From: a virus
Strand: one strand, 5' to 3'
IMG/VR virus record: IMGVR_UViG_3300021519_000782
Location: 1-35,365 of that record
Length of the DNA stretch: 35,365 nt
In this document: positions 1 through 35,365 of the stretch, piece by piece
How the letters are laid out: every line of letters begins with the position of its first letter
How positions within the stretch are numbered: position 1 is the stretch's first letter
Position numbers and translations under genes: made by a program
Notes under the pieces: generated by a model
The model's database searches: none
What the model was told of the DNA's origin: nothing
Seen by the model: the letters and a program-made list of their open reading frames with translations, nothing else

Positions 1-293
1 TCATTAAGCCATAGATCCACTATTTCTTCTTCTGTATTCCCATAATATCCATGCTCAGTGAGCAATTCAACAAACTCTGTATTCCAATCCAATTCAATTG
101 AACCAATACGTGGATTCTTGGGATCAAAATCAAATTTTAGTACATCGACCCTTGGATCCTGTTTGGGAGGAGGAACAACCTTTGCCTTTTTAACTCTGGG
201 CTTCTTAGGCTTCTTGGCAACAGGCTGTTCCACAACTACCAGTGGAACTTCTACTACTGGCTCTTCTTTTTTCTTACTAAACCAATTGAACAT
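1..293 (-). CDS. conserved phage hypothetical protein (3' end cut by window edge)
   Basis: Ninety-seven codons are readable from an ATG and the frame is still open at base 1, so the C-terminus lies outside the window. The protein starts MFNWFSKKK, continues through a Lys/Pro/Val-rich linker (about residues 10-45) and then a more globular acidic part with the phrase IELDWNTEFVELL. From memory this layout (short aromatic-basic N-terminus, KPKKPR-type linker, ELDWN motif) matches a conserved hypothetical protein of marine T4-like phages whose function is unknown. The start overlaps the stop of the upstream secreted-protein gene (TAATG), implying translational coupling. Identification as a real gene is firm; no function can be given. 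Confidence 0.72.
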   Translation of the reverse strand, partial: MFNWFSKKKEEPVVEVPLVVVEQPVAKKPKKPRVKKAKVVPPPKQDPRVDVLKFDFDPKNPRIGSIELDWNTEFVELLTEHGYYGNTEEEIVDLWLN

Positions 294-634
294 TAATCAC
301 ACACCGTTTCTGTTACGGGAACGTAGCGATATCCGTTCCAAAATTGATCAACCATAACTCGCTGACATACTTCACCGTATTGGTTGTAGAAATAGCTACC
401 AATTGCAACTGCACCCAAAGCTCCAACTGCATATGGTACCCAATTGCGCTGTGGGCGTACATATCGCTGAGGAGCATAATACCTGGGAGGGGCATGGTAC
501 CTTGGAGCAGGCATCACATGCCTAACCGCCGGGCGACGATTATCGTAATGACGATGATGTTGCTGAGCTTCAACGGGCAATGCTGATATCAAAGTAGCAA
601 AAATACCAAATGTGGCAACAGCAATCTTACGCAT
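293..634 (-). CDS. small secreted protein with signal peptide, His/Pro/Arg/Tyr-rich
   Basis: This 113-residue protein has a classic signal peptide: MRK, a hydrophobic stretch to about residue 20, and an AxA-type cleavage site (VEA-Q near residue 23). The mature part is rich in His, Arg, Pro and Tyr (residues 24-65, e.g. PRYHAPPRYYAPQRY), followed by a short hydrophobic Gly/Ala segment (about 68-83) and a tail with two cysteines (CQR..., TVCD) that could form a disulfide in the periplasm. It resembles small bacterial envelope proteins more than virion proteins. It has its own strong promoter and an AAAGGAG ribosome site, so it can be expressed independently of the queE operon. The role is unknown; a host-envelope modifying or superinfection role is only a guess. 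Confidence 0.7.
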   Translation of the reverse strand: MRKIAVATFGIFATLISALPVEAQQHHRHYDNRRPAVRHVMPAPRYHAPPRYYAPQRYVRPQRNWVPYAVGALGAVAIGSYFYNQYGEVCQRVMVDQFWNGYRYVPVTETVCD

Positions 635-663
635 ATTGATCTCCTTTGTATTCCATTAACTTC

Positions 664-691
664 AATATAGCATATTTACTCAACCTGTCAA
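664..691 (-). promoter_or_regulatory. sigma70-like promoter, extended -10
   Basis: On the minus strand a TTGACA (686-691) is followed, after 16 bases, by TATATT (664-669), preceded by TGC (an extended -10). Transcription would start near 657, giving a leader of about 23 bases with the AAAGGAG site before the secreted-protein ATG at 634. The -35 sits just after the queE stop codon. The same TGCTATATT block recurs upstream of clpA (34042-34050). Confidence 0.7.
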
Positions 692-695
692 CCAT

Positions 696-1523
696 TTATG
701 CCAAACTGGCGTATAAATGGATCTGCAAGTTCAAAACAAACCCATTTTTGGCACAATATTGGGCTGCATACTCATGATTTATTTGATTTGCCCTCATATC
801 CAACAGCCCTTCTTCCCAAAAGCTGATTACTTCATCAACAGCACTGCGTTCTTCCAAAGTGATGTTATTCTGATCACTACGCATCTGCTTGCTCTTCTGA
901 GGTTCTCTGTTATAAATGTTCATTGGGCTGATGAATACCTTACGATCACCTTTCGCCCACTCCGGAATAGAACTATATGGGCTATCCTGATCAGCATTCA
1001 TAACAAACTTCAGACAATCAGCACGGGCAAGCATCTTGGGATTAGGTTCCAGATATTTTACGGGCTTGCCATTCTTCTCAAGACACTTGGGACTGACCAC
1101 CAGTGTTGTTGAATCTGGAATGTTCTGTACAATTGTGCCGTTGCTTTCGATCTGTGTCCAAGCAAAGTGATCCTTGATATATTCGAGGAATACTCCAAGA
1201 TTCTTCTGTAGCATTGGCTCACCGCCGGTAATCACAAGTCCAATCTTACTTGTGCCCCAAGCAGGAATTTCTCCATCAAAGTAATACTTCATCACATTTT
1301 GAATACGTTCGTGTACCTGCTCGGGTGTTAGCCAGTCTCCTCCATCGAAATAAGTATCGCAAAAACTACAAGCCAAATTACACTTAGCAAGGCGAACAAA
1401 TACGGCTGGTTCTCCACGATATGGCCCTTCTCCCTGTAGTGTATAAAAGATACTGGTGACAAACAATTTATCACCAGCCTTATCGAAATACTTTTGACCA
1501 ACTATTTCATTTTTCCCAAACAT
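696..1523 (-). CDS. queE: 7-carboxy-7-deazaguanine synthase (radical SAM), QueE
   Basis: QueE converts 6-carboxytetrahydropterin to 7-carboxy-7-deazaguanine (CDG) with S-adenosylmethionine and a [4Fe-4S] cluster. The cluster motif C-x3-C-x2-C is seen at Cys48, Cys52 and Cys55 (CNLACSFCD). The QueE-type N-terminal phrase TLQGEGPYRGEPAVFVRL and the TGGEP motif (about 99-103) are present. At 275 residues it is longer than bacterial QueE (about 220), with an insertion after the Fe-S loop and another in the C-terminal half. It lies in one operon with queD and folE, with two small genes between queD and queE. The ATG is preceded by AAGGAA. In phages this set normally serves DNA modification rather than tRNA queuosine; the DpdA-like gene at 11900-13348 supports that here. 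Confidence 0.92.
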   Translation of the reverse strand: MFGKNEIVGQKYFDKAGDKLFVTSIFYTLQGEGPYRGEPAVFVRLAKCNLACSFCDTYFDGGDWLTPEQVHERIQNVMKYYFDGEIPAWGTSKIGLVITGGEPMLQKNLGVFLEYIKDHFAWTQIESNGTIVQNIPDSTTLVVSPKCLEKNGKPVKYLEPNPKMLARADCLKFVMNADQDSPYSSIPEWAKGDRKVFISPMNIYNREPQKSKQMRSDQNNITLEERSAVDEVISFWEEGLLDMRANQINHEYAAQYCAKNGFVLNLQIHLYASLA

Positions 1524-1532
1524 TATATTTCC

Positions 1533-1739
1533 TTACATATTTTGATTGAAATGATTTATAAGTTCTTTTCTGGCATCTGATTGATATTGATTATCAAATA
1601 GCAAAATTGCCTTACGTATCATTCCCGTAGCTAACAGTAGAAGATCATTTTGATCATCACACATTAAGATCTGTGTTTCAATTGGCAACATTAATCGTTG
1701 AATGCGTTTTTCTTGAGCATCACGATCATTTATGTCCAT
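1533..1739 (-). CDS. small hypothetical protein, paralogue of its upstream neighbour
   Basis: This 68-residue protein reads MDINDRDAQEKRIQRLML, then PIETQILMCDDQNDLL. Its core aligns with the preceding 60-residue protein (shared pattern: M-x-P-I-[ED]-x-Q-I-x-M-C-D-D, then a hydrophobic helix LLATGMIRKAILLFD matching LACAMLQRVREMFD). Its start overlaps the stop of the paralogue (TAATG) with AAGGAA eight bases before. The two probably arose by tandem duplication. The protein is likely all-helical with one conserved cysteine. I do not recognise the family; a small regulatory or anti-host role would be typical of such genes but is not shown. Confidence 0.75.
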   Translation of the reverse strand: MDINDRDAQEKRIQRLMLPIETQILMCDDQNDLLLLATGMIRKAILLFDNQYQSDARKELINHFNQNM

Positions 1740-1921
1740 TATGAAAGTTCCTTAAACATTAGTTTGCGTCCATCCTTGCCCAGCTGACTATCAAACATTT
1801 CTCTCACTCGCTGTAACATAGCACATGCCAGCATAAGAATCTCTTCTCTATCATCGCACATCATAATCTGTTGGTCAATTGGCTGCATTAGTTCAGCCAT
1901 TCTATCTTGAATCTCACTCAT
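1739..1921 (-). CDS. small hypothetical protein, first of a tandem paralogue pair
   Basis: The 60-residue frame from ATG 1921 (MSEIQDRMAELM) was chosen over a longer in-frame extension because GAGGG sits six bases upstream and the extension would run into queD. The core QPIDQQIMMCDDREEIL and the following helix match the next gene closely, so the pair is a local duplication. The conserved MCDD motif and the predicted helix are the only landmarks. It lies between queD (2-base gap) and its paralogue (overlap), so it is expressed with the deazaguanine operon. Function unknown. Confidence 0.75.
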   Translation of the reverse strand: MSEIQDRMAELMQPIDQQIMMCDDREEILMLACAMLQRVREMFDSQLGKDGRKLMFKELS

Positions 1922-1922
1922 T

Positions 1923-2438
1923 TTAACCCTCATAAATTGCTGAATTGCCAGCGTGTTCAAATACTTCGGCTGACTTAAGTCGTACTGTTTGTCCAATTGT
2001 ATATCGTCCACCTGTTATCTTATATGCTTCAAGTAAACTCTCCATGGCATCATAACACATCTTTGCAAACATCTCACACCCAACACCTGGAACAATACGT
2101 AAGTCACAGATTGCACCGCGCTCATGTGGAACACCACTGGTCATGCCATCATATCCAATGTCATTCATCTTCTTGAAAAACTTGAGATGAGGGTCATCGG
2201 CAGCAATTACCAGCGTATGATCAAACATGGCGTCAGCCCAGTCCTTAAATTGTTTGAGACCACCAAAGTCAAACACCCAGTTGCGATCATCCAATGTTTC
2301 GCTTTCAAATACCAGCTTGATACCAATGCTGTATCCATGTAGTGTGCTGCAATGGCTATGAGTAGCTCGCCACTGCCTAAAGCAGCAACTGAGTCCACGA
2401 TCAGTTCCATATGTTTTTGTACTGTAATATTTTCCCAT
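1923..2438 (-). CDS. queD: 6-carboxytetrahydropterin synthase, QueD family
   Basis: QueD converts dihydroneopterin triphosphate, the FolE product, to 6-carboxytetrahydropterin, the QueE substrate. The start is ATG 2438 (MGKYYSTKTYG), six bases after AAGGAA; a longer frame upstream overlaps the oxygenase gene and is not used. The T-fold signature is visible: RATHSHCSTLHGY (residues 24-36) carries the zinc-site histidines and the catalytic-type Cys30, and WVFDFGGLKQFKDWAD and FDHTLVI correspond to the DFxxLK and DH motifs. The usual HGH zinc motif is HGY here (Tyr36), with an extra His at 29. I recall HGY variants in some alphaproteobacterial and phage QueD-like proteins, so this is probably a subfamily trait. 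Length is 171 residues, against about 120-140 usually. Confidence 0.85.
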   Translation of the reverse strand: MGKYYSTKTYGTDRGLSCCFRQWRATHSHCSTLHGYSIGIKLVFESETLDDRNWVFDFGGLKQFKDWADAMFDHTLVIAADDPHLKFFKKMNDIGYDGMTSGVPHERGAICDLRIVPGVGCEMFAKMCYDAMESLLEAYKITGGRYTIGQTVRLKSAEVFEHAGNSAIYEG

Positions 2439-2448
2439 TAAAATTCCT

Positions 2449-3033
2449 TTAAGTGAAGTTGCATGTAATAACAATGCGTCTATCTGAAACCTTTGGTTTA
2501 GTGCTTGCGTGAAAACTAAACCCATCAAACAAAAACAAACGATTTTTTACAGGAGCACATCTAGCTTGTTCAGTAAACTTAGCAGATTGTGTGTAAGAAA
2601 ACAATATGTCATTGGTAAAATTGGTACCTATCTCAGGCAATTTTTGATCAAATAAAACTGTATCACCATCGCTATCCATTACATAGTAGCAGGCAGTGTA
2701 ATGAGGCATCATAAAATCCACATGCGGCGTATCGTATGGCACATCATTTTTACTATCGGGGAGAAGAAGACCAACACGCATACGCAATAGCTTATTGATT
2801 TTCTTACCATTCACTTGCTCAATGGAATACATCATGGGTTTTAGAAATGACATATATGGACCAGGTGGTTCGCCCAGATCACAGACTACATTTGCAAATC
2901 CACCATTTTTACCATATCCAGCAAAGGTTATATCAGAGATATAATGCCATGGAAATTGCCTGTCAGTAAGATCAGCTTCTATATCATCTGCATAACCAGC
3001 AGGCAATAGATTATCAACGATGATGGGATACAT
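2449..3033 (-). CDS. 2-oxoglutarate/Fe(II)-dependent oxygenase
   Basis: The 194-residue protein has the double-stranded beta-helix oxygenase triad: His104-x-Asp106 (PHVDF), a distal His175 (FSFHAST) and Arg185/Arg186 as the likely 2-oxoglutarate anchor (SDRRIVITCNF). The segment between (YYVMDSDGDTVLFDQ) fits the core strands of prolyl-hydroxylase-like enzymes. Such oxygenases are common in marine T4-like phages and their substrates are mostly unknown. The gene is in the folE-queD-queE operon (stop ten bases before the queD start; its own start overlaps the previous stop as TAATG). Oxidation of a modified base is a reasonable but unproven idea; a protein or lipid substrate is equally possible. 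Confidence 0.8.
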   Translation of the reverse strand: MYPIIVDNLLPAGYADDIEADLTDRQFPWHYISDITFAGYGKNGGFANVVCDLGEPPGPYMSFLKPMMYSIEQVNGKKINKLLRMRVGLLLPDSKNDVPYDTPHVDFMMPHYTACYYVMDSDGDTVLFDQKLPEIGTNFTNDILFSYTQSAKFTEQARCAPVKNRLFLFDGFSFHASTKPKVSDRRIVITCNFT

Positions 3034-3353
3034 TAGCGCAAAATTCCCTTACGCATCATTTCCATTGATATTGCTGCTGCTACACGCTCTTCAAAATTTT
3101 CATTTTGACTAATGACATGCAAGGCATAATCACTACGATCCTTATTATGATCATAATGCCTAAATTCCAATACGGTGCCACCATCAGCGCCATAGATGCT
3201 TAAATTTAATCCATTTGAATCTAAACCATGGCGACCAGCATGTTTACTTGCGCTTACTAATCCAATATTACTGGGATATGGTTGATCGGGACTATCGGGA
3301 CTTTCCCACGCTTCCTTACACTTCTTCTTAAACCAATTATCAAACCATTTCAT
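3033..3353 (-). CDS. conserved phage hypothetical protein
   Basis: This 106-residue protein begins MKWFDNWFKKKCKEAWE, an amphipathic aromatic/basic helix. The middle contains NGLNLSIYGADGGTVLEFRHYD and the C-terminus an acidic helix (NENFEERVAAAISMEMMRKG). From memory, a protein with the same N-terminal WFDxWFxxKCKxAWE phrase and a 'GGxVxxFRxYD' core is conserved among T4-like cyanophages, with no known function. It overlaps the 69-residue gene upstream by four bases (ATGA) and ends at the oxygenase start (TAATG), so it is translationally coupled to both. Confidence 0.75.
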   Translation of the reverse strand: MKWFDNWFKKKCKEAWESPDSPDQPYPSNIGLVSASKHAGRHGLDSNGLNLSIYGADGGTVLEFRHYDHNKDRSDYALHVISQNENFEERVAAAISMEMMRKGILR

Positions 3354-3559
3354 TTCTCAATCTCCGAGATTTTCTTTCTTCCCATTGTATGGTTTACTCT
3401 TGCACGAATATGTGCGTTCTCCCAAGTCCAACATTCTCCTGTATCATCTTGAAAACAAACCCATTGTAAATCATGTTCTGGGCCGTAATCAATGATAAAA
3501 TGTGCTAAGGCACGACCCTTAGTGGTCATTAATGGAATTGGAGGATCTAACCGAGTCAC
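3350..3559 (-). CDS. conserved phage hypothetical protein, GTG start
   Basis: The 69-residue product starts with GTG that overlaps the folE stop (GTGA), a coupling arrangement. The sequence RLDPPIPLMTTKGRALAHF, then DYGPEHDLQWVCFQDDTGECWTW, matches my recollection of a short conserved protein in T4-like marine phages annotated only as hypothetical. Predicted to be beta-rich with two cysteines. Placement directly after folE suggests co-expression but does not establish a role in pterin or deazaguanine metabolism. Confidence 0.75.
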   Translation of the reverse strand: MTRLDPPIPLMTTKGRALAHFIIDYGPEHDLQWVCFQDDTGECWTWENAHIRARVNHTMGRKKISEIEK

Positions 3560-4239
3560 CGAGCAAAGTCCTGTTGTAGCTTAATGTTATCAAAGAATTC
3601 TTTCTTTGTACCAGCATCAGTGTCAAACCCACCCTTGAGTACGGTAGTCTGTGTCAATGAACTATGTGCCATAATACCTCTGTTCTCACAGCAGCCATGT
3701 TGGGCCTGGATATAAACAGCAACGTCTTCTGATCCAGTAGCCTTTTGAATCTCACGAGCAATATCATTACAAAGCTCTTCCTGGAGAGTTCCTCTACGGG
3801 CACACCACTGGGCAATGCGTGTATACTTACTGAGTCCAATCAGCTTCTTAGCAGCAATAATACCAATATAAGCAACGCCAGTAACAGGCTGATGATGATG
3901 GCTGCACATGGACTTTAATTCACTGCGAACAACCAACATTCCAGTGTAAGCATCTTTGCCATCATTGGGAAAGCTTGTGGCATCAGGCGCTGGATTATAA
4001 CGTCCACTCATTACTTCATTGAAGTACATCTTGGCTAGACGCTGTGCTGTGCCTTTACTATTTGGATCAGTTTCTCTGTCAATTACCAATGCATCCAATA
4101 CCTGTTCAAATGCACTGGTTGTTTCTTCAATCAACCTGTCATATTCATCAAAATGGATATACTCAGAGATATTGTCACCGGCCCAAAAACGAGCGCCGGC
4201 AGCTTTAATACGGTTACGAATAGTTTCTGAAACAGTCAT
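3556..4239 (-). CDS. folE: GTP cyclohydrolase I, FolE
   Basis: FolE opens GTP to dihydroneopterin triphosphate, the first committed step of both folate and 7-deazaguanine synthesis. Zinc ligands expected from the family are in place: Cys112 and His115 in MCSHHHQPVTG, and Cys183 in QHGCCENRG. The family phrases GLSKYTRI and WCARRGTLQEEL are also present. At 227 residues it is the normal length. The start has AAGGAA upstream and its own candidate promoter and leader hairpin. It is the first gene of the run that includes queD and queE, with queC absent in this window. In phage context the product most likely feeds DNA base modification. Confidence 0.93.
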   Translation of the reverse strand: MTVSETIRNRIKAAGARFWAGDNISEYIHFDEYDRLIEETTSAFEQVLDALVIDRETDPNSKGTAQRLAKMYFNEVMSGRYNPAPDATSFPNDGKDAYTGMLVVRSELKSMCSHHHQPVTGVAYIGIIAAKKLIGLSKYTRIAQWCARRGTLQEELCNDIAREIQKATGSEDVAVYIQAQHGCCENRGIMAHSSLTQTTVLKGGFDTDAGTKKEFFDNIKLQQDFAR

Positions 4240-4257
4240 TTAATTTCCTTATGTTGA

Positions 4258-4273
4258 CGCAGTAGGTGTTGCG
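4258..4273 (-). promoter_or_regulatory. short 5'-terminal hairpin in the folE leader
   Basis: On the minus strand CGCA and TGCG form a 4-bp stem with an 8-base loop (ACACCTAC). The predicted start of the upstream promoter falls on the first base of the stem, and the loop triplet CCT can pair with the AGG of the folE Shine-Dalgarno (4245-4250). This is a small H-type pseudoknot-like layout. It does not match the preQ1-I riboswitch consensus closely, so it is only a candidate element. Confidence 0.3.
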
Positions 4274-4279
4274 ATTATT

Positions 4280-4308
4280 AATATACTTTATTTAGACCTG
4301 AGATTCAA
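4280..4308 (-). promoter_or_regulatory. candidate promoter for the folE-queD-queE operon
   Basis: Minus-strand TTGAAT (4303-4308), 17-base spacer, TATATT (4280-4285). The -10 is identical to that of three other promoters in the window; the -35 matches TTGACA at 4 of 6 positions. It lies in the last codons of the sulfotransferase-like gene and would give a 34-base leader. Confidence 0.5.
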
Positions 4309-4930
4309 TATTTAAAAATCTGTTGTCAAATAATAGTGGGTATAAAATTTGGTATTTTTTAAAAACAGAATTTCCCAGTGTTATTAGATCATTTGAAGAT
4401 TTTATCTTATCCCATTTATTAAACGGTTGTGGTTTCATTGCCATGTGCAATTTACATTGTGGGTCAAATTTTATATCTAAAATATCACAAACTTCTGGAA
4501 TGTTAATTGTCTGTTGGTATGATAATACAATAGCATCATTCATTAACGGTTGTATATTAATATACCAGTCACATATATCTTTAATTCTATCAGAAAAAAG
4601 TTTTGGATTTAATAGAAATTCAACATTCTTATATTTCTCAATATAATCTTCAATTGTTATTTCGGTAAAATGAAATACCTTGGTTTGTTCTGCAACTAGC
4701 ATACTTGCAGCTATTTCCAATGGATTACGAGTAATTACGATTAGTTTTTTATGATTTAAGTAAGGCAATGCTATTTTCTTGGAATGACAGTGTATAATAT
4801 TTAAATTAAGTAAATCAGTAATTTTTGTGTTATTGACAACATGAAAAAAACTTGAGTGAAGATAATTTTTAAGATAAACAGCTAGTTGAACACTAGCACA
4901 TCTTCCGGGAGATAGAATAATGTAACTCAT
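4292..4930 (-). CDS. sulfotransferase-like protein
   Basis: Sulfotransferases move a sulfuryl group from PAPS to a sugar, lipid or protein. In this 212-residue protein the N-terminus IILSPGRCASVQLAVYL fits the PAPS 5'-phosphosulfate loop (SxxRxGSx-type, here with GRCAS at 9-13), and ITRNPLEIAASMLV (66-79) fits the 3'-phosphate motif (RxP, then Ser76). The remainder is helical and divergent. The gene is visibly more AT-rich and richer in Lys/Asn/Ile codons than its neighbours, suggesting recent acquisition. It overlaps the glycosyltransferase gene by four bases (ATGA) and shares a run with an APS-kinase fusion, so sulfation of a glycan is a coherent hypothesis. It is short for the family, and activity is not certain. 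Confidence 0.62.
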   Translation of the reverse strand: MSYIILSPGRCASVQLAVYLKNYLHSSFFHVVNNTKITDLLNLNIIHCHSKKIALPYLNHKKLIVITRNPLEIAASMLVAEQTKVFHFTEITIEDYIEKYKNVEFLLNPKLFSDRIKDICDWYINIQPLMNDAIVLSYQQTINIPEVCDILDIKFDPQCKLHMAMKPQPFNKWDKIKSSNDLITLGNSVFKKYQILYPLLFDNRFLNIESQV

Positions 4931-6006
4931 TGCTTACTTACAATAACATTGTATAATTTTTTACCATTGAAAAAATTCTCTGTTGATGCACCATTAAGGT
5001 TTCTTATAGTTCCTGGAAGATCAGCATTGTTACTTTTCATGATATTTTGAATTCTTGTCATTAGACGAGGTTTATTGCGTTGGTACTGATCCCAGTTACT
5101 GGTCCAATCGCTAGGATACTTAAAGAACGTGTCCCACATTTCATCATAGCTTAGGCGGTCGGGAACCAATGGATAAGTCCCAACAATAGCACCCTCATAC
5201 ACCGAGATCCCCAATGTTTCTTGTAAGTTGGCACTAAACACAATCTTACTTTCAGCGAGATGCTGATGATATTCATGCTTGCTCAACTGATGGTCCTGTG
5301 CAACAAACCATTCATATTCTGGCATCGATGCGGCAAGATCGCGAAAGATCTCCAGCTGCTTCTCAGGAGCAAGACGATGGGGGAATATAATCTTATCTTT
5401 CTTAGCAGTGTTAATATAAGGCTTAAGAATATCATTTAGATACTCCATGGGCCAACCAACAATATGTATCTTATCCTTATGCCAGTCCATAAACTCATCA
5501 CTTGAGTTCTCATCAAATAAATTCAAACAAAACATATCAAGATGAAACTTAGTAGCAAAGAAGTTATGATCATAGCAATAGAACATGCTGGATTCAGCAT
5601 TGCGTACCCATGGTGTATCTCCAATCAAACGTCCTAGGAAGTCCTGCGGATCATAGCTGCCAGCATGCCACATACCACCAAGTTTAACTGGAATGCCCAG
5701 TAGTTCACTCATATACTTTACTTGAATAACAGTTGGATTCCAAGCATCAGTATAAAGGAAATAGTCATTGGCTTTAACTTGCCCACTTGCAAATAGCTCT
5801 GAAATCTGCAATAGCTGTTGACTCTTATAGCTATTAGTACCAGCAAAGTTAAGGAACGCTCCGGGGGTTGTAGCCTGCGGAACATCTCCTCCGCTAATTA
5901 CAACCACCTCCATGTCGGAATTTCTAATTTGATCTGGTAGATACTGCTTCCATTGTGCTGTATAACGGGTTTCAACTGCTTCCAAATCAACTAGATAAAC
6001 TGTCAT
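4927..6006 (-). CDS. GT4-like (GT-B fold) glycosyltransferase
   Basis: The 359-residue protein has a GT-B layout: an N-terminal half starting MTVYLVDLEAVETRYTAQW and a C-terminal nucleotide-sugar half starting near IIFPHRLAPEKQ (207-217). The E-x7-E motif typical of GT4 family enzymes is present (Glu263 and Glu271 in QETLGISVYEG), followed by GTYPLVPDRLSYDEMW. The donor and acceptor cannot be told from sequence. It sits between a small hypothetical (GTG/ATG overlaps) and the sulfotransferase, making a glycan-modifying mini-cluster likely. Alternatives are glycosylation of modified DNA bases or of virion or host envelope proteins. Confidence 0.75.
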   Translation of the reverse strand: MTVYLVDLEAVETRYTAQWKQYLPDQIRNSDMEVVVISGGDVPQATTPGAFLNFAGTNSYKSQQLLQISELFASGQVKANDYFLYTDAWNPTVIQVKYMSELLGIPVKLGGMWHAGSYDPQDFLGRLIGDTPWVRNAESSMFYCYDHNFFATKFHLDMFCLNLFDENSSDEFMDWHKDKIHIVGWPMEYLNDILKPYINTAKKDKIIFPHRLAPEKQLEIFRDLAASMPEYEWFVAQDHQLSKHEYHQHLAESKIVFSANLQETLGISVYEGAIVGTYPLVPDRLSYDEMWDTFFKYPSDWTSNWDQYQRNKPRLMTRIQNIMKSNNADLPGTIRNLNGASTENFFNGKKLYNVIVSKQ

Positions 6007-6281
6007 GATTGTTCCTTATAATAATTGCTGGCAAGCCAATATAAAAGTATTATAAGGCCCTGCCCTTCTTCTTTAAATTTAACTGTAATAACACGATAAT
6101 CTTTGTATTCAGGATTAGCTAATATAACATAATCCTCATACATCTTCAAATTTTCTCTGTGTAGTAACTCTTTCAATTTTGTTAAAGTGGCATTGCGATT
6201 ATGCCACTTTCCCAGACTGGCATTCACCATTGGAAAATCAATAGCTTCCCAAGTCTCACTTAACCATTTGGTCGTGCTCAC
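6003..6281 (-). CDS. hypothetical protein, GTG start
   Basis: The 92-residue product begins at a GTG overlapping the stop of the APS-kinase fusion gene (GTGA), with AAGGAA about 10 bases upstream. It contains the phrase DFPMVNASLGKWHNRNATL followed by a mixed alpha/beta part with a hydrophobic C-terminal segment (LIILLYWLASNYY). I do not recognise the family. Its tight coupling on both sides (GTGA before, ATGA after) places it in the kinase-glycosyltransferase-sulfotransferase unit. Confidence 0.7.
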   Translation of the reverse strand: MSTTKWLSETWEAIDFPMVNASLGKWHNRNATLTKLKELLHRENLKMYEDYVILANPEYKDYRVITVKFKEEGQGLIILLYWLASNYYKEQS

Positions 6282-7063
6282 ATGCCCATTTCCTTACGTA
6301 TATTGGTTGCACTAATACTAGTTACCGCTTCGTCAAACATCTCTTCACCACTGGTATATCCAACACCACGCCCCCACCCAATGTGAACAATATTGGGAAC
6401 AACTTGAATATCATACTTGCCTTGGTATAGTGGGTCAAGATCCTTGCGTATAAATCGCTTTACTTGTTCAATTGCAAAAGGATTACTGCCCTGCCATCCT
6501 TGTACATCACGAACTTGGATAATAACTTGTCCAGTACGATCTAATAATCTTTTAAACAACGCACGATGCCCATCATGCCACGGTTGCCAACGACCCAGCA
6601 TCTGTACAGTTTCTTTTCGCCAATCAAATATTGGACGACGACGATTGGCACAGATATGATCCCAAATAAATGCAGCCCACTTGATAGCATTTTGTTCCGG
6701 AACTCGAAAATCGTATAGATCAGGTTCAATGAATGCCTTATTGGTATCCTCGTACCGCCCACGCTCAATAGTATCAACCCATACAATCCATTCAGCCTTG
6801 AAGTTATTACGCATCTCAACAAGTGGCGCAACAAAGTCAGCAATGACAAAATTCATTGTGCTTTTATCCGCTAGTTCACGCATACGGATACTTTGACGAA
6901 TACGTCCACCTTCGCTAAAATCCCAGTCGTTGTACTGTTGACGAACAGCATCAGCATTGAACCAATCAACCGTATATAAATCTGTTTCCATACGCTTTTT
7001 AAGTTCTTGTGCAAGTGTAGTTTTGCCTGCACCCGGTAGACCCATAATCAAAATTTTCTGCAT
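6278..7063 (-). CDS. APS-kinase-like / nucleotidylyltransferase fusion protein
   Basis: Two catalytic domains are fused in 261 residues. Residues 1-130 are a P-loop kinase of the adenylylsulfate kinase (CysC) type: Walker A GLPGAGKT (8-15), then NADAVR, DFSEGGRIRQSIRMRELAD and FVIADFVAP, which follow the CysC order (DxxR, DxxFS..R, E..R..AxL, ISPF-like). Residues about 152-261 are an HxGH-type nucleotidylyltransferase: GRWQPWHDGH (HDGH 163-166) and ISATNIR (250-256), similar to NadM/cytidylyltransferase folds. The kinase-then-transferase order resembles PAPS synthetase, but the second domain is far shorter than ATP sulfurylase. Substrates are unknown; PAPS supply for the nearby sulfotransferase, or activation of a phosphorylated small molecule, are the main options. 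It follows a terminator and starts with AAGGGA upstream. Confidence 0.78.
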   Translation of the reverse strand: MQKILIMGLPGAGKTTLAQELKKRMETDLYTVDWFNADAVRQQYNDWDFSEGGRIRQSIRMRELADKSTMNFVIADFVAPLVEMRNNFKAEWIVWVDTIERGRYEDTNKAFIEPDLYDFRVPEQNAIKWAAFIWDHICANRRRPIFDWRKETVQMLGRWQPWHDGHRALFKRLLDRTGQVIIQVRDVQGWQGSNPFAIEQVKRFIRKDLDPLYQGKYDIQVVPNIVHIGWGRGVGYTSGEEMFDEAVTSISATNIRKEMGM

Positions 7064-7074
7064 TTAGATCCCTT

Positions 7075-7106
7075 AAAATAAAAAGGGCTAGTTGTTACAC
7101 TAGCCC
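7075..7106 (-). terminator. rho-independent terminator
   Basis: On the minus strand a perfect 8-bp stem GGGCTAGT / ACTAGCCC (arms 7099-7106 and 7085-7092, 6-base loop) is followed by TTTTTATTTT. It lies 28 bases after the stop of the upstream small gene and just before the APS-kinase fusion, so it closes the transcript that comes from the autotransporter region. It is the only clear intrinsic terminator I found in the window. Confidence 0.88.
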
Positions 7107-7133
7107 ACAACTCATACCTGGCAGGTAGTAGTA

Positions 7134-7349
7134 TTAGCCGCGAGCGCGACGTGGAGTGTTCAACATATAGTTGACATCCTCGTCCCAGTTATTGATAACA
7201 CGATCACCTCGCTTGGCCCGCTCATACTGGCCATACGCAGTGTTACGCTTATACAGATCCTTCTCATTAAAGATATACCCATACTCAACGCAGAATTCGC
7301 GATATACGTCAAGATCCTCAAACACACGAGCAACGGTGCGATTCTTAAT
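7134..7349 (-). CDS. conserved phage hypothetical protein
   Basis: The start ATG 7349 (MIKNRTVARVF) was chosen because GGGA lies about nine bases upstream and it begins just past the stop of the previous gene; upstream in-frame ATGs lie inside that gene. The 71-residue protein contains FEDLDVYREFCVEYGYIFNE, then a YGQYERAKRGDRVINNW segment. I recall a similar 'DLxxYRxFCxEFGYxFxExxLY' protein in T4-like cyanophages, with no known function. It is the last gene before the terminator. Confidence 0.72.
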   Translation of the reverse strand: MKNRTVARVFEDLDVYREFCVEYGYIFNEKDLYKRNTAYGQYERAKRGDRVINNWDEDVNYMLNTPRRARG

Positions 7350-7353
7350 CATG

Positions 7354-7776
7354 TCAAATTTCCCATTTGATGTTACAGCCATTTTCATTGTCTTCACTGA
7401 TTTCAATCTCTACTGCCCTGCCAGGATAACGAGTCGAAATTACTTGGTACAAGTCTTCTGCAATCATTTCACAGCTCTTGTAATCCAATTGTAGTGTAGC
7501 TTCATTATAAAGCTTTGTCAACCAGCGTTTAAACTGGATGAACTCAATATCCCTGTCATCGTGGAATACTTCGATGGCAACACGGAAGTGGAAAATGTGA
7601 CGATGAGGATAGCCCAAAAAGCTTACATCATACTCATCGCCTGTCGCCAACTTTGGATCGTCCAAAGCAGCGGGATACTTGTGGATACCTTCTCGGGCAA
7701 AAGTTACCCAAATCATGCTCTTGCGTGTAATTGGCATACGGTCTGTTACCATCTTCTTCTTTTTAAAGGGGTTCAT
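7354..7776 (-). CDS. PTPS/QueD-like T-fold protein
   Basis: The 140-residue protein from ATG 7776 (MNPFKKKKMVTD) has the layout of the 6-pyruvoyltetrahydropterin synthase superfamily: a substrate-facing N-terminal strand (WVTFAREGIHKYPAAL), a paired-histidine motif in SFLGYPHRHIFHFRV (HRH in the place of HGH), the following DDRDIEFIQFKRWL (equivalent of DFxxLK), and a C-terminal SCEMIAEDLYQVI then VEIEISEDNENG, the usual T-S/T-E-N-L-A and E-t-x region. It lacks an obvious catalytic Cys just before the HxH, so it may not make 6-carboxytetrahydropterin. I recall it as conserved in marine T4-like phages. An alternative start is ATG 7791, overlapping the upstream gene. It is distinct from the operon queD. 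Confidence 0.65.
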   Translation of the reverse strand: MNPFKKKKMVTDRMPITRKSMIWVTFAREGIHKYPAALDDPKLATGDEYDVSFLGYPHRHIFHFRVAIEVFHDDRDIEFIQFKRWLTKLYNEATLQLDYKSCEMIAEDLYQVISTRYPGRAVEIEISEDNENGCNIKWEI

Positions 7777-7777
7777 A

Positions 7778-8122
7778 TTAATTACTACCATTTTGAGTCT
7801 CTTCGTTATAATCTTTATAGTCTTCAATATAGTTGTCAAGAACTCGCTTGAGGTTGACAACATCATCATGATTGGGAATTACATCGTGCCACTCAATACC
7901 ACCACGGCCGATAAGGAAGCTGGTAGCCATCTTTAGACGTTCCCAAAAATTGAGATGCCCTTTATCTGCTTGCAGCATGAAGTAAATTTCTGGCTCATCG
8001 GTACCAGTTTGGTCATAATATTTGACTTGGATGAGGTGTTCGGGACTATGGCATTGACAGCCAATGTAGATTGTTTCGCTCTTATCAATAATCAATTTAT
8101 CACCGTTGGTTAGTGTGTCCAT
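7778..8122 (-). CDS. conserved phage hypothetical protein with CxC-SPEH motif
   Basis: This 114-residue protein contains YIGCQCHSPEHLIQVKYYD, then PEIYFMLQ and a helical NFWERLKMATSFLIGRGG segment, ending with an acidic tail. The pattern (CxCxSxEH, later a W/F-x-R-hydrophobic amphipathic helix) is one I associate with a recurrent small phage protein of unknown function. The two cysteines and the His could bind a metal. No Shine-Dalgarno precedes the ATG. Instead a strong promoter places the predicted transcript start at the ATG itself, and the start codon lies inside a large inverted repeat. Stop and next start are almost contiguous with the PTPS-like gene. Confidence 0.72.
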   Translation of the reverse strand: MDTLTNGDKLIIDKSETIYIGCQCHSPEHLIQVKYYDQTGTDEPEIYFMLQADKGHLNFWERLKMATSFLIGRGGIEWHDVIPNHDDVVNLKRVLDNYIEDYKDYNEETQNGSN

Positions 8123-8147
8123 AGTTTTAATATACTACGGACACACT
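8112..8147 (-). repeat. 14-bp inverted repeat around promoter and start codon
   Basis: The arms 8112-8125 and 8134-8147 are complementary at 13 of 14 positions (the exception is a G-U pair in RNA), with an 8-base loop. On the minus strand the 5' arm occupies the -35/-10 spacer, the loop carries most of the -10 box, and the 3' arm contains the ATG at 8122. RNA reading through from the autotransporter gene would bury the start codon; RNA starting at the local promoter would lack the 5' arm. It could equally be a protein-binding operator. No T-run follows, so it is not a standard terminator. Confidence 0.75.
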
Positions 8148-8157
8148 GGTTTGTCAA
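8129..8157 (-). promoter_or_regulatory. sigma70-like promoter predicted to give a leaderless mRNA
   Basis: Minus-strand TTGACA (8152-8157), 17-base spacer, TATATT (8129-8134). Only six bases separate the -10 from the ATG at 8122, so transcription should begin at or next to the A of the start codon. This is the best -35/-10 match in the window together with those at 664-691 and 34042-34069. Confidence 0.7.
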
Positions 8158-10011
8158 TTAGAAATTATATTTTAATCCGATTGTTCCGCTTACACCAGTT
8201 AAGTTTGAACTCTTATCAACACCTACTGTTGCGTTTAAGAACAAGCCATCAGCAATTTCTGTTTTGGCAATAGCACGGATGCTACCTACAGTATTGAAGT
8301 CTTTGCTCTGTGTAACACGACCTTCGATGCCAAAGTTCTGATCAATGTCATATCTAATACCAAAATATGGATTGACAGTTGTTGAATTCTTGCCCTCTGG
8401 AACAGTTGATAACAATGGTGAACCTTGTTGGTCAATACCAGTTAAACTGCTGTCAACAATAGTAGCGCCAACAAATGGTCTAAAACCTTCAAATGTTACT
8501 GGACTATAGATTGCAAAGTCTCCGTACAATGTCTTTTGATTGAATTTGGTTGTACTGACTAAAGCAAAGATTGGAATATTAGTTGATCCTGATACCTTAC
8601 CATATCCATAACCTAACGAAGCTTTAAACCATGCCAGATCATCTTTAATTACAGTATAAACCACACCATCTAGATTTTCATTCTGTACTTTGCTATAAGC
8701 TAATCCACCTGAATTAGTGCCACCATAACTTACTGCTGCACCAAAGATGTTGCTATCAGCAGTCCATTGATAACCGCCACTTATACCACCACTGCTATAA
8801 CTACCAGTAGTCTTGTACCAACTAGCAGTTGGACTAATCCAAGCACCGTCAGTTTTGTTAAATGGATCCACTAAGAATGGGTTAAATGTTCTAATTTTAA
8901 CATAGTCAACAAAGCCATTGCGTGGGAAAGATACACTGTCATTAGTTGAACTTGCCAAACGAGTTTCTGCTGTTTGAGCAGTATCTTCATTATATGGAGT
9001 TCCATTTGTGCTTACTGTTGAGCCATCACTCATTGCTTGATTGCTAACTGGAGTAACAACGACTCTGCGGGTTACTGTACGAGCTTCATAACGATTAACA
9101 GTACGAGTAATCACACCATTCTTACCGCTATTAGTTCTTGCATCAACTTGAGTAGTTGCATATTGTGTCCAAGTACCATTTATTATGGAAGCAGGACCTC
9201 TTAAAGTAGTAGTAGTTGGTTGTCCTACTGGAGTTGGAGCTTGATTTCCGCCACCATTCTGAGCAGCAGCGCCGTTACCATTAGCACTAATAGTTCCACC
9301 TACTGTACCAGCAACAATACCACGGATGATATCATCGAGTGCGGTTACGTTCTGTTGTTGAGCAGTTGTGCCCGAAGTATTGAAACGTGTTTGATCTAAC
9401 CAGTTGGTGTCAGCAACAGTGACAATAGTACCTGTTACACCTTGACCGAGATTACCAGCACGACCAATCCATGACATACCAGATACAGCACCAGCACCGT
9501 CAGAGATAAGTGGAATGCCCTGTGAGTTTACGATAGCAGAAACGGCTGCGTAATTGACAGTGATTCCAGCAGTCATATAGGTTGTGTTGACATTGCTAGA
9601 TACGTTATTTGTCATAGCAAAGTTAGCACCGATAGTAGTTGTGCCGCCACCTAGTGCAGTGATAAGTGCTGCCACTGAGTTATTTCTAGACTGACAGCAA
9701 CCTGGATTCTCAGTTACGAAATAAGCAAATCCGCCGTTGGTAACATATGTCTGATAAGCAGTTTGCTCGCCAGTTGTTAGAGCAGCAGCATATCTAAGAT
9801 CCCATACCTGTTGATATGTTGTAGTAACCGTTGGAATTGATGATACATTAGTTGTGATGGTTACAGTATGTCCAGCAGCTTCCAATCGTCCCTTGACGTT
9901 ATTGGTAACTTGATCGTATTGTGCGTCGATAATTAATACTTGATCAGCAAATGCTGGTGTAGTAGCCAGCGCAAGTAAAATTGCACAGGCTTTTAAAATG
10001 TGTTTAATCAC
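8158..10011 (-). CDS. autotransporter-like outer-membrane protein
   Basis: This 617-residue protein has a signal peptide (MIKHILKACAILLALATTPAFA, with cleavage expected after Ala22 before DQ; residues are listed here only to mark the site), a long Thr/Asn/Gly-rich extracellular-type region (about 23-375) and a C-terminal region (about 380-617) of alternating amphipathic beta-strands ending in Phe, the BAM-recognition signature (GTIGLKYNF). The start of the passenger (QVLIIDAQYDQVTNNVKG) looks like a small alpha/beta domain and has a Cys-Cys (PGCCQS). The start is GTG 10011 with GGAG seven bases upstream. Outer-membrane proteins are unusual in phage genomes; display on the infected cell to block phage adsorption or alter adhesion is possible but inferred. 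Its leader carries a candidate RNA switch. Confidence 0.75.
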   Translation of the reverse strand: MIKHILKACAILLALATTPAFADQVLIIDAQYDQVTNNVKGRLEAAGHTVTITTNVSSIPTVTTTYQQVWDLRYAAALTTGEQTAYQTYVTNGGFAYFVTENPGCCQSRNNSVAALITALGGGTTTIGANFAMTNNVSSNVNTTYMTAGITVNYAAVSAIVNSQGIPLISDGAGAVSGMSWIGRAGNLGQGVTGTIVTVADTNWLDQTRFNTSGTTAQQQNVTALDDIIRGIVAGTVGGTISANGNGAAAQNGGGNQAPTPVGQPTTTTLRGPASIINGTWTQYATTQVDARTNSGKNGVITRTVNRYEARTVTRRVVVTPVSNQAMSDGSTVSTNGTPYNEDTAQTAETRLASSTNDSVSFPRNGFVDYVKIRTFNPFLVDPFNKTDGAWISPTASWYKTTGSYSSGGISGGYQWTADSNIFGAAVSYGGTNSGGLAYSKVQNENLDGVVYTVIKDDLAWFKASLGYGYGKVSGSTNIPIFALVSTTKFNQKTLYGDFAIYSPVTFEGFRPFVGATIVDSSLTGIDQQGSPLLSTVPEGKNSTTVNPYFGIRYDIDQNFGIEGRVTQSKDFNTVGSIRAIAKTEIADGLFLNATVGVDKSSNLTGVSGTIGLKYNF

Positions 10012-10022
10012 AATATTTCTCC

Positions 10023-10098
10023 AAATTTTATATTCGTCGAACTACTATGATTGATTGAAACTCACTACTAGTATTTATTGCCCTGCAATATAAAATTT
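10023..10098 (-). repeat. 12-bp inverted repeat that can hide the GTG ribosome site
   Basis: AAATTTTATATT (10087-10098 on the minus strand) and AATATAAAATTT (10023-10034) are perfectly complementary and 52 bases apart. The pairing can extend through the adjacent GGAG Shine-Dalgarno (G-U, G-C, one mismatch, G-C) against the CCCT before the 5' arm. The late-promoter motif at 10072-10079 lies in the loop. The 5' arm also sits in the loop of a second small hairpin (GCCCT 10099-10103 with AGGGC 10080-10084), so the two structures compete. Confidence 0.65.
10072..10079 (-). promoter_or_regulatory. T4-type late promoter motif
   Basis: AATAAATA followed by CT on the minus strand matches the T4 late consensus TATAAATA at 7 of 8 positions. 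A start near 10066 would give a 55-base leader that lacks the upstream arm of the inverted repeat and leaves the GGAG site of the autotransporter-like gene free. Confidence 0.5.
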
Positions 10099-11014
10099 AG
10101 GGCCAAATTAAATAACCTCTGCTGTATCCATGCTCACGGGTTACTCCATCAGCAAATGCCTGCTGCCATTCCGTATTACGATCATAGCCCTTGGTCCACA
10201 ACCCGTCAACCTGCAATCCACAGTTTGTCATATATGACACTGCTGTAGTCATTGCAGTATAAAAGTCCTCGTTACGAGGACTCGGGCATATTATCGTACA
10301 ATTTTTCCAAAGTAGATTTGCAAATGAAGTCGTAATAGCAGGATGCTTTTCAGCTGCCAGTACAACTGTAGCATTATTCTTCAGAACATCTTTTGTGAAT
10401 ACAGTATCATCCTGCTTGAGGTCAATGACAACATCATACTGTCCAGTTGGTTCCTTGGACAGCTCAATATGATCTTTCCATAAGTGACGATTACTATTAC
10501 CAACTACTGTAATGGCGCCGTCATATGAATGTATCAACATAGTCTGGAACACGATCCAGGATAAGAAGCCTGATCCAAGAATTAGAAGACGCTTGTTCTC
10601 TGTATTATATGTAGGGAACCCTTCTGTAGCTACATTGATGCCACAAGCAATGGGTTCAATGATCCACTTGGGATCAAGTTCTGGCACAACAACAAACTCA
10701 AATCTACCAGTATTATAGTAATCACTGAATGCTGGCTCACCGCGTGTTGCTACGAAGTCGCCTACCTTTACGGGCTCCAGTCCAGGACGATTGACTGCTT
10801 TACCAACCTTGGTAACAATGCCCAGTCCTTCATGCCCTTGCATATGTATAGGCAGTGGACCAAAGTTTCCCTGCATCATGTCGATATCACTGCGGCAAAT
10901 ACCAGTCATTGCTGCTTTTACTTCAATCTCATTATCAGTAGGTTCAGGTTTATCCCATGACGTTTCTACAAACTTGCCATCACCTGCTGTATATAGAATT
11001 CTACTTCTCATCAT
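10097..11014 (-). CDS. zinc-type alcohol/polyol dehydrogenase (MDR family)
   Basis: The 305-residue product from ATG 11014 (MMRSRILYTAG) is a medium-chain dehydrogenase: GICRSDID (catalytic-zinc Cys40), MQGHEGLGIV (GHE 60-62), VKVGDFV, EPIACGIN, and an NAD-domain glycine motif (ILGSGFLSW). The four-cysteine structural-zinc loop of classical alcohol dehydrogenases is not seen and the protein is somewhat short. Longer in-frame extension upstream lies inside the preceding oxidoreductase gene and was rejected. It forms a unit with the Gfo/Idh/MocA-like gene and the DpdA-like gene, so it may act on a sugar or on a modified base precursor. The substrate cannot be assigned. Confidence 0.8.
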   Translation of the reverse strand: MMRSRILYTAGDGKFVETSWDKPEPTDNEIEVKAAMTGICRSDIDMMQGNFGPLPIHMQGHEGLGIVTKVGKAVNRPGLEPVKVGDFVATRGEPAFSDYYNTGRFEFVVVPELDPKWIIEPIACGINVATEGFPTYNTENKRLLILGSGFLSWIVFQTMLIHSYDGAITVVGNSNRHLWKDHIELSKEPTGQYDVVIDLKQDDTVFTKDVLKNNATVVLAAEKHPAITTSFANLLWKNCTIICPSPRNEDFYTAMTTAVSYMTNCGLQVDGLWTKGYDRNTEWQQAFADGVTREHGYSRGYLIWP

Positions 11015-11888
11015 ACGGTCCCAACATATTGTGTATCCAAAGATCCTGCTCCAGCTGATCTTTCCACCAAACTGGATTACTAAAGTTTTCAAATGCAGTA
11101 GCAATCATCTTTTTATACGCTGAAACAGGACATAAACCTAATTCAAAACGTCTCTCACGGTCACCAATAAAAGCAATGCTTTGATCATCCTGGTTCAAAC
11201 TACGCCAATCAGCAGTTAACTTATAATGTACCTTGCCAACACGTAGTTCAATATTAGCATAATCATCCACATCATATAGTCCATCTGGATTGACTGTGCC
11301 ATAAGCAGTATTCAATAGATCTTCCAATTTCCAACGCTGTTCACGTTCAAACTTCAATACATTGGAATCCTGATATATTGTGGGATTCAATACTGCTACC
11401 CAACTAAGCAAATGCGGCATTAAATCTCTGCTAACTCCGCCAAAACTATAATGACTATTTGTAAACCAGCCACCAGGATTGGGAACACGATTATAATTAA
11501 TCCAATTGATGTTTACATTGGTGCTTTGATTGCTTAATGCCTTAAAGAACGGTAGCTCATCGCGATACTGATTATTCTTTACCATTATAAACTTAGTTTC
11601 AGGGCAAGAATCAACCATGACTTGCCAATCATGTGCCGTCCTAACTCCGGGCTTTTCAATAAACACAATCTTACTGTGCTCTGATACAAGATAAGCGAAC
11701 TTTTCATGTGTGTGATTTGGAGTACAAATAACAGTACAATCAAACTTTGGATGATCGTCCAAAGCTAGTCCAACTGAAGTATAATGTGCCATACGTTGAT
11801 TGTCAACGGTGATTACTTCGTGCCCCAAATCTCGGAGAACTTCCATATAAAGTTCTCCGATGCCCATTCCAATAACTAAACTCTTCAA
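11001..11888 (-). CDS. Gfo/Idh/MocA-family oxidoreductase, TTG start
   Basis: The 295-residue protein has the family plan: an N-terminal Rossmann domain (SLVIGMGIGELY as the dinucleotide loop), CTPNHTHEKFA (55-65), the EKP motif at 78-80, and the C-terminal-domain motif GGVSRDLMPH (Asp155, His159), equivalent to the catalytic GGxxxDxxxH. These enzymes oxidise or reduce sugars and related alcohols with NAD(P). The start is TTG 11888 with AAGGA seven bases before; the next ATG would cut off the first beta-strand. It lies 11 bases after the DpdA-like gene and overlaps the dehydrogenase gene by 14 bases. Role possibly in activated sugar or deazaguanine side-chain chemistry. Confidence 0.82.
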   Translation of the reverse strand: MKSLVIGMGIGELYMEVLRDLGHEVITVDNQRMAHYTSVGLALDDHPKFDCTVICTPNHTHEKFAYLVSEHSKIVFIEKPGVRTAHDWQVMVDSCPETKFIMVKNNQYRDELPFFKALSNQSTNVNINWINYNRVPNPGGWFTNSHYSFGGVSRDLMPHLLSWVAVLNPTIYQDSNVLKFEREQRWKLEDLLNTAYGTVNPDGLYDVDDYANIELRVGKVHYKLTADWRSLNQDDQSIAFIGDRERRFELGLCPVSAYKKMIATAFENFSNPVWWKDQLEQDLWIHNMLGPYDEK

Positions 11889-11899
11889 CTATCTTATCC

Positions 11900-13348
11900 T
11901 TATACAAACAATGAATTAAACTGTGTTGATGAATTGATGGTTTTCTTGCCAGTCCAACCATTACTACGTTGTCCCACAATTTCCAACCAATATCTACTGT
12001 GTTCTTCAATTAGATCCAAGCTACGCTGGTTGCCAGCATTGGCAATTACTTCGTCAATGATGTCTCGAGCCATGACGCCTGTTGTCTGATGTTTTAGCAT
12101 AAAGGGAGTCTTGCCCTTGGCGTACTCTTCATTGGCAGATAATACAGCATTGATATGCATCCAAACATTATGGCTCATTTGAACAGCATAACTTAGTGTA
12201 TCCCAGGAAGTTCTACCTTCCTTACCAATCAAGTTTAAGTCGCCGGGTGCATAGGTACAAACATCATTAATTGCAATATGCTTGCTCATATGACTGTCTT
12301 GAAACTTTTCAATAAGACCATCATCTCTAACTACATCACCATACAGTCTAGTATCAGTAGAATACTTCTTATCATCAGCGCCTGGGGTCATGGAATATGT
12401 CCACTTGCCGTTATTCTTTATACGCAATTGATCATACACAAGTCCCTTGGCATTAGCAAAGAACGGGCTTGAACAGTCAAAGCTTGCAGTAAAGTTTGCG
12501 TTATGATGTTTGCGTACAGCACGTTGAACATCTGTTAGTAGCACTGCCCACTCCAGCTTGCTGGTCCCTAGAAAATGCATCCAATCATGCAAACCTTCTT
12601 CAAGTACGCCGTCACGGATCATATGAACAAGCCTGCGTAATAGCAAGTGGATGTCACACATATTCTGACCACCCATAGCCCATCCATTAAAGTGTGTGCC
12701 GGGATAACGCTTGGGATCATTATAATCCTTCATGCGATTATACCAGTCGTCAGACTCAGCATGGTTCTCACCCTGAATAACATTAAGCAACTTGCAAGCG
12801 CCTGTGCGATGCTTCATCCAGTAGTCATTATTGATGCGTGTAGCCAGTGCTGCTTCTTCATATGACGTAATTCCAGTGGCATTTCTACCACGCTCAGTGT
12901 TAGCAACCCACGCAGGAACGTCAAGTACCATGCCATAATTCATATAAGCATCCATCCACTTGAGAACGATGTCACGCTTATGCTGTGCTTTGGGGCAGTT
13001 GGGATCTTTCCAGTCACCGTCCCATACACCCTTGCCAATTTGGAAGCCGCCAGAGTCACCAAGTACAAAACTACGTGGATCACGGTTACGCACCATATTT
13101 TCTTTAGGTTCAGGACCCACTTCTAAGATGGCATGACCCGCAGAGTATAGGCACCAAGGATAATAGAAGTATCCCTTGTCAGGATCTAGAAAATCAAGTC
13201 CGTCAATCCCATTATGAAAGCTGGGCGGAACTCTACCACCCTTACCTTTTTGGTATTTTCCAATTTGAAAGCTATAGAAACTACTCAGTGCTGGTAAGAA
13301 CACTGCGTAGTCTTTTTGCCTTGCTGCCATATTATCCTGCGGTATCAT
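11900..13348 (-). CDS. dpdA: DpdA-like DNA 7-deazaguanine transglycosylase (TGT superfamily)
   Basis: DpdA enzymes exchange guanine in DNA for a 7-deazaguanine. In this 482-residue protein the TGT-barrel motifs appear in order: VLGDSGGFQIGKG (96-108, the DSGGFQ substrate-base site), NVIQGEN (189-195, equivalent of G-x-V-Q-G), WAMGGQN (223-229, the GG motif), and TASFDCSSP with Asp291 in the position of the catalytic nucleophile (FDC in tRNA TGT). The tRNA-TGT zinc CxCxxC signature is not seen. Together with folE, queD and queE this is the strongest sign of DNA modification. The start has AAGGGA upstream. Subfamily (DpdA1/2/3) cannot be assigned without alignment. QueC, needed for preQ0, is not in this window. 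Confidence 0.85.
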   Translation of the reverse strand: MIPQDNMAARQKDYAVFLPALSSFYSFQIGKYQKGKGGRVPPSFHNGIDGLDFLDPDKGYFYYPWCLYSAGHAILEVGPEPKENMVRNRDPRSFVLGDSGGFQIGKGVWDGDWKDPNCPKAQHKRDIVLKWMDAYMNYGMVLDVPAWVANTERGRNATGITSYEEAALATRINNDYWMKHRTGACKLLNVIQGENHAESDDWYNRMKDYNDPKRYPGTHFNGWAMGGQNMCDIHLLLRRLVHMIRDGVLEEGLHDWMHFLGTSKLEWAVLLTDVQRAVRKHHNANFTASFDCSSPFFANAKGLVYDQLRIKNNGKWTYSMTPGADDKKYSTDTRLYGDVVRDDGLIEKFQDSHMSKHIAINDVCTYAPGDLNLIGKEGRTSWDTLSYAVQMSHNVWMHINAVLSANEEYAKGKTPFMLKHQTTGVMARDIIDEVIANAGNQRSLDLIEEHSRYWLEIVGQRSNGWTGKKTINSSTQFNSLFV

Positions 13349-13356
13349 GTTTTCCC

Positions 13357-13713
13357 TTAAAAGATGTTTTGTGCGATTACCATACAGCTAATCCAAGCCC
13401 AGATAGTGTTAAATCCAACAAGTGTAGGTAAGAATTTCTTATTGCTGGCCCAGATTAGACTCAATGAAGTAATCAATGTTAGAATATAAAGCCACCACAG
13501 TTGGATCCCCCAGATTAGCCCAGGAATAATAATAATGGCTTTCGCAACCCAACTAATAAACTCAACTGTATTATAGTTGGTCCAATATTGCTTAGTGAAC
13601 CACATTGAATAGCAGTTCTTGATATTCTGCCATCCAATGTGAGAGTATGAAATACTACATAGCACTAACCACGATAGTGTTGCCATTTGTATTTGAAACA
13701 GAGTAATTGTCAT
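13357..13713 (-). CDS. small integral membrane protein, about four TM segments
   Basis: The 118-residue product is Trp/Ile-rich with hydrophobic segments near residues 7-22, 50-66, 69-88 and 97-116. No catalytic motif or signal peptide cleavage site is seen. Its start overlaps the sliding-clamp stop (TAATG) and it ends just before the dpdA-like gene. The segments I..LIWGIQLWWLYILTL and GFNTIWAWISCMVIA suggest a compact helical bundle. I do not recognise the family. Inner-membrane transport or host-membrane interaction are possible. Confidence 0.72.
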   Translation of the reverse strand: MTITLFQIQMATLSWLVLCSISYSHIGWQNIKNCYSMWFTKQYWTNYNTVEFISWVAKAIIIIPGLIWGIQLWWLYILTLITSLSLIWASNKKFLPTLVGFNTIWAWISCMVIAQNIF

Positions 13714-14444
13714 TACTTGCTCTGCGCTGGGATAATATAACTGTACTCGATAAGCCCTGTATCAACGGTAATCTCAGCAGCACCGTCATCACTAAAGCGG
13801 ACCTTCTTATCCCCGTATAGATTTAGGATAGTTAGGAAACGCAGCACTGGCCAATGCCAATTCTTAGTAAGCGCACCAGTAATTCCGCTTTGAAACACAA
13901 AGTTACCAGCATGTGTACTGTGATCACCAAAATAGAACTTCAAGTCAGTTCCTTCAGTCTTGGTAATAAAATGTGTCTCTTCACTATTGGCGCTTGCCTG
14001 AAACTTGAACCGCTGATAGTTTGCGATCGTGGGCTCAAACTCCACATTCCAGTTAACGCCCTTAAACTTGACACCCTTGATCTTTTCATTGATGATCTCA
14101 GTAGTCATAAAGCGATAGTCATTCTTAAAATCGCCGCGCTCGTTCTCAAAGTGTAGACCAGTTGGGGTATCTACGCCACTGCGATCCTGAACTGTCAATT
14201 CAATCTTTGCATTCTCTTTATACTCGGGAATGTTTAGTACGGTATTAAGCTTATTTAAATTAGGCATACCAAATACCCCAGTAAAGTTAGGGTTTGGCGT
14301 CTTAAAGGTTGCGTTTACAACTACACTCTTGTCGTCACTGACAGCCTGTAAAATAGTTGAGTTTTCATCACCAGTAATCTTAATGGTGTCAATGCAACCC
14401 AAAGCCTGCGTATGCTCAACGATGTCTAATAGATAGTCTTTCAT
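13713..14444 (-). CDS. 45: sliding clamp, T4 gp45-like
   Basis: The 243-residue protein from ATG 14444 (MKDYLLDIVEH) resembles the T4 gp45 processivity clamp (228 residues): mixed alpha/beta repeats, ITGDENSTILQAVSDDKSVVVNATF in the first domain and a last strand LIEYSYIIPAQSK. The clamp tethers the polymerase and, in T4, also activates late transcription. The start was chosen because AAGGA lies seven bases before it; an ATG at 14462 is in frame but has no ribosome site and lies seven bases after a -10 box. Neighbours (polymerase, dsbA-like) support the assignment. Sequence identity to T4 is low, so the call rests partly on context. Confidence 0.75.
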   Translation of the reverse strand: MKDYLLDIVEHTQALGCIDTIKITGDENSTILQAVSDDKSVVVNATFKTPNPNFTGVFGMPNLNKLNTVLNIPEYKENAKIELTVQDRSGVDTPTGLHFENERGDFKNDYRFMTTEIINEKIKGVKFKGVNWNVEFEPTIANYQRFKFQASANSEETHFITKTEGTDLKFYFGDHSTHAGNFVFQSGITGALTKNWHWPVLRFLTILNLYGDKKVRFSDDGAAEITVDTGLIEYSYIIPAQSK

Positions 14445-14469
14445 CAAATGTTCCTTTTCCATTGTTTTT

Positions 14470-14499
14470 AGTATACACTATGTTATAGTAGTGAATCAA
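14470..14499 (-). promoter_or_regulatory. candidate promoter upstream of the sliding clamp
   Basis: Minus-strand TTGATT (14494-14499), 18-base spacer, TATACT (14470-14475). The -10 is close to consensus, the -35 weaker. The spacer holds a small palindrome (ACTAT-AAC-ATAGT) that could be an operator. It overlaps the end of the methyltransferase-like gene and would allow clamp synthesis apart from the polymerase. Confidence 0.45.
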
Positions 14500-15316
14500 T
14501 AATTTTCGCAGTAATTGCGCTTGCTTTAGGACTGGAAAGTTCTCCAGCCTTTTTACATAGTACAAAACTACATCCTTTTACTGTACGATTATTTAGGATT
14601 TCAAAACCAATTTCAATTAAATTTTCCAATAAATGATCGGTTACGGCACCAAATCCATTATTAGCTGCAAACTCTTCCAACCCCCAAATAGTTTCTGCGG
14701 GAATATAATTAAACAAGTAATAGCCACCGGGAAGTAGGGAAATAAACGCATTGGTTGCCATTGCTGTTAAATTTTCTAGATCTTCAAATTTTGTCCAATG
14801 CAAGTTGTATATAATTCCAAAAGTATTTGGCTTGAATACCTTAAGATTATATCCATTGATCTTATAACGTATCAACCTACGTTCAGCAAAAAACTCATTG
14901 AATTGAAGTCCCACATGATCTAAAATTGTTTGATCCCAGTCAACAACATATAATGGCTCTCCTCCAACTACATATGGTAAAATATCACCTGTACCAGGAA
15001 ACATTTCCAATACTGGAAACTGCCAGGACACAATCTTCTCAAGTATGGTACGATAAACATTTAACTCATACTCATTCATTTTATTGTCTTGAAAGAGGGC
15101 AAGACGTTGCTCGCCCTCTAACATTCTTCTTCTTGCCAGCTGTGCTTCAGCAGTTGGGAGTATTTCATTGAATGCCAGATCATATTGTTCCTTGACATAA
15201 GGCAATACGAATCTATTCATTGGAGCAAGTTCAGGTTGCTCCAATTCATTTGCACACTGTTCTATCGTCTCGTAACACTCACGTATTTTTGCTAGACTTA
15301 TAGCCCTACTAATCAT
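14483..15316 (-). CDS. SAM-dependent methyltransferase-like protein
   Basis: The 277-residue protein has an N-terminal helical part (1-95) and a Rossmann-type domain opening with VLEMFPGTGDILPYV (102-116, like the SAM-binding ExGPGTG motif) and PLYVVDWDQTILD, where Asp126 fits the ribose-binding acidic residue. A further strand (FGIIYNLHWTKFED) and FISLLPGGYYLFNYIP follow class I methyltransferase order. The target is unknown; no NPPY/DPPY DNA-amino-methylase motif is seen. It sits between polymerase (4-base overlap) and clamp, an unusual place for a methyltransferase in a T4-type replication module, so a nucleic-acid or small-molecule substrate linked to replication is possible. Confidence 0.65.
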   Translation of the reverse strand: MISRAISLAKIRECYETIEQCANELEQPELAPMNRFVLPYVKEQYDLAFNEILPTAEAQLARRRMLEGEQRLALFQDNKMNEYELNVYRTILEKIVSWQFPVLEMFPGTGDILPYVVGGEPLYVVDWDQTILDHVGLQFNEFFAERRLIRYKINGYNLKVFKPNTFGIIYNLHWTKFEDLENLTAMATNAFISLLPGGYYLFNYIPAETIWGLEEFAANNGFGAVTDHLLENLIEIGFEILNNRTVKGCSFVLCKKAGELSSPKASAITAKIIDSLL

Positions 15317-17958
15317 TCAAACAGACTTTCAAATGTGTTTGAGATATTGGTTGCATTTGAAATGTCCCACTCCAATACACCCAGTAGGTTCTCTACCTTC
15401 TGTGTAATGATAGCTTCCTGCATGGCATCAGCATCGAACGACATTTCCTTAAACCACTGTGGTAAACGCTGCTCATCTGTTGGATAAGCAATCGATGTCA
15501 TACCCAGTGGATTGGGCTTTAGCTTACATACGATTGCCTTCATACCATCAGTGATCTTTATACTACGATTATCACTGTGCATACGAAGCATATTGTTCCA
15601 ATTAATAGCTGCTCTGACATGCCCTGGCATATTTGTCTTGCCATTCTTTGATTCAAGATCACCGTAGTATGTTAGTTTGTTTACACGCTTGGGAGTACCT
15701 TTCTCCCAAGCGGGACGTAGTTTAAACTCTTCCTTAAACTTCTTGATGGATTCAATAACATCTTGTCTTGTACCACCTTCCAGCACTTGCTGAAGAATTG
15801 TACTGAGGAAGTCTTGAATAACCTTGGGCGTATCACTACGCTTAAGGTCCAGTCCCATTGCTTTGACTTTGCCAGTTTTACCTTCACGATCCAGTCGCTT
15901 GCCTTCAAGATCAATGATCAATGCAGCATAACGCTTTTTAGTAATAAACAAGCTCTTACTGGCAACAAGTTCTCTGCCGCCTTTAATGATACTGCCATTT
16001 TCAAATGGTACATGGAAAGCACGTTCCATAAATCCAGGAAAGCTGATGTTAACTTGCTCGGCAATCTGATCATATAGATTAATACAGATGTCACTGTTCC
16101 ACTCCATACGTCCAGCAGCAACATCATCTTTTACTACGGGCCAAGCACTGAAGTAAACAGAGTCAGTATCACCATAGATAATAGTTTTACCAACATAGTC
16201 ATAGTCACCGGTTAAGCACTCATTAACAGTGGCATCCATGTGTTGAGCAATACAACGACCTGTTAGTGTAGTTGACTGTCCAATACGTTTATCGAAAAAT
16301 CTACAGCCCGGATTCAAAATAGCTCCATATAGACTATTTAGATTAATCTTCTTTACCAGCTGCCGCTTGTCCCAGAAGGCTGCCTCTTTAGCGTCCTTTG
16401 CATCTTTCTTCTTGGCCTGTAGCTCTTGGCGCTCTTTGTACCATTGTTCAAGCAAGCCCGGAACGACACCTTGTGTGTCAAGAGTGAAGAGCGTCCCGTT
16501 GGCGCTAAGACACCATGTTTGATTCGAGTCAAAGACCATCCTGAATATTTCGGCTGCACTATACGTTTCACAGTTTCCATCCTCCCAATCAATAGTAATT
16601 TCAGTACCGACTTCCTTATTCATAACTGCTGTATATTCGAGTGTACCGAACATGCCTTCCCATGCGTCTGCGAAGCTACTTCCCCTTGCCATCTTATCAG
16701 CAATATATTTGTCAGTCATTATGGGACGCAACTGCCCAATAATAGTTTCAACACTCATATTCAATGCACGAATGGCTGATGGATAAAGTGAATTAATATC
16801 AATTGCACCAATCCATTCCTGAATGCCTTTCTTGGGATAAGCAACATAAGCACCCGCTGCTTGGATACCGTCGTCATATCCCTTACGAGCAGGAACAACC
16901 ATGCCACGAGCATGAGCAGCATTAATGATAGCTTGCTCAGTCACAGCCACAGCACCCATTGTAGTCTGTAGCAACACAGTATTGGAATGAGCAAGTTCAT
17001 TTGCAAGATCAAGGAACTTTAGCTTCTTGTCCAGCTTGTCCAACAGTGCAGTATCCTGTCTGTTATACTCCAGAAACTTCTTAAAGTCATCGTTGTACAA
17101 CTGATCAAGTGATCCCTCGTATGGAATCTTACGATCATTAAGCTCATACTCGCCAATGGCATCCAGTGCATAGCTATGACGTTCCTCATAGGTATACTTG
17201 CGATATAAGTTCATATAGTCAAGATGCACCCGTCCAACAAGATCATAAGTCTGTCGCTCAAGTCCAAACTTCTCATATGTGCGATCCTTTGGCATCTGAT
17301 TCCACAGACAATAACGTCTTGTGTCATCCTTACTGAGTACCCTAGCAGTACGATTGATCATGTAGGGAATATCAAAGCCCTCACTGTTCCAACCACTGAG
17401 AATGTCAGCATCCTCGATAAGATCCATAAAGGTCTTAAGTAGATCTGCTTCCTCTTCAAACAAGTAACAGTTGGGAATACTATCACAGATTGCCTGCGCA
17501 TCTTCTGATGACATATTAGGTGGTGCAATACATAGTGTAATCAATTGATCCAGCCAATTGAGAAATACTGTTACTGCGGTTACCTTGGTAAAAGGATCTT
17601 CTGGGCTGCTGTATCCACGGACCTTATCAAAGTCCGTCTCAATATCGAAAAATGCTGTTTGTAATTCGGGAGCATCTTGACCAATGTAGTTTTCAGCAAG
17701 ACAGCGGAAGATGGGATTAATATCTGATTCGTATAGTGTCTTGCCTTTGAACGCAGCCTGTTCCTTACGGAAGTCTTTACTGCTACGAGTACTTACACGC
17801 TTGCATGGTTCTCCCCATAGGGTACGGAATTGCCCGTTCTCATTGGGATAATAGAAGACATAATTTGCGGGATAATCGTGGTAAACTCTTTTACCATCTT
17901 TACGCTCCACGACGTGGATACGTTCTTTTTCGCGATCAATGATTGCGTCAATATACAT
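15313..17958 (-). CDS. 43: DNA polymerase, family B, T4 gp43-like
   Basis: The replicative polymerase with 3'-5' proofreading, 881 residues (T4: 898). Exonuclease motifs: FFDIETDFD (103-111), SGWNSEGFDIPY (188-199) and YNRQDTALLD (298-307). Polymerase motifs: DINSLYPSAIRA (387-398), KKINLNSLYGA (536-546) and YGDTDSVYF (595-603), followed by KKRYA. All catalytic Asp residues are present. The C-terminus SNTFESLFE resembles a clamp-binding peptide, consistent with the clamp gene nearby. The leader holds a hairpin directly before the AAGGAA site, like the T4 autoregulatory operator. The methyltransferase-like gene overlaps its end by four bases. Confidence 0.97.
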   Translation of the reverse strand: MYIDAIIDREKERIHVVERKDGKRVYHDYPANYVFYYPNENGQFRTLWGEPCKRVSTRSSKDFRKEQAAFKGKTLYESDINPIFRCLAENYIGQDAPELQTAFFDIETDFDKVRGYSSPEDPFTKVTAVTVFLNWLDQLITLCIAPPNMSSEDAQAICDSIPNCYLFEEEADLLKTFMDLIEDADILSGWNSEGFDIPYMINRTARVLSKDDTRRYCLWNQMPKDRTYEKFGLERQTYDLVGRVHLDYMNLYRKYTYEERHSYALDAIGEYELNDRKIPYEGSLDQLYNDDFKKFLEYNRQDTALLDKLDKKLKFLDLANELAHSNTVLLQTTMGAVAVTEQAIINAAHARGMVVPARKGYDDGIQAAGAYVAYPKKGIQEWIGAIDINSLYPSAIRALNMSVETIIGQLRPIMTDKYIADKMARGSSFADAWEGMFGTLEYTAVMNKEVGTEITIDWEDGNCETYSAAEIFRMVFDSNQTWCLSANGTLFTLDTQGVVPGLLEQWYKERQELQAKKKDAKDAKEAAFWDKRQLVKKINLNSLYGAILNPGCRFFDKRIGQSTTLTGRCIAQHMDATVNECLTGDYDYVGKTIIYGDTDSVYFSAWPVVKDDVAAGRMEWNSDICINLYDQIAEQVNISFPGFMERAFHVPFENGSIIKGGRELVASKSLFITKKRYAALIIDLEGKRLDREGKTGKVKAMGLDLKRSDTPKVIQDFLSTILQQVLEGGTRQDVIESIKKFKEEFKLRPAWEKGTPKRVNKLTYYGDLESKNGKTNMPGHVRAAINWNNMLRMHSDNRSIKITDGMKAIVCKLKPNPLGMTSIAYPTDEQRLPQWFKEMSFDADAMQEAIITQKVENLLGVLEWDISNATNISNTFESLFE

Positions 17959-17963
17959 TTTAT

Positions 17964-17987
17964 TTCCTTAGCTGCTTACGGCCAGCC
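17964..17987 (-). promoter_or_regulatory. candidate translational operator of the DNA polymerase gene
   Basis: In the polymerase mRNA leader, GGCTG (17983-17987) and CAGCT (17970-17974) form a 5-bp stem with an 8-base loop GCCGTAAG, immediately followed by the AAGGAA ribosome site (17964-17969). T4 gp43 represses its own mRNA by binding a 5-bp-stem, 8-nt-loop hairpin at the same place. Geometry matches; the loop sequence differs from T4. Confidence 0.5.
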
Positions 17988-18035
17988 CTGCCACTTCATG
18001 AGGGTTTTGAAAGGATCCCTCAACCTTATATATAA

Positions 18036-18308
18036 TTATTCGTCTTCGTGGCGTAGGTTATCTGTGCTGTTTAAAATGCTTTCAATAACTTCTAGATCAT
18101 CACGTACACGATCAAAGTCACGCTTCTGCGCCATCTTAATTGCCCTCTTGAGCAAGCTGGGCTTAATCTCGAGTTCTTCAGCAATGTGCTTAACGGTATC
18201 GTTAAGTCCTTCAGATAGAGTTTCAATTTCTGTCATTACGGTGGAACTCTCACTGATAAGCTGCTTTAGTTTGGCTTTTTCTTCTGAATTAAAATTACGA
18301 GTCGTCAT
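18036..18308 (-). CDS. dsbA: DsbA-like double-stranded DNA-binding protein
   Basis: The 90-residue, highly charged helical protein matches T4 DsbA (89 residues) in length and layout: an N-terminal helix (FNSEEKAKLKQLISESSTVM), a middle helix with LNDTVKHIAEELEIKPSLLKR and a C-terminal acidic helix (FDRVRDDLEVIESIL). T4 DsbA binds DNA and stimulates late transcription with gp33 and gp55. This is the phage protein, not the disulfide oxidoreductase of the same name. Its start overlaps the upstream gene by 14 bases; 77 bases separate its stop from the polymerase ATG. The similarity is judged by eye and the protein is short. Confidence 0.7.
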   Translation of the reverse strand: MTTRNFNSEEKAKLKQLISESSTVMTEIETLSEGLNDTVKHIAEELEIKPSLLKRAIKMAQKRDFDRVRDDLEVIESILNSTDNLRHEDE

Positions 18309-18819
18309 GTTTTCCCTCTGTCAAAGCTTCAAGCACCATATATTGCTCATATGCTGCTATGTATTGTTCGCTATTATAGCGTGGTTCAATATGTTTTGCA
18401 CTATCATATTGTATAAATGCATCCATAAGTGTAGGATTTTTTTCTAGTTTTTTAAAGTCTGGCACAATGATATGAAACATCTTATTTACTATCTGTAAAT
18501 TTTGATATAACTTATCAATATCAATTTTATTCTTTTTAGTATTAATGTGTGGATTTTCACAATCCAAATTAAGATTACCAGTCATTGTAATAGTACCAGA
18601 TGCCTGGGTAATGGCTGAACTTGTTATTGAAGTCCATCCATTTGTGCCTAGATACTGGCCTGAACTGGAGCCTGTGGCTGGCAATGTTATGACACCAACT
18701 CCACTATTATATGAAGTTCCACCTGCGCCGCCACCACCAACAGTAACTACTGTGGTAGTAGGACTTGCGTTACTAGGATAGTTATAAGTTGTTGTTTTAT
18801 TTTTTGTGGACCAAAACAT
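18295..18819 (-). CDS. virion/fibre-like protein with Gly/Thr/Ser-rich N-terminus
   Basis: The 174-residue protein has two parts. Residues 1-85 are low-complexity (Thr, Gly, Ser) with TLPATGSSSGQYLGTNGW, a phrase common in phage tail-fibre and other trimeric structural repeats. Residues 90-174 are a globular helical segment (KLYQNLQIVNKMFHIIVPDF, then EQYIAAYEQYMVLEALTEG). An AGAGG ribosome site precedes the ATG. It lies between the head-interior block and dsbA, so a minor virion component is plausible. No enzymatic motif. Confidence 0.62.
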   Translation of the reverse strand: MFWSTKNKTTTYNYPSNASPTTTVVTVGGGGAGGTSYNSGVGVITLPATGSSSGQYLGTNGWTSITSSAITQASGTITMTGNLNLDCENPHINTKKNKIDIDKLYQNLQIVNKMFHIIVPDFKKLEKNPTLMDAFIQYDSAKHIEPRYNSEQYIAAYEQYMVLEALTEGKHDDS

Positions 18820-18839
18820 ATCTAACCTCTTGTCAAAGA

Positions 18840-19196
18840 TTAGATCTTGGCTGGTTGACCTTCTCTTGACTTCTTATAGTTTATAGCATAAGCGTCTGGA
18901 GTGCAAGAAAATTTTGCAACAAAATCCCTATGCAGTTTAGCAGGTTCAATTCTAAACTTTTCACATATGTGTTTCATTAGAATATCAATGTGGTCATAAT
19001 CAATTTTTGGAACATGTCTTAGGTTATGCTCAAGTTGATCCACTGCACTCTTGTCAATGTCCTTCACATTGCTTTCTATAGCTTTATCATAACGGAAACG
19101 AGCACCCATTAATCCGCGAGCACCTGCACTAATGGGATGTTTGGCTTGTAAGCCAATGCTCATTGCCGCTTCTGATAAAATTTCATGTAAACGCAT
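18840..19196 (-). CDS. probable head-interior protein with capsid-targeting-like N-terminus
   Basis: The 118-residue protein begins MRLHEILSEAAMS, matching the short leader (MR/MK-x-x-[DE]-h-L-x-E) shared by five proteins in this region. In T4 a leader of this type targets internal proteins to the prohead core and is cut after (L/I)-x-E by the gp21 protease; here the cut would follow Glu9. The rest has a Gly/Ala/Arg-rich segment (GARGLMGARFRYD) and a helical domain (DYDHIDILMKHICEKF, then HRDFVAKFSC). The start overlaps the previous stop (TAATG). The role inside the head is unknown. Confidence 0.68.
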   Translation of the reverse strand: MRLHEILSEAAMSIGLQAKHPISAGARGLMGARFRYDKAIESNVKDIDKSAVDQLEHNLRHVPKIDYDHIDILMKHICEKFRIEPAKLHRDFVAKFSCTPDAYAINYKKSREGQPAKI

Positions 19197-19576
19197 TATG
19201 CTTTTCCGTTTGTTTTTAGCTTAGGTGGTCCATTATTACTTATATTAAAGCCCCACTTAGCTGCTTGCTTTTTATCTTCGCCTGTATTAACATCAACTGA
19301 CAAGGCATTGGACCAACGAGGATCATTTGCTTCCTTGGCATTAGTAGGAATATGTCCACTTGCTTCTTCAATGCTTTCATCTTTAACGCAGTTATTAACT
19401 CTTGTGCCGCCCTTCATCTTAGTACCAGCTTTGTGATAGCCAGTCCAGCACTTTGGATCCAATCGTTGTTTAGCCTCATCCATATCTTTTGGCTTCTTTC
19501 CTGCTTTCTTCTTAGCAATAGCTATTGCTGCTTGTTGAGCTGGATTTGCTGCTTCTAAGATATCCTTAACTTTCAT
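19196..19576 (-). CDS. probable head-interior protein with KCWxGYH motif
   Basis: The 126-residue protein begins MKVKDILEAANPAQQ, with the leader-type peptide and a possible (L/I)-x-E cut after Glu8. It continues with AAIAIAKKKAGKKPKD, then DPKCWTGYHKAGTKMKGGTRVNNCVKDES, a motif I recall repeated in marine T4-like phage structural proteins (Cys-Trp-x-Gly-Tyr ... Asn-Cys). The C-terminal tail is basic and unstructured. It shares one base-pair-level overlap with its neighbours on both sides, so it is translated with the 49-residue basic protein and the following leader-bearing gene. DNA contact inside the head is an inference from the basic composition. Confidence 0.7.
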   Translation of the reverse strand: MKVKDILEAANPAQQAAIAIAKKKAGKKPKDMDEAKQRLDPKCWTGYHKAGTKMKGGTRVNNCVKDESIEEASGHIPTNAKEANDPRWSNALSVDVNTGEDKKQAAKWGFNISNNGPPKLKTNGKA

Positions 19577-19722
19577 GGCGCGCCTTGTCCTCTATATTTC
19601 TTAAAACTACGCTTGGTATGCTTATTCATGGAGCTATACTTGATATTACCAATGCCTTGGCTAGTCTTCTTATTATTCTTGATTCTTTCAACTTTAACTT
19701 CTTTGATTGCTTTGCTTGCCAT
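19573..19722 (-). CDS. 49-residue very basic conserved phage protein
   Basis: A short frame from ATG 19722 with a strong AAGGAG site seven bases upstream, ending at a TGA that overlaps the next start (ATGA). The product begins MASKAIKEVKVERIKNNKK, then TSQGIGNIKYSSMNKHTKRS and FKKYRGQGAP. About a third of residues are Lys or Arg. A 'RIKNNKKTS ... KSFKKYRGQG' mini-protein is familiar to me from T4-like cyanophages, function unknown. It is likely to bind nucleic acid or act in head assembly given its neighbours. Confidence 0.8.
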   Translation of the reverse strand: MASKAIKEVKVERIKNNKKTSQGIGNIKYSSMNKHTKRSFKKYRGQGAP

Positions 19723-19733
19723 TGTTGAACTCC

Positions 19734-22313
19734 TTAAGCTGCTGCTAGTCTAGTTTGAATATATTTTACTGCCTTTTGTTTTTCTGCAGGTGGTAGTTTC
19801 TGTATCTGAGCTAATACTGCGTTATATTGAGCACTAATTGCGGGAACACCACTTGGAGTAGTTCCTGCCGTGCCTGGTTTACCAGTAGCTGTTCCTGCTG
19901 ATGCTGTACCTGGAGTAGCTGCTGGCTTCTTTGCCTTACCAACTGGGATCTTTGCTGCTTTAAATGCAGTTCTAAGTACATTCTCATCAATTCCCTGTGT
20001 CTTAAGGAATTCGAATACTGCTTTACTGTCAGTTGGGCTACCAGCTTTTTTCCAAGCACCCATTAGCTTGTCAGCTGTGACCTTATTAGTTAGATTACCT
20101 GCACCAGTTGCAATTTTTTGTCCGGCAGCGGCAGCACCTTTAATCGCGGCTTGCCCAAGTTTACTACTAGCGGCAGCACTAGCACCTTTCATAGCAGCGC
20201 CTGCTACAGCACCACCTGCACTTTTAAACTTATCCCAAATTGGTCCTTCTTCAAGTTTTTGAAACAGACGCTTTACCTGTGCTTCAGTTAATAATGTTGG
20301 AGCAAACGCAGTACCACGGAAAGCTTCCATTACTTGTGACTCAGTTAATGCTGGTCTGTCAAAGTTAATGGATTCTCCTTTGGGCAATTTAGATAGATAT
20401 TGCTGTATTGCTTTGATCTTCCATTCTGGATTTTTAGTTAGTTTTGGATCAGCTTCCATTGCATCGCTATAGATATTCTTAAGTAGACTATCTGCTTTTG
20501 CTGTTAACATTGTTATGTTAGCAGGTTGGCTTTTTAGATCAGGATTCTGTCCAATAATTTCATTTCTGATGAACTTATCAAGATCTAATTCAGTCTTGAT
20601 TGCACCAGACCCAATCTTATCAAACAACTTATTGGTTGTATCATTGACAATCCCAGATAATCTAGGACTGGATTCAATATAACTATCCTGAGCCTTTGCC
20701 ATAAGTTGATAAACAAGTTCTTTCTTTTGACCAGCTGTCATCTGCAACTCAGCCTCAGCAGGATACAATGTATCTACTTGCTTCATTAGATCTTTTTGTA
20801 TATTTTGTAGTACTTCGCTACCAAGTTTTCCTGGTCCAACCTTATTAAATTTATCGTTTATATCTTTCGTTAAGTAATCAAGTACTCTCTTTACCTTGGG
20901 ATCTTGATTGGCGGCATCAAGCATGTCAGTGCCCGTAGTATTGGATATTGAAGCAGATGCAGGAGCTTTTGCTGGACCAGCTGCATCCATAGCTCCTTGT
21001 AGTTTAGCTCCTTGTTTAGCAATCGAAGGATCGTTATTGTTAACCCATTTACCATTAACTTTTGATTGTCCAATATGGTCAATATCATCATCACCGGTAG
21101 GTTCAAATCCTGCTTTTGATGCTGGTGATTGCCCGGCGGCAGTAGCCGCACCAGTGGGTTGAGCAGCCGCAGCGGCACCACCTGTTGCTTTCTTAGCTAA
21201 TGCATCAACAAAATCTTGATCTATGATACGTACTTTGGAACCATATCCTGCATCTCTAAGTTCAGCTTGCAATGCACTTTGAATATTGCTTATGCCACTT
21301 TGTGCTTGCATACTGTTATACCCAGCCTGTTGAGCTGCTGTCTTTAATGCAGCCTTAAAGTCTTCTGGAGTCTTAATTTCACCTGCGGCAATCATTTTCT
21401 TAATGACATTAACGCCCTTGCTAGTTGGGCTAGATCCAGTTACAGCATCAGCTGCATTACCTGCTCTGAGAGCATCTTTTGTGTCCTGTTGACCTGGAGT
21501 ATTACCTACATCGTTCTTAGCGTATCTAGCAGATTGTTGTGCTGGAGTTTCACCAGTGGAAAGTTTCCCACCGCCCTGTGGATCCGCACTACCACCGGTT
21601 CCAGGACCTCCTGCATCAGTAGCAGCACCTGCAACTGCGCCGCCCCCAATTGGTTTTGGTATTTCAGTTGGAATACCCCCGCCAAATAATGTTTTAACTC
21701 CGGCACCAATACTTTGTGCAATACTAGCAATGCTATATGTTTCTAATCCTGAAACAGCAGAAGATACAAAACCTTCACCTTGTAATAGCTTATCAGTGAA
21801 TTTCATCACACCAATGATTGCAGGTTTTAATACAAGAAATGCCGGCCCCATACCTACATACCCTGCAACACCAACAGCTAATACTAGAGTTGCATATACT
21901 GCTTTTTGAACTCCTGGATGTTCTTTGGCAAAATCTCTATACTTCTGTATATAACGCATTACACCAGCATCTCCGCCGGTTTTTTCTTTTAATTCAGCAG
22001 CAACTTTATCGTAACCAGATTCAAAACCTTTAACAAGTCCTGTATCCAATGTTACTTTTTTCGCATAATCATAGATTGCTTTAATTTTTTTAGCAACATC
22101 AACTCCCTTGCCGGCAATCGTTCTATTTCCGCCACCGGCATCCACCTGCTGTTGTACTTGTGCAAACAATGCCTGAACTTGTTGAGCAGTAAGCTGTGCT
22201 TCCATTAATGAACGTGCAAGATCTTCTCCCATACGTACAGTTGGGTGATATGAGGGCAATACACTTTCAAAGAGTGGGTGAGTTGATTCCAGTAGTAAAT
22301 CATTAATACGCAT
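19734..22313 (-). CDS. large Ala/Gly-rich probable head-interior protein
   Basis: The 859-residue protein begins MRINDLLLESTHPLFES, with the shared leader and a possible (L/I)-x-E cut after Glu9. Landmarks: an N-terminal LTAQQVQALFAQVQQQ helix, a hydrophobic segment near 138-170 (AVYATLVLAVGVAGYVG), a long low-complexity Ala/Gly/Pro region (225-300 and 375-460), helical segments, and a C-terminal third with two LTE-[SA]-QV phrases (near 665 and 682), a second Ala-rich hydrophobic part and a KLPPAEKQKAVKYIQT end. Several internal L-x-E sites could be further protease sites. No enzyme motif is visible. The layout suggests a core or ejection-type protein able to interact with membranes. The start overlaps the upstream stop (TAATG). 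Confidence 0.68.
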   Translation of the reverse strand: MRINDLLLESTHPLFESVLPSYHPTVRMGEDLARSLMEAQLTAQQVQALFAQVQQQVDAGGGNRTIAGKGVDVAKKIKAIYDYAKKVTLDTGLVKGFESGYDKVAAELKEKTGGDAGVMRYIQKYRDFAKEHPGVQKAVYATLVLAVGVAGYVGMGPAFLVLKPAIIGVMKFTDKLLQGEGFVSSAVSGLETYSIASIAQSIGAGVKTLFGGGIPTEIPKPIGGGAVAGAATDAGGPGTGGSADPQGGGKLSTGETPAQQSARYAKNDVGNTPGQQDTKDALRAGNAADAVTGSSPTSKGVNVIKKMIAAGEIKTPEDFKAALKTAAQQAGYNSMQAQSGISNIQSALQAELRDAGYGSKVRIIDQDFVDALAKKATGGAAAAAQPTGAATAAGQSPASKAGFEPTGDDDIDHIGQSKVNGKWVNNNDPSIAKQGAKLQGAMDAAGPAKAPASASISNTTGTDMLDAANQDPKVKRVLDYLTKDINDKFNKVGPGKLGSEVLQNIQKDLMKQVDTLYPAEAELQMTAGQKKELVYQLMAKAQDSYIESSPRLSGIVNDTTNKLFDKIGSGAIKTELDLDKFIRNEIIGQNPDLKSQPANITMLTAKADSLLKNIYSDAMEADPKLTKNPEWKIKAIQQYLSKLPKGESINFDRPALTESQVMEAFRGTAFAPTLLTEAQVKRLFQKLEEGPIWDKFKSAGGAVAGAAMKGASAAASSKLGQAAIKGAAAAGQKIATGAGNLTNKVTADKLMGAWKKAGSPTDSKAVFEFLKTQGIDENVLRTAFKAAKIPVGKAKKPAATPGTASAGTATGKPGTAGTTPSGVPAISAQYNAVLAQIQKLPPAEKQKAVKYIQTRLAAA

Positions 22314-24205
22314 TAGGCATCTCCAACCATTTTTTTGCCTGGAGTCTTTTTGTCCTTGCCCTTCCAGTAGCCTGTAAACTTTGGACCAGTTTCTTTGCTT
22401 TCGCCTTGAGCCTTAACAAAGCTAACAAAAGCATCTTTTGATGTCATAAGATTCTTGATTGTTTCATGCTTTTCAACTGGACGCATAGCATCAATTTTAG
22501 CCAATGCTGTTCTTGCAATTGAAGGCTTAATTGCTAATGTGCTGCCATCTTGAAATGTCAACGGCTTACCGGTAGCTGTATCAAGATTAGACTTGAGCTG
22601 TAGTAATATGTTTGATTTATCAGTTGTATCTCCACGTGGTGCAACATAACCGCCTAAACCAGTTTCTGGATTATATTTGTTAGCTTTGTATACTGTAGCA
22701 GCTCGATCAGGATCGTGCCCGAATCTAGATGCTGCTTGTGCTCTTGTAGTTGGCGTAGAAACACTGGGATTAAAACCAGCTTCACCAAGTCCTTGCTTTA
22801 ATTGTAGAATGGAATGAACTAACTTCCCACGCATCTCAGCTTGTGTATGTCCCGGAGCCCAACCGCCCTCTGCCCAGTTAGCAATCGTTGCTGCATCACC
22901 AGGTGAAAGATTCGAAAATTCCTGTGTTAGATCTTGTGCGTTATACTGTCCATAACGACTCCAAATAGCCTTTGCTTCTGGATTTTTTAATGCTGCGTCT
23001 GCATCTGCACGACTGACCATCATGCCTTCGCCAATCTTCTTCTTACGCTTCTGCATACCAATACCACCACTGGCAAACCCAGTACCGTTACCCATGCTGG
23101 TAGCAATGCCTCCGGCGCCACTTGCGCCACTTGACATCTCAGCAATTATTCTCATGCCCTTGTGGTCTTTACAATGACTAAAGCCCGTGTGATGTGGAGC
23201 CTTTAATCCACCACCGCTAAATCCTTTACCACACTGTGAGCAATGAACAACCTTATCATCCTTGCCTTCACCAATTACAACAAATCCTTCTTTCTGCTTG
23301 CCCATGATATCAGTGGACTTGACCATTAGTGGAGTACCCAGTGGCTTCTTATCTGGACCCAACTTAGCCATCTTAACCATACCATCAGCAGTTATACCGG
23401 GAGTTGACCCGCCTGATGAAGGAGTTGCACTTGATTGCCCGGCTGCTGGTGGAGTAGCAGGAGCTCCAGGAGCTCTTTGCTGTTGCTGCCCCTGTACCGG
23501 TGGCTGCCCAGGCACTTGACCCGGTGCTTGTTGCCCTGTGCCACCAAATGCTGGATCATTTGGATCCTGCCCTGGCTTAAATGCAGTAATAGTAGCTTCA
23601 CCGACACCCTTATTATGATTATAACCCTGCTCATCGCCTGGAAATCTCATTTCGTATGATAGATACTGCCATACTGTTTCAATATAATCAGATGCCTTGG
23701 TAATTTTTGCCTGTACCCAGCCCTCAAGTCCCTGACGCTCATCTAAATTCTGTAATAGTTCATGTAACATAATTGCATGTTTGGCAGCACGATAAAGATC
23801 GCTTCTTGCCATTTGCACCTCATGATCAGGCTCCTGTGTATAGTCACTGGGATCAACGTGCCCACCACTTTCCTTCTTAATCTTACCACCCTTGGCAAGA
23901 AATTGTTTCATTAAGCGTTCTGATTCTTCTCTGTCATCTGCTTTTGGGCGCTCACCAGGCTGTCTATATGCCTTTGGGCGACCAGTGTCCATTGCAGTTC
24001 TTGACTGTGAATCTTTCCATTTACTCTGGGTTCTCTTAAGGCTTCTAATGCCTTCATTTATGTGCTCCAAAGCATCTTGAAGTTTAGCTGCCATTAATAC
24101 AGCATTATCTCTTTTTGATTCAGCAATGGTAGCTGTGTTAAGTTGGTGAATACGCTGTTCAATAGCATAACGCTGCTTAAGAAGTATAACGAGTTTATCG
24201 CTCAT
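22313..24205 (-). CDS. multi-domain structural-type protein with zinc-finger-like motif
   Basis: The 630-residue protein has a coiled-coil-like N-terminus (1-65), a helical module at about 131-186 (ARSDLYRAAKHAIMLHELLQ, then GWVQAKITKASDYIETV) that I recall as a recurrent domain in marine T4-like phages, a Pro/Gln/Gly-rich linker (210-270) and a Cys/His cluster near 322-348 (HCSQCGKGF, then HHTGFSHCKDH) that could bind zinc. A further helical region (about 390-470) and a basic C-terminal tail (KFTGYWKGKDKKTPGKK) follow. It lacks the leader peptide of its neighbours. A scaffold or head/neck component is plausible from context only. Confidence 0.65.
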   Translation of the reverse strand: MSDKLVILLKQRYAIEQRIHQLNTATIAESKRDNAVLMAAKLQDALEHINEGIRSLKRTQSKWKDSQSRTAMDTGRPKAYRQPGERPKADDREESERLMKQFLAKGGKIKKESGGHVDPSDYTQEPDHEVQMARSDLYRAAKHAIMLHELLQNLDERQGLEGWVQAKITKASDYIETVWQYLSYEMRFPGDEQGYNHNKGVGEATITAFKPGQDPNDPAFGGTGQQAPGQVPGQPPVQGQQQQRAPGAPATPPAAGQSSATPSSGGSTPGITADGMVKMAKLGPDKKPLGTPLMVKSTDIMGKQKEGFVVIGEGKDDKVVHCSQCGKGFSGGGLKAPHHTGFSHCKDHKGMRIIAEMSSGASGAGGIATSMGNGTGFASGGIGMQKRKKKIGEGMMVSRADADAALKNPEAKAIWSRYGQYNAQDLTQEFSNLSPGDAATIANWAEGGWAPGHTQAEMRGKLVHSILQLKQGLGEAGFNPSVSTPTTRAQAASRFGHDPDRAATVYKANKYNPETGLGGYVAPRGDTTDKSNILLQLKSNLDTATGKPLTFQDGSTLAIKPSIARTALAKIDAMRPVEKHETIKNLMTSKDAFVSFVKAQGESKETGPKFTGYWKGKDKKTPGKKMVGDA

Positions 24206-24229
24206 CTGAATAATCCTATTTGATAATAT

Positions 24230-24520
24230 TTAGTTGATTCTGAAAGAAAGGTCTGTACTATTAAGTTTGAAAAATTGCTGTTCATTGATGTTGACATCAT
24301 CAAATACAACTTGTGCAATGGGATGCAAGTTTTCAATACTTAGTATATGGATTCCTGGATTTAAATTGAGAACAATGGACTCTTCAATTCGATAATCCTT
24401 ATGTCTTAGCCTGGGAAATACTCGCTCGGCAAGAAGGAAGTTATCTATATATAAACGATATCTTCCATCTTTTCCATATACATACCGTGTCTTAATTTTA
24501 ATAGTACAAACAACTTCCAT
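24230..24520 (-). CDS. small carbohydrate-binding-like beta protein
   Basis: The 96-residue all-beta protein shows the order YRLYIDNFLLAER, then IVLNLNPGIHILSIEN and VVFDDVNIN. This matches the pattern of small calcium-type carbohydrate-binding modules ('xxhYVDGxxV ... hxLxPGxHxLxhxF ... hDxVxVNG'). A larger protein at 28913-29371 has the same plan, so the two look like distant paralogues. No signal peptide. In virions such modules often decorate capsids or fibres; this is inferred. Confidence 0.6.
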   Translation of the reverse strand: MEVVCTIKIKTRYVYGKDGRYRLYIDNFLLAERVFPRLRHKDYRIEESIVLNLNPGIHILSIENLHPIAQVVFDDVNINEQQFFKLNSTDLSFRIN

Positions 24521-24524
24521 CTCA

Positions 24525-24806
24525 TTACTTATGAGTATTGAAAATGCCTTCTATTTGTTTGGCCAGTACATGCCCGCGATGACGCACATCCTTCTTATTA
24601 CTGACCTTCATCTTTTCAGCTTTTGCTAACAGCTGACGTAGCTCAGGTCTAGTAAGTTTTTTATGTGGGGGTAAATCTAGGTATGTTGCCGCTTGTTGTT
24701 TGAGCTGGCTAGTTTTTATATCGTTTTCAACAATGTTATGGAAGTTCTCACACAGTTCAAGTATTGTATCCCAATCGTGTGTATAGGAAAACTCTTGGTA
24801 GTGCAT
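24525..24806 (-). CDS. hypothetical helical protein
   Basis: The start ATG 24806 (MHYQEFSYTHDWDTIL) was chosen because AGGAG lies six bases upstream and the gene then begins 10 bases after the stop of the large multi-domain gene; the longer in-frame extension would overlap that gene by almost 100 bases. The 93-residue product has an acidic helical N-terminus and a basic C-terminal half (KKLTRPELRQLLAKAEKMK, then KKDVRHRGHVLAKQI). I do not recognise the family. Confidence 0.68.
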   Translation of the reverse strand: MHYQEFSYTHDWDTILELCENFHNIVENDIKTSQLKQQAATYLDLPPHKKLTRPELRQLLAKAEKMKVSNKKDVRHRGHVLAKQIEGIFNTHK

Positions 24807-24816
24807 GACAAACTCC

Positions 24817-27729
24817 TCATTTTGAAACTCCGGACTTAGCAATACTCCCAAGTATTTTTGCAACATGGTCAAATGCTGAGTCATCGTATTTGATTCCAAT
24901 ACCACCGGCTGCACGCCATTTGTTTACATTAACACCATAGTCATCCACTAATATATTGGCAACACCGTTGCCAAGAGCATGATCCGCTTTACTATGAGTT
25001 AACACTATTTCGGCAGGGGGCATATCAGATAAATGTTTCTTGATCCAAGCAATTTTGCCTGGTTTACTACGCTCATCACCAGCAAGTGGTGTTGAACAGA
25101 TTCTATATTCACCATACTTTTCAATTACTGTCTTAACCAATGCCCGTGCATGAGGTAGCATGGGCAAGTCAATCCAAAATGTTGGATGTTCTCTTACTAG
25201 CTGTAATGTTTCTTCGGTATTATTGATATCTTTGTAATGTTTAACACCAGCCAATCTTGACCACTCACTAAAGAAGTCAGCCAGCACCCCATCCATATCC
25301 AAATAGACACGTGGCTTTATTAATTCGTCTTCGTTTGTATTTTCCCCACTATCAAATTCTTCAAGTAAGTGTCCGCCTTCCATGATTGCCAATTCCATTG
25401 GCGACCAGCTTTCACTTGTTTGCGATTCTGCTATCCAAGCAGGCCCAGTATAGCCATTGGGAAATTGAGCAAAGTGCTGGATGGTACGATGCCAGCCTTC
25501 CTGAAGTTCATATCCATCAGGATGCTTAATAAGAATAACTGGCTCTTTGCGGACACCACCTTGCTGTTGAGCAAGTGTTGCTTGTGTAGCATGACGTTCA
25601 GCATCTCTTGCTACAACGTCCTTGACAGCACCGCCTGCTCTATTCTTTAGTTCGCCTTGTGTCCATGGTTCAAACATATCCATAGTAAATTTTAAGTTAG
25701 GAACAAGAGTCCATTTACTATTAGGCGTTAATCCAACACTCTTTAATAATTCACTAAGATGACTTTTTATGTCAGCGCCATTACCAAAATCAACTTTGTT
25801 ATTATTGTAGATCCAATCTCTTACTACATACTCAGGCCAAGTTGGTAATACTTGCTTTAAATAGTGAATTAACGCACCTCTAAGTTCCAGCAGTGGTGCC
25901 TTAATAACACTTTCCTCAGATACATTTTTTGGATCAACTAATCTAGCAGGGATTGATTTCATGCCAGCCATTCTATATGCTTTAAAACGATGATGACCAT
26001 CTAGAACTTGAAATCTGTCGATGCCATGTCTGCGTACAAGTATAGGAGGTAATTCTTTACCTGCTTTAATTGCTTTAACTATGTTAGCAAGATTCTTTGC
26101 GTGTGATGGTTCGTCGAATTTAGAATCAGGTTCAAATCCACTTAGTTTATTAATTGGAATCATAATGGTCTTCTCAGGTTTACCACTATCATTTACCCAC
26201 GCACCAAAGTTATTTGGATCTGAACTTAACTTAACTTTAGCAACTTCACTGACACTTTCCTGTGCTACTCTTTTGAATGTATACCCTTTGTCACCATTGA
26301 CAAATCCAGAATCAATTAACTTATATTCTGGGAGATAACGACCAATATTCTTTGCGATCATATCATATAACTTGATACGTCCTGCGTCTGAAGATTTGCC
26401 ACTGAAACTTATATAAGGTGGTTTACGTTTAGCAACAAACTGCTTGACAATAGAACCTACAGTGGCAAATACACGGAAAGCATCACCTTTACCTGTCATA
26501 CCAATTGTGGGATTTTCTTTGTCAGTGGCATCAAAGAACCCAATGTCAGCAACGCCGTTTCCTGTATCAACTTGTATAAAAACTTGAATGGTTGTGCCAC
26601 TATCAGTCTGGAACATGGATTTTTGAGTAGTTGCTGTACTCACTGGGCTAATGAAACGATATGGTTGATCAGCAACTTCGTTTGTTACTTCCTCATTTGC
26701 TCGCTTCTTACCACGACGCATGTTAAGCTGCCAACGTGCCAATTGTCCTTTACGACCTTTGGCATGACTGGCTTTCTCTAATTGTGATATTGTGGCTTTC
26801 TTTGGGATGCCGTGTCTTTGGCTGTCGCCAGGACGCCCAGGTCCCTTTCCATCTGCAAAGTTTTCACCAAACTTTTTTTTTGGATCTGCTGTCTCGTTTT
26901 CAGCCTTTGCAAGTCTAGTATAATAGTCCAGCTTTTCACCAAGATGATCCATTGCAATCTCAGTTGCAACTTCAATATCATTAGTGTGTTCGAACTCCAC
27001 CTTAACCCCTCTTGCCAATTGACGATGTACAGTATCAGACGTAGTCATAAATTTCTTAGCAAGTTCTTTTACGTTGGGTGTATGCTTGTTGAGTTGTTCA
27101 CTCTCCCCCACGCTCTCACCTAATCCCAACGATTTACGCAATGTTGGATAAAGTTGATGTTGAACAAGTTCAGCTAACTTTGGATTAATCTTGGGACCTA
27201 ATATGCTACGAACAAATGCTTCTGGATCACCATCTGTTACATTCTTGCGAGCATTAGTAGCACTTGCTAAACGTGGGCTAATGGCAAAGTCTAATGGATT
27301 AAAGATAAAGCCTTTGCCTGCTTTTACTGCATCTGGATTTGCTTGACCATGTGCATTACTACTCTTAATCATTTCTCCGTAACTGGACATATCATCTTCA
27401 CCAGCAACAAATGTTGCAGCACGATAGCCTTTCTTATAGAGCCAAGTAGCAGCAACTAGTGGGGTCTTGATGCTGGGATCAATAATGAGATGACCTTTAG
27501 TTTCAGGAAATAATGTCTGTATCCACCAAACTTTCTGCTCATATGTAAGTGGATTCTTCTTATCACCAGTCTTGGCACTGACAAACAAGAACCAATCACA
27601 GTTTTGTTTTTGTGCTGCTTTCTGCAATGTTTGAATTAAAGCGTGATGACCAAAATGCGGAGGATTCAAGCGTCCAAATGTAAAGACTGCTTTTTTAACT
27701 TCTGCTTCTTCAAGTTCATCTAAACGCAT
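24817..27729 (-). CDS. giant multi-enzyme protein: nucleotidylyltransferase, ParB-like, HAD nucleotidase
   Basis: This 970-residue protein (ATG 27729; a TTG four codons upstream is less likely) starts MRLDELEEAE, the leader shared with other probable head-interior proteins. Domains: nucleotidylyltransferase, about 10-195 (FGRLNPPHFGHH with HxGH at 25-28, and SATNARK near 157); a DUF5661-like helical piece (VKVEFEHTNDIEVATEIAMDHL, 240-270); a basic segment (GRKGQLARWQLNMRRGKKR); an alpha/beta domain (380-485); a ParB/Srx-like domain (500-605, PILVRRHGIDRFQVLDGHHR); a second ParB-like piece (ELQEGWHRT); and a C-terminal HAD 5'(3')-nucleotidase (806-966, DMDGVLADFF). (L/I)-x-E sites fall near module borders. 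It may be packaged and cut by the prohead protease. Substrates are unknown. Confidence 0.82.
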   Translation of the reverse strand: MRLDELEEAEVKKAVFTFGRLNPPHFGHHALIQTLQKAAQKQNCDWFLFVSAKTGDKKNPLTYEQKVWWIQTLFPETKGHLIIDPSIKTPLVAATWLYKKGYRAATFVAGEDDMSSYGEMIKSSNAHGQANPDAVKAGKGFIFNPLDFAISPRLASATNARKNVTDGDPEAFVRSILGPKINPKLAELVQHQLYPTLRKSLGLGESVGESEQLNKHTPNVKELAKKFMTTSDTVHRQLARGVKVEFEHTNDIEVATEIAMDHLGEKLDYYTRLAKAENETADPKKKFGENFADGKGPGRPGDSQRHGIPKKATISQLEKASHAKGRKGQLARWQLNMRRGKKRANEEVTNEVADQPYRFISPVSTATTQKSMFQTDSGTTIQVFIQVDTGNGVADIGFFDATDKENPTIGMTGKGDAFRVFATVGSIVKQFVAKRKPPYISFSGKSSDAGRIKLYDMIAKNIGRYLPEYKLIDSGFVNGDKGYTFKRVAQESVSEVAKVKLSSDPNNFGAWVNDSGKPEKTIMIPINKLSGFEPDSKFDEPSHAKNLANIVKAIKAGKELPPILVRRHGIDRFQVLDGHHRFKAYRMAGMKSIPARLVDPKNVSEESVIKAPLLELRGALIHYLKQVLPTWPEYVVRDWIYNNNKVDFGNGADIKSHLSELLKSVGLTPNSKWTLVPNLKFTMDMFEPWTQGELKNRAGGAVKDVVARDAERHATQATLAQQQGGVRKEPVILIKHPDGYELQEGWHRTIQHFAQFPNGYTGPAWIAESQTSESWSPMELAIMEGGHLLEEFDSGENTNEDELIKPRVYLDMDGVLADFFSEWSRLAGVKHYKDINNTEETLQLVREHPTFWIDLPMLPHARALVKTVIEKYGEYRICSTPLAGDERSKPGKIAWIKKHLSDMPPAEIVLTHSKADHALGNGVANILVDDYGVNVNKWRAAGGIGIKYDDSAFDHVAKILGSIAKSGVSK

Positions 27730-27750
27730 TTGTAAGCCCAACTGATAGTA

Positions 27751-27758
27751 TATTTATT
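27751..27758 (-). promoter_or_regulatory. T4-type late promoter motif
   Basis: AATAAATA followed by TACT on the minus strand, 7 of 8 to TATAAATA. A start near 27744 gives a 15-base leader for the multi-enzyme gene. GCCAA (27770-27774) and TTGGGC (27736-27741) flank it and could pair in read-through RNA (CCAA/TTGG plus one G-C past a bulge), covering the GGG that is the only ribosome-site-like element; this pairing is weak. Confidence 0.4.
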
Positions 27759-28896
27759 AGTGTTCAAAATTGGCGGCGCTAAACTTTTCTCTGTTAACTA
27801 CCTTGGTTGGATTTTCTTTACCATGCACCATATAGCCTTCCTGTCCAGCTTCACCATTAATATGAGCTTGCATCTGTGCAGGATGTGCATCAAGTAATCC
27901 CACAATGTGATCCTTTACACGCATGATACCAATAAATGCTTGGCATAATACCTTATACCCGCCTTTATTTTCTTCAATATACTTCTGTATATTTTGTAAT
28001 TTTTGAGGGCTTGATTTCTTACTTGCTAAAAATCCTGTTATGAAGTCACTGCCAAAATTTTCAAAATTACGTTGCTTAACTCTGTAGTTGCCATATGACT
28101 GCAATAGTGAAGGGAGATCTTTGATCTTCAATGCAGTTAATGTTCCTTCATCCAGGAATTTATCCATTACAGCAGCGTTTGCAGTTATAAAGCTTTCAAT
28201 TGATTTTAGATCAGGTGGTATTTTAACACGGGGCGGTGTTGTAAACTGATCAGTGATCATTAACAATGGACCCCTGTTATTGGCCGCTGATGGCAACTTG
28301 CTAATATGACGTCCGGGAGGAGCCGCAATTTTACCATCTGGGCCAGCAGCAGGTGCAGTACCGAAGAATGTATGAACACAGATTGCACTTGTGCTTTTTG
28401 CAATAGCTTGTCCAAGATCACTGTTAGTGGGAACTGTGTAAACTACTGTATTGGGCTTAAAAACAAATTGGTTATTCTCAGCGGGAGGTGTTTGGCTATA
28501 CATTAGATCACCAAACAAATAACCTTTAAAACTGTTGGATAAGCTTGCTTCAAACTGTGGCCAAAGCAAAGCAATCATACCAGCTAGTTCTTCTCTGCCA
28601 CCGCCCTTGCGTTGAGCGTATACTTCAGCAATTTCTTCAGGACTGCGTGGGAGAATTCCTTTGGCAAACATATGCTTGTCACACATAGTAAACCCACGCT
28701 CGTCTCTACCCCAAACAATAGCAGGCTTGCCATCTGGCTTGACACTGATTGTTTCAGGATTAGTAGACATTTGCTTTATTGTTGCAATGGCTTTTTTAGC
28801 ACCTGCAGATCCCTCAGTAAAAACTCGATCTTCAGGATGAGGTACTCTAGCCTTTGTTGGGTCGTACTCTTCTAATAGGAATTCATTTGCTCGCAT
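27757..28896 (-). CDS. ligase/nucleotidyltransferase-like protein with capsid-targeting-like leader
   Basis: The 379-residue protein from ATG 28896 begins MRANEFLLEEYDP, the shared leader with possible cleavage after Glu9. SVKPDGKPAIVWGR (51-64) looks like motif I (K-x-D-G) of covalent nucleotidyltransferases (DNA/RNA ligases), GYLFGDLMYS (125-134) like motif III, and GQEGYMVHGKENPTKVVN near 351-368 like motifs IV and V (EGhhh ... hK). If so, Lys53 would be the adenylated residue. I associate it with a phage family annotated as a DUF (possibly DUF6267), which I cannot verify. Similarity is at motif level only; spacing is compatible with a small RNA-ligase-type core. A 29-codon extension upstream enters the neighbouring gene and was rejected. 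Confidence 0.6.
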   Translation of the reverse strand: MRANEFLLEEYDPTKARVPHPEDRVFTEGSAGAKKAIATIKQMSTNPETISVKPDGKPAIVWGRDERGFTMCDKHMFAKGILPRSPEEIAEVYAQRKGGGREELAGMIALLWPQFEASLSNSFKGYLFGDLMYSQTPPAENNQFVFKPNTVVYTVPTNSDLGQAIAKSTSAICVHTFFGTAPAAGPDGKIAAPPGRHISKLPSAANNRGPLLMITDQFTTPPRVKIPPDLKSIESFITANAAVMDKFLDEGTLTALKIKDLPSLLQSYGNYRVKQRNFENFGSDFITGFLASKKSSPQKLQNIQKYIEENKGGYKVLCQAFIGIMRVKDHIVGLLDAHPAQMQAHINGEAGQEGYMVHGKENPTKVVNREKFSAANFEH

Positions 28897-28900
28897 TGTA

Positions 28901-28908
28901 TATTTATT
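28901..28908 (-). promoter_or_regulatory. late-promoter-like motif very close to an ATG
   Basis: AATAAATA followed by TACA on the minus strand, but only four bases before the ATG at 28896. A transcript from it would start at or inside the start codon, so it either gives a leaderless message or is not a promoter. No Shine-Dalgarno is seen for this gene. Confidence 0.28.
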
Positions 28909-28912
28909 TGCT

Positions 28913-29371
28913 TTAAAAGTTTTCCAATAGCCAAAGATACGTGGGTACAGCAAATTCCATCTGCCATTCCCCACAGTGACCAAAACTACACTGCCCAGTA
29001 ATAACAGGTGGTAACCAATCTCTCTTAGTCAAATCTGGTATAAATTTACCCAACTTGAAATTTAAGTAGTTTAAACTTATACCATCAATACTAAGATCTT
29101 CAAGATTTAATATTTGATCCTGTAGAATATTACCTGCTTCGTCAATTTGTGTATGTTTATCTTCTTTATTCAAGTAGCATAGTCTTAATACTCTTGGACC
29201 TTCAGATAAATTCACAGTATATTTTAATGTTCTGGATTTATTTTCTATTTTTTTCTCAGTAACCTCAAAAGCTGGCTCAAGTAAGATATCATCTACATAG
29301 ATTTCAGCAATCGGTGGTTCATCCCACCAATTGCTAGACAATATGATTTCAAGTTCAACTTCTTCGCTCAT
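28913..29371 (-). CDS. carbohydrate-binding-module-like beta protein
   Basis: The 152-residue product from ATG 29371 (MSEEVELEIIL) lies directly after the glycosyltransferase stop. Strand order VELEIIL, PPIAEIYVDDILL, LKYTVNLSEGPRVLRLCYLN, LEDLSIDGISLNYL follows the pattern of small calcium-dependent carbohydrate-binding modules and parallels the 96-residue protein at 24230-24520. A C-terminal extension (from about 115: RDWLPPVITGQCSFGHCGEW) contains two cysteines and several Trp. Co-location with a glycosyltransferase suggests a glycan-related virion or capsid-decoration role, by inference. Confidence 0.62.
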   Translation of the reverse strand: MSEEVELEIILSSNWWDEPPIAEIYVDDILLEPAFEVTEKKIENKSRTLKYTVNLSEGPRVLRLCYLNKEDKHTQIDEAGNILQDQILNLEDLSIDGISLNYLNFKLGKFIPDLTKRDWLPPVITGQCSFGHCGEWQMEFAVPTYLWLLENF

Positions 29372-29372
29372 A

Positions 29373-30212
29373 TTAGGTAGCCTTTTCTGCAATCTCTACT
29401 GTGCTGATATCATTTAGATCAAGATTAAGCTTTGGTACTTCAGCAGCTGGGGCGGCGCCACCATTTGAAATCTGATTGGTTAATACCTGCTTTAGCTCGT
29501 CAAGATCTCCTGCATACTTGTGATAGCCAGTATGATCAAGCTTAATGCCAGTGTCAGCGAATACCTTACCACCCATTAAACGCCATAGATAACAGAATGT
29601 CCAGTCTTCAGACAAGTAATTGCCATCTGGATCAATCATTGTATCAAATAGCCCATACATAAATGGCTCATACTGGGCACCAATACCAATGTTATCACGA
29701 TACTTGAGTTCAGGATGTGCAGCAATCATATTGTTGATGACCTCTCTCTTTACAAGCATGAAGCCAGTGCCAAGAGTTGATACTTCGACCAAATCACCTA
29801 ATACTTGAGGATTGGGTACTGTATTAATAACGTAACGAATGGGTACTCTCTTCATGGGATATACCCCACCGACAACATCCTGATTTGCACAAAGCAAACG
29901 AAGAATTGATTCAGCATCAAATCCCAAGTCAGTATCAATAAACATGAGATGTGATGCAGTCTGATTAAACAAGAACTTTGCAACAAGGTTGTTGCGTCCT
30001 CTTGGGATAAGTGATTCGTTCACCATTGTATCAATACTATAGTTGATGCCTAACTTAGCGGCGATAATACTAAATTTAATCATGCTAATAAAGGTTGCTT
30101 CGTTACAAACACCGTTGTACATGGGCAAACAAAAGTGAACATGAGTTGTGCGTAGGTATGCTAATACTTCCGGAGGCAATCCGTGTGTATCTTGATTAAT
30201 TTCATCTGTCAT
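29373..30212 (-). CDS. GT-A fold glycosyltransferase (family 2-like)
   Basis: The 279-residue protein has a nucleotide-sugar-binding start (VHFCLPMYNGVCNEATF), a DxD motif in LMFIDTDLGFD (93-95), VVGGVYPMKR, a TLGTGFMLVKREVI strand-helix and the acceptor-side SEDWTFCYLWRLMGG (201-215), followed by a conserved-looking TGIKLDHTGYHKY. Such GT2-like proteins are frequent near structural genes in marine T4-like phages. Donor and acceptor are unknown; virion glycosylation is one possibility given the adjacent carbohydrate-binding-like protein. Confidence 0.8.
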   Translation of the reverse strand: MTDEINQDTHGLPPEVLAYLRTTHVHFCLPMYNGVCNEATFISMIKFSIIAAKLGINYSIDTMVNESLIPRGRNNLVAKFLFNQTASHLMFIDTDLGFDAESILRLLCANQDVVGGVYPMKRVPIRYVINTVPNPQVLGDLVEVSTLGTGFMLVKREVINNMIAAHPELKYRDNIGIGAQYEPFMYGLFDTMIDPDGNYLSEDWTFCYLWRLMGGKVFADTGIKLDHTGYHKYAGDLDELKQVLTNQISNGGAAPAAEVPKLNLDLNDISTVEIAEKAT

Positions 30213-30238
30213 TTGTTGATTCTCTCTACTAGTTGATT

Positions 30239-30607
30239 TTAATTATATAGCACTCGATTGATAGTGCCTGCTGTAAAATTGGTAACTGACATCCTAATCC
30301 AAACAAAATTTCCAATAACATTGGTATAGTTACTGCCAGTATATGGCGTAGTGTCGTCACCAAAACTACTACTGGTATCAAACCAATCATCTTCAGTTGG
30401 ATTGGTTGCTAATGTTGCTTGTACAGTGACTGTACCCACTAATCCTGTTGCTTTATATCCAAACGTATGAAGACCATCAGAATAACCATAAAAGCCACGT
30501 CCTTGATATCTGGTGCTATACCAATCTAAATCCGTGCCATTATACGATCCGCCATTTGAAGCACCGTGTGCGGTATTACTGATTATTACTGTTGGTACAA
30601 TGCTCAT
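30239..30607 (-). CDS. beta-rich virion-type protein
   Basis: The 122-residue product (MSIVPTVIISNTAHGASNGG) is rich in Gly, Thr, Ser, Asn and aromatics with predicted beta-strands, e.g. YGYSDGLHTFGYKATG, VTVQATLATNPTEDDWFD and FVWIRMSVTNFTAGTI. This resembles decoration, neck or fibre-associated domains of marine T4-like phages. It has no signal peptide or enzymatic motif. Its ATG overlaps the stop of the 54-residue gene (ATGA). Confidence 0.65.
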   Translation of the reverse strand: MSIVPTVIISNTAHGASNGGSYNGTDLDWYSTRYQGRGFYGYSDGLHTFGYKATGLVGTVTVQATLATNPTEDDWFDTSSSFGDDTTPYTGSNYTNVIGNFVWIRMSVTNFTAGTINRVLYN

Positions 30608-30768
30608 TTTCTTTTTGCTTCCACAAGTCTCTTGCCGCCAACTAACTGTTCAATAACTTCAATGAGCTGAGAAATTAGTTCATTATCTAAAATCATCTCA
30701 GCTTCTTCGTTATCTTTTAGCAGTTCGCTAATATTGATTTCAATGGTTTCTTGATTGAGTTTGGCCAT
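30604..30768 (-). CDS. 54-residue hypothetical protein
   Basis: A short frame from ATG 30768 (MAKLNQETIEINISELL, then KDNEEAEMILDNELISQLIE) with a strong AGGAG six bases upstream. The product is acidic and helical with a basic tail (GGKRLVEAKRK). The TGA overlaps the next ATG. The ribosome site is partly inside a small hairpin that also overlaps a late-promoter motif. The family is not recognised. Confidence 0.8.
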   Translation of the reverse strand: MAKLNQETIEINISELLKDNEEAEMILDNELISQLIEVIEQLVGGKRLVEAKRK

Positions 30769-30776
30769 AATATGCT

Positions 30777-30794
30777 CCTGAAGTATTTATCAGG
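30777..30794 (-). promoter_or_regulatory. late-promoter motif inside a ribosome-site hairpin
   Basis: Minus-strand GATAAATA (30784-30791) is 7 of 8 to the T4 late consensus. CCTGA (30790-30794) and TCAGG (30777-30781) form a perfect 5-bp stem with an 8-base loop; the 3' arm overlaps the AGGAG site (30775-30779) and the motif overlaps the 5' arm. Read-through RNA could fold, while RNA started at the motif could not. Confidence 0.5.
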
Positions 30795-31128
30795 CTTCCT
30801 GCAATACCTTTGGCTTTCTGCCACGCTTCTTGCCAGCAGACTTAGTATTGCCATTGGGCTTGATATCATATGCAGCAGCCAACCGTTCCGGTGCCATGCC
30901 ATCAATATTGTCAACTTCTTCACAGGGAATACTATATTTGCGTCCGGACGAATGAACGCAATGCAGCTTGAGTGTGCCATCTTCCGCTACGATACGTGAT
31001 ACTGTAAGTGGAATAACAGCTTCCGACGGCATATCTCCCATGGCAACAATGGGACACCTTGCATAAATTCGACTAGTGTTGTTTAGAATGCCGCGCTCAA
31101 TTAGTGCCTGTGCTAGTGATACTTTCAA
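30790..31128 (-). CDS. hypothetical protein with AT-hook-like tail, TTG start
   Basis: The 112-residue protein begins at TTG 31128 (KVSLAQALIERGI), overlapping the previous stop (TTGA) with GGAG eight bases upstream; the first ATG would remove about 30 residues. A beta-rich body (VIPLTVSRIVAEDGTLKLHCVHSSGRKYSIP) leads to an unstructured basic tail with KKRGRKPKV, close to an AT-hook core, suggesting minor-groove DNA contact. The family is not recognised. Its stop lies in the late-promoter motif of the next small gene. Confidence 0.68.
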   Translation of the reverse strand: MKVSLAQALIERGILNNTSRIYARCPIVAMGDMPSEAVIPLTVSRIVAEDGTLKLHCVHSSGRKYSIPCEEVDNIDGMAPERLAAAYDIKPNGNTKSAGKKRGRKPKVLQEA

Positions 31129-31847
31129 TTTGACTTCTCCATGAGTTTTACAATTTTTTTAATTTTACCAGGTGCAATCATATGCAACAAGAGTATATCA
31201 TCTGTATTCTTTGCAAAGAAGTTGAATCCATCATATACTCCAATAATTCTACCATAGTTGTCCCTTGCTGGATCCTTAGTATTGAACCTACCCACCACTT
31301 CCTTATACCAATTTCTAAACTCAAAGTCATCCTTGTTTACGGCTAGGTAACGTGTTATATCTTCCTTAATGGGGTCATTCCAATCAAAGTTACCAAGAAA
31401 TACTTGATAACGATATTCTGGTAATTGTTTAACAAACTTGATATCAGTAATTGACTCCAAAGAAGTCTGATTCTGTCGCTCTGAAACGTACTTGTCGTTA
31501 GTATACTCAATCATAGCAATAGCACTTGAGTATTCTTCTTTGGACAACACCAAATCAATAAAAGCCGAATCACTTGAATATATATTACACCAGGATTCAC
31601 GGCGACGTCTAAATGTAATATTGTTCATCTCACATTCGCGCAGTATTTTCATCCAACGGTGATCACTACCGTAACGACCACGAGGATCATCTTGGCTGGA
31701 AAAGTTAAATTCAAACTTCCATTCAAACTTCTGCTTATACCAAGTTTGGTCAACACATTTTATTCGCCACTGTGGCAAACCCAATGCTTCAAACTTCTGT
31801 ATGTACTGATTCTTGCTGCTCAACTGATAGCTCCACTTCATCGCCAC
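31125..31847 (-). CDS. hypothetical protein overlapping the clpA 3' end
   Basis: The 240-residue protein starts at GTG 31847 (AAGG nine bases before) or ATG 31841, inside the last codons of clpA, an overlap of more than 50 bases. It contains EWKFEFNFSSQDD, DHRWMKILRECEMNNITFRRRRESWCNIYSS, YRYQVFLGNFDWNDPIKEDI and a C-terminal YDGFNFFAKNTDDILLLHMI. The YxVFLGNF...W phrase is one I weakly recall from T4-like cyanophage hypothetical proteins. No enzymatic motif. It may be translationally coupled to ClpA. Confidence 0.7.
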   Translation of the reverse strand: MAMKWSYQLSSKNQYIQKFEALGLPQWRIKCVDQTWYKQKFEWKFEFNFSSQDDPRGRYGSDHRWMKILRECEMNNITFRRRRESWCNIYSSDSAFIDLVLSKEEYSSAIAMIEYTNDKYVSERQNQTSLESITDIKFVKQLPEYRYQVFLGNFDWNDPIKEDITRYLAVNKDDFEFRNWYKEVVGRFNTKDPARDNYGRIIGVYDGFNFFAKNTDDILLLHMIAPGKIKKIVKLMEKSN

Positions 31848-34035
31848 TGGCGCTAACCTTAATTATAGCACCGTTCAGCAGATTGTCAAACAGTATTTTC
31901 CTAGCCAGCGGTACTTTGATTTTTTCGTGTATCAGTCTTGCCATTGGGCGAGCACCCATAGCAGCGTCATATCCATTGTCAATGAGATATTCCCAAGCAG
32001 TATCATCCAATAGTATCTGCATATCCTTATCAAGCAATTGTGTCTGCATTTCTGCGACGAACTTGCCTGCAACCTTCTTGATGGTTTCCTTATTCAGCTT
32101 GTTAAACTTAATAACAGCATCCAAGCGGTTTCTAAATTCAGGACGGAAGAATTCCTTAACAGCTTTGTCATCCTCGCCTGTTTTAGTAAGTGAGCCAAAA
32201 CCAATACTATTGCGCTCGCTGTCAGCAGCACCTAGATTACTTGTAAGTAAAATGATTGCCTGGCGGCAGTCTGCTCTTTTGCCGTTAGAGCCCGTTACAA
32301 ACCCCTCGTCCATAATCTGTAGTAGAATTTGGACCACTTCCGGATGTGCTTTTTCTATCTCATCAAACAAGATAACGGCATGAGGATTCTTAGAAACCTC
32401 ACTTATAAGCAGACCACCAGCCAAGTTAGCATCCTCATAGCCAACGTAGCCGGGAGGTGCACCGATCAAACGGCTAATACTATGCCGCTCACCGTATTCA
32501 CTCATATCAAAGCGGATAAGCTTCATGCTTAAACGATCACTTAGTGACTTTGCAAGTTCGGTCTTACCTGTTCCAGTTGGTCCAAGTAGGAGGAAGGCGC
32601 CAACTGGACGGTCATTACTCTTTAGACCAGCACGGTTAACCCATACACGGTCAAGTATTTGATCAACAGCAGTGTCCTGTCCATAAACACGCAGCTTGAT
32701 ATCCTGCTCCACAGTGTGGACGTCAATGCTATTCTTTACTTCTTCCATTTGGCTAATGGGGATGCCAGTCATACGACTAATCTCACGTTGAATCTGCGCA
32801 ACATCAATAATACGATGTTCTGCATCAGTACTACGCTTCAATGCCGCAGCACTGTCAATCAAATCAATTGCCTTATCAGGAAGCTTCTTGTCATTTTGAA
32901 AGCGAACACTTAGTTTTACTGCCGCTTCAATTGCCTCATCTGTAATTTCCACATTGTGGAAGCCTTCGTAACTATCGCGAATACCTTGCAGAATCTGAAT
33001 GGCAATTGCAGGACTTGGTTCATCAACAGTAAGTCTATTGAATCGACGCATCAGCGCACGATCCTTCTCAAAATTCTGTGTATACTCTTCCCAAGTGGTA
33101 CTGGCAATTACCTTGATCTCACCACGTGCCAATGCTGGCTTAATCATATTGGCTAGATCAACAGAACTATTACCACCACCACCTGCACCACGCATCTGAT
33201 GTGCTTCGTCAATGAAGAGAATAATGTTCTTCATTTCAGTAGCAGCAGCCAGGATTTCCTGCAACCTTTCTTCAAACTCACCACGATACTTTGTGCCAGC
33301 AAGCAACTGTCCAATATTGAGACTGTATACCTTCCAACCTCTGAGGAAAGCGGGCACCTTCTCTTCAATGATATCCAGTACTAGACCTTCTGCAATAGCA
33401 GTTTTACCAACGCCAGCGTCACCAACCAATAGGACATTGCTTTTATTCTTTCTAGCTAAAATTTGTGAGAGTTCAGCCAACTCCTTGTCGCGTCCAATAA
33501 CAGGATCAATTTTGCCTTCACCGGCAAGTGTCATCATATTTGTGCAATACTGTTCCAGGATTTTTTCAGACTGGCTCTTAGATGAACGTGTATTCTTCTT
33601 ACGCTTTGTCCATGCTTTCACAGTTGGCTCTTTCTCAACACCATACTTGGTTAGGAAGAATGCTGCATGACTATGAGTTTCATTAGTGATGCTTAGATAT
33701 AGATCAATTAAGTTAAGCTGTTGGCGACCACTAAAAATCACTTGTGTATTGGCACGATTAAACACACGTTCCAAACTTACTGTTTTCTTTGGATCTTCTG
33801 CATCTTCATCAGTATTGATGACATCAATATTTTCAAGATATGTTTCCACTTCCTGAATAAGTCCGGGAACTTCAACTCCCATCTCATCCAGTAACTGATG
33901 GAAGCTTCTTTCATGTAGAAGGCTGAGAAGCAAATGTTCAACCATGAAATATTCATGGTTCAATTCCCTCGCATATTCGCGACCGGTTCTGATAATTTTT
34001 AAGATGTCACCATCTGAACTATAGATCTGTTTCAT
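31789..34035 (-). CDS. clpA: ATP-dependent protease unfoldase ClpA
   Basis: ClpA feeds substrates to the ClpP peptidase. The 748-residue protein (E. coli: 758) has an N-domain (HEYFMVEHLLLSLLHE), first AAA domain with Walker A GDAGVGKT (205-212), pore loop GTKYRGEFE (247-255) and Walker B ILFIDEAH (272-279), and second AAA domain with GPTGTGKT (485-492), pore loop GYVGY (529-533) and VILFDEIEKAH (554-564). The IGF loop that docks on ClpP is intact at 611-613 (NSIGFGS). No clpP gene is in the window, so it would use host ClpP. The gene has both a sigma70-like and a late promoter and no Shine-Dalgarno. Full-length ClpA is unusual in a phage. Confidence 0.95.
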   Translation of the reverse strand: MKQIYSSDGDILKIIRTGREYARELNHEYFMVEHLLLSLLHERSFHQLLDEMGVEVPGLIQEVETYLENIDVINTDEDAEDPKKTVSLERVFNRANTQVIFSGRQQLNLIDLYLSITNETHSHAAFFLTKYGVEKEPTVKAWTKRKKNTRSSKSQSEKILEQYCTNMMTLAGEGKIDPVIGRDKELAELSQILARKNKSNVLLVGDAGVGKTAIAEGLVLDIIEEKVPAFLRGWKVYSLNIGQLLAGTKYRGEFEERLQEILAAATEMKNIILFIDEAHQMRGAGGGGNSSVDLANMIKPALARGEIKVIASTTWEEYTQNFEKDRALMRRFNRLTVDEPSPAIAIQILQGIRDSYEGFHNVEITDEAIEAAVKLSVRFQNDKKLPDKAIDLIDSAAALKRSTDAEHRIIDVAQIQREISRMTGIPISQMEEVKNSIDVHTVEQDIKLRVYGQDTAVDQILDRVWVNRAGLKSNDRPVGAFLLLGPTGTGKTELAKSLSDRLSMKLIRFDMSEYGERHSISRLIGAPPGYVGYEDANLAGGLLISEVSKNPHAVILFDEIEKAHPEVVQILLQIMDEGFVTGSNGKRADCRQAIILLTSNLGAADSERNSIGFGSLTKTGEDDKAVKEFFRPEFRNRLDAVIKFNKLNKETIKKVAGKFVAEMQTQLLDKDMQILLDDTAWEYLIDNGYDAAMGARPMARLIHEKIKVPLARKILFDNLLNGAIIKVSASGDEVELSVEQQESVHTEV

Positions 34036-34041
34036 ATTACA

Positions 34042-34078
34042 AATATAGCATTTTTTAAAATAATGTCAAGTATTTATA
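34042..34078 (-). promoter_or_regulatory. dual promoter of clpA: sigma70-like and T4-late
   Basis: TTGACA (34064-34069), 16-base spacer, TGC-TATATT (34042-34050) leaves six bases to the ATG, so transcription would begin at the start codon. Just upstream TATAAATA (34071-34078), followed by CTTG, is a perfect T4 late consensus. The late motif overlaps the last codons of the dnaJ-like gene. Together these would permit expression both early and late. Confidence 0.68.
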
Positions 34079-34905
34079 GGTTTTATTTGTTGTATTTGTT
34101 GTACCAAACTTAATTGATCTTTTGTCAACGCAGACGGAATCATAACATTGATCCTAATAATAAATTTACCATAGGTCCTATTTTGCCTTATAAATCCTTC
34201 ATCAGTGATACCAAGCTGTGTACCTGATTGCGTGCCTGGTGGAATCATTAACTTAATACGTCTGCTACGAGGAGTATCAATTTCATATTCTACGCCTATA
34301 ATAGCTTGAAAACAATCAATGGTGATATCACTCAATACATGATCATCTAGCTTGTTAAATTTAGGATGAGGTTTTACTCTTATAACAACTTCCAATGTAC
34401 CTCTTGGAACCGTTAGTATTGCATTATCTCCACGTCCTGCCATTTGCAACACTGTTTGATCATTAATACCAGCTGGTAGATCCAGTGTGATTCTCTCATT
34501 GCCTTTTGTTAGATTAAATTCAATGGTCTTTTGGCAAACATCCAATGTCTCAAGGAAATCCATTTCCAATTGAATTCTTATATTACGATTACGTGGAGTC
34601 TGGGGGTGCCTAAAATTAAAACCAAACATCTGACTAAAATGATCATTGATGTCGTTAAACATGTGATTTTCAAATCCAGGTGGGAACCCTTGATTAAACT
34701 GTGGTTGTGGATTTCTTAATTGGTGGTCATAATGAGCACGTTTATCAACATCGGCTAATGTTTCATATGCTTCACTAATTTGTTGGAATTTTGCTACATC
34801 GCCGCCTAAGTCAGGATGATGTTGCTTTGCAAGCTTTCTATAAGCTAATTTAACTTCTTCTGGAGTAGCAGTGTCTGCTACTCCCAATGTTGCATAATGT
34901 GTCAT
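34066..34905 (-). CDS. dnaJ: DnaJ/CbpA-like co-chaperone
   Basis: Hsp40 that would stimulate host DnaK. The 279-residue protein has an N-terminal J domain with the HPD motif (KQHHPDLGGD, His30-Asp32 region) and a YAxLGV start, a short linker with Gly/Phe/Asn-rich features (PQFNQGFPPGFENHMF), then the CTD beta-domains (ITLDLPAGINDQTVLQMAGRG, VVIRVKPHPKFNKLDDHVLSDITI, IKLMIPPGTQSGTQLGI). It lacks the CxxCxGxG zinc fingers, so it is of the CbpA (class II) type. Immediately upstream of clpA, it suggests a phage protein-quality or proteolysis module. No clear ribosome site is visible. Confidence 0.92.
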   Translation of the reverse strand: MTHYATLGVADTATPEEVKLAYRKLAKQHHPDLGGDVAKFQQISEAYETLADVDKRAHYDHQLRNPQPQFNQGFPPGFENHMFNDINDHFSQMFGFNFRHPQTPRNRNIRIQLEMDFLETLDVCQKTIEFNLTKGNERITLDLPAGINDQTVLQMAGRGDNAILTVPRGTLEVVIRVKPHPKFNKLDDHVLSDITIDCFQAIIGVEYEIDTPRSRRIKLMIPPGTQSGTQLGITDEGFIRQNRTYGKFIIRINVMIPSALTKDQLSLVQQIQQIKPINT

Positions 34906-34924
34906 ACATCATAGTTATTGCAGA

Positions 34925-35365
34925 TTACTTGCCTGCAATCTTTTCCTGGCCCCTACTAAATGCACTTACACCAAGAATTGCACCAAATGCAAGATGGATA
35001 AGTCCACCATTGCTTAGTGTTAGACTAGTCCATGCTTGGTAAGGCATTACAAGACCAAATGGTTTGAAGATGATGGGAAGAAAAATAGTTAGCAATGGAA
35101 ATCCAACGAAATCCATAAAACAAATAATCATATACAACCAACCCATGGCAGGACGCCAGAATGCTTTTGCCCAGTGCTCTGCAACAACTGAAGGCTGGTC
35201 ACTGCCACCGCCTTCAAATGGATTACCAGCTGGTAAGCTAGTTGGTGCTTGTTGTTGTGGCATTGGTGGAGGTGTATAACTTGGCATTGGTATAGCCACT
35301 GGTACAGGATCTGGAATTGGCGGAGGTAGAGGTGGAGGTAGAGGTGGTGGAGGAGGTGGAGGAGG
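34925..35365 (-). CDS. holin-like membrane protein with proline-rich N-terminus (partial)
   Basis: The frame runs to the window edge, so the true start is outside; a GTG at 35299 is internal. Residues 1-22 of the visible part are almost all Pro with Leu, Ile and Val; a PPMPQQQ linker follows, then AFWRPAMGWLYMIICFMDF, FPLLTIFLPIIF and LIHLAFGAILGVSAFSRGQEK. The last phrase matches the three-TM holin family seen in gene transfer agents and marine phages. A holin would release phage lysozyme through the inner membrane; the family match is from memory. Confidence 0.62.
   Translation of the reverse strand, partial: PPPPPPPPLPPPLPPPIPDPVPVAIPMPSYTPPPMPQQQAPTSLPAGNPFEGGGSDQPSVVAEHWAKAFWRPAMGWLYMIICFMDFVGFPLLTIFLPIIFKPFGLVMPYQAWTSLTLSNGGLIHLAFGAILGVSAFSRGQEKIAGK

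Follow-up and report, generated by a model that had tools for sequence, protein, structure and literature searches.

A shared N-terminal leader in one gene block

The window, the whole 35,365-nucleotide stretch analysed here, is a fragment of about 35 kb from a T4-like phage on which all called genes lie on the minus strand. Between 18.8 and 28.9 kb it contains a block of about ten genes, five of which begin with a tag of the form M[RK]xx[DE]phi..(phi)xE (Table 1). The N-termini read MRANEFLLE|E for p379 (ATG at 28896), MRLDELEE|A for p970 (ATG at 27729), MRINDLLLE|S for p859 (ATG at 22313), MKVKDILE|A for p126 (ATG at 19576) and MRLHEILSE|A for p118 (ATG at 19196), and all five end in (L/I)-x-E. 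An earlier note, made from the sequence alone, had reported five near-identical leaders that each fit (L/I)-x-E; both observations were confirmed, every leader lying where it had been placed on the minus strand. Longer upstream TTG starts of p379 and p970 were considered and dropped, as the ATG, the leader and the spacing of the late box are all common to the relatives.

Table 1. Features of the leader-bearing block, with positions in the window
Feature	Position	Strand	Basis
p379, DUF6267, ligase-like, leader-bearing	27757..28896	-	Pfam DUF6267, E 2e-36
p379 leader MRANEFLLE	28870..28896	-	MRA.[DE][FI]L.E kept in aligned close relatives
Late-promoter-like box AATAAATA, 4 nt upstream of p379 ATG	28901..28908	-	Box in 9/9 relatives checked
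p970, mosaic multi-enzyme, leader-bearing	24817..27729	-	Pfam/PHROG: cytidyltransferase-like, DUF5661, DUF6934, ParB_N, NT5C
p970 leader MRLDELEE	27706..27729	-	Sequence and orthologues
Late-promoter-like box AATAAATA, 21 nt upstream of p970 ATG	27751..27758	-	All relatives checked
p970 nucleotidyltransferase module (cytidyltransferase/NMNAT-like)	27040..27729	-	phrog_3041, E 7e-30
p970 ParB_N module	25885..26133	-	Pfam PF02195, E 6e-8
p970 PTWPEYV module	25360..25893	-	49-60% identity to standalone G016:59074, G017:143010
p970 internal LLE	25885..25893	-	Aligned to LIE closing the leader of standalone PTWPEYV genes
p970 NT5C, 5'(3')-deoxyribonucleotidase module	24859..25308	-	Pfam PF06941, E 5e-9; separate gene in phage Melnitz
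p630, block gene without leader, internal negative	22313..24205	-	Sequence and relatives
p859, Ala-rich, leader-bearing	19734..22313	-	No Pfam/PHROG match
p859 leader MRINDLLLE	22287..22313	-	Distant L035 homologue begins MKLQSILLE
p126, two small cargo modules fused	19196..19576	-	Two genes in relatives, each with its own leader
p126 leader MKVKDILE	19553..19576	-	Sequence and orthologues
p126 internal IEE preceding SGHIP module	19364..19372	-	Aligned to ITE/IIE/IYE closing standalone leaders
p118, small all-helical protein, leader-bearing	18840..19196	-	AF2 pLDDT 75; family 43-97% conserved
p118 leader MRLHEILSE	19170..19196	-	M1, E9, A10 invariant in 11 sequences

The leader is absent from the block members p630, p96 and p129 and is therefore not universal in the block; the adjoining p174 and p90 also lack it. 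A pattern specific to this window, composed after the genes had been inspected, fits 5 of the 38 called genes where 0.10 would be expected, a count reached in 0 of 2000 shufflings of the N-termini. The earlier note had asked whether the motif is as frequent on other genes of the same phage, and it is not, none of the 33 remaining called genes of the window fitting this pattern. A looser, T4-guided pattern gave 4 fits against 0.9 expected (25/2000 shuffles), and with a still looser one the enrichment in the window was not significant (137/2000 shuffles). The loosest form, M..phi-x-E, was too frequent to be of use, fitting 52 of 213 genes of the Methylophilales phage Melnitz. Since the statistics within the window are moderate, the case rests on comparative evidence.

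The leader-bearing proteins differ in kind. The AF2 model of p379 (pLDDT 83.5) has nearly all of its fold matches among RNA and DNA ligases, all of them weak, with a best Z of 7.0 over 188 residues and no Foldseek match at E 0.001, and K53-x-D55-G56, a KxDG adenylation motif, is invariant. The ligase-like identity proposed in the earlier note is thus a plausible but tentative prediction. Residues 1-11 and 13-16 of the model fall below a pLDDT of 50, and we count the disorder predicted for residues 1-16 in favour of a capsid-targeting tag. The p118 protein is predicted to be all-helical, p859 belongs to no family found by Pfam or PHROG searches, and our search found no sequence relative of known structure for the nucleotidyltransferase of p970. 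The untagged p630 adjoins tagged genes in relatives too and has a conserved C-terminal tail, YWKGKDK..PGKKMVG; it is possibly a core or scaffold partner.

Conservation and reuse of the tag

Every orthologue of the five genes that we examined, in about a dozen related IMG/VR contigs, retains the tag, and this retention is decisive support for a real signal. In 11 sequences of the p118 family, the Glu that precedes the predicted cut never changes while positions 2-8 vary. The tag also recurs on inserted block genes whose sequences are unrelated to the five in the window. One of these encodes sigma-70 region 4 (MRISEILEANYWKAD; L025:15784-16956) and is a possible head-packaged sigma factor module; another encodes a protein of 237 residues (MRFHEIVESFID; L038). 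A third encodes an amidoligase protein of 1630 residues (MKQHEILSEEEILNEV; L043:557-5449) with Amidoligase_2 matches in two stretches, in which the leader-like ILSE..ILNE reappears internally as SLGE..ILNE ahead of an apparent second copy. Furthermore, in two large related contigs, with 421 and 240 called genes, 8 and 3 genes fit the tag pattern, where 0.7 and 0.3 would be expected.

The tags of relatives bridge the form seen in the window and that of T4. Capsid-targeting sequences of the T4 type are N-terminal peptides of 10-19 residues. In IPIII the hydrophobic positions 4 and 7 do the targeting; residues 8 and 10 govern cutting, and the cut follows L/I-x-E (PMC9026906). The window tags have their hydrophobics at positions 3 and 6 (position 3 being Ala in p379) and run to 8-9 residues, 1-2 fewer than in T4, and homologues in relatives have the 10-residue T4 form. 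Nucleotidyltransferase homologues, for example, begin MKSFKQFVTEA or MKSFSQFLTET, compared with MKTYQEFIAEA in T4. Scanning with the nucleotidyltransferase domain of p970 returned 69 distinct loci, most of which begin like MKSFKQFVTEA, MKSFNAFLSEA or MKHFKEYLKEA immediately ahead of the domain. Of the 50 loci with a start near the domain, 34 fitted a generic tag pattern; 3 would be expected, and 500 shuffles never gave more than 8. Across T4-like marine phages this domain bears a nearly perfect T4 capsid-targeting sequence. In six annotated cyanophages the same protein starts MKSFSQFLTET, MKSFFQFLSEA, MKSFSKFFSEA, MKKFSAFLTEA, MRFRQFIIEA and MKLFNQFFKEA. PA5oct is not T4-like, and its homologue is untagged; the cytidyltransferase and DUF6267 proteins of P-HM1 (L053:15504-17266) also lack a tag, although most relatives are tagged. 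Melnitz, a Kyanoviridae isolate, carries the T4-like tags MQGFKTFLSEA, MKKFSEIIEAR, MKNFKNHIAEE and MTQKFSQFITEE, several T4-like tags of this phage being on syntenic genes.

Late promoters and the prohead protease

Boxes of the T4 late promoter type, [ACGT]ATAAATA, precede p379 and p970. The spacing ahead of p970 is exactly 21 nt in every relative checked; ahead of p379 it is 4 nt in most of the nine relatives checked and 7 nt in two. In the loci examined the box occurred 46 times in the sense and 5 times in the antisense orientation. These boxes fit synthesis of the two proteins alongside heads. The p379 box (28897-28908 region) ends 4 nt short of the ATG and no clear ribosome-binding site is seen there; the late mRNA may therefore have no untranslated leader.

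Searches of the 35 kb window did not find gp21, gp22 or gp23, and we therefore infer the presence of the protease in this phage from its relatives. Among 26 related contigs, mostly short fragments, Peptidase_S77, the gp21-type prohead protease, was found in 3, and for most of the contigs the gp21 and gp23 searches gave no match. The protease and gp23 occur together in three large related contigs, these being distant rather than closest relatives, and both are annotated in Melnitz. The gp23 proteins of these phages carry an L-x-E where one is expected, the sites reading FLSE|A, MLNE|A and YLKE|N.

Internal phi-x-E sites in fused proteins

The earlier note had described p970 as a giant multi-enzyme. 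Several enzyme domains are indeed present, but we prefer to read it as a polyprotein that contains protease-type sites of its own. Its modules are a nucleotidyltransferase, DUF5661, DUF6934, ParB_N, an unnamed PTWPEYV module and a nucleotidase, and its orthologues, of 858-1185 residues, keep both ends constant and shuffle the modules in the middle. Likewise p126, which had been taken for a small leader-bearing protein, does carry the leader but rather joins two cargo genes which relatives keep apart.

Comparison of fused and standalone copies places the similarity at or near phi-x-E. In two large related phages (G016, G017) the PTWPEYV module stands alone behind the leader MRASEFLIE, and the internal LLE|LRG of p970 aligns with the standalone MRASEFLIE|LRD; in p126 the internal IEE|ASGHIP aligns with MRVKEITE|ASGHIP. 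When a standalone module is fused, the preceding phi-x-E is usually retained and the targeting part is lost. At aligned junctions we find IEE, VEE, LTE, MDE, LLE, LTE, VTE, IPE, VEE and VTE, against a background frequency of phi-x-E of 2.3%, whereas no (L/I/V)-x-E is seen at most NT5C junctions or at two AANPAQQ junctions, which read TQE and YDE. The total number of phi-x-E in p970 is mildly raised (24 vs 15.8) and in the other window proteins not significantly so; as a sign of internal cutting this density is weak, and we set it aside. The simplest reading of these alignments is that the tag would be bipartite, each chain needing the targeting part once and each module needing a cutting part ahead of it, and it suggests that the prohead protease may also cut p970 and p126 into separate enzymes. 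Remnants of leaders after recent fusion could partly reflect descent.

Tagged proteins in published virion proteomes

Among the proteins that Table 3 of the S-CREM2 virion study (PMC10665884) lists, detected in purified particles by mass spectrometry, are the SAM hydrolase gp6, gp13, the kinase gp14, gp136 and the nucleotidyltransferase gp154, and all five fit the tag pattern derived from T4. The SAM hydrolase begins MKDFDSFLEE, the kinase MKRFDAFLTE, the nucleotidyltransferase MKNFSSFLTEA and the small proteins MKDLHSFLTE and MQTFSMFFSE. Among genes outside the structural-gene block, 4 of 7 tagged and 9 of 152 untagged products were listed as detected (Fisher p 8e-4), the tags being read from annotated starts, for some of which a gene caller picked different ones. 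Three further proteins listed in these virions, gp155, gp156 and gp160, are there though tagless. The authors of that table warn of carry-over, an explanation disfavoured by the tag that the virion-detected enzymes share. The homologue of the nucleotidyltransferase, as orthologous group T4-GC190, is reported from S-SM1 particles (Sullivan et al., 2010; PMC3037559) and an NMNAT-like protein from S-SCSM1 virions. We also observed that S-CREM2 gp12 (OR473000, L054, 7704-10313), which was detected in the virion and bears a Cas9-like annotation, shows a T4-like tag, RFASFMAEA, not at its annotated start but at about residues 18-26; that start may be wrong.

A probable diverged capsid-targeting sequence

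The near-T4 tags of relatives, the detection of tagged homologues in virions, the late promoters and the lack of the tag on the other 33 genes of the window argue that head loading of the tagged proteins, read here from sequence, is likely, and they lend support to the T4-like interpretation offered in the earlier note. We are fairly confident that the leaders are diverged T4-type capsid-targeting sequences, that the tagged enzymes are packaged and that the cargo fused into polyproteins is probably split at phi-x-E.

We propose the following model. The leader M[RK]xx[DE]phi..(phi)xE would act as a capsid-targeting sequence and be removed by the prohead protease; the mature enzymes would remain in the head and most likely reach the host along with the DNA. 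Delivery of cargo into the host is suggested here by analogy, following from T4 precedent only. In this lineage cargo genes appear to have been fused into the mosaic polyproteins p970 and p126, and as phi-x-E is usually retained at the junctions, the same protease would probably split the cargo modules. Modules may move between a standalone gene, with tag and phi-x-E, and a fused position with phi-x-E only. Whether this extends to aquatic T4-like phages in general, so that a single N-terminal code directs a varying assortment of enzymes into the head, made partly as polyproteins cut by the prohead protease and then injected, we judge to be evenly balanced.

Similar N-termini could arise by chance or from recent local copying of genes, and the sequence is indeed short and the looser patterns only weakly enriched within the window. 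Given that the bodies of the proteins are unrelated, that the tag persists in relatives that have diverged and also marks inserted genes without homology to the five, and that no shuffle in 2000 reached the count of the specific pattern, we consider this very improbable. The leader might instead be a docking peptide that binds a partner in an intracellular complex, for example one of replication or at the membrane, and carries no capsid signal. The genes adjoin those for DNA polymerase and clamp both here and in Melnitz, and a short amphipathic pattern could suit many partners. However, the polymerase and clamp are themselves untagged, the tags of relatives are nearly identical to the T4 capsid-targeting sequence, tagged homologues are found in virions and late promoters are present, which makes a docking role unlikely.

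Closer to our own reading, with somewhat less than an even chance, is that the proteins are packaged and lose the leader while the internal phi-x-E of p970 and p126 stay uncut, the whole protein being active, as may be the case for polyvalent proteins, and the tripeptides remnants of old leaders. Fused modules have 50-80% identity to standalone ones, so that a remnant could persist by descent, and the motif is lost at several junctions. Against this, M[RK]xx has gone yet phi-x-E stays in differing fusions of one module (VEE, LTE, MDE, IEE), the linkers of p970 carry ESVSE, YDLTE, ESISEA and GLGESVGE, and the amidoligase protein has an internal repeat of its leader-like segment.

Relation to known systems

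In T4 the internal proteins IPI-III and Alt carry a capsid-targeting sequence that gp21 cuts. As in those proteins, an N-terminal tag, 8-10 residues long and closed by L/I-x-E, stands before varied cargo, expression appears late and a gp21-type protease is present, here in relatives. Unlike theirs, the tag is diverged (M[RK]xx[DE]phi), its spacing and aromatic residues differing from those of IPIII, and the cargo is ligase-like, nucleotidyltransferase, ParB and nucleotidase rather than small basic proteins, and is fused into polyproteins with internal phi-x-E. In T4, Ip1-3 block type IV restriction enzymes (PMC12373910). The polyvalent proteins of invasive elements are large, multi-domain and include ParB-type domains, and are thought to be loaded into virions and to act early (Iyer et al., 2017; PMC5512222). 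The joining of cytidyltransferase-like, DUF5661, DUF6934, ParB_N and NT5C domains in the single chain of p970 resembles them. An embedded peptidase that releases parts is frequent, although not universal, among polyvalent proteins; Pfam and PHROGs give no peptidase domain in p970, and its T4-type tag and phi-x-E junctions instead suggest processing in trans by the phage prohead protease.

The cyanophage virion enzymes (NMNAT-like protein, kinase and SAM hydrolase of S-CREM2, S-SCSM1 and S-SZBM1) include a nucleotidyltransferase homologous to that of p970, which is tagged in the S-CREM2 and S-SZBM1 sequences. In contrast to our reading, the papers, in the sections available, report detection, name no packaging signal and leave carry-over open. 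Our literature search, thin on subscription journals, encountered nothing linking a capsid-targeting sequence to cyanophage-type cargo and no cargo polyprotein cut by a prohead protease. Capsid-targeted cargo of T4 and polyvalent proteins are already known; the diverged tag and the probable polyprotein cargo would be new. Enzymes of cyanophage particles, hitherto doubted as contamination, would become predictable, as a tag read from the genome would name the head-borne proteins. For aquatic phages of great abundance, the kit used in early takeover could then be listed from sequence alone, and the predicted kit includes nucleotidyltransferases, kinases, a SAM hydrolase and a sigma-factor module. 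Furthermore, the idea that the prohead protease processes polyproteins becomes directly testable.

Other genes in the window

Elsewhere in the window, GTP cyclohydrolase I is encoded at 3556-4239 (Pfam), and the genes at 696-1523 and 11900-13348 resemble, by eye, QueE and a TGT/DpdA-like enzyme. The three genes point to a possible 7-deazaguanine DNA modification. The region 31789-34905 encodes a full ClpA/ClpB-type AAA chaperone and, directly beside it, a protein that by eye is DnaJ-like.
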